Shown here: piece by piece, positions 1-45,836 of the stretch | Layout of the letters: each line of letters opens with the position of its first letter | Numbering within the stretch: position 1 is the stretch's first letter | IMG/VR virus record: IMGVR_UViG_3300045120_000461 | Span: 1 to 45,836 of that record | Direction: 5' to 3' (one strand) | Length of the DNA: 45,836 bases | Source: a virus | The notes under the pieces: model-generated | What the model saw: only the letters and a program-made list of their open reading frames with translations | What the model was told of the DNA's origin: nothing | Database searches by the model: none | Translations under genes and position numbers: made by a program

Positions 1-30
1 CGGGAATCTCAGGAGTTTGAAGATCGAGCA
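1..30. repeat. Terminal direct repeat, left copy (30 bp, one mismatch)
   Basis: Bases 1-30 match bases 45807-45836 at 29 of 30 positions. The only difference is G at 22 against T at 45828. A minus-strand gene reads in frame through the join, so the repeat marks a circular molecule, a circularly permuted genome or an assembly overlap. The mismatch changes a Leu codon (CTT) to Ile (ATT) on the minus strand, which is what population variation or an end error would give. Confidence 0.85.
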
Positions 31-679
31 CCAGCGGCACGGGACAGCGCGCGTACGTGACGTTTACGGACGTGCCGGCGAGGGCGGGTTGCCGGTAGAG
101 CGCGAGCAGATCCGCGCCCAGATGAACGTAGCGTGACGGCGTGCCCGGTTGCGCGACCCACTGCGCGTCGAGCGAGACGAGATCGTCGAGCCGCGAGGGC
201 CGGATCTTCGCGCCGTTTGCCGCCGTGAGGCGCAGCGGCACGATCCAGTCCGGGAACAGGAGCGACGGAGGGTAAGCGGAAGGAACCGCGTAGCCCGCGA
301 CGCCCGACGCTGCGGGCGTGTCGATCGTCAGATCGGTCGGACTTCCCACGTCCACGATGACGCGCGAGACACCATTCAGCAGGATTGTGATGCCGGGGAG
401 CCACGCTTCCACCTCGAATTGCTGGCCCGCGGTCCACGTCACGGCCGTGCCCGCGACGCTCACGATGCCGATCACGGGCGCGGGGCCGGTCAGTTGCAGC
501 ATGCGGAAGAACGTCGTCGCCGGCGGAACGTCCCACGCAGTCGTCGTTTCGAGGATCAGCGTCAGCAGGCAGAACATGCGCTGCGCCTCGTTGATCGCGG
601 CCACGCATTCGACCGTAGGGTAGAAGGTTGGTCCCGCGGGAAACGCTTCGTTCAGCTTTGCGCTTGCGACGTCGCACAT
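1..679 (-). CDS. Adaptor-like structural protein, N-terminal 226 codons (continues at 45807-45553)
   Basis: ATG at 679 opens a frame (MCDVASAKLNEAFPAGPTFY...) that runs off base 1 and resumes without a shift at 45807, ending at 45553. The whole protein is about 310 residues. It has an N-terminal helical stretch, a beta-rich middle with a V-x-G-T-x-V-x-WTAG segment, an LD-x-QW...GTPSRYVHLG segment, and a helical C-terminus beginning EIPEEYHPELVNYAIARL. This plan, and its place after the capsid genes, suggest a head-to-tail adaptor or connector protein. The family is not identified with certainty. It starts 12 bases after the upstream gene stops. The plus-strand Arg-rich frames here are shadows. 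Confidence 0.8.
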   Translation of the reverse strand, partial: MCDVASAKLNEAFPAGPTFYPTVECVAAINEAQRMFCLLTLILETTTAWDVPPATTFFRMLQLTGPAPVIGIVSVAGTAVTWTAGQQFEVEAWLPGITILLNGVSRVIVDVGSPTDLTIDTPAASGVAGYAVPSAYPPSLLFPDWIVPLRLTAANGAKIRPSRLDDLVSLDAQWVAQPGTPSRYVHLGADLLALYRQPALAGTSVNVTYARCPVPLVLDLQTPEIP

Positions 680-690
680 CGCGCCGAGGG

Positions 691-1644
691 TCAGGAGGGG
701 CCTCCCGGTTGCCCGCCTCTCCAGGTGGAGTACTGGCCGCGCGAGGCGCGCGCGAGCCGGTGGCGCGTATAACGCGGGTCCATATGGACCGAGGTTTTCA
801 CGCGCTTTTGGGCGTGTTCGAGCAATAACATCCGCGCCAATTCCTTCTCGAACGCGGTTTCGTACTTGACGGCCTGCGCCATTCTTTCCCGATACGTGGC
901 GATATCGGCGCGCGCCCCCGCCAGCAAGACCGTAGCGGTCACGAACGGCAGCGGCGCGTCCGACGTGTTCTCACCGTTGAAAACCCGCGGATTCCGCAGG
1001 TAGTACAGCGGAAATCCGCGCGCCTGCAACGGCGGCGGGAAAAGCTCGACCTGGTGGAGCACGGGCGGGTCCGTTTCCGGCGTGTCGTCGTATTCGGCCC
1101 ACGCGTGCGGGTAGCCGACGAGCGTACGCTGCCCCGCCGAGCGGTCGAGCCCCAGCTCCGAGAACGGCTTCATGGGCAGGCCGGTGATCGGGTTCTCAAC
1201 CGTGCGAATCGAGCGCGCGTCATCAGGCAAAGGGTAGAGATTTTGCATGAACACGTACGGGCACGCCGTAAGCAGCGCGCCCGCCGCGTCCGAGCCGTTG
1301 CCCTCGTAGGGGCGGTCAAGTGCGAGTGCTGTCGCCGAGATCCACGTCGCGAGGTAGTTCACCGTGTCGCCGGGGCGGTAGAAACGCATTCCGGTCACGT
1401 TCGGCGCCGTCCACGCCGTTCCGATGCCGAACACGGTACGCGCGCCTACCGTGAGCGTCACCGTGTCGGTGGTGGATTGGTACGCCGCCGTCGTCTGGAT
1501 CGACGCGTGCCCTTCGAGCCCGGTCCAGTCGGTCGCGCTGAGGACGGTCGAATACCTTTCCCGGAGAGCGCTGTCAATGATGTCGAGCGACACTTCGGGG
1601 AACTGGGTTTGCAAATTCAAACGCAGTTCGCCCCAACTTGGCAT
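691..1644 (-). CDS. Putative head-tail adaptor/connector protein, 317 aa
   Basis: Start MPSWGELRLNLQTQFP, preceded by TGATCCTATG directly after the stop of the small membrane gene at 1649. Residues 1-40 are helical. A beta segment follows with a G-x-GT-x-WT motif near residue 75 and Tyr/Pro-rich strands (YPLPDDAR, ELFPPP, YYLRNPR). The end is helical and basic. Such G-x-GTxW proteins are common near the portal ring and tail entrance of short-tailed phages. This assignment is by layout and gene order, not a firm family match. It shares its general plan with the split protein at 679/45553 and with 42217-42915. Confidence 0.75.
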   Translation of the reverse strand: MPSWGELRLNLQTQFPEVSLDIIDSALRERYSTVLSATDWTGLEGHASIQTTAAYQSTTDTVTLTVGARTVFGIGTAWTAPNVTGMRFYRPGDTVNYLATWISATALALDRPYEGNGSDAAGALLTACPYVFMQNLYPLPDDARSIRTVENPITGLPMKPFSELGLDRSAGQRTLVGYPHAWAEYDDTPETDPPVLHQVELFPPPLQARGFPLYYLRNPRVFNGENTSDAPLPFVTATVLLAGARADIATYRERMAQAVKYETAFEKELARMLLLEHAQKRVKTSVHMDPRYTRHRLARASRGQYSTWRGGQPGGPS

Positions 1645-1648
1645 AGGA

Positions 1649-1804
1649 TCAGCGGACGACGCCGGAAGTCAGAAGGTCCAGGGCCCAGAAGAACATCCCG
1701 AGCCAGCCGAGCGAGATCGGGGGCGTCGTCGGCCTTCCGATGGCCGCCGCGAACAGGCAAATCGCGGCAATGAGCATCAGCACGAAATGTACAGAGAGCG
1801 CCAT
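1649..1804 (-). CDS. Small two-helix membrane protein, 51 aa
   Basis: ATG at 1804 with an upstream GGGGTGAT Shine-Dalgarno-like stretch, ending in TGA at 1651-1649. It has two hydrophobic segments, about residues 5-22 (HFVLMLIAAICLFAAAIG) and 31-45 (SLGWLGMFFWALDLL), joined by an RPTTPP turn. Short two-helix proteins of this kind occur in the head-tail gene block of many phages. A holin role is possible, because no other lysis gene was recognised, but nothing here proves it. It lies between two structural genes with 4-base spacing on each side. Confidence 0.75.
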   Translation of the reverse strand: MALSVHFVLMLIAAICLFAAAIGRPTTPPISLGWLGMFFWALDLLTSGVVR

Positions 1805-1808
1805 AGGA

Positions 1809-2192
1809 TCACCCCACAGGAAATACTTCGCAGGTCAGCGAATACGTCGTCGTCGTCGCGTCGGCGTGCTGCACCTGAATGTCCCAGATGCACGGGAGTA
1901 TCCGGCCCACCGTTTCCTTAACATCGCCCGCGGCCACGGCGCCGTTCGGCATCAACTCAAAAACCGACATCCCGATCGCCGTCACTCCCGCGCCGCCCGT
2001 GTTGAGAACGGCAGGCGTGCCGCCGGGCACGTCGTAGCCGCGAAAAAACACCTTCAGACTCGCGCCCGCCACGGTGACATTCAGGTAAACACGCGCGAAT
2101 TGCTGGGACGCGTCTTTCTGCGCCAGACACACCGTCGTCGCGGTGCGCGCTACGGCCGGCAGCAATATCCGTCTTGTCTTGGCGTCGTTCAT
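1809..2192 (-). CDS. Structural protein of unknown role, 127 aa
   Basis: The start is MNDAKTRRILLPAVARTATT at 2192, one base after the TAG stop of the gene above. An upstream in-frame GTG/ATG extension (MPANGWW...) overlaps that neighbour and reads like non-coding sequence. The product is beta-rich and Val/Ala/Gly-rich, ending SLTCEVFPVG. It has no motif I recognise. It lies between the capsid genes and the adaptor genes, so a minor virion or head-completion role is likely. Confidence 0.75.
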   Translation of the reverse strand: MNDAKTRRILLPAVARTATTVCLAQKDASQQFARVYLNVTVAGASLKVFFRGYDVPGGTPAVLNTGGAGVTAIGMSVFELMPNGAVAAGDVKETVGRILPCIWDIQVQHADATTTTYSLTCEVFPVG

Positions 2193-2193
2193 T

Positions 2194-2715
2194 CTAGGAG
2201 AAGGTAATCCCGACCGACGACTCCACCATCCATTTGCCGGCATACGCGCGCAGCCGCACGTTGGCGCCGGCGAAGGCCGCGAACGTCGCCACGTTGACCG
2301 AAGCGGATCCGGTCTGCAGCAGTCCGGTCGCGGTGAGCGTATGCGCGAACGCGGTCGCCGACTGGATCGTCAGCGTCACGCCGTCGTCCGCGCCCGCGAC
2401 GGGCGCCGCCAGCGTGAGCGCGGTAATGCCGGCGTTGGTGATGGTGTAGGTGCCGGAAGGCCGTACCGGGATCGCGCCCGAGGCGGTGACGGCGGTTATC
2501 ACCGTGCCGCCGTTCGGCCCGACTTTGAAGATGAGCACGCCCGCCGCGCTTACGACTTCGATCGCGTTGGCGGTCTGGGTGGCGGGGATGACGATGCGCA
2601 GCGGTACGACGCCGCCCGAGCCGATCGTCGGTTCGTGGCCCGCCGCGCCCGCGCCGCGCGGAACGATCTCGACCTGTTTGAAGCGGGAAGGCTGATTCGA
2701 TGTCGCTACAGGCAT
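2194..2715 (-). CDS. Ala/Thr/Gly-rich structural protein, 173 aa (capsid-associated candidate)
   Basis: ATG at 2715 follows a clear Shine-Dalgarno AGGAGA five bases upstream. The protein is dominated by beta-type, low-charge repeats of Ala, Thr, Val and Gly (ITALTLAAPVAGADDGVTLTIQ and similar), ending WMVESSVGITFS. It lies 9 bases downstream of the major capsid gene. Proteins of this texture in this position are often capsid decoration or stabilising proteins. I infer that role from position and composition only. Confidence 0.8.
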   Translation of the reverse strand: MPVATSNQPSRFKQVEIVPRGAGAAGHEPTIGSGGVVPLRIVIPATQTANAIEVVSAAGVLIFKVGPNGGTVITAVTASGAIPVRPSGTYTITNAGITALTLAAPVAGADDGVTLTIQSATAFAHTLTATGLLQTGSASVNVATFAAFAGANVRLRAYAGKWMVESSVGITFS

Positions 2716-2724
2716 GATCGTCTC

Positions 2725-3645
2725 CTAGCTGGAGGGTGCTCCGGCAATTCCATAGAAGCCGTTATAGCCGCAACTCATTCTTTGCCACCCGGCCGTCTTC
2801 ACCGACCGCGAATCGAAGTCGAGGTCGTGGACCGTGTTGAACGCCTCGCGGTTGTACCAGCGCAATTCAGTGTCGCCGACGTTGCCCTCAATGAACCAGG
2901 CATCGGGATCGCTGAGATAATCCCAGACAACCCATGTGTCAAAGCTGGGCATTCCCGAGCGGCGCCGGAACGCGTTAATGGCGCGGTTCGCGGTGTCCGG
3001 ACGATCCACGCCACCCAGCAGCTCGGCGCCGATAAATTCGAGCGCCGGCGGGAAGATTGCTTTCCGCGGGGGGATGCGGATCTTCTTGCCGCGATGATCG
3101 ACGGTCGTGCGCATCAGCGTCAGCATGAGCTGCATCGAAGTCACGTCGGGGTCCGACGCGTACGAGAGCTTATTCGACTGCGTGCCGCCGCCGATCAGCG
3201 GATGCGCGGTCGAGAACAGCGCCACGCCGTCCGGCCCCGTCGCCGACGTAAAGCCGGTATTGAACACGTTCGCCGCCAGAACTTCGCGCGTTTCCTTGGC
3301 CGAGCGGCCCAGCTCGGTCGAGAGCTTGCGCACCACGCCGTATTTGTCGTCATCCATTGCGACTTTCGTGACGCGAAAGCCGAGCGAGTACTGCGCGTGA
3401 ACATAAGTCCGGTTGAAGCCCGGCAGGGCTTCGTCGTATCGCGTGTCGCCGCCTTCGGGCACGACGGACATCTGCCCGAAGCCCGTCACTTCCGTCGTCT
3501 GCTCGATCGAGCGCGACGACGTTTCCATGCGGAAGACTTCCGAGAATTCCTCGGGGAACTCGGAGTATTTGGTCATAACGACTTCATCGATCGCCGGCAG
3601 CATCGACTGCAGATAGAGATCGGGGAAAAGTGTGCGAATGAACAT
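2725..3645 (-). CDS. Major capsid protein, Mu gpT-like, 306 aa
   Basis: ATG at 3645 has a strong AGAGG ribosome site in TCTGAGAGGAAACC. The sequence fits the gpT-like major head subunit family: an N-terminal F-x-E-x-F helix region, TGFGQMSVVPEGGDTRYDE near residues 54-72, the LGFRVTKVAMDDDKYG strand near residue 88, the LAANVFNTGF...GVALFSTAHP segment near residues 125-150, and a C-terminal strand with WYNREAF. This family forms the HK97-fold shell in many phages. It follows the scaffold-like gene in order and has typical length. It is the best-supported head gene after terminase and portal. Confidence 0.88.
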   Translation of the reverse strand: MFIRTLFPDLYLQSMLPAIDEVVMTKYSEFPEEFSEVFRMETSSRSIEQTTEVTGFGQMSVVPEGGDTRYDEALPGFNRTYVHAQYSLGFRVTKVAMDDDKYGVVRKLSTELGRSAKETREVLAANVFNTGFTSATGPDGVALFSTAHPLIGGGTQSNKLSYASDPDVTSMQLMLTLMRTTVDHRGKKIRIPPRKAIFPPALEFIGAELLGGVDRPDTANRAINAFRRRSGMPSFDTWVVWDYLSDPDAWFIEGNVGDTELRWYNREAFNTVHDLDFDSRSVKTAGWQRMSCGYNGFYGIAGAPSS

Positions 3646-3667
3646 GGTTTCCTCTCAGATGCCTTTC

Positions 3668-4231
3668 TTAGACGCCTGCCGTTGCCTGGGCAGAGAAGTG
3701 CTTGTTAATCGTGACTTCGACGATGGCCGAGTCGCCTTCGAGGTTGGGCGAGATCATGGACACCGCGCGCAACCGAAGGTCGAGCCCCGCGGTCGCCGCG
3801 ATCGCGATATCGACCGCCATGCGCGACATCTTCGTTAGCGTGTTGCCGGTCTGCGTCAGCGAGATATTCGAGTTTTTGCCGACGTGCGCCGCGGTCGTGA
3901 CGACGACGCCGGTCTTGACCTGCGCGTTGAACACGCAGTCGATTTCGTCAGAGACAGAGTGCATGGAGGCCGTCGAGATCGCGCCGTAGCCGATCGACGA
4001 TCCGAGCCAGAGCGTCGTGCCGGGCGTGCCCTGGTAGCCGGTCTGAATGCCCGGCACGTTATAGGCCGGGGCTTCGGGCAGCGCAACAGCGGCCGCAACC
4101 TTCAGCACCATGTCGAAATGGAAAAGCGCGTTCCCGTCCGTCGCCGGTTTGGCGTACTGCGTAACGCTGAACGGCGCACCGCCCGCGCGGATGATGGGAC
4201 GGAACCCGAAGGGTGTATTTGGATTGGCCAT
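3668..4231 (-). CDS. Capsid-associated structural protein (MANPNTPFGFRP type), 187 aa
   Basis: ATG at 4231 with a GGAG ribosome site in GTAGGAGCAAGT. The opening MANPNTPFGFRPIIRAGGAP is a recognisable start of a phage virion protein type found next to major capsid genes. The rest is beta-rich with small residues (VGKNSNISLTQTGNTLTKMS) and ends in an Ala/Thr tail. It lies 22 bases before the major capsid gene. A cement or decoration role is plausible but unproven. The longer frame upstream (to 4885) is an Arg-rich shadow of the neighbouring gene. Confidence 0.8.
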   Translation of the reverse strand: MANPNTPFGFRPIIRAGGAPFSVTQYAKPATDGNALFHFDMVLKVAAAVALPEAPAYNVPGIQTGYQGTPGTTLWLGSSIGYGAISTASMHSVSDEIDCVFNAQVKTGVVVTTAAHVGKNSNISLTQTGNTLTKMSRMAVDIAIAATAGLDLRLRAVSMISPNLEGDSAIVEVTINKHFSAQATAGV

Positions 4232-4239
4232 ACTTGCTC

Positions 4240-5145
4240 CTACCTTTGCCTTTCGACTTTGAATCCGGTTTCTCGCGAACGTCCGACCAGCGATTCGTTT
4301 TCCGACGCCGACGCCGTTACGTTGTCGCGATCGCGCAGCACGGAAACGCCGGGGGCGCCGCCCGCGTCGCGCATCGCGCGCTCGGACGCGTTCTCGAACG
4401 CCTCCTCGGCTTCTGCGACCGCGTTTTCCGATTCCTGCGCAAAGTGACGCTGGCGGGCTTCGGCCATGCGGATCGGAATCTCGCCCATGATGAGCGTGCC
4501 GACTTTGACCGGATCGCCCTTCTTGTCTTTCACGATCTGGTAGCCGCGCATGCCGAGCACGCCGATGCAGCGTTCCGAGAGGAACTTGGCGCGCATACCG
4601 GGCGTGCCGTACATCTGGACGGCTTCCTCCATCGGCTGCGCGAAGATCATCGCGTCCGATCGGTCGGCTTCGACTTCGACGGTGTGGACCGGAATCTGCA
4701 GGATGCGCTTGGCGAACGCGTCGGCGACCTTCTGCGCGCCGAACTTTGCGATCGCGTTGCGCAGGCCCTTCTGCATAAAGGGATTGGGCACGGCTTTTTC
4801 GCCCTTCTGGAGAATCGTTTCGGCCGTGATCTGCGCATAGCGTTCGAGCCCCATCGCTTCGATGCGGTCTTTGATTTCGGGGCAATTGGTCAGCAGCGGA
4901 TCGGGTCCGTATACGATGCGCGTAAACGTGGGGAAGGCTTCGCCGAAGGTCTTGCGGTCGAACTCGTCGCGCAGGAATTCGACGGGATCGTCCGACTGCG
5001 ATGGTTCCGGCTTGATGTCGAGCCCAAGATCGGTCGCGAGCGCTTCTTCGGTCTTCTGCGCGTCGATGCGCGCCTGGCGGTCGGCGAGGATGCGCTTATT
5101 CGCGACCTCGGCCGGGTCGATCGGCGGTTTGCGCTTGCTGCTCAT
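4240..5145 (-). CDS. Charged helical head-region protein, 301 aa
   Basis: Start MSSKRKPPIDPAEVANKR at 5145, 6 bases after the scaffold-like gene. The protein is rich in Glu, Lys, Arg and Ala, with a helical C-terminal third (RMAEARQRHFAQESENAVAEAEEAFENASERAM). It has a compact middle with MYGTPGMRAKFLSERCIGVLGMRGY near residue 180. I do not recognise the family. Its place between scaffold and capsid genes suggests a head-assembly or head-associated protein. The plus-strand frames over it are shadows. Confidence 0.75.
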   Translation of the reverse strand: MSSKRKPPIDPAEVANKRILADRQARIDAQKTEEALATDLGLDIKPEPSQSDDPVEFLRDEFDRKTFGEAFPTFTRIVYGPDPLLTNCPEIKDRIEAMGLERYAQITAETILQKGEKAVPNPFMQKGLRNAIAKFGAQKVADAFAKRILQIPVHTVEVEADRSDAMIFAQPMEEAVQMYGTPGMRAKFLSERCIGVLGMRGYQIVKDKKGDPVKVGTLIMGEIPIRMAEARQRHFAQESENAVAEAEEAFENASERAMRDAGGAPGVSVLRDRDNVTASASENESLVGRSRETGFKVERQR

Positions 5146-5151
5146 CTTTTC

Positions 5152-5874
5152 TTACCTGTTCCCTCGTATTGCGACGCCCGCTTTGGCGCGCTTCGCGTAG
5201 GCCTCGTGGGTGATGCCCATCGCGTCGGCGATGTGCTTCTGCTGGGGCGTCAGCTCGCCGTCGTCGTCCGAGCCGGGCGCGGGACGGCCGCGTCCGTTCT
5301 CGCCCGACTGCGCCGCCACGCGCGCCAGCCGATCGGCCTCTTTGCGTTCCTTTTCCGCTTCTGCCGGGATCTTCATCTTTCCGCTCCGCAGGAATTCCAG
5401 TTCGGTTTGTTTGGCGGCCAGCTCCATCGCGATCGGCGCCGGCGTGCCCGAGCGCACGAGCGAGCCGTAATTGACCGCGGTTGCCCTGAAGAACTCGGAA
5501 TCCTTCTTCTTCAGGTCCGGATACTCCTCGATAAGCTGCTGCTCGCGCGTCAGGACCGTCGCCCGCTGGTTGATGAGGTTTTCCACTTCGTCGCGCTTTA
5601 CGTAGCCGCGTTTCGCCGCCAGCGTGTCGAAGCCTTTCACGCCGCCGGTCGTGATCGCTTCGAGCACGTCGGTGTCGTCTTCCGGATCCGGATCTGCGGC
5701 GGCGGGCGCGGCGGGCGCCGGCTGACGGGCTTTCTCCGCCCAGAACTGCGCGGTGCGGTTGGATTCGGCGACCTGTTCCTTCAGGTCGTTGATCTGCTGC
5801 TGGAGCGCCGTCAGTTCGGGGGACGGCGCTGCTTCTTTGGGAGAAGCTTCTGTCTGTGTGGTTTCTTCAGGCAT
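5152..5874 (-). CDS. Putative capsid scaffolding protein, 240 aa
   Basis: The start is MPEETTQTEASPKEAAPSPE at 5874. The frame upstream of this ATG overlaps the previous gene and is not credible. Residues 1-60 are acidic and coiled-coil-like (LTALQQQINDLKEQVAESN), then come an Ala/Pro linker, an acidic DPDPEDDTDV patch, a helical middle and a basic C-terminus (HEAYAKRAKAGVAIRGNR). Acidic helical body plus basic tail, and position two genes before the major capsid gene, are the usual signs of a phage scaffold. This is inferred from composition and gene order. Confidence 0.75.
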   Translation of the reverse strand: MPEETTQTEASPKEAAPSPELTALQQQINDLKEQVAESNRTAQFWAEKARQPAPAAPAAADPDPEDDTDVLEAITTGGVKGFDTLAAKRGYVKRDEVENLINQRATVLTREQQLIEEYPDLKKKDSEFFRATAVNYGSLVRSGTPAPIAMELAAKQTELEFLRSGKMKIPAEAEKERKEADRLARVAAQSGENGRGRPAPGSDDDGELTPQQKHIADAMGITHEAYAKRAKAGVAIRGNR

Positions 5875-5906
5875 AGACGTCAGCGGTTGATTTCGACATT
5901 TCGCGC

Positions 5907-6257
5907 CTACATGCGCAGCGCGGCCCCAAATGCCGTGTCTTTGTACAGGTCGCGCCGCTTGCCGATATAGGGCCGCACGCACTCGGCGCAGAGGAGTTGG
6001 TAAATCCCGTCACGGGGAACGCAGTAAAGCCGCACCTTGTCGCCCGCGGCGCGATCGCGCAGCGTTTCCCACGTCGCGTCGCACGCCTGGCAGCCGGGCG
6101 GCTGGCCGCCGGCCAGAAATTCGAGCGCCCGGTTATGCCATTCCCAGCAGTGGTCGCAGATCGCCTGGGCGTGCCCCGCGAGCCGGTGAACGCGTGACGC
6201 GACGCGGAACTTCGAGCAGTACGCGCAGCGCACCGCGATCAGGTTGGGGACGTTCAC
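5907..6257 (-). CDS. Cys-rich zinc-ribbon-like protein, 116 aa
   Basis: Start MNVPNLIAVRCAYCSKFRVA at 6257, overlapping the upstream stop as ATGA. Four Cys pairs or near-pairs are visible: CAYC (residue 11), CDHC (34), CQAC (55) and CVPR...CAEC (about 80-91). The spacing suggests two zinc-binding ribbons. The protein is otherwise hydrophilic. The function is unknown. It could bind nucleic acid or be a small structural knuckle. It sits in a cluster of small genes between portal and scaffold. Confidence 0.75.
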   Translation of the reverse strand: MNVPNLIAVRCAYCSKFRVASRVHRLAGHAQAICDHCWEWHNRALEFLAGGQPPGCQACDATWETLRDRAAGDKVRLYCVPRDGIYQLLCAECVRPYIGKRRDLYKDTAFGAALRM

Positions 6258-6475
6258 CGCCGGCGTTTGCTCGACGCCTGCACCGTCTCTAACTCGTCAG
6301 CCGCCGGCGGCGTGTCGCGTCCGAACGCCGTTTTCAGCGTTGCCGCATCGTCGCCCGTGAACGTGAGCATGTTCGCGCCCATGTGGAGCGTGACGCTGCC
6401 GTCCGCGGCGAAGTGCGCAAACTGCACCATGTCGTGATTGACCGAGTACTCGGAAAGGAGGATGAAATGGTCCAT
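6254..6475 (-). CDS. Small hypothetical protein, 73 aa
   Basis: Start MDHFILLSEYSVNHDMVQFA at 6475, with GGAGG ending only one base upstream. It ends by ATGA overlap with the next gene. The middle holds a short beta pattern (HFAADGSVTLHMGANMLTFTGDDAATLKTAF) that could be a small sheet domain. The tail is basic (SSKRRR). No family recognised. The tight overlap with both neighbours shows it is co-translated with them. Confidence 0.7.
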   Translation of the reverse strand: MDHFILLSEYSVNHDMVQFAHFAADGSVTLHMGANMLTFTGDDAATLKTAFGRDTPPAADELETVQASSKRRR

Positions 6476-6490
6476 GCCTCCGGATTCGAC

Positions 6491-6745
6491 TTATCCCGGT
6501 GGTTTGTTCATCTGCTTCAGGATCTGGAAGGGAAGGTCGCGCACCATGCGCAGCGCCGCCGCCGCGCCCTGCGAGCGATGCAGCTCTACCCCGTCGCGCT
6601 TCTCGCACTCGCCGCGGTAGCGCTCCAGCTCGGCCGCGATACGCGCCGCGAGGATCGCAAACGGCGGGGATTTGAGCATGTCCTCGAAGCGTTCGCGGTC
6701 GAGCGCGTCGAGCGGATCGGCGGTCGGGATCGTCCGGCTTTGCAC
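6491..6745 (-). CDS. Small helical hypothetical protein, 84 aa
   Basis: I place the start at GTG 6745 (VQSRTIPTADPLDALDRER), one base after the upstream TAG. A longer frame to 6772 would overlap the previous gene without benefit. The product is mostly helical (RFEDMLKSPPFAILAARIAAELERYRGECEKRDGVEL...), with alternating charge that fits a small helical bundle. The function is unknown. It belongs to the small-gene string between portal and scaffold. Confidence 0.7.
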   Translation of the reverse strand: MQSRTIPTADPLDALDRERFEDMLKSPPFAILAARIAAELERYRGECEKRDGVELHRSQGAAAALRMVRDLPFQILKQMNKPPG

Positions 6746-6746
6746 G

Positions 6747-6911
6747 CTATTCGTCGTCCGCGTCGTCCACAATCGGCGGGCGCGGTCGTTTACGGAGCTG
6801 GCGGAGCGCTTCTTCGACGTGGCCGAGCGCGATGTCCGACTCGCCCGACTCCTGCAGCCGGTCGATGACGATCTGCAGCAGGTCTTCCGAAAGAGGCTCG
6901 GCGGTGCTCAA
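6747..6911 (-). CDS. Small acidic hypothetical protein, 54 aa (TTG start)
   Basis: TTG at 6911 overlaps the upstream TGA as TTGA, giving LSTAEPLSEDLLQIVIDRLQ... and ending in PPIVDDADDE before TAG at 6749-6747. The body is one amphipathic helix (EDLLQIVIDRLQESGESDIALGHVEEALRQLRKR), the tail acidic. The start is supported by the overlap pattern shared with several genes in this genome (compare 9649 and 13864). Function unknown. Confidence 0.65.
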   Translation of the reverse strand: MSTAEPLSEDLLQIVIDRLQESGESDIALGHVEEALRQLRKRPRPPIVDDADDE

Positions 6912-7033
6912 TATTTCCCGCCCTTCGGCGCGGGTTTCATCGGACCCGCCTTTGGCGTTTTCTTCGCCGACGTTACGCCGGCGCCGCCGCGCGCCGCGAC
7001 CATCGCGTTAAAAGAGGGAGTTGCTTTTGCCAT
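6908..7033 (-). CDS. Small basic protein, 41 aa
   Basis: ATG at 7033 gives MAKATPSFNAMVAARGGAGV followed by a Lys/Pro/Gly tail (KKTPKAGPMKPAPKGGKY) and TGA at 6910-6908. It lies 22 bases after the portal stop. It has about nine Lys/Arg in 41 residues and almost no acidic residue, so nucleic-acid or capsid-interior contact is possible. I do not recognise it. Codon texture and tight fit between its neighbours support it as a gene. Confidence 0.6.
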   Translation of the reverse strand: MAKATPSFNAMVAARGGAGVTSAKKTPKAGPMKPAPKGGKY

Positions 7034-7055
7034 GACGTTCTATTCGACGCGGGGC

Positions 7056-9296
7056 TTATGACGCGCCGTGCAGCGATTCGTTCGCCTGGTGACCGCTGTA
7101 GATGTTTGGCCCGGTAGCCTGCGGGTTGCCTGGAGGTTGGGACGGCGGGTTTCCCCAAAGCCCATGCAAAAATTTGAGCGGATCTCCACCGCTGCTCTGT
7201 GCTGCCGCATTCATCACCTGTTCGATAACTGCTTGCTGGAGCTTTTTGCTCTGTAATTGGGCCAAGTGATTAAGGTAGTGCGAGTGCAGCGCGCGCTCGG
7301 CTTCCGGGTCGCGGTTCGGGTCGGCCTGCGACTGCTGGAAGTCTTTAAAGTGCCGGATCATGTGCACCTGATCGTTATCCATCGGGTTGACGTGAACGTC
7401 TTCGCCCTCCTGCATCCGCGTCCACTCCTCGCGCGGGTCGATCGGGATATCCGGCGCCGCCGGCTCGGGCACCAGATCGGAGAAGTTCGGATCGCCCAGC
7501 GCCTCGTGCGCGTCGTTCGTCACGCTCCACAGCGCGCGCGGGTTTTGAACGATGAGCGGGTTCTGCAGGTCGAGCTGGTAGCGGGCCAGCGCCTGCTCCT
7601 TTTTCACTTCCTTCGACCACACGCTTCCGGCGAACTCCAGCCGGAAGTCGTAACGCCCGTCGCGGTCCTCCATCGTGATCGCCGCGGCGCCGTTGTTCGT
7701 CTCGAAAAGCCCGTCCGCGTCCTCTTCCGTGACGCGAAAGAACGTCTGCTCGGGCGAGAACATATATTCCAGTTCCCAGAAGTGCGCGAGCACGAGCGCC
7801 ATGTCCTCGCGCAACACCTTCGTGTCGAGCGAGATGCGCACGTTTCCCTCTTCCAGCAGTTTCACGGTCTGCGTCGCCGTGCGCGGCGCGTTCGGGCGGT
7901 CGGACTGCCGGCCGAGCTGCAGGTCCGAGAGTCCCGTCAGCTTTTCGCCGTACGCGAGCACGCTCTGCTCTTTCCACGTCAGCGCTTCCAGATTCACGCG
8001 GTACTGGAGCTGAACGATGTCGGTCTGCGGATTGTCGAGCGGGATGCCGAGGCCCGGCTTGAGAACGATCGTTTCCGGCGTGACGCCCGACGCGGGACGG
8101 TAGCCGACCGGCGGGCTCGTCGCGAGTTGCGCGCCTTCGGTGCCGAGGTTGTGGTTGACCTTCAGCTCGTCTTCGAGGTCGATCAGCATCTCGCACATGC
8201 CGGGCGACCAGTAGGTGCCGTCCTTGCACATCGACGACTCGACGAACGGCCTGCGATGGCGCATCGTCGGGTACAGGTCTTCGAGCGATTGCACGCCGAT
8301 AACGAGGTTCAGGTCGATGATGTAGCGGACGACGAATTCCTTCTGACGCATCTCGCGGCGTTTAAAATCCCACTCGCCGGCGTCGATCGAGCCCTTGAGC
8401 GGACGCCAGCGCCCGTACCATTCGAGCATCGTGACCCATTCGCCCGACGACATCGGACGTTCGTAAATTACGCCTTCGGCGTCGTCCTTCTCGCGCTTGA
8501 CTTCTTCGCCCTGCGATTCGCGCTGCGTGCCGTGCTGCGCGAGGTTCACGATGGTGTCCCAGTTGTCGGTGATGCCCTGATAGCGGCCTTCGGCTTCGCC
8601 CGCGAGGAGTTGATCGGGCGTGACGCGAACGCGCCTCATGACGAAGGAGAAATCGTGCAGCGTTTCTGCGTCTTCGGCCGGCACAATGAAATCGTCCGGC
8701 CACAATGGCGTGAATTCCGGACCTTCGTAATCGACGACGGTTTTGCCGGCGACTTCGTAGGTGTCGCGCTTCCACGGCGAGTATGCGATCGACTTGCCGA
8801 AGATCAGTTTGCGGAGCACAAACACGCAGAACGGGCTCAGAAGCTTCATCGAATTGAACACGCGCCACGTCATGTAACGCGAGATTTTCTTGTCTTTGCG
8901 GTAGTCGGACGGGCCGACCGGGACCGCGACGATCTCGGCGTCGTCGCCGAAAAGACCGTCCATCTCCTTCGCCCATTTGGTGAACACGTTCCAGCGGCAG
9001 TACGGAACGGGCAGGTTCGACGTGTCTTCTTCGCCCATCAGCGGCGCGTCCACCGCGCAGCGCCAGCGCCGGTAGAACTCAACGAATCGCCGCATGCGGC
9101 GGTCGTGGTCGGAGATCGCGTTCCGGTAGTCGGACTGGATCCGCGACGCGATACGCGAGACTTCGGCTTCCGGCCATTTGAGTTGAAACGACTTCTGGCC
9201 CTGCTTCTTCTGCGGCGCGGGCGCGGGCGGTTCGGGCGCGGCGGGCGCCGGCGCGGGAGCCGCGTTCGGAGGAGCCCCGTTCATCGTAGGAGTCAC
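7056..9296 (-). CDS. Portal protein, 746 aa
   Basis: Forms the dodecameric ring at the capsid vertex through which DNA is packaged and ejected. Length and texture fit podovirus portals of the P22 size class. After a Pro/Ala-rich N-terminus (residues 1-35) come a helical RIASRIQSDYRNAISDHDRR segment, WNVFTKWAKEMDGLFGDDAEIVAVP, the core segment DELKVNHNLGTEGAQLATSP near residue 380, PGLGIPLDN, and a long helical region around ARTATQTVKLLEEGNVRISL near residue 475. The C-terminus is Gln/Pro/Gly-rich. The gene lies between terminase and scaffold in the usual order. The start at ATG 9296 has GGAG ten bases upstream and faces a divergent plus-strand gene 38 bases away. Confidence 0.85.
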   Translation of the reverse strand: MTPTMNGAPPNAAPAPAPAAPEPPAPAPQKKQGQKSFQLKWPEAEVSRIASRIQSDYRNAISDHDRRMRRFVEFYRRWRCAVDAPLMGEEDTSNLPVPYCRWNVFTKWAKEMDGLFGDDAEIVAVPVGPSDYRKDKKISRYMTWRVFNSMKLLSPFCVFVLRKLIFGKSIAYSPWKRDTYEVAGKTVVDYEGPEFTPLWPDDFIVPAEDAETLHDFSFVMRRVRVTPDQLLAGEAEGRYQGITDNWDTIVNLAQHGTQRESQGEEVKREKDDAEGVIYERPMSSGEWVTMLEWYGRWRPLKGSIDAGEWDFKRREMRQKEFVVRYIIDLNLVIGVQSLEDLYPTMRHRRPFVESSMCKDGTYWSPGMCEMLIDLEDELKVNHNLGTEGAQLATSPPVGYRPASGVTPETIVLKPGLGIPLDNPQTDIVQLQYRVNLEALTWKEQSVLAYGEKLTGLSDLQLGRQSDRPNAPRTATQTVKLLEEGNVRISLDTKVLREDMALVLAHFWELEYMFSPEQTFFRVTEEDADGLFETNNGAAAITMEDRDGRYDFRLEFAGSVWSKEVKKEQALARYQLDLQNPLIVQNPRALWSVTNDAHEALGDPNFSDLVPEPAAPDIPIDPREEWTRMQEGEDVHVNPMDNDQVHMIRHFKDFQQSQADPNRDPEAERALHSHYLNHLAQLQSKKLQQAVIEQVMNAAAQSSGGDPLKFLHGLWGNPPSQPPGNPQATGPNIYSGHQANESLHGAS

Positions 9297-9321
9297 ACTG
9301 CGTTATTCGCCCCAAACGCGC

Positions 9322-9327
9322 TAGAAT
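9322..9327 (+). promoter_or_regulatory. Candidate -10 element (TAGAAT) for the plus-strand pair
   Basis: TAGAAT lies 7 bases before the TTG at 9335, in the 38-base gap between the divergent portal gene and the plus-strand gene. No good -35 is visible. If transcription starts at the usual distance, the message would begin at or next to the start codon, so it could be leaderless. This is inferred from spacing only. Confidence 0.35.
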
Positions 9328-9334
9328 CTCCCTT

Positions 9335-9652
9335 TTGAGGCACGCCACAACCGAGTTGCGAACCTGGATTCCACCGGGCTACTGGATGCACGAGACGGGC
9401 AACGAACTGAAGCCCGCCGTCGAAGCCTACCTGACCGATCCGTCCTCGCTCACGCTGCGCCAGATCGCGGTACTGAAGGCGTATCTGTTTCAGTGGATCT
9501 CGTCGGGCGTGTGGGACATGAACCCGGACGCCGACGACGCGGCGCGGGCGCGGCTGCAGGCGCTGCGCGAGACGGCGGCGCGCGTCGTGACCGTCGCCGA
9601 CATCGACGCGTGGCTGATGAACGCGCTCGACGAGGGGATCGACCCGCTTTGA
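9335..9652 (+). CDS. Plus-strand hypothetical protein in the head gene block, 105 aa
   Basis: It reads L/M-RHATTELRTWIPPGYWMHETG..., from TTG at 9335. TTG at 9356 (LRTWIPP...) is an alternative start, and neither has a clear ribosome site. The protein is compact with conserved-looking aromatic residues (WIPPGYWMHETG near residue 11, LKAYLFQWISSGVWDMNP near residue 47) and a C-terminal helix (LRETAARVVTVADIDAWLMNAL). I have the impression of a small phage protein type but cannot name a function. It opposes all nearby genes and forms a pair with 9649-9873. It looks like an inserted accessory unit with its own promoter. Confidence 0.75.
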   Translation: MRHATTELRTWIPPGYWMHETGNELKPAVEAYLTDPSSLTLRQIAVLKAYLFQWISSGVWDMNPDADDAARARLQALRETAARVVTVADIDAWLMNALDEGIDPL

Positions 9653-9873
9653 AAATTGATCTGGGCGGCGGCGCCTATCTGGAACCGGACGAAGGGCCGC
9701 GCGACTCGGCATTTCACAAGCGCATTGTTAAAACAAGACCGATTCCCGGCACCAGATCGGGAAACACCTGTACTCTCGAATGCGGCCACCAGGTTCAGAC
9801 CTTCGGAAAGCTGGATCATGCGGGAGGCGTGGCGTTGTGTACGCAGTGCCGGGACGCGGCGGATGTAATTTAA
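9649..9873 (+). CDS. Plus-strand small protein with Cys/His cluster, 74 aa
   Basis: TTG at 9649 overlaps the upstream TGA as TTGA, giving M/L-KIDLGGGAYLEPDEGPRDSA. The second half holds C-x3-C-x-H at about residues 42-48 (CTLECGHQ) and CTQC near residue 66, a likely zinc knuckle. It ends at 9873, overlapping by four bases the end of the convergent gene 9870-10346. The role is unknown. The translational coupling makes it a partner of the 9335 gene. Confidence 0.7.
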   Translation: MKIDLGGGAYLEPDEGPRDSAFHKRIVKTRPIPGTRSGNTCTLECGHQVQTFGKLDHAGGVALCTQCRDAADVI

Positions 9874-10346
9874 GCGCGTTCCTTCTTCAGCCGCGGCGCG
9901 TCGCCGGCGCGGGCCGCGGGCGCGCGAACGACCTGCGCGGCGGCCAGCGGGACCGCTTCAAACTTCCGGCTTCCGGTCTGTGTCACGTCGCACGCCGCCT
10001 CGATCTGCCCCTTGAGCAGCAACTTTTCGAGCGCGGTCTTCGTGATCGTGACAACCTTCATAAACGCGGTCTTCGTGAGCAGCTTCCGCACCTTCCACAC
10101 GTTAGGCTTCGCCTCCATGCCGCGCGCCGAGATTTGCAGCGTGTAGCGCTCGCCGCGCGCGCTGAACGCGGTGGCGTCGTCGGCCTCGGCGACCAGCTCC
10201 CTGAGCCCGGCGAGCGCGTGCTGATATTTGCGCTCGGTGGGCGCGAAGTCCTCGCGCAGCTTCGCCAAATCGCCAAAGGTATCGACCAGGTTGGGGGGGA
10301 TGACGGGTTCGAGGACAGGGACGGGTTTGCGCGCGGCGGAGGCCAT
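9870..10346 (-). CDS. Hypothetical protein, 158 aa
   Basis: Start MASAARKPVPVLEPVIPPNL at 10346. Residues 20-60 form a helix (VDTFGDLAKLREDFAPTERKYQHALAGLRELVAEAD), followed by a small sheet (GERYTLQISARGMEAKPNVWKVRKLLTKTAF) and a second helical part, then a disordered Ala/Arg tail. No family recognised. It lies between the terminase-proximal genes and the plus-strand pair, and ends tail-to-tail with 9649-9873. Confidence 0.7.
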   Translation of the reverse strand: MASAARKPVPVLEPVIPPNLVDTFGDLAKLREDFAPTERKYQHALAGLRELVAEADDATAFSARGERYTLQISARGMEAKPNVWKVRKLLTKTAFMKVVTITKTALEKLLLKGQIEAACDVTQTGSRKFEAVPLAAAQVVRAPAARAGDAPRLKKERA

Positions 10347-10472
10347 ACGACTGCGTTCGACGACGCGGCGCGAATCGCTCTGCGGAGGAAAAGGTTTAAA
10401 AAGGAGCGTCCGCGCCGCGTTCGATTCACAAGCGAGAACAGCAATGGCATTAACTGCCGTCGCCCGATGCCG

Positions 10473-10742
10473 TCAGTCTACACCGGTTTTCGCCGGCGGC
10501 GCCGGCGGAGTCCATCCGTTCTTTACGGCGGCGTCGGCCATGTCACTGAGGCCTTGTAAGTAACAGGACTCTGCCAGGACTGTCAGATTAACCGGCTCCC
10601 ACGGAAGTGCGGCGCTCCATCCCCGCACGATGCCCCTCGTCCGCTCCGTCGCAATTCGTCGGTAGGTTTCATCCGGTTGATAGCTGACGTAGCCCAGCAG
10701 CCGACGCTGATACTTTTTTTTTGGCAGGTTCTCATCGCTCAT
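10473..10742 (-). CDS. Hypothetical protein, 89 aa
   Basis: Start MSDENLPKKKYQRRLLGYVS at ATG 10742, chosen because GGAGAG lies seven bases upstream. A TTG at 10766 is also in frame. The protein has a basic N-terminus, then YQPDETYRRIATERTRGIVRGWSAALPWEPVNLTVLAES, ending PPAPPAKTGVD. No domain recognised. The 126 bases downstream to the next gene (10347-10472) hold no gene I can support. Confidence 0.7.
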   Translation of the reverse strand: MSDENLPKKKYQRRLLGYVSYQPDETYRRIATERTRGIVRGWSAALPWEPVNLTVLAESCYLQGLSDMADAAVKNGWTPPAPPAKTGVD

Positions 10743-10766
10743 GCTCAAACTCTCCACAGTCGTCAA

Positions 10767-10874
10767 TCAGATGAGGCCCTTGCTGGTTGCATCTGGCGGA
10801 CGGCAAATGTATGCAGTAATCCGGTGCTGACCACGCAAAGCATACCGTTTCGTGAAGCGGATACGCTGGCTCAT
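10767..10874 (-). CDS. Possible 35-residue peptide
   Basis: ATG at 10874 opens a 35-codon frame (MSQRIRFTKRYALRGQHRIT...) ending in TGA at 10769-10767. It is basic and has no good ribosome site. It fills an otherwise empty gap (10743-10917) between two real genes. It may equally be an untranslated leader for the 10742 gene. Low confidence. Confidence 0.25.
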   Translation of the reverse strand: MSQRIRFTKRYALRGQHRITAYICRPPDATSKGLI

Positions 10875-10917
10875 GGCGACAATCAGTCTGTAGCGGCCTC
10901 TGAACCACCCTGGTTGC

Positions 10918-11226
10918 TCATGGCTTCGCTGTCGCCGCCGGCGCCGCGGCGCGTTCGGCGTCCTCGATGCGCCCCCGCAGCGCGGCGAGTTCCATCCGCA
11001 TTGAAGGGGGCATAGGCCGCGGCGCGTAGGTGTGCATCATGACCGCGAGCGAGTGCAGATCGTCTGCGTCGAGCGCGACGTCGAGCGTGTCGAGCCTGCC
11101 GGCGATGAGCAGGTCCGCGTAGATGCGCCGGGCGCAAACGTGCAGCTTGTTCGGCGCCGCGACCGCGCGCAGCCAGTCGGCGAGCGCGGCGCGCAGCACG
11201 AACGTCTCGATCGCGTCGAGCGTCAT
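10918..11226 (-). CDS. Helical hypothetical protein, 102 aa
   Basis: Start MTLDAIETFVLRAALADWLR at 11226, overlapping the previous TGA as ATGA, so the longer frame to 11268 is not needed. The product is almost entirely helical (ADDLHSLAVMMHTYAPRP..., MRMELAALRGRIEDAERAA). Its C-terminus is Ala-rich. No family recognised. It lies three genes after terminase and may be coupled to it. Confidence 0.7.
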   Translation of the reverse strand: MTLDAIETFVLRAALADWLRAVAAPNKLHVCARRIYADLLIAGRLDTLDVALDADDLHSLAVMMHTYAPRPMPPSMRMELAALRGRIEDAERAAAPAATAKP

Positions 11227-11477
11227 GCGTTCGTCTTCGTTCCCGCCAAAGCGCGTTGAGGCGACCATGCAACGTTACGGTCGAGCACGCTAATTTCGAC
11301 ACCCGCTTCGTTCAAAAGGTTCGTGAGCGACGGCGTTACGGCGGCGTCCGTCCACGCGCCGATCACCTCAGCCGCCAGCGCGCAGGTCGTGCAAAGCGTC
11401 GGCTCGAACCACGCGCAGGGCGGGTTACAGGCGTGGTCGTCGGTGCAGCCGCAAACGCGGCAGGTTACATCGCTCAT
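11223..11477 (-). CDS. Cys-rich small protein, 84 aa
   Basis: Start MSDVTCRVCGCTDDHACNPP at 11477 (ATGA overlap with the preceding gene). It has eight Cys, in CRVCGC (6-11), CNPPC (17-21) and CTTC (29-32), with one His between them. This is a compact treble-clef or ribbon-like zinc site in the first 33 residues. The rest is a short helix and strand. Similar small CRVCGCT-type proteins are common in phages of GC-rich hosts. Function unknown. Confidence 0.75.
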   Translation of the reverse strand: MSDVTCRVCGCTDDHACNPPCAWFEPTLCTTCALAAEVIGAWTDAAVTPSLTNLLNEAGVEISVLDRNVAWSPQRALAGTKTNA

Positions 11478-11683
11478 GCGTTCGTCGTCTCCGTCGCCGC
11501 CGGTCGCGGTCTGTTCAGAATAACGAGGAAACCGTTACTGTGCGGCGTCACAGATTCCAGCGTCCACCCCTCCGCGGCCTTCTGGTTCAGCCACGACTCG
11601 GGAATGTCGGCCATCTGAACAATCGCGTATTCGAGCGCCGCGGGCGCCGGCGCGGTCTTCGCGGGCCATGTGAACTCGGTCAT
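11474..11683 (-). CDS. Small hypothetical protein, 69 aa
   Basis: Start MTEFTWPAKTAPAPAALEYA at 11683, overlapping the terminase stop as ATGA. A small alpha/beta pattern is visible (YAIVQMADIPESWLNQKAAEGWTLESVTPHSNGFLVILNRP). The AAEGW-x-L-x3 strand resembles small phage and bacterial proteins that pair a helix with strands, but I cannot name a family. It is co-translated with terminase. Confidence 0.7.
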   Translation of the reverse strand: MTEFTWPAKTAPAPAALEYAIVQMADIPESWLNQKAAEGWTLESVTPHSNGFLVILNRPRPAATETTNA

Positions 11684-13428
11684 CGCACCCTCACCGTTCC
11701 CCCGCGCCGGCGGTCGTCCGGATTCGGCGGCGGCACGCCGTAGCGCGTCATTACCGGCGGCGCGATCGGACGCGGCGCGACGGGCCGCGGCATGCGCAGG
11801 ATGACGACGCAGGCGAGCGCGAGCGCGATCACCGTGTCGTCGTGCGTGCCCGATTGCGCGGCGGCTTTGCCGTTCTTATGAATCACAAATGTCAGCAGTT
11901 CGGTCTGCGTCACCTGGTCGTGGACCGCGATCGCGTCCTGCCGGATCAATTCATCCAGCATCGATATAAGGAGCGCGCGCGAAACGCCGTCCGTCTGCCA
12001 GCCGAGCTTGTCGCTCCGGATCTGCGGGTCCTGGTCGGCCGCCACAGGCCGATGGTAGAGCAGCGTGCGCGGATAGTCCGCGTTCATGATCGCTTCGAGC
12101 ATCGAGACGCCGCCGCCGCCCGGATTGATCTCGCCCGCGATCTGCGCCATGTGATAGAACTGCCCCAGGGCCGCGATATACCTGCCCGTTTCACCGGGCA
12201 TCATTCTTGCCCTCAGACAAGCGACCTGCTCGCCCGTGTCGCGGTCCAGCACCTGCGCGACCGAGTAATCCGGATCGCTCTGCCCGTCGCCTTCCGTCAC
12301 GTCGATTCCCTGCGCGCAGTCGGCGCCGATCGCGTACAGCCGGCCGCGCTCGGGCCGCTTCCAGATGCGCACGGCGCCGCGCTCGCCCGGCAGGAACACG
12401 ATACGGCGCTCGGTTCCGACCATTTCCGACTGCAGCTCGCCCGCCGCCGGCTCGCGCTGAATCGGCATCCGCTGAATGTGCGGCACGCTGAAGCGGTTGC
12501 GCGAGCTGGCCGTGAACGCCTCTTCGGGCGTCGCGGGGTGTTCGCGCATGAAGCGCGTCACGTCGCCCACGAAGTCGTTCGCAATCGTCCAGCGGCGCCA
12601 GGCGAGCTGCGGGAAGTCGAGGTTAAAGCGCCCCATCAGTTCGCGCTCGTCCTTCGTCACGCTGTTGCCGAACTGCTCCGGATCCAGAATCGGCATCCGG
12701 TTCGCGCCGTGCTCCCACCAGCCCATGAACAGACCGACCCATTCGCCCTCTGCGGTCGGGTCCATCGCCGCCTGCCACATGCGATGGAACGTGTCGCCGA
12801 TCGTCTTCGCGGTTCCTTCGATCACGGCGCAGGTGTCGGGCAGCTTGGGCACGGCCGCCATCACCGCGGAGAGCGTGTCGAGCGGGCGTTCGTAGTACGG
12901 AAACTCCGAGAAATGGACGTTCGTCAGGCGGAATGAGCGCCCGAAGTTCGTCGAGCCCGCGGTCTTGACGATGATGAACGACGATTCCGGGTCGCCGGCG
13001 TGTTCATAGCTGATCTGATCGGCCAGCACGACGGACTTAGGCAGCCGGATCACGCCGGCGAACGGCTTATAGGTCTGCTGAAACCTCGTGTAAATCTTGA
13101 AGATGTTCTCGGTCGAGGTCGCGTCGTGAGCGAGAACCGCGGTATGCACGCCGGCGTCGAACGCGGTCGCGTGGAAGAACTCGGCCGCCGTGCCCGTCGT
13201 CGCCTGGATGCGCCGGCTCTTTAAGTAGATGAGCCGCACGGGCACGCCGCGGTCGCGCTGCCGGCGGATCGCCGCGCGCAGGCGGAGCTGGCCGGGGCCG
13301 AGCTCCATCGGCACGAGCGTCTTGCTCTCTGTCTCCACGGTTAATGAAGTTCGACAGAAGCTCTGATGATCGCGGAACTCGCGGTAGACGAGCGCGATCT
13401 CTTCGGGCTTCATCGCGGCGAGCGTCAT
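11680..13428 (-). CDS. terL: Terminase large subunit, 582 aa
   Basis: Motor and nuclease that packages DNA into the procapsid through the portal. Residues 64-80 (RLIYLKSRRIQATTGTA) fit the Arg/Lys-containing Walker A of phage terminases. HFSEFPYYERP near residue 170 and AVIEGTAKT near residue 203 fit the Walker B and coupling regions. The nuclease half begins near residue 366 (YAIGADCAQGIDV, first catalytic Asp) and ends with GTHDDTVIALALA near residue 532 (last catalytic Asp). Start ATG at 13428 overlaps the upstream TGA as ATGA. Length is typical. Confidence 0.9.
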   Translation of the reverse strand: MTLAAMKPEEIALVYREFRDHQSFCRTSLTVETESKTLVPMELGPGQLRLRAAIRRQRDRGVPVRLIYLKSRRIQATTGTAAEFFHATAFDAGVHTAVLAHDATSTENIFKIYTRFQQTYKPFAGVIRLPKSVVLADQISYEHAGDPESSFIIVKTAGSTNFGRSFRLTNVHFSEFPYYERPLDTLSAVMAAVPKLPDTCAVIEGTAKTIGDTFHRMWQAAMDPTAEGEWVGLFMGWWEHGANRMPILDPEQFGNSVTKDERELMGRFNLDFPQLAWRRWTIANDFVGDVTRFMREHPATPEEAFTASSRNRFSVPHIQRMPIQREPAAGELQSEMVGTERRIVFLPGERGAVRIWKRPERGRLYAIGADCAQGIDVTEGDGQSDPDYSVAQVLDRDTGEQVACLRARMMPGETGRYIAALGQFYHMAQIAGEINPGGGGVSMLEAIMNADYPRTLLYHRPVAADQDPQIRSDKLGWQTDGVSRALLISMLDELIRQDAIAVHDQVTQTELLTFVIHKNGKAAAQSGTHDDTVIALALACVVILRMPRPVAPRPIAPPVMTRYGVPPPNPDDRRRGGTVRVR

Positions 13429-13667
13429 TCGTCTGCGTCCTGCTCGAAAGGATGGTCCTCGGCATAGCCGTCGTACGAGAAAGCGAGATCACCCTCGCCC
13501 ACCACGAACGACGCCGTGCTCCCGTCGTCAAAGTGCAGATAAATGCGGCTCTTGCGATCATCCGGATTCGGGTACCGGGCTACAACCTCCTCCCAGTCGG
13601 TGCAGGTTACTTCCAGGATGGTCCTGCCTGTGATCGGAAGCGCCTCGCGAATGGATGAGAGCGTCAC
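13425..13667 (-). CDS. Small hypothetical protein, 80 aa (GTG start)
   Basis: GTG at 13667 overlaps the upstream TGA as GTGA, giving VTLSSIREALPITGRTILEV. The rest is an alternating strand pattern (RIYLHFDDGSTASFVVGEGDLAFSYDGYA) with an acidic tail (HPFEQDADE). It could be a small beta-barrel or Sm-like fold, but no family is recognised. The terminase gene begins in its stop codon. The longer frame to 13841 overlaps the zinc-ribbon gene and is a shadow in that part. Confidence 0.7.
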   Translation of the reverse strand: MTLSSIREALPITGRTILEVTCTDWEEVVARYPNPDDRKSRIYLHFDDGSTASFVVGEGDLAFSYDGYAEDHPFEQDADE

Positions 13668-13864
13668 AGGATACCGCCCAAACCTGCAGGACCATCGGGC
13701 TCCACAACGCGGATTTCGAGCGGACCGAGAGACACCACCGTAACTTCCGTGAAGCATTTCAGGCAGCGGTTGACATTGAGGTGGGGCGGCCCGTCGAGTA
13801 CAGCGGCGTTTATGTACGACTCCTGCCCGCACGTGGGACACGCGATCGCAACGAATGTCCTCAA
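13664..13864 (-). CDS. Zinc-ribbon protein, 66 aa (TTG start)
   Basis: TTG at 13864 overlaps the sigma-factor stop as TTGA, giving LRTFVAIACPTCGQESYINA. CPTC (residues 9-12) and CLKC (about 34-37), 21 residues apart, form a clear zinc ribbon. The C-terminus (VTVVSLGPLEIRVVEPDGP) is a beta hairpin. It could act as a small nucleic-acid-binding partner. Its place directly after the sigma gene suggests co-expression, not a proven link. Confidence 0.7.
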   Translation of the reverse strand: MRTFVAIACPTCGQESYINAAVLDGPPHLNVNRCLKCFTEVTVVSLGPLEIRVVEPDGPAGLGGIL

Positions 13865-14541
13865 ATCGCGCCTTCTTCCCAGAACCGCGTTTCCACCTTC
13901 GCCCGCGCCTCGGCGAGCTTCGCCCGCGTCCACGTCGGCGACATGCCGACCGCTCGCGCCACGGCGCGAACGGGTTCGCCCGCGAGCTGGGCGCGCAGCA
14001 CGCGCCGCTCCACGTCGGGCAGTTCGTCGAGCGCCGCCGTCAGCATTCCGCGGATCTGCTCGCACTCCACCATGTGATCGGGCAACGGACCGGGATCGCG
14101 ATCGAGCGCCGGCGGAAGCCAGCCGTCCTCGCTGCGCAGCGCCTGCAGCGATACGTTCGCTTCCTCGCGGTACGCTCTGCGCTTCTGCGAGTCGATGATC
14201 GCGCCACGCACGCGGAAGTAGGCGAACGATTCGAAGCCAACGGCGCTGGCCTTCGCGGGATCGAACACCGCCGCCGCGCGCACGAGGCCGAGATGACCGG
14301 CCTGCGTGAGGTCGTCCAACTCTATATGAGCAGCGAACATGGGGCGCACATCGCGCGCGATTCTCTCGACCATCGGCATGAGCGAAATAATACACTTCTC
14401 GCGCTGCCAGCGCCGCCAGGCGCCCTTTTTCCCAGCAATTTTAGGGTTTTCGCCCGTATGTTTATGATTCGATTGACGCGCGTGCAAGACGGCGAAATCC
14501 CAGAGCCGGACGGCGAGGGAGTATTTCGCCGCCCGCGTCAT
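13861..14541 (-). CDS. Sigma-70 family RNA polymerase sigma factor (FliA/SigF-like), 226 aa
   Basis: Directs RNA polymerase to a chosen promoter set. Region 2 spans about residues 53-125: LMPMVERIARDVRP, then IELDDLTQAGHLGLVRAAAVFDP (core binding and start of the -10 helix), and GFESFAYFRVRGAIIDSQKR (region 2.4-like). Region 4 spans about 168-222 with LDELPDVERRVLRAQLAG and the helix-turn-helix VRAVARAVGMSPTWTRAKLAEAR. There is little room for region 3, as in small alternative sigmas. The start at 14541 is supported by TAATG overlap with the gene before it; ATG 14379 would remove only the basic first 54 residues. It lies just before the packaging genes, so control of late transcription is likely (inference). 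Confidence 0.85.
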   Translation of the reverse strand: MTRAAKYSLAVRLWDFAVLHARQSNHKHTGENPKIAGKKGAWRRWQREKCIISLMPMVERIARDVRPMFAAHIELDDLTQAGHLGLVRAAAVFDPAKASAVGFESFAYFRVRGAIIDSQKRRAYREEANVSLQALRSEDGWLPPALDRDPGPLPDHMVECEQIRGMLTAALDELPDVERRVLRAQLAGEPVRAVARAVGMSPTWTRAKLAEARAKVETRFWEEGAI

Positions 14542-14675
14542 TACTCCGCCGCCAGAACGTCTTCGATGTGATCCTGGATTGACTGCGCCAGTTCGGCGAT
14601 GTCTTCCGGTGTCGCATCATCGGGCAGAAAATGCCTGGCCAGATCGGCACAGGCTGGATCGTATCCATTGGGCAT
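14541..14675 (-). CDS. Small acidic protein, 44 aa
   Basis: ATG at 14675 follows the previous TGA by one base. The protein MPNGYDPACADLARHFLPDD continues with ATPEDIAELAQSIQDHIEDV and ends LAAE. Its TAA at 14543-14541 overlaps the sigma start as TAATG. It is acidic and helical, with a D-x-AC-x2-LA-x2-FL pattern that I have the impression of seeing in small phage proteins. The overlap with the sigma gene raises the possibility of an anti-sigma or partner role, but that is only a guess from position. Confidence 0.7.
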   Translation of the reverse strand: MPNGYDPACADLARHFLPDDATPEDIAELAQSIQDHIEDVLAAE

Positions 14676-14676
14676 T

Positions 14677-15117
14677 TCACTTCACCGCCACGGCTTCGGC
14701 TTCAATTGTCAGGTGCGCATGGTCCGGGTTGACATTCGCGTTCTTCGTCGTCACGCGCCTGTGGATCTGGATGAACTCCTCCCAGAGCACGGTGTTGTGA
14801 TCTTCGCCGGCCTCATCGGTGACGCTGAAGCCCGCGAGGCGCATGATCTCGCGCACCGCCGCGATCTCGACGGGGCCGGGTTCCCACCACTTCGAGGTAC
14901 GCTTGCGAACGGCGCGGGCGAGCACGCCGAGCGCGGGATCGATGAGCATGAGCAGGCGGCGCCTGGCGGCCGCGATCACCTGCGGCGCCAGACCGCCGTG
15001 GGCCTGGCAGACGGTCGCGCCGCGCACGCGTGGGGCGCGGCACGGAGAGCCGTTCGAACGGCGCGCAGTGCATATAAGGATGTTGCCGGTGCTGGTAATA
15101 ACAACAGAATAAGGCAG
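14677..15117 (-). CDS. HGG-motif zinc-finger protein (possible small terminase), about 116-150 aa, start unresolved
   Basis: The frame holds a signature CTARRSNGSPCRAPRVRG followed by ATVCQAHGGLAPQV, a C-x9-C-x9-C-x2-H zinc motif. Then come helices (AAARRRLLMLIDPALGVLARAV) and a C-terminal part with LWEEFIQIHRRVTT. Proteins with this motif often sit near terminase genes, so a small terminase or DNA-binding role is possible. The first usual start is GTG at 15027, but that would cut off the first two Cys. The frame is open to 15138 with only CTG, ATT, ATC or ATA as possible starts. I used CTG 15117. The stop is at 14679-14677. Confidence 0.65.
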   Translation of the reverse strand: MPYSVVITSTGNILICTARRSNGSPCRAPRVRGATVCQAHGGLAPQVIAAARRRLLMLIDPALGVLARAVRKRTSKWWEPGPVEIAAVREIMRLAGFSVTDEAGEDHNTVLWEEFIQIHRRVTTKNANVNPDHAHLTIEAEAVAVK

Positions 15118-15138
15118 GTCGTGGCCGGTGCGCCACAG

Positions 15139-15708
15139 TTACGCGGCTTGTCCCGATTCGGTCGCGCGCCGCGCCGCAATCCGCGCCGGCTGTCCCGCGT
15201 ACCAGCGCCAGACCTGAGCGCGCGCCTCATCGGCGCTGTCGGCGAGCGCGTACGTGGAAGCGCACATGATTTCGTGCTCCTCGGACACCTGCCACTCCAT
15301 CAGCACCCAGCCGCAGCGCGCGCAAACCCGCTTCGGCGGGGGCGCCGCAGCCCGCGCCCCGCGTCCGCCCAAGAGGCCGGCACGCCGCGGCTGATCGCGA
15401 TCGGCGCCGGGCCTGGCCCAGCGCGCCTCGGCCATCGCCCGCGCCGCGGCCGTCACGGCTTCACTGGCGCGGCCTTCCACGTTCGAGTGCACGCGATCGC
15501 GCTCGATCCCGACGCGGGCGCCGCGGCGTGAACACCCGCAGCTCGTCGTCCGCCCCTGGCGGAGATGCGTAGCGCGGACCTCGATCTCTTTACCGCAGTC
15601 GCAAACGCATTTGAAGTATTTGCGTCCCGCGTTCGCCCGATCCGCGGGGCCGAGAACGCGCAAACGTCCGAACCGCTCATAGCTTTTCACACGAAAATCA
15701 TACGTCAC
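15139..15708 (-). CDS. Zinc-binding HNH-associated-type DNA-binding protein, 189 aa
   Basis: Start GTG at 15708 (VTYDFRVKSYERFGRLRVLG) is supported by GAGGG eight bases upstream. The open frame above it, to 15897, crosses an operator-like repeat region. Residues 8-65 match the small domain often fused to phage homing endonucleases: FGRLRVLGPADRA, KYFKCVCDCGKEIEVRATHL and TTSCGCSRR, with four Cys for zinc. No HNH catalytic core follows. The C-terminus has another CARC pair and an E-x2-IMCAS segment. It probably binds DNA. Two perfect 18-bp palindromes lie just upstream. Confidence 0.7.
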   Translation of the reverse strand: MTYDFRVKSYERFGRLRVLGPADRANAGRKYFKCVCDCGKEIEVRATHLRQGRTTSCGCSRRGARVGIERDRVHSNVEGRASEAVTAAARAMAEARWARPGADRDQPRRAGLLGGRGARAAAPPPKRVCARCGWVLMEWQVSEEHEIMCASTYALADSADEARAQVWRWYAGQPARIAARRATESGQAA

Positions 15709-15923
15709 GGGGAGCGCCCTCTGCGAACCGTGCGCACGGTTCTTTCGTGGCCGAAACGGGAACCGTGCGCACGGTTCTTTCGTGCGGACGATCACGAAAC
15801 GCGGTTTTTGGGGGCCGTTCGAGGGACTTCGTGGCCGTTTTGGGGGTGAGTTCGTGGCCGATTTGGGCGGGGGGATCGATGGGTCGGGGGGGTCCATAGG
15901 TCGGCGAAAGCGCCGACGCTGGC
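15709..15923. promoter_or_regulatory. Intergenic control region with palindromes and tandem repeats
   Basis: This 215-base gap breaks an otherwise overlapping operon. It holds two 18-bp palindromes (15725-15742 and 15760-15777), three copies of TTCGTGGCCG (15744, 15828 and 15851; the last two are 23 bases apart), and a 7-bp stem with AAAG loop at 15900-15917 just after the stop of 15924-16169. I see no clean -35/-10 pair. It is likely an operator or attenuation site for the downstream genes, including the sigma factor and terminase. Confidence 0.55.
15725..15784. repeat. Two 25-bp direct repeats, each with a perfect 18-bp palindrome
   Basis: Copies at 15725-15749 and 15760-15784 are identical. 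Each starts with the palindrome GAACCGTGCGCACGGTTC and ends CTTTCGTG on the plus strand. The centres are 35 bp apart, a little over three helical turns. The copy nearest the gene ends just before the Shine-Dalgarno of the 15708 start, so a bound dimeric regulator, or an RNA hairpin, could block expression. Confidence 0.75.
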
Positions 15924-16169
15924 TTAGAGGCGGACCGCGATCGGCGCAATCATGCCCGCCGGATCGGTCCCGATGCGGAAGAAACGCTGCAGCGGATCCG
16001 GCTCGTCGAGGAATTCGAATTCGATCATGTGCAGCCCGCCCGCCGCCGGCGCGAGAGCAAGCATGTGCTTTTCGGCGAGAGCTTCCAGCTCGTCGCCCGA
16101 TTCAGACACGGTGATGAGTTCCTCGAACTGCATCACCCCGCCGATGAACCCGCGAATCGCGATTTTCAC
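15924..16169 (-). CDS. Small hypothetical protein, 81 aa (GTG start)
   Basis: GTG at 16169 overlaps the upstream TGA as GTGA, giving VKIAIRGFIGGVMQFEELIT. A beta-alpha pattern continues (VSESGDELEALAEKHMLALAPAAGGLHMIEFEFLDEPDPLQRFFRIGTDP). The longer Arg-rich frame to 16301 is a shadow. The GGLHMIEFEFLDEP-x-RFFRIGTDP segment has the look of a conserved small phage protein, but I cannot name it. A hairpin follows its stop. Confidence 0.7.
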   Translation of the reverse strand: MKIAIRGFIGGVMQFEELITVSESGDELEALAEKHMLALAPAAGGLHMIEFEFLDEPDPLQRFFRIGTDPAGMIAPIAVRL

Positions 16170-16663
16170 GCCCGAAACCGCCACGCGGCTTTTTTCCCGC
16201 TGCCGACGTTCATCGCGAACTCGGCGCCGCCGCGGGCCTGAGCGAGAAGCCAGGACTTCGGTAGTCCCGACGCCTCCGCGGCTTCGTCGAGCGTGAGCCA
16301 CTTGCCCACGGTGCGCGGCGGCGACGGGAACGCGGCGGCGAGTCGCGCAAGATGGGCCGCGAGCCCCGCGAACGGATCGGACGCGGCAGGACGCAACGCG
16401 AGCGAGGGCCCAGGGACCGCGGGCGCGATCGCGCCGTCTGCCGGCGTGGCGCGGTGTACCGGCGTATTGATGTCGCGCTTCAGCGCTTCGACTTCGGCGC
16501 GGCGGAACACGGCCGTCTTTCCGTTGGGGCCCTGGACGTACGCGATTCCGAGACGGCCGCGCGCAACCATCGTTTCGACCGTGCGCTTCGACTTGCCGAG
16601 GTATTCGCAGACCTCGGGCTTCGACATGGTTTCAGATGCTGCATTCGCAGCGCGGGCGGGCAT
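16166..16663 (-). CDS. Helix-turn-helix DNA-binding protein (excisionase/MerR-like), 165 aa
   Basis: Start MPARAANAASETMSKPEVCE at 16663; ATG 16627 (MSKPEVCEYLG) is an alternative. Residues 13-62 form a winged helix of the excisionase/helix-turn-helix_17 type: MSKPEVCEYLGKSKRTVETM, then RGRLGIAYVQGPNGKTAVFR and AEVEALKRD. A second helix-turn-helix-like stretch lies at the end (KWLTLDEAAEASGLPKSWLL, residues 116-140), so the protein may carry two DNA-binding modules joined by an Ala/Pro linker. It could regulate the palindrome region 400 bp downstream, or act as an excision factor. Both are inference. Confidence 0.75.
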   Translation of the reverse strand: MPARAANAASETMSKPEVCEYLGKSKRTVETMVARGRLGIAYVQGPNGKTAVFRRAEVEALKRDINTPVHRATPADGAIAPAVPGPSLALRPAASDPFAGLAAHLARLAAAFPSPPRTVGKWLTLDEAAEASGLPKSWLLAQARGGAEFAMNVGSGKKAAWRFRA

Positions 16664-16734
16664 TTGGCGCTCATCTTACGACACCCGCGCAACTGCATGC
16701 AATCTAAAATTGCGTATCGCAGCGCGGGTGGTCG

Positions 16735-16995
16735 TCAGTCGGCCTCGTGAAAGCGGTGGCAGTGCCCGCAATAGTGGTTTTCAACGTCGTTCGGGTTACG
16801 CGATGTCTTGCGGCAAGTCGTACAGGTGATCGAGTCGCCAAACGGCGAAATCCAATACCGGATGTCCAGATTTGTCATCACTTCAGACGCGGCCTCCGCC
16901 ATCTCCCGCGCCGGGTCGGGGAAGTACACCGCAAACGCCGGCTCGAAGGCAATGGCGAGCTTCGCGAGAGTTACCTCGGGGCGTTCACTTTCCAT
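16735..16995 (-). CDS. Small protein with C-terminal zinc ribbon, 86 aa
   Basis: Start MESERPEVTLAKLAIAFEPA at 16995, overlapping the previous gene by 11 bases. The first half is helical. The second half has CTTC (residues 58-61) and CGHC (about 76-79) plus His residues (HYCGHCHRFH), forming a zinc ribbon. The function is unknown. The following 71 bases to the next start (16664-16734) hold an AT-richer stretch that could carry a promoter, but no good match was seen. Confidence 0.7.
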   Translation of the reverse strand: MESERPEVTLAKLAIAFEPAFAVYFPDPAREMAEAASEVMTNLDIRYWISPFGDSITCTTCRKTSRNPNDVENHYCGHCHRFHEAD

Positions 16996-17323
16996 GAGGA
17001 AACACCCATTCGCGCCCGCTCGTCGGGCCGCCGCGCTTGCCCGAGCGCTCGACGCGATAGCGCCGGAAATCGACGAGCACCATCATCGCTCTCTCAAGAT
17101 CGAGCCCCACTTTCGTCTGCATGAAATTGACCATAAACGCGTCCTGTTCGGCGGCTTCCGCGGCTTCGATGGTCGCGTGCCCGTGGTCGCGCGCCTGTTC
17201 GGGGCTCATCTGGCAGATGACCTCGGTGCCGCGCAGGAGCTGCACGAACGGCTCGCCCGCGGGGTTCACGCCCGACTGGTGCCAAAGCACGTCGTTAGGG
17301 TCAATATTCGGGTCTGGCGGCAT
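16985..17323 (-). CDS. Hypothetical protein, 112 aa
   Basis: Start MPPDPNIDPNDVLWHQSGVN at 17323 with GGAGGA four bases upstream. It overlaps the gene above by 23 bases. It has a short sheet (PFVQLLRGTEVICQMSPEQA) and a helical middle (DHGHATIEAAEAAEQDAFMVNFMQTKVGLDLERAMMVLVDFRRYR), ending in a basic tail. No family recognised. It belongs to the string of small co-translated genes after the replication initiator. Confidence 0.7.
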   Translation of the reverse strand: MPPDPNIDPNDVLWHQSGVNPAGEPFVQLLRGTEVICQMSPEQARDHGHATIEAAEAAEQDAFMVNFMQTKVGLDLERAMMVLVDFRRYRVERSGKRGGPTSGREWVFPHGK

Positions 17324-17555
17324 TCATTCCTCCATCGCTCCATCCGCGCCGCGCCTCGCGCTGCGCTTTCGCCGCCACGTTCTCGCGCTGGTTCACGGCG
17401 GCGAGCTTCCAGCCGCGCTCGCAGGCCGCGGCGAGCTCGCGCAGGCGTTCCGGCGTGACGGGCGGCAACGCCGGGCAGCCGCGCTGATGGTCCGCGCTGC
17501 GGGCGTCGCGGGCGCCGCAGTGCCAACAGGGCTGCATCCCCCAGTCGCCGGGCAT
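17301..17555 (-). CDS. Small Cys-containing protein, 84 aa
   Basis: Start MPGDWGMQPCWHCGARDARS at 17555. CWHC (residues 10-13), His 23 and Cys 27 (DHQRGCPALP) make a likely zinc site. The rest is a long basic helix (TPERLRELAAACERGWKLAAVNQRENVAAKAQREARRGW). The function is unknown. The design, a short zinc knuckle followed by a charged helix, would suit nucleic-acid binding. Confidence 0.65.
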   Translation of the reverse strand: MPGDWGMQPCWHCGARDARSADHQRGCPALPPVTPERLRELAAACERGWKLAAVNQRENVAAKAQREARRGWSDGGMNAARPEY

Positions 17556-17558
17556 TTG

Positions 17559-17798
17559 TCAGTACCAGATCCATTCGAGCTTCGAAAAGTTGAGAATGCG
17601 ATGGTCCGACATCTGCATCTGGTACGCCATCGCCTCGAACATGAGTTTCAGCATGATTGGCTGGTACGCCACGTCTTTCGCGTGCCGGCCGTCTTCCTCG
17701 TAATCTTCGATGGTATACGCCCACGTCTTCGTGTACTCTTCGATCGGCTGGCCGGGAATCACGCCGGCCATCACGCGCCACGCCGCTTTCGCTCTCAT
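17559..17798 (-). CDS. Hypothetical protein, 79 aa
   Basis: ATG at 17798 overlaps the upstream stop as ATGA and gives MRAKAAWRVMAGVIPGQPIE. The sequence up to 17897 in the same frame is a shadow. The protein is rich in Met and Tyr (YTKTWAYTIEDYEEDGRH, MLKLMFEAMAYQMQMSDHR) and ends KLEWIWY. No family recognised. Confidence 0.65.
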   Translation of the reverse strand: MRAKAAWRVMAGVIPGQPIEEYTKTWAYTIEDYEEDGRHAKDVAYQPIMLKLMFEAMAYQMQMSDHRILNFSKLEWIWY

Positions 17799-18061
17799 GC
17801 GAACAGCTTTCCCTGCGCCTCGCGCGACGCAAAATCCCAGTGATCGCGGCAGTAATCGCGGTCGGGTCCGACGTGCTGCCGGCAGTTCGAGCAGCACGGC
17901 TTATCGCAGGTTTTACCGGGGCCGGTCGGGTAGTCGCAAAGAGCTTTGGCGTCCGGACACCCGCAGAACGCGCATTTGCGCTTTCGCGGCGCGGCCAGCT
18001 TGACGTGCGCGACGTGCTCGTTCCCGTCTTTGTCCCTGAACTTGATCCAGCGGCAGGGCAT
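17795..18061 (-). CDS. Cys-rich zinc-binding protein, 88 aa
   Basis: Start MPCRWIKFRDKDGNEHVAHV at 18061. The opening strands PCRWIKF and HVAHVKLA lead into CAFCGC (about 30-35), CDYP, CDKPCCSNC (52-60) and a final CRDHWDF. The KTCDKPCCSNC-HVGPDRDYCRDH pattern is a binuclear zinc cluster seen in small phage proteins. No enzymatic motif. It may bind nucleic acid or serve as an adaptor. It is co-translated with the gene after it (ATGA). Confidence 0.75.
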   Translation of the reverse strand: MPCRWIKFRDKDGNEHVAHVKLAAPRKRKCAFCGCPDAKALCDYPTGPGKTCDKPCCSNCRQHVGPDRDYCRDHWDFASREAQGKLFA

Positions 18062-18066
18062 CTAGG

Positions 18067-18285
18067 TCAATTTTGCTCCGATCGGCTTATTATCATGGCG
18101 CAGTCTATAAGTTCGGCGATACTCTCCACCGAATCGGTAACGATGGTCTGGCCGTTGTTTTCCAGCCAAAACGCTTGGCCGGAAGTTTTCTGTGACGGAA
18201 ATGCCTTCAGCGCGTCTTTAATCCGTTCGTGATCGGTCCAAGGCTGTACCGACAGCAGGTCTCTGACTTCAACGCGGTAACTCAT
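18067..18285 (-). CDS. Small hypothetical protein, 72 aa
   Basis: ATG at 18285 overlaps the HNH gene stop as ATGA and gives MSYRVEVRDLLSVQPWTDHE. A beta-alpha pattern follows (RIKDALKAFPSQKTSGQAFWLENNGQTIVTDSVESIAELIDCAMII). The longer frame to 18663 is an Arg-rich shadow of the HNH gene. Function unknown. Confidence 0.65.
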   Translation of the reverse strand: MSYRVEVRDLLSVQPWTDHERIKDALKAFPSQKTSGQAFWLENNGQTIVTDSVESIAELIDCAMIISRSEQN

Positions 18286-18641
18286 GCCGCCCACAGCCGC
18301 CCCTGTTCCGGCCGCTCGACCACGAAAAGCCGCCGCGGCGCCATCCAGGCGGGCAGGGGCGCCCATTCCAGCTCGGGGGATAGCCAGAGTTGCCCGAACC
18401 GCCTCGCGAGCGTCCTGCGGGCTACAGCGCGCGAATGCAGGGCATCGTGGCGGCGATGGTCGCTCGCACACATCAGCGCAACCGCGGACGAGCGCGGATC
18501 GTGCGTCAGATGGCAGAGATTTAAATATTTCCGAAATTCCCCGCCGCAAACCGAGCACCGGGCGCCGCGCACGCGGATCAGATCGGCGCGATACGCGCGC
18601 CAGGCGGGGCCGTAGAATTTGCGGTACTCGGGCCGGATCAT
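18282..18641 (-). CDS. HNH-endonuclease-like protein, 119 aa
   Basis: Start MIRPEYRKFYGPAWRAYRAD at 18641 (ATGA overlap with the preceding gene). Residues 20-68 carry CSVCGG (two Cys), then YLNLCHLTHDP and LMCASDHRRHDALHSR, which matches the betabeta-alpha-metal fold of small HNH enzymes with structural Cys pairs. The usual first HH pair appears as CHLTH, so catalytic competence is uncertain. HNH proteins near phage replication or terminase genes can be packaging or homing nucleases. The C-terminal 45 residues are basic and aromatic, of unknown use. Confidence 0.75.
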   Translation of the reverse strand: MIRPEYRKFYGPAWRAYRADLIRVRGARCSVCGGEFRKYLNLCHLTHDPRSSAVALMCASDHRRHDALHSRAVARRTLARRFGQLWLSPELEWAPLPAWMAPRRLFVVERPEQGRLWAA

Positions 18642-18847
18642 TCGTATCTGTCCATCGGTACATCTGCGGAGTGATAGCGCTCCTTCACCATCCTGCGAAG
18701 GCTTCGCCTGAAGATATCCAGCACATCCATTAAATCCCCGAAATCGTCAAGGTTTAGGCCATCTATGTTGCCCGTGATGTTGAGAATGCCCCCGCTGGGG
18801 AGCGGAAACGAGAGGAATGTCTTTGTGGTGCGTTCACTCGCGCTCAT
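18638..18847 (-). CDS. Small hypothetical protein, 69 aa
   Basis: ATG at 18847 overlaps the DnaA-like gene stop as ATGA. The protein MSASERTTKTFLSFPLPSGG has a short strand pair (ILNITGNIDGL), then an amphipathic helix (LDDFGDLMDVLDIFRRSLRRMVKERY). The function is unknown. The in-frame stretch upstream (to 18907) lies inside the previous gene and is not counted. Confidence 0.65.
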   Translation of the reverse strand: MSASERTTKTFLSFPLPSGGILNITGNIDGLNLDDFGDLMDVLDIFRRSLRRMVKERYHSADVPMDRYE

Positions 18848-19272
18848 GCCGATTTCTCCTGGTGAAACAGTTCCCGCTGCTCGGTTGTGCGCATTCCGGC
18901 GGCGCACAGTTCCTCAACCTCGCCGGCCAGCTCCTCGATTTGCTTCGACTGGTCCGCGATCGTGCGCCCCTGCGACGCGATGATGCGCGCCTGGCGGACT
19001 AAGGCGCGCTCGAGACTGTCGGGCGCCGTCGCCGTATAACGCCTGTCCGGAACCGGGCCGCGGCTGTATCTCGCGATGGCGTGAATAACCGTCGTGTGAT
19101 GCCGCTGAAACAGCCGGCCAATTTGCGGATAGCTCATTCCCAGTTCCTCGTGGCAGCGCACCATCGCCTCGCCGCGGGCCTGGACAAACTTCGCCTCACC
19201 GCCCTTGATGAGCATGTAGTGCGTGATGCCGTGGGTCGCGCAAACCTCCATCTGGATCTGCCGTGCCGTCAT
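18844..19272 (-). CDS. Stand-alone DnaA domain IV-like protein with coiled coil, 142 aa
   Basis: Residues 4-70 resemble domain IV of DnaA, the part that binds DnaA boxes. IQMEVCATHGITHYMLIKGG corresponds to the I-x-x-x-VA-x-x-Y/F-I-x2-x-L-L-S start. RGEAMVRCHEELGMSYPQIG and RLFQRHHTTVIHAIARY match the signature GxxFxxRDHTTVxHA, with H in place of the usual D. No ATPase domain is present. Residues 88-130 form a coiled coil (SLERALVRQARIIASQGRTIADQSKQIEELAGEVEEL), so it is probably a dimer. It may bind the DnaA-box-like site in the neighbouring initiator gene, or compete with host DnaA. Confidence 0.8.
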   Translation of the reverse strand: MTARQIQMEVCATHGITHYMLIKGGEAKFVQARGEAMVRCHEELGMSYPQIGRLFQRHHTTVIHAIARYSRGPVPDRRYTATAPDSLERALVRQARIIASQGRTIADQSKQIEELAGEVEELCAAGMRTTEQRELFHQEKSA

Positions 19273-19511
19273 TCACCGACCCCTTTCAGCTCCGCACTGA
19301 AGCCCATTCCGCGCGCCCAGGCCGTCAGTCTGGCCGGGGTCCATTGTCGATCCTCCTCGAAGATCCAGAGCCGCAATTCCGCCGGCGAAAGGCGAAACGC
19401 CTGCGCCGTCGCCGCCAGATCGTCGGGCAAACTGTCCTCCACGTTCAGGCCGACGGATGAAGCATCCTGCAGCCAATTGCGTACCTGTTCCCGGTCAAAA
19501 GTTGCTGTCAT
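19269..19511 (-). CDS. Small hypothetical protein, 80 aa
   Basis: Start MTATFDREQVRNWLQDASSV at 19511, overlapping the initiator stop as ATGA and itself overlapping the DnaA-like gene. It is helical, with AAELRLWIFEEDRQWTPARLTAWARGMGFSAELKG. No family recognised. Being sandwiched between two replication genes suggests an accessory replication role (inference only). Confidence 0.65.
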   Translation of the reverse strand: MTATFDREQVRNWLQDASSVGLNVEDSLPDDLAATAQAFRLSPAELRLWIFEEDRQWTPARLTAWARGMGFSAELKGVGE

Positions 19512-20854
19512 GCGCGGGCTCTCATGATTTTCTGCATCGTTGCGCGTCTTTCTTCGGCCTCCGCTTTGCGCGCCGCTGCCAGCGCGGCTTCGGTCGCTCT
19601 GCGGCTGGCCTCGCGTTCATCGTACGCAGCCCGTTCTTCGTGGTCAACGGCGGGGGGCACTTCCGGTTTTTCCGGCAGATTTGAGGGCGGCGGGGGCGCT
19701 TCGGTTTTCGCTGCGCGGCGCTTTTTCGTGACGGACTCGAAAGCGCGATCGTCCTCGGCCTGGAGCAGTGCTTCGAGCGGCGAAACGGGAGCGGGAACGG
19801 CGGGCGGAACGGGTTCGGGAGCGGGATTGGCAGTGGGTGCCGGCATTTCCGTTACTTCCGCTTTGCGTTGCCGCTCCAGTTCCACGCGCTGCTGGCACTG
19901 GGCCACGAATGGCCGGTTTGCATTGACCCACCGGATGATTTCGTCCGCGAAACTCTTGGCCAGCAGTTGAGGATTGAAGTGATAGGAGGGGCGGGTGGTG
20001 CGAAAGTCGCCGGCTTTCCAATGCAGGAAGCGTACGATCACTTCGGCAGGCAGGCGCAGTTTTTCGTTGACCTTCAGGATCAGGTCGGTCGGTCCGTCCG
20101 TCCGTGCTCGCTCTCCGCACGCAAGCTCCATTTCGAGATTGAGCATATCCCGCGAAACCGAGAATGGTCCAGTTTCGAAAGGGTCCAGTTTTTGGACCCT
20201 TTCTCTACCTTCCGAAGTACTGACCGACGGACTTTTTAGTCCGTCAGTAGTGTCTAAAGTATGTAGGGTCCAATTTCTGGACCCTTTCTCCGCGTAAGCA
20301 TCTTTGCTCTCAACGGATGAGTTTTCCACAGGGGTCCAATTTCTGGACCCTTTTTCTGGAAAGGGTCCAATTTCTGGACCCTTTTCCGGGGCCGAAAGGG
20401 TCCAATTTCTGGACCCTTTTTTCCCCTGGACGGTGGCCAGATTTTCCCCTGTCTTCCATCGGTCAATTCTGGCTTTGACCGCGAGCCAGTCGATCTCGTA
20501 CTCGACGATCTGCTTCCGGCCGCCGCCGGTGCTCCGCCGTCGCAGTACTCCGTTCGGCGTCTTCGCCGGGTCTTCCGGGTCGATGGCGAGCTCGGCGTTG
20601 GCCTGGTACCAGCCAGCACGCGACAGTCCGCACGGTCCGCGCACCCATTCCAGACTTTGCGTCGAGTAGATGCCTTCCAGCGCCTGGCTTTCGCTGTGCT
20701 TGTCCGATTCTCTGCCGTAGCCAATAGATCGTTCGGCGTGGAATAACAGTGCCCGCATCTGAGCGCAGCTCCAGATGTCGAAGCCAAACTTAATCAGCGC
20801 CATCATGGCGGCGAAGTTGGATTGATAGCCGGGCGGTGCGGTGCGAGCGTTCAT
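19508..20854 (-). CDS. Replication initiator protein with embedded iterons, 448 aa
   Basis: Residues 1-130 look like a winged-helix phage replication protein, comparable in layout to lambda O: NFAAMMALIKFGFDIWSCAQ, then an ERSIGYGRESDKHSES turn, LEWVRGPCGLSRAGWYQANAEL and KQIVEYEIDWLAVKARID. Residues 140-240 are a linker of repeated KGSRNWT / KGPEIGPF peptides, encoded by five inverted-repeat iterons. Residues 245-320 contain LILKVNEKLRLPAEVIVRFL and NPQLLAKSFADEIIRWVNANRP. The Pro/Ala-rich C-terminus ends in a charged helix. As in lambda, the origin appears to lie inside the initiator gene. It opens the minus-strand replication operon. Confidence 0.8.
   Translation of the reverse strand: MNARTAPPGYQSNFAAMMALIKFGFDIWSCAQMRALLFHAERSIGYGRESDKHSESQALEGIYSTQSLEWVRGPCGLSRAGWYQANAELAIDPEDPAKTPNGVLRRRSTGGGRKQIVEYEIDWLAVKARIDRWKTGENLATVQGKKGSRNWTLSAPEKGPEIGPFPEKGSRNWTPVENSSVESKDAYAEKGSRNWTLHTLDTTDGLKSPSVSTSEGRERVQKLDPFETGPFSVSRDMLNLEMELACGERARTDGPTDLILKVNEKLRLPAEVIVRFLHWKAGDFRTTRPSYHFNPQLLAKSFADEIIRWVNANRPFVAQCQQRVELERQRKAEVTEMPAPTANPAPEPVPPAVPAPVSPLEALLQAEDDRAFESVTKKRRAAKTEAPPPPSNLPEKPEVPPAVDHEERAAYDEREASRRATEAALAAARKAEAEERRATMQKIMRARA
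20181..20416. repeat. Five iteron-like inverted repeats, candidate replication origin
   Basis: The 19-bp core GGGTCCARTTTYTGGACCC occurs at 20181-20199, 20266-20284, 20332-20350, 20363-20381 and 20398-20416, usually flanked by AAA and TTTT. Each copy is an inverted repeat GGGTCCA-N5-TGGACCC. A half-site GGTCCAGTTT lies at 20166. Start-to-start distances are 85, 66, 31 and 35 bp. TTTTCCACA at 20322-20330 is one mismatch from the DnaA box TTATCCACA. An 8-bp stem with TTTT loop (GACGGACT/AGTCCGTC, 20225-20244) lies between copies 1 and 2. Together these match a phage origin inside the initiator gene. Confidence 0.8.
20322..20330 (+). promoter_or_regulatory. DnaA-box-like site TTTTCCACA
   Basis: It differs by one base from TTATCCACA. 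It lies just before iteron 3, two bases from its core, and 1 kb upstream (in transcription) of the phage DnaA domain IV gene. Its placement among the iterons makes it more than a random match. Binding is untested. Confidence 0.5.
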
Positions 20855-21224
20855 ACTCGCCCCGCCGCGGATAGAGACTCCCTTTCCTTTTCTTCGGAAC
20901 GCGCCATCTTCGCGTTCCCCCTTGTGCTGAATGCGGAAGGTGCGTCAGAATAGACGGCACGTCAGCATTGTTTCCATGCTGGCCCTTCCAGGGTGCCCAA
21001 ATTACGGCATTCGCGCTGCTTTTTCCGGGAAGATTCGGCAGCGTGATGCCGTTAAGAGGTGGGCTCTGGAGGCCCTCTTCGGTTGGGGCCGTAGTCACGG
21101 CAGCATAATAAGAGATTATCGACCATGTCCATTTTGCGACTGGTCTGCATCGTACTCTATTTTCCTTGCCATTGTCGAGAATCGCGGTGTAAGATTCAGG
21201 CAGTTTTCTGCCCGCGGTTCCATA
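20855..21224. promoter_or_regulatory. Divergent intergenic region between initiator and integrase genes, rich in inverted repeats
   Basis: This 370-base region separates the minus-strand replication operon from the plus-strand integrase. Visible structures: a two-part hairpin (ACGGCAT...ATGCCGT, 21004-21052, enclosing CGCTGC/GCAGCG), AAGAGG/CCTCTT at 21054-21079, GCCGT-AGTC-ACGGC at 21088-21101, and ATAAT/ATTAT at 21105-21119. It should hold both promoters and possibly operator or recombination sites. No clear -35/-10 pair was seen. A 102-residue minus frame and the upstream extension of the integrase frame both read as non-coding. Confidence 0.5.
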
Positions 21225-22205
21225 ATGTCCGTTGAGAGCGATTTCGATCAGCTTTGTCTGTTCGATTTTGGAGGTGTCGACTTGTCAGCTCTGCGAGAGC
21301 GGCGTGACGCATTGCTCACGTCGGTACGCGCCAAACGCACTATCTCCGCCTATGCGTGCGACTGGAGCCAGTTCGACCGCTGGTGCCGCATGGCAGGCCG
21401 CCAAACGCTGCCGGCCAGCACCGAAACGCTGCAGCTCTACGTTACCTGGATGTTTGAGCAGGGGGCCAAGGTAACGACAGCCGAAAGGCGCGTTTCCGCG
21501 ATTGCGTACATCCACCGCGGCGCCGGATTCCCTTCCCCGCTGGAATCCGGGTTGCGCGATATCATCAACGCCACGCGTCGCGAGCGCAAAGAACAACCGA
21601 TCGGCAAAAAGGCCCTGGACCCGCTTACGCTGGTCCGCATCGCCCGCAAGTGCGATTGCGGTACCGCGCTGGGGGCGCGCGATCGCGCTCTGCTCATTCT
21701 CGGTTTTGCGACCAGCTTTCGGCGCGAGGAATTGGCGCAGTTGCAACTCTCCGACCTGACATTCGAGCGCCACGGGCTAGCCATCCTGCTGCGCTACTCC
21801 AAGCGCGATCAGACGGGCAAGGGCCGTCTGCTGGGCGTGTGGGCGGGCAAACGGGCCGAAACCGATCCGGTGCGCGTGATGCGCGCCTGGTTGCGGCATC
21901 GCGGAAGCTGGGAAGGTCCCCTGTTCTGCCGTATCCAGAATGGCGACGTGGTACTGCACCGGCCGATCACCGGCGACGCCGTGAACCACGCCGTCAAGCG
22001 CATGATTGCCGCTGCCGGTATCGATCCGGATCGATACGGAGCGCATTCGCTGCGCGCCGGCGCCATCACCGCCGCGGCCGAGCTGGGCCGCAGCGATCAG
22101 GAAATCGTCGGCCTGAGCGGGCATGGAAATGTCAAAATGATTCGCACCTACGTGCGCAGCGCACGTCTGTTCTCGGGCCGCAATCCCCTGGCTGGTGTGC
22201 TCTGA
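21225..22205 (+). CDS. int: Tyrosine recombinase / phage integrase, 326 aa
   Basis: Catalyses site-specific integration between attP and attB. Start MSVESDFDQLCLFDFGGVDL at ATG 21225 fits the usual length; the frame stays open to 20931 but that part does not look like protein. Residues 25-110 are the core-binding (SAM-like) domain (VRAKRTISAYACDWSQFDRW...). The catalytic domain shows Arg in GFATSFRREELAQL (near residue 165), Lys in YSKRDQTGKG, H-x2-R in AHSLRAG (near residue 275), His in GHGNV and the nucleophile Tyr in MIRTYVRSAR (near residue 308). All key residues are present. It is on the opposite strand from both flanking operons. Confidence 0.9.
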   Translation: MSVESDFDQLCLFDFGGVDLSALRERRDALLTSVRAKRTISAYACDWSQFDRWCRMAGRQTLPASTETLQLYVTWMFEQGAKVTTAERRVSAIAYIHRGAGFPSPLESGLRDIINATRRERKEQPIGKKALDPLTLVRIARKCDCGTALGARDRALLILGFATSFRREELAQLQLSDLTFERHGLAILLRYSKRDQTGKGRLLGVWAGKRAETDPVRVMRAWLRHRGSWEGPLFCRIQNGDVVLHRPITGDAVNHAVKRMIAAAGIDPDRYGAHSLRAGAITAAAELGRSDQEIVGLSGHGNVKMIRTYVRSARLFSGRNPLAGVL

Positions 22206-22373
22206 TGAGACATAAGCCGCGTAGTGATTGGAACCGCCACGCCGGCCAACCTGTCGCCCGCCGTATTGCTGCCCGCGGCGGGCGCATGAAAACGCCACAT
22301 TTCCGGACGTGTACTATAACCCGAATTCACTAAAATTGCGGTACCCCAGGTACCTTCGAGGAACTGAGCATAA
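22206..22373. promoter_or_regulatory. Gap after integrase with hairpin, -10-like TATAAC and GGTACC repeat
   Basis: CGCCCGCCG (22255-22263) and CGGCGGGCG (22276-22284) form a 9-bp stem with 12-base loop, without a following U run. TATAAC at 22315-22320 may be a -10 for the next gene; the -35 is poor. GGTACC-CCA-GGTACC (22340-22354) lies in the leader, just before GAGGA at 22358. Sites next to an integrase gene often hold attP, but no core sequence can be chosen from this sequence alone. Confidence 0.4.
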
Positions 22374-22766
22374 ATGGATTGGGTAGAGCAGCTACACCAT
22401 GATTTGGCCTACGCCGCAAGGCGGGTCTCGCTGATGCAGGACGCGCTCAACATGTGCGACGGCGTAATGAATCCGCACGCCATCAGGGAGATAGAAACGA
22501 TGGCTATGTCACTGGCGGCCAGTGTCCGCGTCATCGAGGGCCATGTGGCGCGGTGGATTCTGGCCAACAGGCCGAACACCGAACGCGCTTTTGAGGAGAT
22601 GGTTGACATGTTTGAAGAGTTCGTTACAGAAGCCAGCCAGCGGGAGACAGAAGGACCGCCGACTTTACCCGCACCACCCCATCGCCCAGGCGACGAAGAC
22701 GCCGACCGGGACGCCGATCGCGGCGCCGATCGCGAACCCGACCAGCGCCGCGTTGCTGAGGCGTGA
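22374..22766 (+). CDS. Plus-strand hypothetical protein, 130 aa
   Basis: ATG at 22374 with GAGGA 11 bases upstream, giving MDWVEQLHHDLAYAARRVSL. Residues 1-85 are helical (ALNMCDGVMNPHAIREIETMAMSLAASVRVIEGHVARWIL, AFEEMVDMFEEFVTEAS). The last 35 residues are Asp/Arg-rich and overlap, on the other strand, the small membrane gene 22665-22769, so this tail may not be under selection as protein. Its position after integrase suggests a lysogeny or excision partner, but no motif supports that. Confidence 0.6.
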   Translation: MDWVEQLHHDLAYAARRVSLMQDALNMCDGVMNPHAIREIETMAMSLAASVRVIEGHVARWILANRPNTERAFEEMVDMFEEFVTEASQRETEGPPTLPAPPHRPGDEDADRDADRGADREPDQRRVAEA

Positions 22767-22769
22767 CAT
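22665..22769 (-). CDS. Tiny single-pass membrane protein, 34 aa
   Basis: ATG at 22769 gives MSRLSNAALVGFAIGAAIGV, followed by a hydrophobic segment to the end (PVGVFVAWAMGWCG), then TAA at 22667-22665. One transmembrane helix with GxxxG-like spacing spans about residues 8-31. It lies 22 bases after the gene before it and closes the minus-strand early operon. It overlaps the 3' end of the convergent gene 22374-22766. A lysis or membrane-remodelling role is conceivable, with no direct evidence. Confidence 0.6.
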   Translation of the reverse strand: MSRLSNAALVGFAIGAAIGVPVGVFVAWAMGWCG

Positions 22770-22791
22770 AAGCGTATATTCTCGCGCCGGA

Positions 22792-23130
22792 TCAGAATGC
22801 CCCTTCCATGTGGCGGTATTCGGACCACGAAGAGGCAATTTCCTGAGCCTCATTCCAACAAGGGATATGCCACCAATTCGGGACGGGATAACCCCCGTCC
22901 TTCACATGTGATTCTTTCAATTCATTGATTGGCTTGCGGCAGAATGTGCAACGCCTCGTATACGGCGGCAACGGATCGCACGCGTCCTCCGCGGCGGGCT
23001 CCCACGGCGCCATTTCGCGCCGCTCGCGTTCGATCTCGCGGCGCACGTCGTCGGCCGTGTCGCGCACGTCGCCGTAGCCGTTGTCGCGAAGGTCGAAATA
23101 ACGGCTGAGGTCTTCGGGGAATACCGGCAT
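22792..23130 (-). CDS. Zinc-site hypothetical protein, 112 aa
   Basis: Start MPVFPEDLSRYFDLRDNGYG at 23130, 4 bases after the Gp157-like gene. The first half is charged and helical (DVRDTADDVRREIERERREMAPWEP). The second has CTFCRKPINELKESHVKDGG...WWHIPCWNEAQ, a C-x2-C...H-x2-C zinc ribbon. No family recognised. It is part of the early minus-strand operon. Confidence 0.7.
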   Translation of the reverse strand: MPVFPEDLSRYFDLRDNGYGDVRDTADDVRREIERERREMAPWEPAAEDACDPLPPYTRRCTFCRKPINELKESHVKDGGYPVPNWWHIPCWNEAQEIASSWSEYRHMEGAF

Positions 23131-23133
23131 CGT

Positions 23134-23784
23134 TTAGCTCCTTTGCAGGCGCCACGTTTGCGCCAGCGTGCAGCCGGGGACTTCGACGCCGCCCTGCAGC
23201 GCGGACTTAATGAGCGTCTTGTCGGGCGCCGGCTTCGGCGGCGCCGGCGTCCGCAGGTATGCGGCCGGGACTGCGGCGGCGTCCGCGATCGCGACCGACG
23301 GCGGGTTCTTGCGCCGGGCGAGCGTGGCGACATTGCCCTCCAGCTTGGCGAGCTGCGACGCCTCCATGATGGCCATAACGTGTAATTCGAGGTTTTCCCG
23401 CATCCGCGCGAACCGAGCCCGCCGCGCGTCGAGCCGTTCTATCTCGCGCTTCGCGCCGGCTTCGAGCGATTCCCACGTCGCCAGCGCCGCCGAGACGTTA
23501 TCGACCTTGGCGCGCGTGCCGGCCAGCGCCTCGATCAGCATTTTCGAGAGTTCGTCGCGCGCCTCGTCGGTCAGTTCGCCGTCGTCTTCGAGCTTTTCAA
23601 TCGTTTCGATTATCAGGTCGATGCCCTCGACCCTTTCGCGCAGGCTGCGCTTCGGCACGATCGAGAGCCGCGCCGGCGTGACGACCACGACATCCCCCTG
23701 TTCGTCGTCCCATGACGGATCGGGTTGCGGCTCCGGACCGAACAGATCCGGAGCGCCGTCGAGCAGTTCAGTAACAGGTGTCAT
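23134..23784 (-). CDS. Siphovirus Gp157-family protein, 216 aa
   Basis: After a variable N-terminus (residues 1-65) the protein has the Gp157 pattern. An acidic helix leads into AKVDNVSAALATWESLEAGA and a basic coiled coil (KREIERLDARRARFARMRENLELHVMAIMEAS). Then come LEGNVATLARRKNPPSVAI and the closing signature PDKTLIKSALQGGVEVPGCT-LAQTWRL. This family is widespread in phage early regions, often near recombination or single-strand DNA-binding genes. A DNA-metabolism role is likely but its chemistry is unknown. ATG at 23784 overlaps the stop of the small secreted-protein gene (ATGA). Confidence 0.8.
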   Translation of the reverse strand: MTPVTELLDGAPDLFGPEPQPDPSWDDEQGDVVVVTPARLSIVPKRSLRERVEGIDLIIETIEKLEDDGELTDEARDELSKMLIEALAGTRAKVDNVSAALATWESLEAGAKREIERLDARRARFARMRENLELHVMAIMEASQLAKLEGNVATLARRKNPPSVAIADAAAVPAAYLRTPAPPKPAPDKTLIKSALQGGVEVPGCTLAQTWRLQRS

Positions 23785-23936
23785 TTCTTTCCCTCCTTGC
23801 AGTTCGATTTGTCGATGTACTTCTTGTGGCTCTTGCCGTCTTTCGTGACGACGATGTAGCAGCCGCCCCGCGGCCCCGTCTGCGGCGTTTGCGCGCTCGC
23901 GACCGCGGCGGCCAGCGCGAGTAACAGGGTTCTCAT
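23781..23936 (-). CDS. Small secreted protein with signal peptide, 51 aa
   Basis: ATG at 23936 overlaps the upstream stop as ATGA; ATG at 23942 (MPM...) is an alternative. MRTLLLALAAAVASAQTPQT is a standard Sec signal peptide with cleavage expected after ASA. The mature part, about 35 residues, is Lys/Gly-rich with two Cys (GGCYIVVTKDGKSHKKYIDK-SNC) that could form a disulfide outside the cytoplasm. A secreted peptide in an early phage operon is unusual. It might modify the cell surface or act on neighbours, but the target is unknown. Confidence 0.75.
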   Translation of the reverse strand: MRTLLLALAAAVASAQTPQTGPRGGCYIVVTKDGKSHKKYIDKSNCKEGKK

Positions 23937-24481
23937 CGGCATCCTTTCGCGTCGATCATGACGGTCGCCGCGAGACAGCGCACGTCTTCGCAGCGGATTT
24001 CGAGCGCCAGGCCCTGGCGCTGGGCGTAGGCCCGCGCTTCGAGCAGCACGTCGATCGCGTCCTTGTACGCAGCCATGAACCGCTGCGACTGCGGCGTGAT
24101 CGGCGGGGGCGCAGCAACGGGCGCAGCGACGCGCTGCGCGGGCGGCTGCGCGGGTGGCGCTTCGTACGCCGGCGGCGCCGGGGCTTCGAACGGCGGCAGC
24201 GGCACGATGCGCAGGTCCGTCTTGCCGCGTCCGAAGCGCAGCACTTCGAACTGCTGGCGGGGCGCGACACGCGCATTCAGCTCGTCCGCTATGATCTGCG
24301 GCACGTACCACGAGCGCCCGTCCACGAGGCGATAGCGGACTTCGGACGGACCGAATTCCGACGGCGCCATCTCGCCGGGGATCGCCGCGATCGCGATGAT
24401 CTCCGCCGCGCCCTGCGCCGGCGCGAACTTCCCCGAGCGGGGCAGGGCGCCCGGTTGCGGGCTGTAGGGTTGGGTAGACAT
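23933..24481 (-). CDS. Early-operon hypothetical protein, 182 aa
   Basis: ATG at 24481 overlaps the previous TAA as TAATG. Residues 20-95 form a strand-rich domain (AEIIAIAAIPGEMAPSEFGP, RYRLVDGRSWYVPQIIADEL, FEVLRFGRGKTDLRIVPL), followed by a Pro/Ala linker and a C-terminal helix plus strand (RFMAAYKDAIDVLLEARAYA..., EIRCEDVRCLAATVMIDAKG). The N-terminal part could be an OB-like or barrel fold, which would suit a single-strand DNA-binding role beside the Gp157 gene. That is speculation from shape only. Confidence 0.7.
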   Translation of the reverse strand: MSTQPYSPQPGALPRSGKFAPAQGAAEIIAIAAIPGEMAPSEFGPSEVRYRLVDGRSWYVPQIIADELNARVAPRQQFEVLRFGRGKTDLRIVPLPPFEAPAPPAYEAPPAQPPAQRVAAPVAAPPPITPQSQRFMAAYKDAIDVLLEARAYAQRQGLALEIRCEDVRCLAATVMIDAKGCR

Positions 24482-24735
24482 TAGCGTGCCCTCCGATTGC
24501 GGCGGCGAGCGGGCGCCGTGCGAACGAAGAGGCCGTTGCCGATGCAGGCCAGCGCGGGCGCAAACGCGGGGTGGACGTGCGTGTTGCGCGCGGGCGCGGC
24601 CTTCAGCGAATCGCGTTCGTCGTCCTCGTCGCGGCGAAGCTGTTCGTCGTGCTCGCGATCGGCGTCCTCCGCCGCTTCGGCGCGCAGCGCAGCGCGCTCG
24701 TCGTAGTCATAGTTGTATCGTGATTTGAAAGACAT
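24481..24735 (-). CDS. First gene of the early minus-strand operon, 84 aa, unknown
   Basis: ATG at 24735 has an excellent ribosome site, GGAGGAA five bases upstream. The protein MSFKSRYNYDYDERAALRAE is highly charged (EAAEDADREHDEQLRRDEDDERDSLK), then basic at the end (RTAPARRRNRRAR). Probably disordered in its first half. No family recognised. It lies directly downstream of a promoter with a palindromic operator. Confidence 0.7.
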   Translation of the reverse strand: MSFKSRYNYDYDERAALRAEAAEDADREHDEQLRRDEDDERDSLKAAPARNTHVHPAFAPALACIGNGLFVRTAPARRRNRRAR

Positions 24736-24850
24736 TTGGGTTCCTCCAAACTAATCTTACCGCTAAGCATTGCTTAGCGCAATGCATAAATGCAATAATA
24801 TAGTTAGCGGCAAGAACTTCTTTCCGCTAAGGATGTTACGATGAAACTTC
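24736..24850. promoter_or_regulatory. Divergent promoter-operator region
   Basis: An AT-rich 115-base region between two divergent transcription units. Minus strand: -35 TTGCGC (24782-24777), 17-base spacer, -10 TAAGAT (24759-24754), with the start expected near 24747, at the Shine-Dalgarno. The spacer is covered by the perfect palindrome CGCTAAGCA-T-TGCTTAGCG (24761-24779). Plus strand: -10 TATAGT (24799-24804) with a weak -35. TTAGCGG (24804-24810) and CCGCTAA (24824-24830) form a second inverted pair, 13 bases apart. Four half-sites of CCGCTAAG type therefore overlap both promoters, as in a repressor-controlled switch. Confidence 0.7.
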
Positions 24851-25006
24851 ATGGCGAAGAAGCAAGACTCAGCGATGACGGAGGCGGCGAAAGCGATGGG
24901 CAGCCGGGGCGGCAAAGCCCGCGCGAAGTCGTTAACCGCAAAACGCCGGAAGGAAATCGCGTCGGAGGCGGCGAAGAAGCGATGGGCAGACAAGGACAAG
25001 GTGTGA
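24851..25006 (+). CDS. Small basic KGG-type motif protein, 51 aa
   Basis: ATG at 24851 gives MAKKQDSAMTEAAKAMGSRG, then GKARAKSLTAKRRKEIASEAAKKRW and TGA at 25004. The GGKARAKSLTAxRRKEIASEAAKKRW block matches a widespread small Lys/Arg-rich motif of phage and bacterial proteins, thought to bind DNA. An alternative frame from ATG 24841 (58 aa, Gly/Glu-rich) is also open but looks like a shadow. Being the first gene on its side of the divergent operator region, it could act in regulation (inference). Confidence 0.7.
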   Translation: MAKKQDSAMTEAAKAMGSRGGKARAKSLTAKRRKEIASEAAKKRWADKDKV

Positions 25007-25007
25007 A

Positions 25008-25259
25008 ATGACAGACCAGCAACTGCTGACGCTGGCGCTGGCGATCATCGTGCCGCTGTCCATGTTGCTCTACAGCAACAGCCGAATTACCGATGTCCGG
25101 GGATCGGTCACGGACGCGAAAGAAACGCTGCGCGCTGAAATGCAAACGCTGCGCACTGACATGCAGAAGAACCACGCCGAACTGCTGGCGAAGTTAAACG
25201 CGATGGAAGCGGCCTTCGAAGCCAAACTGAAAATCCACGAGCTGGAGCATCACCGCTAA
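25008..25259 (+). CDS. Membrane-anchored coiled-coil protein, 83 aa
   Basis: ATG at 25008, one base after the previous TGA. Residues 5-22 (QLLTLALAIIVPLSMLLYSN) are a transmembrane helix at the N-terminus, followed by a long coiled coil (TDAKETLRAEMQTLRTDMQKNHAELLAKLNAMEAAFEAKLKIHELEHHR). Similar one-helix plus coiled-coil proteins occur in many phages. Holin, spanin-like or superinfection roles are possible, but none is shown. It converges on the giant gene, whose stop is 4 bases away. Confidence 0.75.
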   Translation: MTDQQLLTLALAIIVPLSMLLYSNSRITDVRGSVTDAKETLRAEMQTLRTDMQKNHAELLAKLNAMEAAFEAKLKIHELEHHR

Positions 25260-25262
25260 ACG

Positions 25263-28200
25263 CTACTGCACCGCCAGCGCCTTGCGCAGCTCCTGCGCCG
25301 TCTTTAAGCGTTCGGCGGGGGCTTCTGACTTCAGCGCCGCCGTTCCCTTTTTGAGCAGCATTCCACGCAGGCGCCGGCGTTCGTCCGCCGTCGACGCCCG
25401 GTAGACCTTCAGCGCGTCCCCAATGGTGAGCCGCGCAAACGCCGCCTCCAGCGGTGATTCGTGCGCCCGCTGCCGCGCCGCTTTTACGTCCGCCGTCCGC
25501 AGCTTGCCCGCCTTCATGGCGTCGAGAACTTCTTTCGGCACCGGTTTGTTATTCCGCAGCGCGCGCACGAGCGACTGCCGCAGATCGCGCCGTTCGGCTG
25601 CTTCGGCGGGCCTGCCAGGTTCATCGCCCGTCCGTTCGGCCGAAAGTTTCGCGGCCAGCCGTTCCGCCGGCGTTTTGTCCAGATCGGAGGGCGCGGGACT
25701 GACGCCCACGAACTGTTCGCCGCGCGTTGAGAGCGAACCGCCAAGCGCCGTTTCGCGCTGGTAGTTGCGGACGCCAATGGGAATGGCCTGTTTGGCGGCG
25801 TGCTTTGCCAGGTCCAGAAGCTGCGTGACGAGCGGATCGTCCGGGTTGCGGATCTGGTTGCCGTAGAAGTCTTTGTTATGCGCCATTTCGGCGAGTGCGC
25901 TCCAGATCGGCGCCGCCTTGTTTGCGATCGTCCGCGCGGGCTGCGTCGCGTAGTGGTAGACGTCCTTGACGTAGGTGGGCCACGAAACACGCTGCGGGTG
26001 CCCCGCCTCGTCCGTCTCGCCGTTCTTCGGGAAGAAGTAATCCTCAATCTCGTCCGGACCCTTGCCCGTCTTCAGATACTGGTAGACCGCGCTCATCACC
26101 GCGTTCACCGTCACGAGGCCCAGCAGATAGCTCAGGCGGTTCAGGTTGACCGGCTTGCCTTTGAGAGCGTTGTATGGCTGCAAGCCGATATCGCCGATCG
26201 CGCCGCCGACTTCGCGCAGCGTGCCGAGGTTCCAGCCGACCGAGCGCACTGCGATCATGGCCAGATCCTTGGCCATCTTGTTCCAGAACAGATTGTCGTA
26301 CGTCATTTCGCCGAGACGGTTTTCGACCGAGTTCCAGTCCTGGGTGAGCACGCGCCGTGCCTCGTCGAACGTCGCGTTCGGCCCCAATTCATCCAGATGG
26401 AACCGGGCCAGATCGGCGAACGCGCCGAGCTTCATGCGCGGAACCGCTTCGTTCATCAGCAGGTTGCTCAGGTATTCCACGCCGGCGAAGGGAGCCCGCA
26501 GCGCCGCGCCGATGATGTTGCCGTGCCGCAGCGCCTCCCGCATCTTCTCCGCAATTTCGGTGCGGTACATCTGATCCATGCGGGCACGGCCGCCCGCCGT
26601 GACGAGATTGTCCACGAGGTTGCCGATCACGGCGCCCTGCGAACCGGGCCGATACCACTCGCGCAGCAACTTGTCACCCTTCAGGTAGGTTGTAAACGCC
26701 GCGGCGGGCGTCTGGGCGAAGTACTTTGCCGCTTTGATGGGCCTGCCCCGCATGAGCGCCTGATAGCCGAGCGCCGCTTTGGAAACCGTCGTGTCGGCCG
26801 CCGTGAACCCGAGATGGAACGCCGACAGGCCAAGCTGAAACTGGTTGAGGACGTTGTTCAGCCCCGCGATCGCGCGATAGCCGGCATACTGCCGCAGCCC
26901 AGGCGACAGGTAATTGTTCATGATCCGGGCGGCGCCCTCCGGAGCGTAGTAGTGCCCGCGCACGATTGTCTCGCCCGCCGCGTTGCGTCCGTAGACCGTC
27001 GAAATGGAATCGTCGATTCGCGTCCACCCGTTCGGCGGCGGCCGGTTGCCGCGGAAGAATTTCGCCAGTCCCCGCTGTTTCCACTCCGCCAGCGTCTCGT
27101 GCGCCATCACGTAGCGGTCCATCTCGTGGACCTTCAGCAGCGTCATGGTGACGGGGTTGTCGCTGATTGGTTCGAGGCCCACCGCAAGGCCATCGGCGAT
27201 CGTCGGCAGCGACCGTTTCTTCAGGAACGCTTTGCCGCCTTCGAGCGGGCGTTTGCCGAAGAACGCCTGGAACATTGTCTTCGCCCGCCTGGGGTTCTTC
27301 CAGATGTGCGGAAAATAGTCTGTGTAGAAGTTCTTGAGTTTGCCTGTGCCGAGCGATTGCACGTCGGCCCGTTTGTCGTCGAGCAGGGTCCGGAGCCGGA
27401 AGGCGATCGCATCGAGGTCCGCGTTCTTCTGCCGCTGGCCCAGTTCCATGCGGTCGATGAAATCGAGGTTTTCCGCCGCCGGCTGCCGCGCGAAGTACGC
27501 CGAAGCCTTCGCCAGCGTGTCCCGCGCCCGATCGGCCTTGCGGGCCAACTCCGCCAGCTTGCCCCGCAGCACCAGCGAAGCGTCTTCGGCGTCGCGGTCG
27601 AACAACGTGGGCGCCAGCGCCTTCAGGGCATCGCGGCCCGTCTCGCGCATCCCCTGCGCAACGTCGCGCAGCGCGGGTGCAACGTCCGTTTGCGCGAACT
27701 GCGTCAGGCCGAGCGTCAGAAAATCGAGCAGAGCGCCGCCCGCCTCCGGATTCTTCTTCGGCGGCGTTTCGAGCGCGGGCGCGTTCGGATCTTCGCTGGC
27801 CCCGTCCGCGTCCGGTTCGGGCATGTCCGTTTCGGCTTCGTCGATCACGGCCGCGTTGGCGTCGAGATCGAGCGCCTTTGCGATTTCCGCCTGCCGCTTC
27901 ACGAGGCCGTCGAGCGTTGCACCGTCCGGGAACGGCGTCGCGGCTTCCACGCGCAGCCGGGTCAGCTTTTCTTCGCCCTTTTCGATTTTCTGCCGGTAGT
28001 CGCCGGCCAGACCGTCCAGGCCCCGCAGTTGCGCGTCGAGCGACTGCATCGTGCCCTGCCCGGACTCCGGATTCAGGTTGAAATAGTGGAGCGCCTCGCC
28101 CCGGAACGAGGTTCGCGGCGCCTGGGACGCACCCATACCCCGTGTCTCGATCGTGAATCCCCGGTACGTTCCCGCCTTGTGGGTGGTGTCGTCGAGGCGG

Positions 28201-31200
28201 TTCCCGATCGCGAATTCATTCAGTGCCTCGCCCGCCGCCTTCCGTTCGGTGTACTTCTTCCCGTTGACCGTGATCGACCAGTCATCCGGATCTTTGGACG
28301 TATTCGTATCACGCGTGCGGATGTCGGCTTCCAGCTTCGGCAGCCAGTTCTTCGCGCGGGCAATCTCCTGTTCCATCCGCATCGTTTCCCGCCGCGCGTC
28401 GTCCTGCTTTATCGCGTAGTCCGATTCGAGCGCCGAGAGCCGAAAGACTTCAGCATCCACCGTCGCCTTCTCCTTCACCAGCGGATTGCCCGTCGCCGCG
28501 GCTTCGGCTTCCGACGCCCCGAGCGAGTCCTGAGAGATGTCTTCGGCTTCGCGCAGCCCAAGATCGCCGCGCATCACCTGATTGATGAATTTGGCCTTTC
28601 GCGCCACCATCCCCCACATGTAGGCGTCGAACGACGGCGCCGTGACGTAGCGGACGATGTGGACTTCCGGGTTCGTATTGCCCTGGCGCAGAATGCGCCC
28701 CTCGCGCTGTTCCACGTCGCGCGGACGCCAGGGAACATCCAGATGGTGGAGGGCAATCAGACGCTTCTGTACGTTCGTGCCCGCGCCCATCTTGGCGGTC
28801 GAGCCGATCGTGATGCGGATTTCGCCGTCGTTCATCTTCTGCTGCCAGACCGCTTTTTTCGCGTTGGTGTCGGCATCGTGAACAAAGGCGATTTCTTCCG
28901 CCGGCACGCCTTTCAGCGTGAGCTGGCGTCGGAGTTCGTCGTAGACGTTCCACCCTTCACCGGGCGTCGAAAGATCCGAGAACACAAGCTGCGTGGTGCG
29001 CTTCTCTTTACCCTGTTCCCACAGTTCAAAGATCCGGTTCGCCGCGAGCGTGACCTTGCCGCCCTCCGGATCGCGCGCCATTCCGACCAGGCGCAGATCG
29101 AGCGCTGCCTTGCGCCCGTCGCTCGTCACCTTCAGCATGTTGTCTGCTTTGGGGTTGACGTTGCCGCGCTTAATACGCTGAATGCGGCCCATGATCGAGC
29201 CCGGCTGCCAGCCGCCGCGCTCGTCCTTCGCCATGATGAAATCGCGCAGCGCCTGGGTGGCCGGAATGGTGACGGTTTCGTACTTTCCTTCCGCCAGTTT
29301 CGGAACGGGCAGCTTCAGCATCTCGGCGGTTTGCACGTCGGCCACGGCGCGGAACAGGTTTTGCAGTTCGGGCAGGTTGGTGAACTTCGCAAATCGCGTG
29401 TTGGTGCGGAAGCCGGCGCCATCGGGCGAGATTTCCTGACCGGTCACTGTCTCGCCGAAAACCTGCGCCCATGCATCGAACATGCTGACGCCGGCCTCGT
29501 CGAGAGCTTTGGGCGCGAGGTAGCGGAGCATGGTGTACATTTCCGCGACCGTGTTTGAGATCGGCGTCCCGGTGGCGAACACGAGGCGCCCGTTCGCTTT
29601 ATCGGTGACATGGCGCGACTTCATCAGCATGTCGAAGGCGCGGTTCGATTCCGTGTTCGGAATGCCGGCGATGCGTGTGGCCCGCGTCGTGAAGTAGAGG
29701 TTCTTGAACAGATCGGCCTCATCGACGAAAAGAGCGTCAACGCCCATCTGTTCCCACGTCAGCGCGTCGTCCTTGCGCGTGTCGGCTTTCTCGCGCAGTT
29801 TGGCTTCGAGCCGCTTCTTGGACTTTTCCAGTTCCTTGCGCACCCGTTTGTCGGCTTTGCCGCTCGTCGCAGCCATCTCGCGCAGCGCCTCTTCAAGCTG
29901 GTCGATTTCCTTCTGGAGAAACATATTGAAGGTTTCGTCCGAGACGGGAATCAGGCCGAGCGCGTCGTGCGAAACGATGGCCGCGTCGTAGTTGCCGGTC
30001 GCAATCTGTGCCATCGCCTTCTGCCGGTTGCCCTTTTGAAACGTAGTTTCGTCGGCCACGAACAGATTGGCCGCGGGGTAGAGATGCTGGAATTCCCGGC
30101 CAAACTGGCCCACCACGTTTGCCGGCACGGTGATGAGGGGCTTTTTGGCGAGTCCGAGACGGCGCAGTTCCATCGCCGCCGCCGCCATCTCGTACGTCTT
30201 ACCCGCCCCGACGACGTGCGCGAGCAGTGTATTCAGGCCCGAGGAGACGACGCGCCAGATCGCGTTCTCCTGGTGCGGCCTGAGCGTGACCGAGGGATTC
30301 ATGCCCCGGAACGTCAGGTGCGAGCCGTCGTACTGCCGGAGCCGCGTTCCGTTGTACGTTTCGTTGTAATACTTTTCGAGCGCGTCCCGGCGCGTTGGGT
30401 TTTCCCAGAGCCACTGGCTGAACCGGTCGCGGATTTTCTTCTGCGCTTCCTGCGCCGCCGCGGTCGCGCGGGGATCGACGACGGTTTTATCCTCCGATAC
30501 CCGGACGCGCACCGTCGGCACTTTCATGTTGAGCGCCTGTTCGATGAGCTTGTCGGCCGGCATTCCGCCGCCCGCCCACTGCGACTGGTTCTGCACGGTT
30601 TGCGTGTTGTCTATCTGGACTTCCCACAGCGCCAGCGGCTTGGCGTAAGCGACATTCACGCCGCGCGGCTGGACGCCGAGCAGTTCGGTGATGAACTGCT
30701 TCACTACCGGCGCCGGAATCCACGGCGAACCGAGACGGCCCTTGATTTCTGTGCCGCCCTTCAGATCGGGCGGCTTTACGGCTTCGAGCGCCGCAATGTT
30801 GCGCTCGTACGAGGGATCGGCTTTCGCCATGTCCCGCGCCTGGGCGAGCTTCTGGCGGACGTCGCCGGAAAGGTACTGGTCTGCGGTCTGCCACTGCTGC
30901 GTCTCCGGATCGCGGTAGATGCGTTCGCCCAGTTCGTCCTGCAGCGCCTCCGGATCGAGGCCGGTAAGCTGCGCCATCCGCGTCCAGTTGAGGCGCCCGT
31001 ACTCGTTGAGCGAAATGGTCAGGGCTTCGAGAGCGTTGCCCGCCGACTGAACGGGTTTGTAAGCCTGCACGACGGGCTCGGTGAAGATGGCTGTTTTTTT
31101 CGCCGTCTTCGTTTTGCGGTCGTACTTTTCGAGCGCGAGAAGAGACGGCGCGTCCGGATCGCCGCGGAAGGCGCGGACGTTGGCGTCGTCGTTCAGATTG

Positions 31201-34200
31201 CCGTATTTCTTTGCGAAGGAGTCGTAGACCTTCCCGAGCGCCTTCCGCGCCGCCACCTGTTCCGCTTCCGGCTTGTCCTCCAGTTGCGTGCGGAAAACCT
31301 CGTGCATCGCATCGCGCACCGGGATCATGCCCTTTACGCGCGCTGCCGATTCCCGGCCCGCTTCAACCGGTTCGAGCGTTTCGCCCGAGCGCCTTATCAG
31401 TTTTCCGTCCACGATGCCGAAGGCGTTCTGTTTGAGATGGCCGGCTTCGGGGTATTCGGCGGCTGCGATCGCATCGGGTTTAAATGCGTCCGCTGTGGGG
31501 CGTTCGGTCAGCACGTTCCTGGGCAGGCGGGCGATCGCGCCGGCCAGGGCTTCCGGCGTCACCTGGCCGAGCACGTTGATTTCAGGACCGAAGCGACCGC
31601 GATTGCCCTTCACCGTTCCGAGAATCATTTCCGGGTGGCGCGTGTAGTAGTCGTTCTGATACGGGTTGTCCTCGTCGCCCGGAAACAGGTTGGTGGGGGA
31701 GGCCTTGACGAAGTCTTCTACCTCCGATGCGTCTCCGGGCAACCGCTTCTGAAGGAAAACGATGTCGGTAACGACCGTCGTGCCGGCGTTTTTCTCAAAT
31801 GCGGTCTGCGGCAGCCGGATGGCGCCGAGGAATTTCGCCTCGCGCTGGATGTACTCGCGCACGGCGGGGTCTTTGCCGTCCATCGTGTAGCGCGAAGTGA
31901 CGAAAGCGACGATGCCGCCCGGACGTACTTTGTCGAGCGCCTTGCCGAAAAAGAAATCGTGAATCGAGCCGGTGAGGAAGCGGCGCGGGCCTTTGAAATC
32001 GCGGTCGAACACGCCGTAGTTGCCGAACGGGACGTTCGATACTGCGAGGTCAAACCAGTTATTCGGGAAGCGGGTCCGCTCGAAGCCCGTCGGAAATACC
32101 GCCGCGTTCGGGTAAAGCAGGGCGGCGATGCGGGCCGTGACGGGATCGAGTTCGACGCCCGAGAGCTTCGCGCCCGACTGAAGATCGTCCGGCATCAGGC
32201 CGAAGAAATTGCCCGAACCCATCGAGGGTTCGAGCGTAGACAGTCCGGGCCGCGCGCCGAGATGCCGAACCGCGTCCCAGATCGCGCGAACCACCGGTTC
32301 AGATGTGTAGTGCGCGTTGGGCGTCGTCGCCGCGGCTGTTTTCCATTCTTCCGGCGTCAGCGTGTCGCGCAACTCGCCCGCTGTCTGTCTGAGAGCCGCC
32401 GTCGTCTGGTAGTGCTCGAACACTTCGGGCAGAGCGCCCCATCCGGTGTATTTGACGAGCTTCTTCTGTTCGTCGAGCGTCGCCGGCCGGCCTTCCGCTT
32501 CCACCTGCTTCATGGTGCGGATGGCTTCGAGGTTCGCGATCGCCTTGTCGGACAGCGATCCTTCGCCGAGATGATCGGCGCCGGTGATGCGGTAGCCGGT
32601 GAGTCTGGGGCGATTGTCTAAGGTTCGGGGTGGTCGGGGAGGTCGGGTAACGCGGGTGACGGGACCATCCAGATTTCCCTCGTCAGTTCGTCCGCCTGAT
32701 CCGGGTTCAGGCCCTGGCCGATGTACTGGCTGTAGGCCCGGTTCGCCTGGTCCGCCGTGGACTTCAGCACTTGCTGGAGCTTGCCCTGGCTTTCCATTTG
32801 CTTTACCGCTTCCGGCTGCGCCTGGTTCCAGTGTTCCAGTATCTGCGCCTGAAACGGTGTCAGTCCCGTGAGGTTCGCCACCCTTCGATTGTCGCTCAGG
32901 TTTCGGTTCCGGCGCCGCGGTAACCTCCGCAGCGGCGGGCTGCGCGGGTGTTTCAACGGGTTGCACGGGTGGGGCATCGACTTCTGCGACAGCCTGCTTG
33001 TACGGCGTGCCCGCCTTTACCTTGTCGCGGATCGCCCTGGCGCGCGTGACGTTGGGCTTCTCGGCTTTCGCCGCCCCGCGCACGCCTCCGGTCGCGAACG
33101 TGGGGAGCACGTACTTCGTGTCCGGTTCGTTCGGCACCTGCGGTGTGACGACTGGTTTCTTCGGCGCGGCGGGCGGCTCCGCTACTTTCGTTTCGGCGGG
33201 CGCGACGGCGGCTGCGGGTTCCCCGCCGCCGCGTTCAGGGACGCGAGCAGGTTCGGCGGGCGTTTCGCGTTCGGGCGCGGGCGGTTCGGGCGGGGTGGTG
33301 GTCGTTTCATGGGGTGGCTCCTTCGTTTCGGGTTCGGCGCGTTCTCGTGTAAAGCGTGAGGGCGTCCCGTTGATCTGTGAACTGAGCTTGGGATACTCAT
33401 CGGGATGGACAAAAACGTCGCCGCTTTCATCTCCGGGGGGGCGCCATGTCTCCGGGGGAAAATCATCCCGATGTGCGGTTAGAATCTCCCCACCCGGTCC
33501 CTCCCGTTTGGCATAGGAAAGAGCCTCGCCGCGATGCTGCGTCCACCACGGCGATGGCGGCTCAGCAGTCCCGGCCTTACTCTTTCTCACTCCCTGGTAA
33601 TAGTGGCTGTTTATCGGCTTCGTTTCCGGCGCGATCGGCGCTGGCGCGGGCGTTTCGCCCTTCGCGGCGGGCGCGGGCGGCGCAACGGGTTTAACGGGTT
33701 CCGGCGCGACGGGCTCCGCGACCGGCGCAGCGACGGGCTGCGCGGGTTCTTCGACGGGTTGCGCGGGCGTTTCGACGGGTTGCGCGGCCTTCGGCTTCGC
33801 GGGCGCGGGTTCGCCGCCGACGCGCCGGCCCGTGATCGTGTACTCGGGCGCGGCGGACGCTTCGGCTTTCGGCGCGGCCTTTGCGAACGTCTCTCGCGCG
33901 CCTTTGACCGCGTGCCGTCCGGCCGCGGTCGCGAGGCCGAGCGTCGCCGCCATTTCGGTGAGCGTTTTCGTCGCCCCTTCGGTATCGCCCTTTTTGATTT
34001 GCTGAATCAGTTGCGGCGACTGCTTCAACGCGCTGTGAATCATGTCGAGCGAGAAGCCGCCCGACACGAGCTTCTGAATCCGCGGCATGTACTTCGCGCC
34101 GACTTCGGCGAGCCGCCCCACCGCGGGCTCGGAGAGCTGGGAGAGCTTGCCGGCGCCGCCGAGCCCGCCCGTCGCCAGCAGGAGCGCGATGCTTTTCGGC

Positions 34201-34796
34201 GTGGTGAAGCCGCTGAGAAAGTCCTGGGCCCCTGCGGTGAATCCCCGGTTGACGGGTCCGCCCGTGATCTGTTTCGCGTTGGCGCCGAAATCGACGAGCG
34301 GCGCGTCGGGGTTGTAGGGCGCCTGCGCGCCTTCGCGCACGCCCCGAACATTGCCATACGCACCGTTCGGCCCCGTGAACGGTGCCATCAGGCGTTCGAG
34401 GACCGTCGGCGCGGGCGCGGCGCCGATTGTCACTATCGCCCGCGCGTTCTCCGTCGCTATTCTGAGCGCGTCGTCGGGATGAACGAGTTGGTTGGATTGG
34501 TCGGCCAGCCGCTGCAGACCGTTCGGCTGCGCAACGGGCGCAACGCCGGTCTGCATGGGTTGCGCGGCTGGTTGCGCGGGTGGCTGGACGTCGAAGCCGG
34601 GCGGCAGGCCCGCGGTCGGCGTCGCGGCGCGGCCTGGCGGCTGCGTGGGCGCGGGCGCGTCCGCGTAATCGTCGTAGGCGCCAGGGAATTTCGCTTTGAC
34701 GCGCCGCCCTACCTCGTCGTCCGGAAGGTCGTCGTACTGGCCGGCGTATTTGGCTTTCACCGCCTTGCCGAGATCGTAGACAGTTGTCTCGGGCAT
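25263..34796 (-). CDS. Giant polyvalent virion protein: DarB-like adenine methylase plus SNF2/DEAD helicase, 3,177 aa
   Basis: Residues 8-46 carry the duplicated KAKYAGQYDDLPDDEVG / KAKFPGAYDDYAD motif typical of large phage and plasmid polyvalent proteins. Residues 50-740 are Pro/Ala/Glu-rich. An N6-adenine methylase follows: SAM motif LEPSMGSGNFFGL near 862 and catalytic SNVPFGNYG near 920. A superfamily 2 helicase comes next: GAGKT near 1530, VDEAD near 1690, TGTPISNTVAEM near 1743, REGRILRQGN near 2035. A long helical C-terminal part (NNVLNQFQLGLSAFHLGF near 2655) resembles polyvalent-protein domains seen in virion proteins. P1 DarB protects DNA from host restriction; Bcep22-type podoviruses carry similar giants. 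The role, likely injected with DNA, is inferred. It accounts for 21% of the genome. Confidence 0.88.
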   Translation of the reverse strand: MPETTVYDLGKAVKAKYAGQYDDLPDDEVGRRVKAKFPGAYDDYADAPAPTQPPGRAATPTAGLPPGFDVQPPAQPAAQPMQTGVAPVAQPNGLQRLADQSNQLVHPDDALRIATENARAIVTIGAAPAPTVLERLMAPFTGPNGAYGNVRGVREGAQAPYNPDAPLVDFGANAKQITGGPVNRGFTAGAQDFLSGFTTPKSIALLLATGGLGGAGKLSQLSEPAVGRLAEVGAKYMPRIQKLVSGGFSLDMIHSALKQSPQLIQQIKKGDTEGATKTLTEMAATLGLATAAGRHAVKGARETFAKAAPKAEASAAPEYTITGRRVGGEPAPAKPKAAQPVETPAQPVEEPAQPVAAPVAEPVAPEPVKPVAPPAPAAKGETPAPAPIAPETKPINSHYYQGVRKSKAGTAEPPSPWWTQHRGEALSYAKREGPGGEILTAHRDDFPPETWRPPGDESGDVFVHPDEYPKLSSQINGTPSRFTRERAEPETKEPPHETTTTPPEPPAPERETPAEPARVPERGGGEPAAAVAPAETKVAEPPAAPKKPVVTPQVPNEPDTKYVLPTFATGGVRGAAKAEKPNVTRARAIRDKVKAGTPYKQAVAEVDAPPVQPVETPAQPAAAEVTAAPEPKPERQSKGGEPHGTDTVSGADTGTLEPGAAGSGKANGKPGQAPASAEVHGGPGEPGLQPVHRPGPEPGSGGRTDEGNLDGPVTRVTRPPRPPRTLDNRPRLTGYRITGADHLGEGSLSDKAIANLEAIRTMKQVEAEGRPATLDEQKKLVKYTGWGALPEVFEHYQTTAALRQTAGELRDTLTPEEWKTAAATTPNAHYTSEPVVRAIWDAVRHLGARPGLSTLEPSMGSGNFFGLMPDDLQSGAKLSGVELDPVTARIAALLYPNAAVFPTGFERTRFPNNWFDLAVSNVPFGNYGVFDRDFKGPRRFLTGSIHDFFFGKALDKVRPGGIVAFVTSRYTMDGKDPAVREYIQREAKFLGAIRLPQTAFEKNAGTTVVTDIVFLQKRLPGDASEVEDFVKASPTNLFPGDEDNPYQNDYYTRHPEMILGTVKGNRGRFGPEINVLGQVTPEALAGAIARLPRNVLTERPTADAFKPDAIAAAEYPEAGHLKQNAFGIVDGKLIRRSGETLEPVEAGRESAARVKGMIPVRDAMHEVFRTQLEDKPEAEQVAARKALGKVYDSFAKKYGNLNDDANVRAFRGDPDAPSLLALEKYDRKTKTAKKTAIFTEPVVQAYKPVQSAGNALEALTISLNEYGRLNWTRMAQLTGLDPEALQDELGERIYRDPETQQWQTADQYLSGDVRQKLAQARDMAKADPSYERNIAALEAVKPPDLKGGTEIKGRLGSPWIPAPVVKQFITELLGVQPRGVNVAYAKPLALWEVQIDNTQTVQNQSQWAGGGMPADKLIEQALNMKVPTVRVRVSEDKTVVDPRATAAAQEAQKKIRDRFSQWLWENPTRRDALEKYYNETYNGTRLRQYDGSHLTFRGMNPSVTLRPHQENAIWRVVSSGLNTLLAHVVGAGKTYEMAAAAMELRRLGLAKKPLITVPANVVGQFGREFQHLYPAANLFVADETTFQKGNRQKAMAQIATGNYDAAIVSHDALGLIPVSDETFNMFLQKEIDQLEEALREMAATSGKADKRVRKELEKSKKRLEAKLREKADTRKDDALTWEQMGVDALFVDEADLFKNLYFTTRATRIAGIPNTESNRAFDMLMKSRHVTDKANGRLVFATGTPISNTVAEMYTMLRYLAPKALDEAGVSMFDAWAQVFGETVTGQEISPDGAGFRTNTRFAKFTNLPELQNLFRAVADVQTAEMLKLPVPKLAEGKYETVTIPATQALRDFIMAKDERGGWQPGSIMGRIQRIKRGNVNPKADNMLKVTSDGRKAALDLRLVGMARDPEGGKVTLAANRIFELWEQGKEKRTTQLVFSDLSTPGEGWNVYDELRRQLTLKGVPAEEIAFVHDADTNAKKAVWQQKMNDGEIRITIGSTAKMGAGTNVQKRLIALHHLDVPWRPRDVEQREGRILRQGNTNPEVHIVRYVTAPSFDAYMWGMVARKAKFINQVMRGDLGLREAEDISQDSLGASEAEAAATGNPLVKEKATVDAEVFRLSALESDYAIKQDDARRETMRMEQEIARAKNWLPKLEADIRTRDTNTSKDPDDWSITVNGKKYTERKAAGEALNEFAIGNRLDDTTHKAGTYRGFTIETRGMGASQAPRTSFRGEALHYFNLNPESGQGTMQSLDAQLRGLDGLAGDYRQKIEKGEEKLTRLRVEAATPFPDGATLDGLVKRQAEIAKALDLDANAAVIDEAETDMPEPDADGASEDPNAPALETPPKKNPEAGGALLDFLTLGLTQFAQTDVAPALRDVAQGMRETGRDALKALAPTLFDRDAEDASLVLRGKLAELARKADRARDTLAKASAYFARQPAAENLDFIDRMELGQRQKNADLDAIAFRLRTLLDDKRADVQSLGTGKLKNFYTDYFPHIWKNPRRAKTMFQAFFGKRPLEGGKAFLKKRSLPTIADGLAVGLEPISDNPVTMTLLKVHEMDRYVMAHETLAEWKQRGLAKFFRGNRPPPNGWTRIDDSISTVYGRNAAGETIVRGHYYAPEGAARIMNNYLSPGLRQYAGYRAIAGLNNVLNQFQLGLSAFHLGFTAADTTVSKAALGYQALMRGRPIKAAKYFAQTPAAAFTTYLKGDKLLREWYRPGSQGAVIGNLVDNLVTAGGRARMDQMYRTEIAEKMREALRHGNIIGAALRAPFAGVEYLSNLLMNEAVPRMKLGAFADLARFHLDELGPNATFDEARRVLTQDWNSVENRLGEMTYDNLFWNKMAKDLAMIAVRSVGWNLGTLREVGGAIGDIGLQPYNALKGKPVNLNRLSYLLGLVTVNAVMSAVYQYLKTGKGPDEIEDYFFPKNGETDEAGHPQRVSWPTYVKDVYHYATQPARTIANKAAPIWSALAEMAHNKDFYGNQIRNPDDPLVTQLLDLAKHAAKQAIPIGVRNYQRETALGGSLSTRGEQFVGVSPAPSDLDKTPAERLAAKLSAERTGDEPGRPAEAAERRDLRQSLVRALRNNKPVPKEVLDAMKAGKLRTADVKAARQRAHESPLEAAFARLTIGDALKVYRASTADERRRLRGMLLKKGTAALKSEAPAERLKTAQELRKALAVQ

Positions 34797-34798
34797 GA

Positions 34799-36220
34799 TT
34801 AGCGGATTCCGAGCGGATCGGCCTTCTTTTTGCGCAGTCCCGCGGGATCTTTAGCGTCGGGTTCCGGCTGAATGCCCGCCGCCCAGTTGTTATGAGGAAC
34901 GTCCTGCCCCGTCTCGCCGCCAATGGCAATCTCATACTCTTTCTGCGCGTCGTCAACATCGGACCGCAACTGATCCGCTGCCGCCTTTTTGTCTTCCGGA
35001 GTGAAGGCGACGGCGAGCGCCTTCCGGTATTCCTTGTTGGCGGTATCGATCGACTTCTTTTTCGTGGCCTCGAAGCCGCGGAATATCTTCTTCTGCGCCT
35101 CGGCGCGGGTCTGGTCGCGTTCCGACCTGCGTTCGGCGCGATCGCCCGCGATCGCCGCCCGCGTCAGATCGCGGTCCTTGTCGGATTCGGTGCCCGGCGC
35201 GCGCCATAACGCGAGCGCGTTCGTGGCGCGCGTCTTCTCCGCCGGATCGGATTCGGGATCGGTGATGATGCGCACCCAGTCGTCGGCGGTTTCCTTGCGC
35301 GGCTCTTTCGCGGCCTTTTCCGGAAGCGCGAACGAGAACGGCCCGCCCGCTGGCGCGGGCGCGGCAGTGCCGTCGAACGCGCCGCCGGGTAGACCGGCGC
35401 CCTGCGCGTCGCCCGGTTCGCGGCGTTTCAGCGTGGGCCGCGTCGGTACGGTCGGGACGGCGGGCGTTGCGGTCTGCGCCGCCGCCTGGTCCGGAGGCGT
35501 GAACGGGAACGCGCTGGCGGGTTGCGCGGGTGCTGCATTCGGTTGCGCGGCTGCGCCGTCGAAAGCGCCGCCGGGTAAGCCGCCGCCGGACGCGGGCTGT
35601 GCTGCGCCGCCTCGCATGTTCCGAAGCGGCTGGACCGTGTGCGTTCTTTTTCCGATCGCCACGGCCGCGGGGTTTCCGTCGGCATCGCGAAATCTGCCCG
35701 TCGCATCAATTTCGACGGGCTCGTTTAGCTGCGATTCGGCTTCGTTGACGGCCATCGCGAGCGAGTGCGATTCCGACGCCGTGACCGGGCTCTTGCCGTC
35801 CCAGCCCTGCGCCATGTGCAGGTTGTACATCAGGCTTCCCTCTTTGGGGATATACGCCTTGCCGGATTCCACCTCGGTCGGCTTGGACATGAGCTGCCCG
35901 CCGATCATCATCTTTTGCCGCTTCGGGTCCGCGTTCGGATTCAGCGGCTTGGTGCGGTCGATCATGCCGCCCGGCATTCTGGTTTCCGCCTGGACCGGCT
36001 CCCATCCGGCCTGCAGTGCGCGGTAACGAGCCGTCTGATCCCGCTGGTCCTGCGCCGCCTGCGCCTGCGCCGCCAGCCGCTGCTGCGTCGCCTGCTGGTT
36101 CGCCGCCGCCATCATCGCGTTCGCGATACTCGCGCCGCCCGAGGTGTACGGTATCGAAACTTCCGGCGGAAGTGACGGGAATAATCCCCCTGACCCTCCT
36201 CGAAATGATGCTAATGGCAT
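34799..36220 (-). CDS. Internal virion protein candidate, 473 aa
   Basis: Start MPLASFRGGSGGLFPSLPPE at 36220. Residues 35-70 are Gln/Ala-rich helix (MMAAANQQATQQRLAAQAQAAQDQRDQTARY). A linker holds a duplicated GLPGGAFDG-A/P segment (about residues 213 and 279). The C-terminal 150 residues are charged helix (RAERRSERDQTRAEAQKKIFRGFEATKKKSIDTANKEYRKAL). It sits directly before the giant gene, in the place of podovirus internal or ejection proteins. No family is certain. Confidence 0.7.
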   Translation of the reverse strand: MPLASFRGGSGGLFPSLPPEVSIPYTSGGASIANAMMAAANQQATQQRLAAQAQAAQDQRDQTARYRALQAGWEPVQAETRMPGGMIDRTKPLNPNADPKRQKMMIGGQLMSKPTEVESGKAYIPKEGSLMYNLHMAQGWDGKSPVTASESHSLAMAVNEAESQLNEPVEIDATGRFRDADGNPAAVAIGKRTHTVQPLRNMRGGAAQPASGGGLPGGAFDGAAAQPNAAPAQPASAFPFTPPDQAAAQTATPAVPTVPTRPTLKRREPGDAQGAGLPGGAFDGTAAPAPAGGPFSFALPEKAAKEPRKETADDWVRIITDPESDPAEKTRATNALALWRAPGTESDKDRDLTRAAIAGDRAERRSERDQTRAEAQKKIFRGFEATKKKSIDTANKEYRKALAVAFTPEDKKAAADQLRSDVDDAQKEYEIAIGGETGQDVPHNNWAAGIQPEPDAKDPAGLRKKKADPLGIR

Positions 36221-36223
36221 GGC

Positions 36224-36763
36224 TTACAATTTCCCCGCAATACTGGGGAATCCTGCGCCGACGTCAGCCCCGATACCCCAGCCGGAACTGCTGCCCGTGC
36301 TGGTTCCCGACTCGCTCAGGTTCTGCGTCAGGCCGAGCGACTGGAACGCGTAGTTCAGCGCAGCCATCAGGTTCTGCGAATTCACGCCCTGCTGCACCTG
36401 GGCGAAATTAGCCTCGTTTCCGGCGAGCTGGCTCTCCCTTCCCAGTTCGCTTTGCAGCGTCGCCTTTCCCGTCGTTCCCGACTTTCCGAACCCGCGCGCG
36501 GCGAGGAACTGGTTTACCCGGTCCAGCAGTCCGCCCGATGTCTTGTTGATCGAGTCCGCCGCCGCCGTCTTCTGCGCCGCGACTCCCGGCGAGAGCGTTC
36601 CCGCGTCCGACGCCGCCAGATTCGACGCCAGGCTCGACCCCAGCCGGTTCTGCAGCGCCGTCTGTGGCGCCCCGTAGGTATTCGCCTGCGTCCCCGAAGA
36701 GGTACCCGTCGAGGTCGCGCTGGTTTGCTTCGATGAGTACCCGCCGCTTAGACTCGCGCCCAT
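36224..36763 (-). CDS. Gly/Ser-rich helical virion protein, 179 aa
   Basis: ATG at 36763 has a very strong ribosome site (GGAGGAG, four bases upstream). MGASLSGGYSSKQTSATSTG leads into a low-complexity Ser/Thr/Gly stretch, then helices (ALQNRLGSSLASNLAASDAGTLSPGVAAQKTAAADSINKTSGGLLDRVNQFLAARG). A Gln/Asn-rich helix and a Gly-rich tail follow. This texture resembles small internal or ejection proteins of podoviruses. Its first 356 bases overlap the end of the GNAT-like gene in another frame. Confidence 0.7.
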   Translation of the reverse strand: MGASLSGGYSSKQTSATSTGTSSGTQANTYGAPQTALQNRLGSSLASNLAASDAGTLSPGVAAQKTAAADSINKTSGGLLDRVNQFLAARGFGKSGTTGKATLQSELGRESQLAGNEANFAQVQQGVNSQNLMAALNYAFQSLGLTQNLSESGTSTGSSSGWGIGADVGAGFPSIAGKL

Positions 36764-37241
36764 AAAACTCCTCCCGTGTCATGCCGATCAAAACCACGTC
36801 CGCGGGCTTCGCCCCGCGCAGTATCGCGCCCCGCAGCGTGCCCTCGATCGTTCCGCCGATCGCGACCGCGAGCCGGATCGCGGCGCGGTTCCACGCGGGC
36901 ACGAACGCCTGGATGCGGATCATCTCCGGATGCTCCCGAAAGAACAGGTCCGCCGCGGCGCGGTACTCCGCCGCCGGCGTCGAGCGCATCCGCCGCGAAA
37001 GCAGAATGTGCGCGATGGCAACCACCTGGCTGGTGCGTTCGAAGATGATGACGCCGTTTAGAGTGCCGTTTGCCCATACGCCGTAAGTCCACGCGTCCGC
37101 GAACCGCGTACTGTAGTGTTCGACAAATTCCGCCAGCGTCTGCGGGAAGAAGTCGTCGAGCGCGTTGCGGCGGCGAGACGTCGCCCATTCGAACGCCGCG
37201 GGCCAGGCGAACGCGGGGAAGCCGGCGCGAACGTCGATCAC
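36408..37241 (-). CDS. GNAT-like acetyltransferase-fold protein, 277 aa
   Basis: GTG at 37241 overlaps the previous TGA as GTGA and gives VIDVRAGFPAFAWPAAFEWA. Residues 45-160 fit a GNAT layout: YGVWANGTLNGVIIFERTSQ, a helix with AAADLFFREHPEMIRIQAFV, AWNRAAIRLAVAIGGTIEGT and LRGAILRGAKPADVVLIGMT. The classic R/Q-x2-G-x-G/A pocket is not obvious, so acetyl-CoA binding is uncertain. Similar GNAT-like proteins occur among podovirus virion genes. The last 118 residues overlap gene 36224-36763 and are Gly/Arg-rich, as in a shadow frame. Confidence 0.65.
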   Translation of the reverse strand: MIDVRAGFPAFAWPAAFEWATSRRRNALDDFFPQTLAEFVEHYSTRFADAWTYGVWANGTLNGVIIFERTSQVVAIAHILLSRRMRSTPAAEYRAAADLFFREHPEMIRIQAFVPAWNRAAIRLAVAIGGTIEGTLRGAILRGAKPADVVLIGMTREEFYGRESKRRVLIEANQRDLDGYLFGDAGEYLRGATDGAAEPAGVEPGVESGGVGRGNALAGSRGAEDGGGGLDQQDIGRTAGPGKPVPRRARVRKVGNDGKGDAAKRTGKGEPARRKRG

Positions 37242-37414
37242 GCGACGAACGTCCACGCGCCGCCGCCGCCGGCGGGGGGCGGCGCAGTGATGTCGAGGCC
37301 CACAAACAGACCGTAGGGGATGACCTGCGAGGCCGAAAACTGCGCCGGCTGGATCGCGGGATCGCCAAACGTGAACGCCGTAAACACTAATGGAGTAACT
37401 GGCGGTGACGACAT
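37238..37414 (-). CDS. Small virion-region protein, 58 aa
   Basis: ATG at 37414 directly follows the previous TAA. The protein MSSPPVTPLVFTAFTFGDPA continues with IQPAQFSASQVIPYGLFVGL and ends PPPAGGGGAWTFVA. It is Pro/Phe/Gly-rich with no charge clusters, ends in a GTGA overlap with the GNAT-like gene, and is not recognised. It probably is a small tail or fibre accessory. Confidence 0.65.
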   Translation of the reverse strand: MSSPPVTPLVFTAFTFGDPAIQPAQFSASQVIPYGLFVGLDITAPPPAGGGGAWTFVA

Positions 37415-38323
37415 TTATTCGTACCTCATCAGCAACGCCATTGCTGTCGGATTGAGGCTTCTGTGCCCGAGCGCGAGAGAATAGCCAGGTGTTGCCCCTG
37501 ACCCCCTCGCAGCAACATAGGTATGAGTGCCGCCATACATGCTGGTAACGGTTACGGTTGCTCCATCGCTCACGTCGGCGGCGGCTACAGCCATTACGCC
37601 AAGCATCGGATTGCCGACCTTGCCGATGATCGGGAGAACCGGCAACGCAGCCACGGTGCCGTTAAAACTGCCGCTGCCACTGTTGTTTGTGAGCGCAGGC
37701 GCAATGATTCCCGTATCCCGATTACCTATGAGCGAAGTTGAAAGTACTGACTGCTGGTTTTGGAATGTGGAGGTGGCTGCCGCGTTGGAAGCGTTTGCGT
37801 TGGCGTTAAGCACGGTAAAGTAACTGGTCGTCTTGTTTCCGCTGGAGTCTTTCGCGCGCTCGATGCAAAACAGCAGGCCAACGTTAACGGTAGTGGACGA
37901 CCACATAAACATACGAAATTCGCCCGCGTCGCCACTGAAAAAACACGGAAATGTGGTCGCGCCCTGGGCTGCGGTATTGGTTTCGAGTTCCCAGGGCGCA
38001 GCGGATACCGCGCCGGTTATGGTTCCGGTCCCGTTCGATCCCGTTCCCGGCGTCACGCGCACGCGCGGCGACGTGGCGCTGAAGCCGTATTCGACTTTCA
38101 CGAATATTGGCAAGGTAGCCGCCTGCGCGTCGTTCGCTTTCCAAACCTCGTAAACGTAAGTCGAAGCCGGAACCGCGCCGATCGAGCCCCAGACAACCTG
38201 GCCGGTGTCCGCGGTCTGAGTCCATCCGAAAGCCGCGAATGCGTTCGAGATCGCCTGCGCCCAGCTCTTGAAATTGGCAAGGCTGGAATTGTCGAAGACG
38301 AAGTTGCCGGTTGACGTTGCCAT
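37415..38323 (-). CDS. Tail or fibre structural protein, 302 aa
   Basis: Start MATSTGNFVFDNSSLANFKS at 38323. Strand-rich and Ala/Thr/Ser/Gly-rich, with GWTQTADTGQVVWGSIGAVP near residue 33 and YVYEVWKANDAQAATLPIFV near residue 55. These form the kind of W-x-T-D-G-Q-V motif seen in phage tail surface proteins. The C-terminus ends LALGHRSLNPTAMALLMRYE. Exact role unknown; gene order after the collagen-like fibre gene suggests a receptor-side tail part. Confidence 0.7.
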   Translation of the reverse strand: MATSTGNFVFDNSSLANFKSWAQAISNAFAAFGWTQTADTGQVVWGSIGAVPASTYVYEVWKANDAQAATLPIFVKVEYGFSATSPRVRVTPGTGSNGTGTITGAVSAAPWELETNTAAQGATTFPCFFSGDAGEFRMFMWSSTTVNVGLLFCIERAKDSSGNKTTSYFTVLNANANASNAAATSTFQNQQSVLSTSLIGNRDTGIIAPALTNNSGSGSFNGTVAALPVLPIIGKVGNPMLGVMAVAAADVSDGATVTVTSMYGGTHTYVAARGSGATPGYSLALGHRSLNPTAMALLMRYE

Positions 38324-38327
38324 TGGT

Positions 38328-38885
38328 TCAGCTCTTTTGTATGTAAATCGTCACGGTTGCACGCTTCCACGTCGCCGCCGCCGTCAGATTAAACCCGAAG
38401 ACGTCCCACTGCGCGACCGCGTTCGCCCACGTCGAGACGCCCGCAACGCCCGCCGACGCCGAAACCGCCGCCGCGAGCGCGACGGGCGCGGACGCGCTGA
38501 TCTTGTCGGTCGTCGTGTTCGGTTCCGACGGCGCGGCGGGCGGCGCCGAAGATGCCTTCTTATCGATCTCCATCGTCAACGAGCCGACAACATCCGCGAC
38601 CACGGCCCAGCCGACGATCGTTCCCGCATACGGAACCTGAATATATCCCTTGTGCCCCGTCGCCGGCGTCGAGCCGGCGCCGTCGATCGTGACGCCGACC
38701 GTGCCGTCCTGAACGCCCGCGCCTGGCCCTGGCGGTCCGGGTGGCCCTGCCGGCCCTGCTGACCCCGTCGTGCCCGTCCCCAGCGCGAGCGCGATGCGCC
38801 GCAGCCGGTCGTTGATCTGCAGCACGAGGTCGGAGCCCGCGACGCCCTGCGGCAGCGGAGCCAGCGCGACGCGGTCGGTCGCCAT
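38328..38885 (-). CDS. Collagen-like tail fibre protein, 185 aa
   Basis: Start ATG at 38885 shares bases with the previous stop (TGATG). Residues 1-38 form a helical attachment region (MATDRVALAPLPQGVAGSDL...). Residues 41-56 hold a short collagen-like run GSAGPAGPPGPPGPGAG. The rest is beta-rich (VQDGTVGVTIDGAGSTPATG, YIQVPYAGTIVGWAVVAD, MEIDKKASSAPP). Collagen-like triple helices are common in trimeric phage fibres. It is a probable short fibre or fibre-tip protein. Confidence 0.75.
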   Translation of the reverse strand: MATDRVALAPLPQGVAGSDLVLQINDRLRRIALALGTGTTGSAGPAGPPGPPGPGAGVQDGTVGVTIDGAGSTPATGHKGYIQVPYAGTIVGWAVVADVVGSLTMEIDKKASSAPPAAPSEPNTTTDKISASAPVALAAAVSASAGVAGVSTWANAVAQWDVFGFNLTAAATWKRATVTIYIQKS

Positions 38886-41800
38886 CAGCCTGCCTCCAGA
38901 ACATCGAATGGAACGTCAACTAAGCCCCATGCGTTCGACGTCTCGTCAGCCGCCGAGCCGCCCCCCGCCGCGCCCATGATGTCGGTATATACGGGGACCA
39001 CCTGCGAGGGCTCGATTGGAAAATCGGACCACGCCCACGCGGCCTCGGGATCGGTCATGGTCCGCGACCACACGCGGATGTGATACACCCGCGCCGGCAT
39101 CGTGCCCGAGAGCCTGACGCGCAGCAAACGCCCGCGCACGCCCGGCACGAGCGGCACGAGCAGCGTTTCGCGGCCGTTCGGCGTCGCCAGCGCAGGCGCG
39201 TAAACGGGCGCCAGCCGGTCGCCGTCCTGATTGGTAATCACCTGCATATCGACCACGCCGTCGGCGCGCATGTCGATCTCGATGCGCTTGAACATTTTCA
39301 GCCGTTCGGTCTGGTAGTCGAATTCGAGGGTATTGAAAGCGTCGTCGAGCAAATCGGGCGCGGTGCCGATCAGGAAACGCCCAATGCGGTTGTGACGAAC
39401 CTGGGCGCGATAGATGCGGTAGCCCGCGCCGGAAACCCTCAACTGCACCGAGCGGGCTTCTATGCCCTCCGGAACGGGCACAGTGACCCATCCCCGCGTC
39501 CGCGTGCCCGTCGTGAGCGTGTAGACGCCCTTTGAGGTCTGTTGTTCACCCGCCAGATCGGTAAAAACTTCTACCGAAGCCGCGCCCGACGTTTCCATCT
39601 CAAAGCGGATCTGGTCGATGGTCGACACTTCACCGTCCGCCAGCGCGACCTGCATGGAGTCCCACACGAAGCCCGCCGCCGATTCGTAGCCCTCGACCGC
39701 GATGCCGATGACGCGCATGAGCAGCCGCGCCGAATAGAGGCGGAACGGGCCGCCGCCGAGCACGGGTTGCCACAGAAAGCCCTCGGTGGTCGGAAACGGG
39801 AACTTCCGGATCGCGCGCCCCGCGGCGCCGACGACGATGGTTTGCCGGATCGCGAGCGCGTTGCCGGGCAGATCGCTCACGATGTCCACTGTGACGGGTC
39901 CGCCCGTTGAGTCGATGTCGAGTTCCAGCTCCTTGCACTCCTTGACCTTGCCGACGCCGAGATCGGTCGGCAGCGTCGAGGCGAGCACCGCGACGCGCGA
40001 CTCGGCGTAATAGAACAGGTAGACGTTGTGAATGGTCAGTTTGCCCGCGGTCTGCGCGTCGAGGAACACGGCCATATTGCGGGCGAGGTAGCCGCCGTCC
40101 CTGCCTCCAGGAAGACCGCCAGGGGCAAAGCTGATCGTCCTGCGCGGTCCCCCTGGGTAGAGCGTCCCGAGCAGCGCGGGCGCGATATTGCCCGCGTTGA
40201 AGCCAACATAAACCTGAATCGGCGCGCCGGCCACGTACTCGTAGTCAATCGCGACCTCCAGCCACTGCTTATCGTTGTCGGGCAGGCCGCAGTCCTCATA
40301 GTGCGAGCCGTACACGCATTCGATGGGGATCGAGCCCTCGTCCTGGGTGAGGAAGCCGCGGAAGTCGGCCAGCGAATAACCCTGCGCGACCGCGCCCCCG
40401 GTCAGCCCGATCATCTGCGTGCCGTCGAAGAAGAAGCCGAGGAAGCCGATAATGCCGGGAATCGCGTGCCGTTCGTAGAACCAGCGCCCGGCGCGCGGTT
40501 GCGTAAACGCCTGGCGCTCCGGTTCCGGCCCTTCGTCGAACACCAGCAGGTTGTACCCGGTCCCCGACACCGTGTTTTCGGCGTAGGAGACGAACAGCCG
40601 CCCGAGCGCGTGCCCGAGCGAGATCGCGTACGCCGACGTCGAGCCCGCGAGAAACGCCGAGCCCGGCAGGACGTTCCCAGGCGGCGTGAGCGGCCCCGCG
40701 TTGACGATCTCCTGATTGAACAACGGCAGGATTGCGCCCTGAATCGCGTGGACCTGCGCCATGTCGAACAGGTGCAGGCCGTTGGGTGCGACGAAATAGT
40801 CGATTTGCCCCGCGGGCGCGAGCGCGAACTGCCCGGCGAGGCCCAGCCCGTCGTAAGCCTGTTCGAGCGTCGATGTCGTGGGATCGGCGCCGATGTTGAC
40901 CCAGATCGAACGTTCCTTGTAGATCACGAGCAGATTGGAGTGGATCGTGCACCAGACGATTTCTTCGTCGTCGAGGCCGACGTCCACCCAGTTGCCGATC
41001 TGCGGATCGTTCGAGCCCGGCCAGTATTGCGGAAGGTTGGGCTCGGTCCAGAACAGCCGGTTCTTGTGCTCTGCCGTGTTCCACGCGTACAACCGCGAGA
41101 AATGCGGTCCGATCATGCCCGACGCGGCGGGCGGCGGATCGTGATCGATCGGCATCTGAATGCCGTTGGCGATGGCCGCGGCGTCGGGCAGCGAGTACGT
41201 GAACGTCGTCGCGGGCGAGGCGACCGTCGAAATCACCTGGCCCACACGGTAAGCCCCGCCCAGCGTGCCGCCGGTTGCGTAGATGTTCACCCAGAAGACG
41301 CGGCCATCGGTGGGCGCGTCCTGGGGTGGTGGTGGGCCAGTGGGGATCGTCACCTGAATCGCCTGCGCCGATACCGTGATCGCCGCCGACGCGGGCGACG
41401 GATTGGATTCCAGCGAGCCATCCGCGTTCATGAATGTCAGATAAATCTGGTAGGTGCCATCGGGCAGGGTGCCGAGGCCGGGGAGGCCGTTACAAAGGCT
41501 GGCGTTGGGATTGCCGTCCGAGCCCGAAACCGCGATCAGCGTATTAGGCACAAGCGGCGTAATGACCACGTTGTCGCCCGTGCCCGGGTAAGTCACCGAA
41601 GCGTTGGGATCGGTCTGGGCGAGCAACGAAGCGACGAGCGCGTTGCGCCCCGCGGCGGCGCCTTCCTGCCAGCTATAAACCACGCCCGCGATGGTGAGCG
41701 AGTGAATGAACTCGGGGTCCGGATTGACGGGGTACGTGTAGGTGACGTTCGGGACTGTGCCCGGCGCGACGACCGCGGCGAGCGTAGGCGACGCCGGCGG

Positions 41801-42220
41801 AGGCGCGATATTCCAGCCCTCGACCGCGCCCATGCCCGGCTGGTGGCGTCCCTGTTTGCCGCGGTTCATCACCCACATGAAGCCGTTCTGCGCGGCGAAC
41901 GCGATGCGGTTGCCGTCGAAGCCGTAGGAAATGATTACCGAATCGTAAAAGAGCGGGTTGCCGCCGGGCGCCGCCGGGTCGAGGTTCGCGCCCACGTAAA
42001 GCGGGGTGCCGGCCGCGCCCGCCGAGCCCGCCGAATGCGCCCGCGCCGCGCCCGTGAGCGTGAACGCGAGCGGGTAGCCGGGGCGAGAGATCAGACGCCC
42101 GAGCGCATCACTGCGGAAGTTCTGCGCGAGCAGGTAATCGGTTTGCGGCAGTTTATCCGGGGGCGGCAACACGTTGAAGCCACCGCCGAGGATCTGCAGG
42201 CTCTTGCGCTGATAGCTCAT
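38885..42220 (-). CDS. Large tail protein (nozzle / tail-hub type candidate), 1,111 aa
   Basis: ATG at 42220 overlaps the previous stop as ATGA and gives MSYQRKSLQILGGGFNVLPP. The motif LPQTDYLLAQNFRSDALGRL-ISRPGYP near residues 25-50 is typical of large podovirus tail-tube or nozzle proteins that start with a list of input variables. Strand-rich segments follow throughout (DRNRLFWTEPNLPQYW-type, VQVYVGFN). The end reads AWGLVDVPFDVLEAG. I infer tail assembly from size, start motif and position. The plus-strand frame over most of it is a shadow. Confidence 0.7.
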   Translation of the reverse strand: MSYQRKSLQILGGGFNVLPPPDKLPQTDYLLAQNFRSDALGRLISRPGYPLAFTLTGAARAHSAGSAGAAGTPLYVGANLDPAAPGGNPLFYDSVIISYGFDGNRIAFAAQNGFMWVMNRGKQGRHQPGMGAVEGWNIAPPPASPTLAAVVAPGTVPNVTYTYPVNPDPEFIHSLTIAGVVYSWQEGAAAGRNALVASLLAQTDPNASVTYPGTGDNVVITPLVPNTLIAVSGSDGNPNASLCNGLPGLGTLPDGTYQIYLTFMNADGSLESNPSPASAAITVSAQAIQVTIPTGPPPPQDAPTDGRVFWVNIYATGGTLGGAYRVGQVISTVASPATTFTYSLPDAAAIANGIQMPIDHDPPPAASGMIGPHFSRLYAWNTAEHKNRLFWTEPNLPQYWPGSNDPQIGNWVDVGLDDEEIVWCTIHSNLLVIYKERSIWVNIGADPTTSTLEQAYDGLGLAGQFALAPAGQIDYFVAPNGLHLFDMAQVHAIQGAILPLFNQEIVNAGPLTPPGNVLPGSAFLAGSTSAYAISLGHALGRLFVSYAENTVSGTGYNLLVFDEGPEPERQAFTQPRAGRWFYERHAIPGIIGFLGFFFDGTQMIGLTGGAVAQGYSLADFRGFLTQDEGSIPIECVYGSHYEDCGLPDNDKQWLEVAIDYEYVAGAPIQVYVGFNAGNIAPALLGTLYPGGPRRTISFAPGGLPGGRDGGYLARNMAVFLDAQTAGKLTIHNVYLFYYAESRVAVLASTLPTDLGVGKVKECKELELDIDSTGGPVTVDIVSDLPGNALAIRQTIVVGAAGRAIRKFPFPTTEGFLWQPVLGGGPFRLYSARLLMRVIGIAVEGYESAAGFVWDSMQVALADGEVSTIDQIRFEMETSGAASVEVFTDLAGEQQTSKGVYTLTTGTRTRGWVTVPVPEGIEARSVQLRVSGAGYRIYRAQVRHNRIGRFLIGTAPDLLDDAFNTLEFDYQTERLKMFKRIEIDMRADGVVDMQVITNQDGDRLAPVYAPALATPNGRETLLVPLVPGVRGRLLRVRLSGTMPARVYHIRVWSRTMTDPEAAWAWSDFPIEPSQVVPVYTDIMGAAGGGSAADETSNAWGLVDVPFDVLEAG

Positions 42221-42915
42221 TCGCCTTCGCCCCACAGATGCTGAAAGACCTGTTCCATGAGGCGGCACCTTTCCACGAGGTGCGCGGCGACTTCCGGCTT
42301 CGCGTGGTCGGACTCCTTCCCGAGCGCCTGCGCGAGCATGAAATTTGTAAAGTAATCCTGACAGATTGGGCTCGCCGGAATATCCGACGCGCCCGCCACG
42401 ACCGTGTGCGGCAGGTACTGCTCGACCTGCGCGAGCGTCGCATTCGTGACGGGCACGGGGTAGAGCGTGGCCGTGCCCGTGCCGCCGGCGTCGAGCGAGA
42501 GGCGCACGGGCGCGCCCGTCTTCACGCCCCAGTTGGCGTCGAGCGCGAACAGTTGCGCCACGTTCGAAAGCCGCAGCATCTGGACCGGCGCCGCCGGGTA
42601 CGCGAGCCACGCGATCACGGTAAACGCGTGCTCGGCGGGCAGCGTGTAGCGCGCCGTGCCCGCCGCGAGCGCGACCGAGGCGTCGTACTTTTTGAAAAGG
42701 CCGAGCGCGTACGTAAGGCGCTTCACGGCTTCGTCCGCGTATTCGTAGAGATCGTCGAGGGTCGTCCAGCGGTCATCGACGGCCATGTCTTCGGCGTTCA
42801 TAAAGCCGAGCCTGTACCAGCATTCGTTCACGCAGTTGTTCGCGTCGCAGCCGGGAAGCGGCGTGCCCGGCGTGGGCGAAAGGCCCCAGAGTTCATTTCC
42901 CCACGGTGACGGCAT
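42217..42915 (-). CDS. Adaptor-like structural protein, 232 aa
   Basis: Start MPSPWGNELWGLSPTPGTPL at 42915, adjacent to the tailspike stop. Residues 25-75 hold NCVNECWYRLGFMNAEDMAV and a helix (LYEYADEAVKRLTYALGLFKKY). A middle of strands follows (ARYTLPAEHAFTVIAWLAYP, RLSNVAQLFALDANWGVKTG, TLYPVPVTNATLAQVEQYLP), then a helical C-terminus (DYFTNFMLAQALGKESDHAKPEVAAHLVERC). This L-D-x2-W...GxP...LYPxP plan resembles the adaptor-like genes at 1644 and 679, so it may be a third connector ring protein. Unproven. Confidence 0.7.
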   Translation of the reverse strand: MPSPWGNELWGLSPTPGTPLPGCDANNCVNECWYRLGFMNAEDMAVDDRWTTLDDLYEYADEAVKRLTYALGLFKKYDASVALAAGTARYTLPAEHAFTVIAWLAYPAAPVQMLRLSNVAQLFALDANWGVKTGAPVRLSLDAGGTGTATLYPVPVTNATLAQVEQYLPHTVVAGASDIPASPICQDYFTNFMLAQALGKESDHAKPEVAAHLVERCRLMEQVFQHLWGEGE

Positions 42916-45534
42916 TTAGCGCCCGCCAGGGTTGGCGATCGAGAACATATAACAACCGGGGTCGGTTGTGGGCGGGGTTCCAACAGCGACGTGGAAAACA
43001 TTTCCTGCCCCTATGAAGACCACCGGGCCGGTATCGTTAACCGCACAGGCAGGTACGCCCAGCGTCACAGCCGGGCCGTTAATGCCAGGTCCGAGATTTT
43101 TCACCTGCTGCACGCTGATCGCCGCGCCGGCGCCGGCAGCGGTAACGCCGACTGCCGTGGTGAAGACGTCCGACGCGAATGTGCCCGCGGCGACCGTGAA
43201 ATATCCATAACTGGCGTCACCGCACGAAATAGTGGGAGGGGTTGCCTGCACACACATCGGTGCTCTGTTGTAACCATCTGTTGCCCACTTGCCCGGCGCC
43301 CCCGCCGTGGTATTAATCCACCCGGACGGAGCGTTCACCGCGGGGTTGTTGCCGATTCGCGCGCCCACTGCCCAGGTGCCCGCCGTCGGAATCGCCGGCG
43401 GCGGAGAGTACAACACTGTGCAGCCGGTGCAGGTATTTCTTCCGCTTCGTATCTGAGAGCCGCCGCCGGCAATGCCGGTGTCGTCCTGAATGCCGTAAGT
43501 CAGGGTATGGCCATTGTCATTCGCGAAAACATTGTCGAAAACGTCTATATCCCGAGTGGTCGTGCCGCCTGCGTTGTTGATAAGCAATCCGGCATACCCC
43601 GGCCCCGCCGTCATGCAGTTGTGGCAGGAATTGGACTGAACAGTAAATCCGGTGCTGCCGATCAGCCCGAATCCCCCGTTTTTCGCATTGCTGCAGTCGT
43701 TGTGGGAGATAACGCCGCCGTCGGCGAACCAGACCTGCTGGCAGAGGTTCACGTTCTCCAGATGCGTATCGGTGACGGTGATATCCACACCGCGCAGGGG
43801 GCTCGGGCCGTTGTAGGTGGACACGATGAGAAACGGCTGCCCCACTGTCGGACTGTTGCTCACCGAGATCCCGTCGACATGGCCGCGCTGGCAGGGAACC
43901 TGCAGGAGCGTTCCGCCGGGAATCGGTATCTGGAGCGTCGAGCCGAAGCAGTAGAAGCCGAATGCGTCGTTAGTCAGATTACTGATCCGGGTGGAAGTCA
44001 CATTCCAGTTGGATACGCCCTCCAGATTCAGCGCGGCGAGTGAAACCGACTGGTTGCCGCAGGTAGGGTTGTTGTCGAAGAAACATCCCTGAGTGGGGCT
44101 TCCATCGAATGTCATATTGCTCATCGTGGCGTTGGCGTTTGGCATCTGAAACAAACCCATACCGGCATTGATGAAGGTCATGTTTGAGATGGAGATGTCC
44201 TTCAGAAAGAAGTTCAGTCCAAGGCCGAGCGGTTCGTTAATGGACGTAATCCCGCTGATGTTGAAGCCGCTGTAATAAGCCGGCGAAGCTGTCGGAGTGA
44301 AGGACGAGAAGGATACCCCAAAGAAATAGTTCTGGTAACTGGTGGAATCGGTATATTTAACGTGCTGGCACGGCGAGCACTGAATGCCGACGTTCTTGGC
44401 GTTGGCCGTGTAGAGATGGTAAAGGTCTACGCTCGCGGGCGGAGTTTCATTCATGAACGCGCCGGGTCCGGTGATGTAGATGTTATGGCCGCTGAAATCC
44501 TGCTGTCCGGATCGCTGCCCGTCGGTGCCAAAGTCGTGCAGAGTGACCGCGCCGGTGGTGATGATCTGGAACATACCGCTGTGGCTGGTGGAACTACCGT
44601 TGATATAGGTCGGATTGCACCCGCTGGGCCCACCGAACGGGTGAAAGGTTGTCGCGTACATTCCGTCCCCGTAGATGGTCACCGGCCCCGTGCCGGAAAC
44701 GCTGGCCTTGCAGACCAGATAGGCCTGCGCCGATGCCGGGAATCGCAGCGGCTTCGACGACGCCATCGTCGTTTTCATCGCCGCGGAAACGAAAGTTGTG
44801 TTGTCGGTCGCGCCGTCGCCTTTGATGCCGAACCACTGCGCCACCGGCTCCATTGGCCCGCTCAGGATGAAGTCGCCGCCCGCCGAATAGTCGAAGATTT
44901 TGATCGCAGGCGCCGTTACCGCGCCCGCCAGTGTCACGGTTGCGCCGTTCGCCGGCTGAATAATACCGCCCTGGAAAACCTCAATCGTTGCCGCGCACGT
45001 TCCCGTCGCGACGTTTGTCCACGAGGCCGTCAGCGCGAGCGTCCAGCCCTGCGCGGCCGCATCCCCACACGCCTGGTAAAGCGTTTTCCCCGCCGTCTTA
45101 TACACGGCGTCTGAGAACAGACGCGGCATCGCGGTTTCGATCGCCTCGATCGCCGACGACTGCGCGACGTGATACCAGGAGTTCGTATTGAGATAGCCGA
45201 TCACGCCCGTTTTGTGCGCCGCGATGGTCGTCCCCGAAAGCCCGCGGCCGGCGAGCGACGGGCACGCCGTTGTCGTGCCGAGCGTGAGCACGTTACCCGA
45301 TTTCTGGCAAACCTGCACCAACTCCGAGCCGAAGGTGATGAGCGACCACACGGGGATCGGCGCCGCGTTGGCGACCGTCGCCGTGGTGGACGTCGTTGTC
45401 ATCGGCACGGTGAGCGCGGACTGAACCTTGTCCGCCGGCACGCCGAGCGTCGCGTCCGTATCGAGCGCCGCCGGAAACGGGCTCGTCTGCGCGGCGAGAG
45501 CCACGGGAATGCAGAGAAGGAGGAAAGCTCTCAT
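42916..45534 (-). CDS. Tailspike with N-terminal signal peptide, beta-helix fold, 872 aa
   Basis: ATG at 45534 gives MRAFLLLCIPVALAAQTSPF, a Sec signal peptide with A-x-A cleavage site. Residues 20-130 are an N-terminal domain. Then WFGIKGDGATDNTTFVSAAM near residue 236 is the classic G-x-KGDGxTD start of a right-handed beta-helix depolymerase or pectate-lyase-like domain, followed by many GINISN-type strands (SISNMTFINAG, RISNLTND, DIDVFDNVFAND) to about residue 700. The end has a GPGINGPAVTLGVPACAVND-type beta region. Many Cys come in near-pairs (CSPC, CHNC, CTGC, CQKSG), which suits an oxidising compartment. It probably binds and cleaves surface glycan; the signal peptide is unusual for a tailspike. 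Confidence 0.82.
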   Translation of the reverse strand: MRAFLLLCIPVALAAQTSPFPAALDTDATLGVPADKVQSALTVPMTTTSTTATVANAAPIPVWSLITFGSELVQVCQKSGNVLTLGTTTACPSLAGRGLSGTTIAAHKTGVIGYLNTNSWYHVAQSSAIEAIETAMPRLFSDAVYKTAGKTLYQACGDAAAQGWTLALTASWTNVATGTCAATIEVFQGGIIQPANGATVTLAGAVTAPAIKIFDYSAGGDFILSGPMEPVAQWFGIKGDGATDNTTFVSAAMKTTMASSKPLRFPASAQAYLVCKASVSGTGPVTIYGDGMYATTFHPFGGPSGCNPTYINGSSTSHSGMFQIITTGAVTLHDFGTDGQRSGQQDFSGHNIYITGPGAFMNETPPASVDLYHLYTANAKNVGIQCSPCQHVKYTDSTSYQNYFFGVSFSSFTPTASPAYYSGFNISGITSINEPLGLGLNFFLKDISISNMTFINAGMGLFQMPNANATMSNMTFDGSPTQGCFFDNNPTCGNQSVSLAALNLEGVSNWNVTSTRISNLTNDAFGFYCFGSTLQIPIPGGTLLQVPCQRGHVDGISVSNSPTVGQPFLIVSTYNGPSPLRGVDITVTDTHLENVNLCQQVWFADGGVISHNDCSNAKNGGFGLIGSTGFTVQSNSCHNCMTAGPGYAGLLINNAGGTTTRDIDVFDNVFANDNGHTLTYGIQDDTGIAGGGSQIRSGRNTCTGCTVLYSPPPAIPTAGTWAVGARIGNNPAVNAPSGWINTTAGAPGKWATDGYNRAPMCVQATPPTISCGDASYGYFTVAAGTFASDVFTTAVGVTAAGAGAAISVQQVKNLGPGINGPAVTLGVPACAVNDTGPVVFIGAGNVFHVAVGTPPTTDPGCYMFSIANPGGR

Positions 45535-45552
45535 CCTCTTGTGTTCGACGTT

Positions 45553-45836
45553 TCAGGCGAGTACTGGCCGTTTCGCCGCCGGCGCCGGCGCGACCTTCAG
45601 CAGGCGCGAGCGGTCGAAGTTCCGCAATTCAAAGGGAAGCGAATCATAGCCCCCTCCGCGGTTCTTCGCGCGCACGAAGTCGGCGCATTTCTGCGCCGCG
45701 TCGAGGAACGACGCCAGCAGCGGCAGCGTCTTCGCCAGCTCCGCCGCGCCTTCCACCTGGCGCAGCCTCGCGATCGCGTAGTTCACCAGTTCCGGGTGGT
45801 ACTCCTCGGGAATCTCAGGAGTTTGAATATCGAGCA
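45553..45836 (-). CDS. Adaptor-like structural protein, C-terminal part (continues from 1-679)
   Basis: Bases 45807-45553 complete the gene that starts at 679. They encode EEYHPELVNYAIARLRQVEG, then AAELAKTLPLLASFLDAAQKCADFVRAKN, and end PAPAAKRPVLA before TGA at 45555-45553. This is the helical C-terminal domain. The bases to 45836 repeat the window start. Reading the window without the join would give a false start at 45786. Confidence 0.8.
   Translation of the reverse strand, partial: LDIQTPEIPEEYHPELVNYAIARLRQVEGAAELAKTLPLLASFLDAAQKCADFVRAKNRGGGYDSLPFELRNFDRSRLLKVAPAPAAKRPVLA
45807..45836. repeat. Terminal direct repeat, right copy (30 bp, one mismatch)
   Basis: It matches bases 1-30 except for T at 45828 against G at 22. 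See the left copy. It shows that the two ends belong together. Confidence 0.85.

Follow-up and report, generated by a model that had tools for sequence, protein, structure and literature searches.

Introduction

In the CI/Cro immunity region of lambda-type phages, divergent promoters lie under multiple dyad operators, flanked by the early operon and, opposite to it, by the gene for a small regulator. Arc and Mnt are small phage repressors of the ribbon-helix-helix type, which have about 50 residues and use dyad operators. Some environmental phages encode an integrase but no recognisable repressor. One of them, a soil phage, is represented by the viral record studied here (IMGVR_UViG_3300045120_000461), whose full stretch of 45,836 nucleotides is called the window (G000 in the searches).

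The gap at 24736-24850 of the window, which separates an 84-aa ORF heading the leftward early operon from a rightward 51-aa KGG-type ORF, resembles the lambda-type region in that multiple dyads of one type overlap divergent promoters and in that an integrase is present. These promoters are weak in the window and strong in most relatives. The window differs from the lambda-type layout by a candidate regulator of only 51 residues with no recognised DNA-binding fold, by the absence of HTH_3 and S24 matches, and by dyads that are arranged in pairs 17 bp apart. With Arc and Mnt the system shares the dyad operators and the protein size of about 50 residues, whereas the monomer model of the window protein contains two helices and no strand and the protein has no Pfam match.

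KGG stress-repeat proteins (PF10685), i.e. GsiB and YciG, are, like the window protein, small and basic and have a GG motif, but share no more with it. Searching Pfam at E<=0.001 returned no family for the window protein, neither PF10685 nor the P63C domain (PF10546). Proteins with the latter domain are similar at the N-terminus, and the P63C protein of locus L281 has the same operator upstream. The window protein, in contrast to the proteins of L185 and L281, does not contain the P63C domain and stops after the KGG-like segment. A further relative, phrog_2384 of unknown function, is a 338-position profile, compared with the stand-alone segment in the window. As in other members of the operator-binding family proposed below, a predicted cognate dyad lies upstream of the protein's own gene or operon.

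Results

Dyads and promoters of the gap

The following features were located in and next to the gap (no strand is given for symmetric sites):

24481-24735, minus strand: 84-aa acidic ORF, first of the leftward early operon
24754-24782, minus strand: weak sigma-70-like early promoter TTGCGC-17-TAAGAT, 7/12 consensus positions
24755-24768: predicted operator O1, TCTTACCGCTAAGC, 9/10 skeleton positions, covers the minus-strand -10
24761-24779: perfect 19-bp palindrome CGCTAAGCATTGCTTAGCG, made up of the O1 and O2 arms that face each other
24770-24804, plus strand: candidate rightward promoter region TTGCTT-18-AATAAT, 8/12, overlaps TATAGT at 24799-24804
24772-24785: predicted operator O2, GCTTAGCGCAATGC, 9/10, covers the minus-strand -35, centre 17 bp from that of O1
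24802-24815: predicted operator O3, AGTTAGCGGCAAGA, 7/10, overlaps the plus-strand TATAGT, weakest copy
24819-24832: predicted operator O4, TCTTTCCGCTAAGG, 8/10, runs into AAGGA, centre 17 bp from that of O3
24829-24833, plus strand: AAGGA, ribosome-site-like, 7 nt upstream of ATG 24841, 17 nt upstream of ATG 24851
24851-25006, plus strand: 51-aa KGG-type protein, proposed repressor (upstream sites, covariation, locus sharing)

The original prediction had described four half-sites overlapping the divergent promoters. Indeed CCGCTAAG occurs there in two exact copies at 24760 and 24824 (plus strand) and two one-mismatch copies at 24773-24780 and 24803-24810 (minus strand), yet each of these is most of a full 14-bp dyad. 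Read as dyads, the repeats of the gap form four 14-bp copies of the skeleton GCTTNNCGNNAAGC with centres at 24761.5, 24778.5, 24808.5 and 24825.5, i.e. with a spacing of 17-30-17 bp. The copies are degenerate and agree with 7 to 9 of the 10 skeleton positions. Throughout the window, CCGCTAAG with at most one mismatch was not enriched (25 found, 36 expected). The extended motif TCTTNCCGCTAA was found three times in the window and all three copies were inside the gap; in shuffled sequences it occurred on average 0.01 times and such a cluster appeared in 0/100. Similarly, the summed score of 33 of the four-dyad cluster was reached by none of 200 whole-window shuffles (maximum 32) and by none of 2000 local shuffles.

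The perfect 19-bp palindrome within the minus-strand promoter was present as predicted. Dyads like it were found five times in the window compared to a shuffle mean of 1.5, such that the palindrome alone is less special. In the relative G018, O1 is kept as AGCTTACCGCTAAGCA and O2 as GCTTAGCGCAAGGC, but the two are 18 bp apart instead of 17 bp and their facing arms are separated by 2 nt instead of 1 nt. O4 is kept together with its flank as TTCTTTGCGCTAAGGATGTAAC, while an O3 counterpart was not evident in the G018 gap. Conservation of the palindrome and of the half-site spacing had been named as tests. The exact palindrome is lost in G018 and the spacing is altered there, while the dyads themselves are kept. 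Since the centre of the palindrome is enlarged by 1 bp although both dyads persist, we dropped the palindrome as a binding unit; it is probably not a unit in itself. Elsewhere in the window (15725-15784) an 18-bp perfect palindrome, GAACCGTGCGCACGGTTC, is found in two copies 35 bp apart.

Of the predicted minus-strand promoter, both elements (TTGCGC at 24782-24777 and TAAGAT at 24759-24754) and the 17-bp spacer exist, but the match to the sigma-70 consensus is poor. Likewise the plus-strand TATAGT is in place without belonging to a good sigma-70 match. A consensus scan at 9/12 between positions 23000 and 27000 returned no match. On account of this empty scan and the 7/12 agreement of the minus promoter, the view that both gap promoters are strong sigma-70 promoters was abandoned. 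G018 has the same weak promoter pair. A minus-strand transcript starting near 24747 would coincide with a GGAGG ribosome site (24747-24743) located 12 nt upstream of the ATG. On the other side of the gap AAGGA fits the ATG at 24841, which opens an overlapping frame, while the KGG ATG at 24851 lacks a ribosome-site-like sequence at the usual distance. G018, G019 and G006 likewise have an upstream ATG in this offset frame.

Related phages

Relatives with the same early region were found through terminase relatives (17 loci) and KGG relatives (9 loci). In seven phages including the window, the divergent gap before the KGG gene carries 2-4 dyads, whose sequences differ: G019 has GCTTGACGTGAAGC twice and two variants, G006 copies of TGCTTnCGnAAGCA, G002 three ATACGCA-N5-TGCGTAT-like copies, G003 ATCCATAGCGGCTATGGAT and two variants, and G004 a weaker dyad pair. 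The dyads of the relatives each adjoin a KGG-type gene, on the side opposite to the early genes where the sequence covers these. The position of the operators is thus conserved across these phages and their sequence is not.

On the strand divergent from the KGG gene, a sigma-70 match of at least 9/12 was found in 16/17 operator loci (0.84 expected) and one of at least 10/12 in 12/17 (0.12 expected). The window is the sole locus of the 17 that lacks a divergent promoter of at least 9/12; the position of its minus-strand promoter is homologous to that of strong promoters in relatives. By eye, a dyad is located inside the spacer of the divergent promoter in 12/17 operator loci (G002, G003, G004, G006, L188, L189, L200, L201, L206, L207, L209 and L213), which is the arrangement that the original prediction had pointed out for the window.

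A distant nucleotide search of phage records gave no match to the window, and nothing was found when viral contigs were searched for relatives through the tail of the 3177-aa protein or the Gp157 protein. Scanning the collection for TCTTNCCGCTAAGNAT returned at least 120 stretches, and each of the 80 listed had a single site. With one site only per stretch among the matches listed, these were attributed to chance and discarded.

Genome context

Further genes of the window that matter for the interpretation are:

13861-14541, minus strand: sigma-70-type factor of the phage, matching sigma regions 2 and 4, conserved in six relatives (G002, G004, G006, G012, G014 and G016)
16166-16663, minus strand: HTH_17/Cox-like protein, rival candidate binder (domain match)
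18844-19272: DnaA-C protein
20931-22205, plus strand: tyrosine integrase (PF00589, E 4e-15)
23134-23784, minus strand: Siphovirus Gp157/Mu Gam-like protein (profile match)
23933-24481, minus strand: 182-aa early protein; 7 other loci have a homologue close to the KGG gene
25008-25259, plus strand: 83-aa ORF whose N-terminus is hydrophobic and whose tail looks coiled-coil-like by eye
25263-34796, minus strand: 3177-aa DarB-like methyltransferase/helicase polyvalent protein

The side of the leftward early operon comprises genes for the Gp157/Gam-like protein, the DnaA-C protein, an HNH protein, the Cox-like HTH protein, the sigma factor and the terminase. Portal and capsid protein are also encoded in the window. 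Charged small ORFs similar to the 84-aa ORF occupy the same position in G002, G004 and G018. The 83-aa ORF is probably part of the same transcription unit as the KGG gene. For the 3177-aa protein an identity as N4-type virion RNA polymerase had been considered and was dropped in favour of the DarB-like family matches. Inside a 448-aa ORF, at 20177-20420, a 27-nt palindromic repeat, GAAAGGGTCCAATTTCTGGACCCTTTT, is present in five copies, which are possibly origin iterons inside an initiator gene. Since the window ends (1-30 and 45807-45836) share 30 bases with one mismatch, the record may be a complete or near-closed circular map.

The original prediction of a lysis-lysogeny or early switch agrees with the leftward early operon and the tyrosine integrase, and a role in lysogeny would follow from this layout. 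Its statement that no classical repressor gene is present held as well: the HTH_3 search of the whole record gave no match, while the same search was positive in 14/14 control genomes, and the Peptidase_S24 search was negative in 8/8 records including the window and positive in 10/14 controls. Neither domain was matched in G004, G006, G019, G072 or the integrated phage G071. In G018 an HTH_3 gene lies at a distance of about 3.4 kb, and G002 has a marginal HTH_3 match. A temperate lifestyle is in keeping with the integrase, the lack of any known repressor and the divergent layout. G071 is a KGG phage distinct from the window phage and spans positions 7834-55781 of a 79,446-base Solibacteraceae MAG contig, with a homologue of the 182-aa protein near its KGG gene. 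It looks integrated into a bacterial contig because bacterial genes flank it; on one side these encode LptC/LptD, a chaperonin and a large outer-membrane protein. This KGG phage, of 47.9 kb (L213/L234; L274-L277), is 99.998% identical to a viral contig.

The KGG protein

The AlphaFold model of the 51-aa protein consists of two helices (residues 11-27 and 30-49) and is of moderate confidence (pLDDT 76, pTM 0.43). The fold search with this model found no PDB match, and at the sequence level no PDB entry matched below E 0.3. No NCBIfam family was found either. The protein matches the N-terminal positions 5-39 of phrog_2384 with E 2e-5. In the titles and abstract openings retrieved from the literature no description of the KGG-type family as regulator was found; the literature matches to GGKARA were, judged by title, mostly papers on histone H2A. 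That no known DNA-binding fold supports DNA binding, the two-helix model being without PDB match, argues against the KGG protein as repressor.

Dyads upstream of KGG genes

A repeated-dyad score was calculated for the 200-base stretches in front of 67 KGG genes and for 287 control upstream regions from the same loci. Compared with these controls, the score was elevated for the 7 founder phages (p=4.6e-6) and for all 67 KGG loci (p=0.0018), and weakly so for the 60 non-founder loci (p=0.043). Scores of at least 24 were obtained for 16/67 KGG loci (15/66 without the duplicate L234, which is the same phage as L213) as opposed to 10/287 controls (Fisher p=2e-6). A strong repeated dyad was thus absent in 51/66 KGG loci. 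Among the distant KGG genes, perfect or near-perfect pairs are found for instance at L209, L207, L189, L201, L196 and L188. Left out were L215, whose frame was not open at the match, and L178, L179, L182 and L002-L004 as repeats (duplicating G018, G019, G006 and L180). KGG starts were mostly set to the nearest upstream ATG, such that in some host loci they lie too far downstream.

The only family present in all of 22 loci chosen for their operators, within about 4.5 kb, was the KGG family; the integrase and the 182-aa family ranked next with 8 of the 22 loci each. We then compared operators and proteins among the 15 loci scoring at least 24, for which the operator pairs had been chosen by the repeated-dyad score blind to the protein. 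For the window this choice gave the 19-bp palindrome and the O3-O4 centre instead of O1-O4, and was kept as scored. Between loci, the sequence distance of the operator half-sites correlated with that of the KGG C-terminal helix (r=0.35, permutation p=0.0022, n=15) and with that of the GGxARA segment (r=0.27, p=0.019, n=15), both values being uncorrected for shared descent. By eye, the four GGxATA proteins (G002, L189, L206, L209) go with TRCGCA operators, the two GGKARL proteins (L196, L201) with TACTAAG or a near match, and the pair of AMRNK proteins (G006, L207) with ATGCTTnCG. The exact site TGCTTNNCGNNAAGCA is located upstream of the KGG gene in 6/67 loci, the flanks being otherwise dissimilar by eye.

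KGG genes in bacterial genomes

We scanned 10 KGG-bearing genomes or records for exact TGCTTNNCGNNAAGCA. These came from 12 loci, of which two share one genome and L219 was left out. In total 13 sites were found compared to 5 for the reversed pattern. Nine of these are found 72-321 bp ahead of a KGG match, and a tenth (L281, position 624) precedes a P63C protein with KGG-like N-terminus (ORF 687-1784). The remaining three have no adjoining KGG gene in the stretches examined, and the exact site was absent from 3/10 scanned genomes. As these 10 genomes had been chosen through KGG, we additionally scanned 41 genomes drawn evenly from one family (G020 was known beforehand).

Across the even draw the site occurred at background level, with 23 sites compared to 32 for the control. 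A close KGG gene (E<1e-20) was found in four genomes, and every one of these contains a single site. In G020, G037 and G041 this single site is directly upstream of the KGG gene. In G032 it lies 1.8 kb upstream, which was not counted as a miss, as the site is at the head of a DarT-macro-KGG operon whose last gene is KGG. In the respective stretch (L278; contig 4, 190200-193200) genes for DarT, a macro-domain protein and KGG apparently form a single operon headed by TGCTTAGCGGAAAGCA. Of the KGG matches in the even draw, eight more distant ones have no exact site nearby, as would be the case if their specificity differs. A perfect TGCTTACCGGTAAGCA site was also seen in G034 (contig 1, 592605), a genome in which the KGG gene search found none.

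Discussion

Taken from sequence comparison, the gap is likely a divergent operator-promoter block of a temperate phage, in which the KGG protein would bind the four dyads and repress both promoters. Binding of the KGG protein to these dyads is probable, and its function as maintenance repressor is plausible. The 51-aa protein, presumably dimerising, would bind the four 14-bp dyads as a small oligomer. Occupancy of O1 and O2 would extend over both elements (-10 and -35) of the leftward early promoter and hold the operon for replication and packaging in the off state. Occupancy of O3 and O4 would cover the start region of KGG's own rightward transcript, resulting in negative autoregulation. The effect on the promoters would be repression rather than activation. 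Loss of the KGG protein, or its titration by an antirepressor, would release the early operon, and the acidic 84-aa protein is one candidate for such an antirepressor. Points that speak against this reading are the 51/66 KGG loci lacking a strong repeated dyad, the weak rank test once the founders are removed, the KGG-bearing genomes and distant KGG matches that lack an exact site, the degenerate dyads and weak promoter of the window, and the HTH_3 matches of G018 and G002.

For the binder the original prediction had left the choice between a flanking small gene and a distant HTH protein. We favour the flanking KGG gene because it is the sole gene shared by 22/22 operator loci, because operators covary with it and because chromosomal KGG genes carry the site.

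The reading that competes best, though we think it unlikely, is that the KGG protein binds the operators as a Cro-like or auxiliary autoregulator, while the true maintenance repressor is another protein or one of the host. The very small size of the KGG protein would suit such a role, as would the additional HTH_3 protein of G018 and the single-site chromosomal KGG genes, which resemble plain autoregulated genes, one of them in the DarT-macro operon. Against this stand the lack of HTH_3 and S24 matches in the window, G004, G006, G019, G072 and the integrated G071, and the dyads that by eye lie in the spacers of early-side promoters in 12/17 loci.

That the sites are instead bound by a distant phage protein or by a host regulator is improbable. 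DNA-binding domains suited to this are encoded in the window (HTH_17/Cox-like protein, DnaA-C protein, phage sigma factor). The HTH_17 protein, however, was found in only 4 (G002, G004, G006, G014) of the 10 relatives compared, some of which are fragments, and within about 4.5 kb no family but KGG accompanies each of the 22 operator loci. Chromosomal KGG genes have the same exact site, and a single host protein could hardly explain operators that differ between phages.

Very improbable is a role of the repeats as replication origin, recombination or packaging element: the AT-rich region, the repeated dyads and the phage-encoded DnaA-C-domain protein might suggest it, but the repeats inside the 448-aa gene are the better iteron cluster and the dyads of the relatives are flanked by divergent genes and mostly overlap promoter elements. 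That short matches clustered by chance in an AT-rich gap, as the degenerate sites and weak promoters could imply, is hardly credible given the shuffles and the conservation in G018.

Beyond the window, though with slightly less confidence than for the repressor-operator block, we think it probable that the KGG-type segment of about 45 residues (GGxARA..LTxxRRxEIAxxAAxxRW) defines an unrecognised family of sequence-specific DNA-binding repressors. It would act alone as phage immunity repressor, as regulator of a DarT-macro toxin-antitoxin-like operon, as product of a chromosomal gene under its own control in Bradyrhizobium and relatives, and as N-terminus of P63C proteins. Its protein-operator code would be readable, with R.KEIA[SAK].AA and GGxARA together corresponding to TGCTTA/TGCTTG half-sites, AMRNK to ATGCTTnCG, GGKARL to TACTAAG and GGxATA to TRCGCA.

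If this holds true, the lysogeny switches of environmental phages that have an integrase but no recognisable repressor would become predictable from sequence. A family of about 50 residues that is annotated only as hypothetical in phages and bacteria would gain a function, and its operator code would represent protein-DNA recognition in an unusually compact form, with a fold that may not have been described before.

Follow-up and report, generated by a model that had tools for sequence, protein, structure and literature searches.

The window analyzed here, 45,836 bases that make up an entire virus record of IMG/VR, encodes within its structural module a tailspike-like protein with a predicted cleavable Sec signal peptide and closely paired cysteines, and signal-bearing proteins recur at the equivalent position in related phages. 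We place at slightly better than even the reading that the spike is exported, cleaved, and disulfide-folded, and that it would then dock onto the virion at or after lysis. By the textbook account, tailed phages are assembled in the cytoplasm; classical tailspikes fold there and are not known to carry a signal.

Tailed-phage genes for the large terminase, portal, and major capsid protein are found on the minus strand of the window (Table 1). The ends of the record (positions 1-30 versus 45807-45836) overlap by ~28 nt with one mismatch, and when they are joined, an adaptor reading frame is nearly continuous across the junction, the remaining end of the upstream adB-family adaptor gene running from window position 1 onward. 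Given this overlap and the nearly continuous frame, this record, which comes without a completeness value, probably represents a circular map and a nearly complete genome. An integrase gene is present, and the phage is therefore probably temperate. The stop codon of the upstream adaptor gene is followed after 18 nt by the spike start, and the ATG of the SU10-type adaptor abuts the spike stop codon, which places the predicted spike gene in the structural operon. No other large variable spike candidate was recognized in the window tail module. The tail module also contains an Acyl-CoA N-acyltransferase-like gene, and Alcaligenes phage vB_Af_QDWS535 likewise has an annotated GNAT gene in its tail region.

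Table 1. Features of the window and of the spike gene (window coordinates).
Feature	Position	Strand	Details
Major capsid protein, structural module	2725..3645	-	query that found 74 related loci
Integrase	20931-22205	+	PHROG 1
DarB-like methyltransferase/helicase polyvalent protein	25263-34796	-	3177 aa; end of tail module; PHROG 10089, 1e-276
Acyl-CoA N-acyltransferase-like gene	36408-37256	-	tail module; PHROG 4470
Large conserved tail/hub protein	38885..42220	-	used for finding relatives
SU10-type adaptor gene	42217..42915	-	ATG directly after spike stop codon
Tailspike-like gene, predicted exported	42916..45534	-	872 aa precursor; ATG start at 45534, runs down to 42916 including stop; 22 cysteines in mature part
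Probable pectate-lyase-like right-handed beta-helix, residues 235-679	43498..44832	-	GDGATDNT motif; below gathering
N-terminal anchor-type domain, residues 18-136	45127..45483	-	common to L002 (83%) and signal-less L055 homologue (37%)
First cysteine pair C76/C91, inside anchor-type domain	45262..45309	-	present in L002
Predicted Sec signal peptide, residues 1-15	45490..45534	-	cleavage after 14 or 15: VALA/AQ or ALAA/QT
Upstream head-tail adaptor gene (adB family), C-terminal end	45553..45836	-	18 nt before spike start

The signal sequence claimed for the spike in the initial annotation is borne out by its layout. The N terminus, MRAFLLLCIPVALAAQTSPFPA, has an arginine in the n-region, an uncharged h-region of 12 residues, and an A-X-A before A/Q, giving a Sec/SPase I-type signal of the form MRAFLLLCIPVALA/AQTSPFP. 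Signals were called with our own rule-based heuristic scorer, not SignalP, and its false positives amounted to 2.4% of the shuffled N termini of the slot proteins described below and to 3/526 core structural genes from the same set of phages. The scorer recognized in the spike the basic n-region, uncharged h-region, and A-X-A-type site of Sec/SPase I signals, and it called both the spike (score 41.0) and its relative at locus L002 (39.6), in which the signal is retained as MRALLILCAAFVLTA/QQSPFP and all changes within residues 4-14 substitute hydrophobic or small residues for hydrophobic or small ones. The only cysteine in the signal of the spike, C8, lies in the middle of the h-region and is preceded by LLL. 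Export by the Tat route was rejected, as there is no RR before the h-region, and a lipoprotein processed by SPase II was rejected, as there is no lipobox ([LVI][ASTVI][GAS]C) at the h-region end. It is very improbable that the start codon is misplaced and that translation begins further in, which would leave the protein with no signal. The purine-rich AAGAGG before the ATG lacks the usual spacer and an in-frame ATG is found at codon 45, both in line with such a reading, but ATG1 and the hydrophobic segment are conserved in L002, and an internal start was rejected. A start at codon 45 would also cut into a domain that is homologous to a protein of locus L055 from residue 18 on, and similar signals recur in this slot on genes that are not related to one another.

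L002 is the only close relative and has a spike-type gene at the same locus. The two proteins are 79% identical over residues 1-136 and unrelated in detail beyond residue 136. The C terminus of the L002 protein matches Pect-lyase_RHGA_epim (PF12708) at 8.9e-17, above gathering, and its PDB sequence matches are a beta-1,3-glucanase and a pectin lyase. The beta-helix region of the window spike starts with a GDGATDNT-type motif, as in L002, and its matches are sub-threshold, with Pfam values of 6e-4 for Beta_helix and 0.088 for Pect-lyase (both below gathering) and 1e-4 for a PHROG tail fiber. A PDB sequence search with the window spike gave no match, and structure prediction from three sequences reached a pLDDT of 29. 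The label of tailspike given in the initial annotation is reasonable, being well supported by way of L002 and weakly supported for the window protein itself. Comparison with L002 reveals the conserved N-terminal domain, exchanged C terminus, and tail-module position of a tailspike, and these features, with no second obvious spike in the genome, suggest that the protein is a receptor-binding or polysaccharide-degrading tailspike.

Residues 18-136 of the spike also match a protein of L055 (E 7e-18) that occupies the same adB-SU10 slot, between two adaptor genes. This homologue has no hydrophobic segment and starts with MGTPVAVFPG, which aligns to the predicted mature start of the spike, AQTSPFPA. 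A second spike family, located downstream of the large tail gene, includes a protein with a signal in L007 and one without in L020 (BLASTP 9e-14). Given these two contrasts, the predicted signal behaves like a detachable prefix of tail-type proteins. With regard to start sites in relatives, to which the initial annotation had pointed as a check, the outcome is mixed, with the hydrophobic segment kept in L002 and absent from the more distant L055. However, since the L055 protein starts at the predicted mature N terminus, it speaks for a discrete, removable signal and not against it.

The least likely of the earlier guesses, and one that we regard as scarcely credible, is that of a secreted protein captured from the host; such a gene would be a lysogenic accessory with no role in building particles. 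The integrase makes accessory genes plausible in this phage, but the gene sits gapless in the head-tail operon, and L002 has it at the corresponding place. Another phage encodes a signal-less homologue of the anchor-type domain in this slot, the C terminus is exchanged as in tailspikes, and the N-terminal domain was found in phage records only. Scans of genome contigs for the host found no relative, and neither the spike nor a signal-bearing slot protein had a match in the public phage collection. Plasmid matches to the capsid protein are about 24-31% identical and uninformative on the host. The style of the signals, with A/Q cleavage, may resemble that of secreted proteins of Acidobacteriota.

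The 74 viral loci retrieved with the capsid protein have a syntenic module, in which genes for terminase, portal, and capsid and two small genes are followed by a variable slot, three adaptor genes, and the gene for a large tail protein. At least one signal-peptide ORF lies between the capsid gene and the SU10 adaptor in 26 of the 34 loci that span the module, and the opposite strand of the same regions has 4 such ORFs in all. After dereplication and with a strict score, 35 proteins of the variable slot have a signal and 18 do not, although 4 of these 18 plainly have signals by eye. The slot statistics exclude eight signal-positive ORFs, which lie upstream of the capsid gene and were not dropped for parity. 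The signal-bearing members have CBM5/12, collagen-like, F5/8, LamG, GDSL esterase, and pectate-lyase-like domains, and several match tail-fiber or tail-spike PHROGs. In a separate scan, all 12 readable CBM-type N termini had a hydrophobic, signal-like start, and the scorer called 11 of the 12, one of these 11 with a score slightly below the cutoff applied elsewhere. L055 and L026 each encode tail proteins both with and without a signal. No signal was found in the structural genes examined of four distant relatives from the public collection, three of which have named hosts. The variable tail-fiber slot of this clade is predicted to be dominated by Sec-exported, disulfide-rich proteins. It is a tentative proposal, to which we assign slightly less than an even chance, that a clade of short-tailed phages, soil-type by our impression, sends its receptor-binding proteins through Sec, forms their disulfides outside the cytoplasm, and completes the last step of virion assembly there.

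Small signal-less slot proteins of L020 (11593-12033) and L080 (11581-12030) start with MCPQGY..GG.C, and this motif immediately follows a signal peptide in L026, L023, and L050. A small signal-bearing ORF upstream of the capsid gene in L066 (6394-6933) has the look of a transglycosylase-type lysin and is possibly a Sec-exported endolysin.

The near-paired cysteines noted in the initial annotation are likewise confirmed. The spike has 23 cysteines, C8 in the signal and 22 in the mature part, and the latter form 11 neighboring pairs 3-31 residues apart, with equally tight pairing in 104 of 100,000 random placements. In the signal-less L055 homologue, both C76 and C91 are absent at the aligned positions, and the cysteine count is odd (11). 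Across the clade, the mature cysteine count is even in 40/40 complete slot proteins (two-sided binomial 1.8e-12) under an [A/G]-Q cleavage rule that was chosen after the data had been seen, and the raw cleavage call gives an even count in 38/40, the exceptions, L036 and L039, having a cysteine just inside the signal. The uncut precursors of the same proteins are even in 25/40, and the 15 proteins with an odd count inside the signal all turn even after its removal. Among core genes, the count is even in 149/340, near chance. The 40 proteins fall into 15 unrelated clusters and have between 0 and 22 cysteines, so that the even parity is more than a matter of inheritance. Close neighboring pairs are also enriched over 34 proteins (combined p about 2e-21). 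Exported, extra-cytoplasmic bacterial proteins favor even cysteine numbers, which is the basis for predicting DsbA substrates (PMC7678975), and the parity and pairing found here support export, signal removal, and disulfide folding of the slot proteins. Export and folding outside of the cytoplasm, as had been suggested for the spike, are supported by the retention of signal and start in L002, by the recurrence of similar signals in the clade, and by a parity that is perfect only after signal removal.

We consider it improbable that the hydrophobic N terminus is retained and serves a spike assembled in the cytoplasm as a segment for membrane seeking or assembly. A hydrophobic N terminus alone cannot prove cleavage, and the n-region, with its one arginine, is minimal; however, A-X-A-type sites lie at the ends of the signals, Q follows the predicted cleavage site in 36/40 slot proteins (partly a product of the cleavage rule), and signal-less homologues start at the mature position.

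For assembly of the virion, the favored model is that the spike, a tailspike-like receptor-binding or polysaccharide-degrading protein, would be made late, along with the head-tail proteins. It would leave the cytoplasm by the Sec channel of the host, lose its signal to signal peptidase I after residue 14-15, and acquire about 11 disulfide bonds as it folds in the periplasm. On lysis, the oxidized spike would encounter the particles set free from the cell and dock on the tail by its conserved N-terminal domain, so that the virion is completed outside of the cytoplasm. We infer translocation, cleavage, disulfide formation, and docking from sequence. Particles in the cytoplasm are out of reach of an exported spike, which, if it is part of the virion, would have to join them at or after lysis. 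Some podovirus tailspikes can be added in vitro to finished heads. It is possible, with a probability that we place at about a third, that the exported, disulfide-bonded protein is instead absent from the virion and works in free form as a depolymerase, a lectin, or a receptor-destroying protein; by stripping polysaccharide from the surface or the matrix, at lysis or earlier, it would help progeny to leave and not to re-adsorb to debris. The signal and cysteine evidence fits this equally well, secretion is the simplest fate of export before lysis, and the CBM5/12, F5/8-type, LamG, GDSL esterase, and pectate-lyase-like domains of the signal-bearing proteins would suit such functions; the coexistence of signal-less spikes in L055 and L026 could also mean that the exported ones are a separate, non-virion class. 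However, the N-terminal domain also occurs in a protein that has no signal and fills the corresponding structural slot, adaptor genes directly adjoin the spike gene, and no rival spike was recognized in the window tail module. Of the possibilities raised in the initial annotation, we favor a spike exported by a second route over a secreted depolymerase.

Several known systems share parts of this arrangement. Podovirus tailspikes with a pectate-lyase-like beta-helix, of the P22/LKA1 type, resemble the spike in their conserved N-terminal domain, their exchangeable C-terminal beta-helix (PF12708 in L002, probable in the window spike), and the position of their gene within a structural operon, whereas the window spike has in addition a predicted Sec signal and 22 paired cysteines. 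SAR endolysins and Rz1 lipoproteins use host export machinery, as proposed for the spike, but the segment of the former stays on the protein and Rz1 is lipidated (SPII), and neither a retained segment nor a lipobox fits the spike. Bacterial exported proteins that are DsbA substrates share with it a signal peptide and even, paired cysteines, although the spike is encoded in a phage structural module. Lys44 of Oenococcus phage fOg44 is an endolysin exported by Sec (PMC6116005) and, as predicted for the spike, a late protein whose cleavable signal peptide, a typical one, directs it to the host Sec route before lysis, but it is a lysis enzyme aimed at the wall and not a tail protein, and Sec-exported endolysins do not display the clade-wide use on tail fibers found here. 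Export of phage endolysins by Sec and phage lipoproteins are thus already known, and in the openly licensed literature, outside of which most subscription journals lie, we found Sec-exported endolysins and no report of an exported, disulfide-bonded tailspike.

If the spike-slot proteins join particles, these virions would be completed outside of the cytoplasm; otherwise, the tail operon would release an arsenal of secreted depolymerases and lectins. Disulfide-stabilized depolymerases could be robust enzymes. A signal peptide within a phage structural module is readily put down to mis-annotation, and such signals merit systematic calling. Extra glycosyltransferase-like ORFs are inserted between capsid and tail genes in L012 (7398-8447) and L024 (6269-7042).
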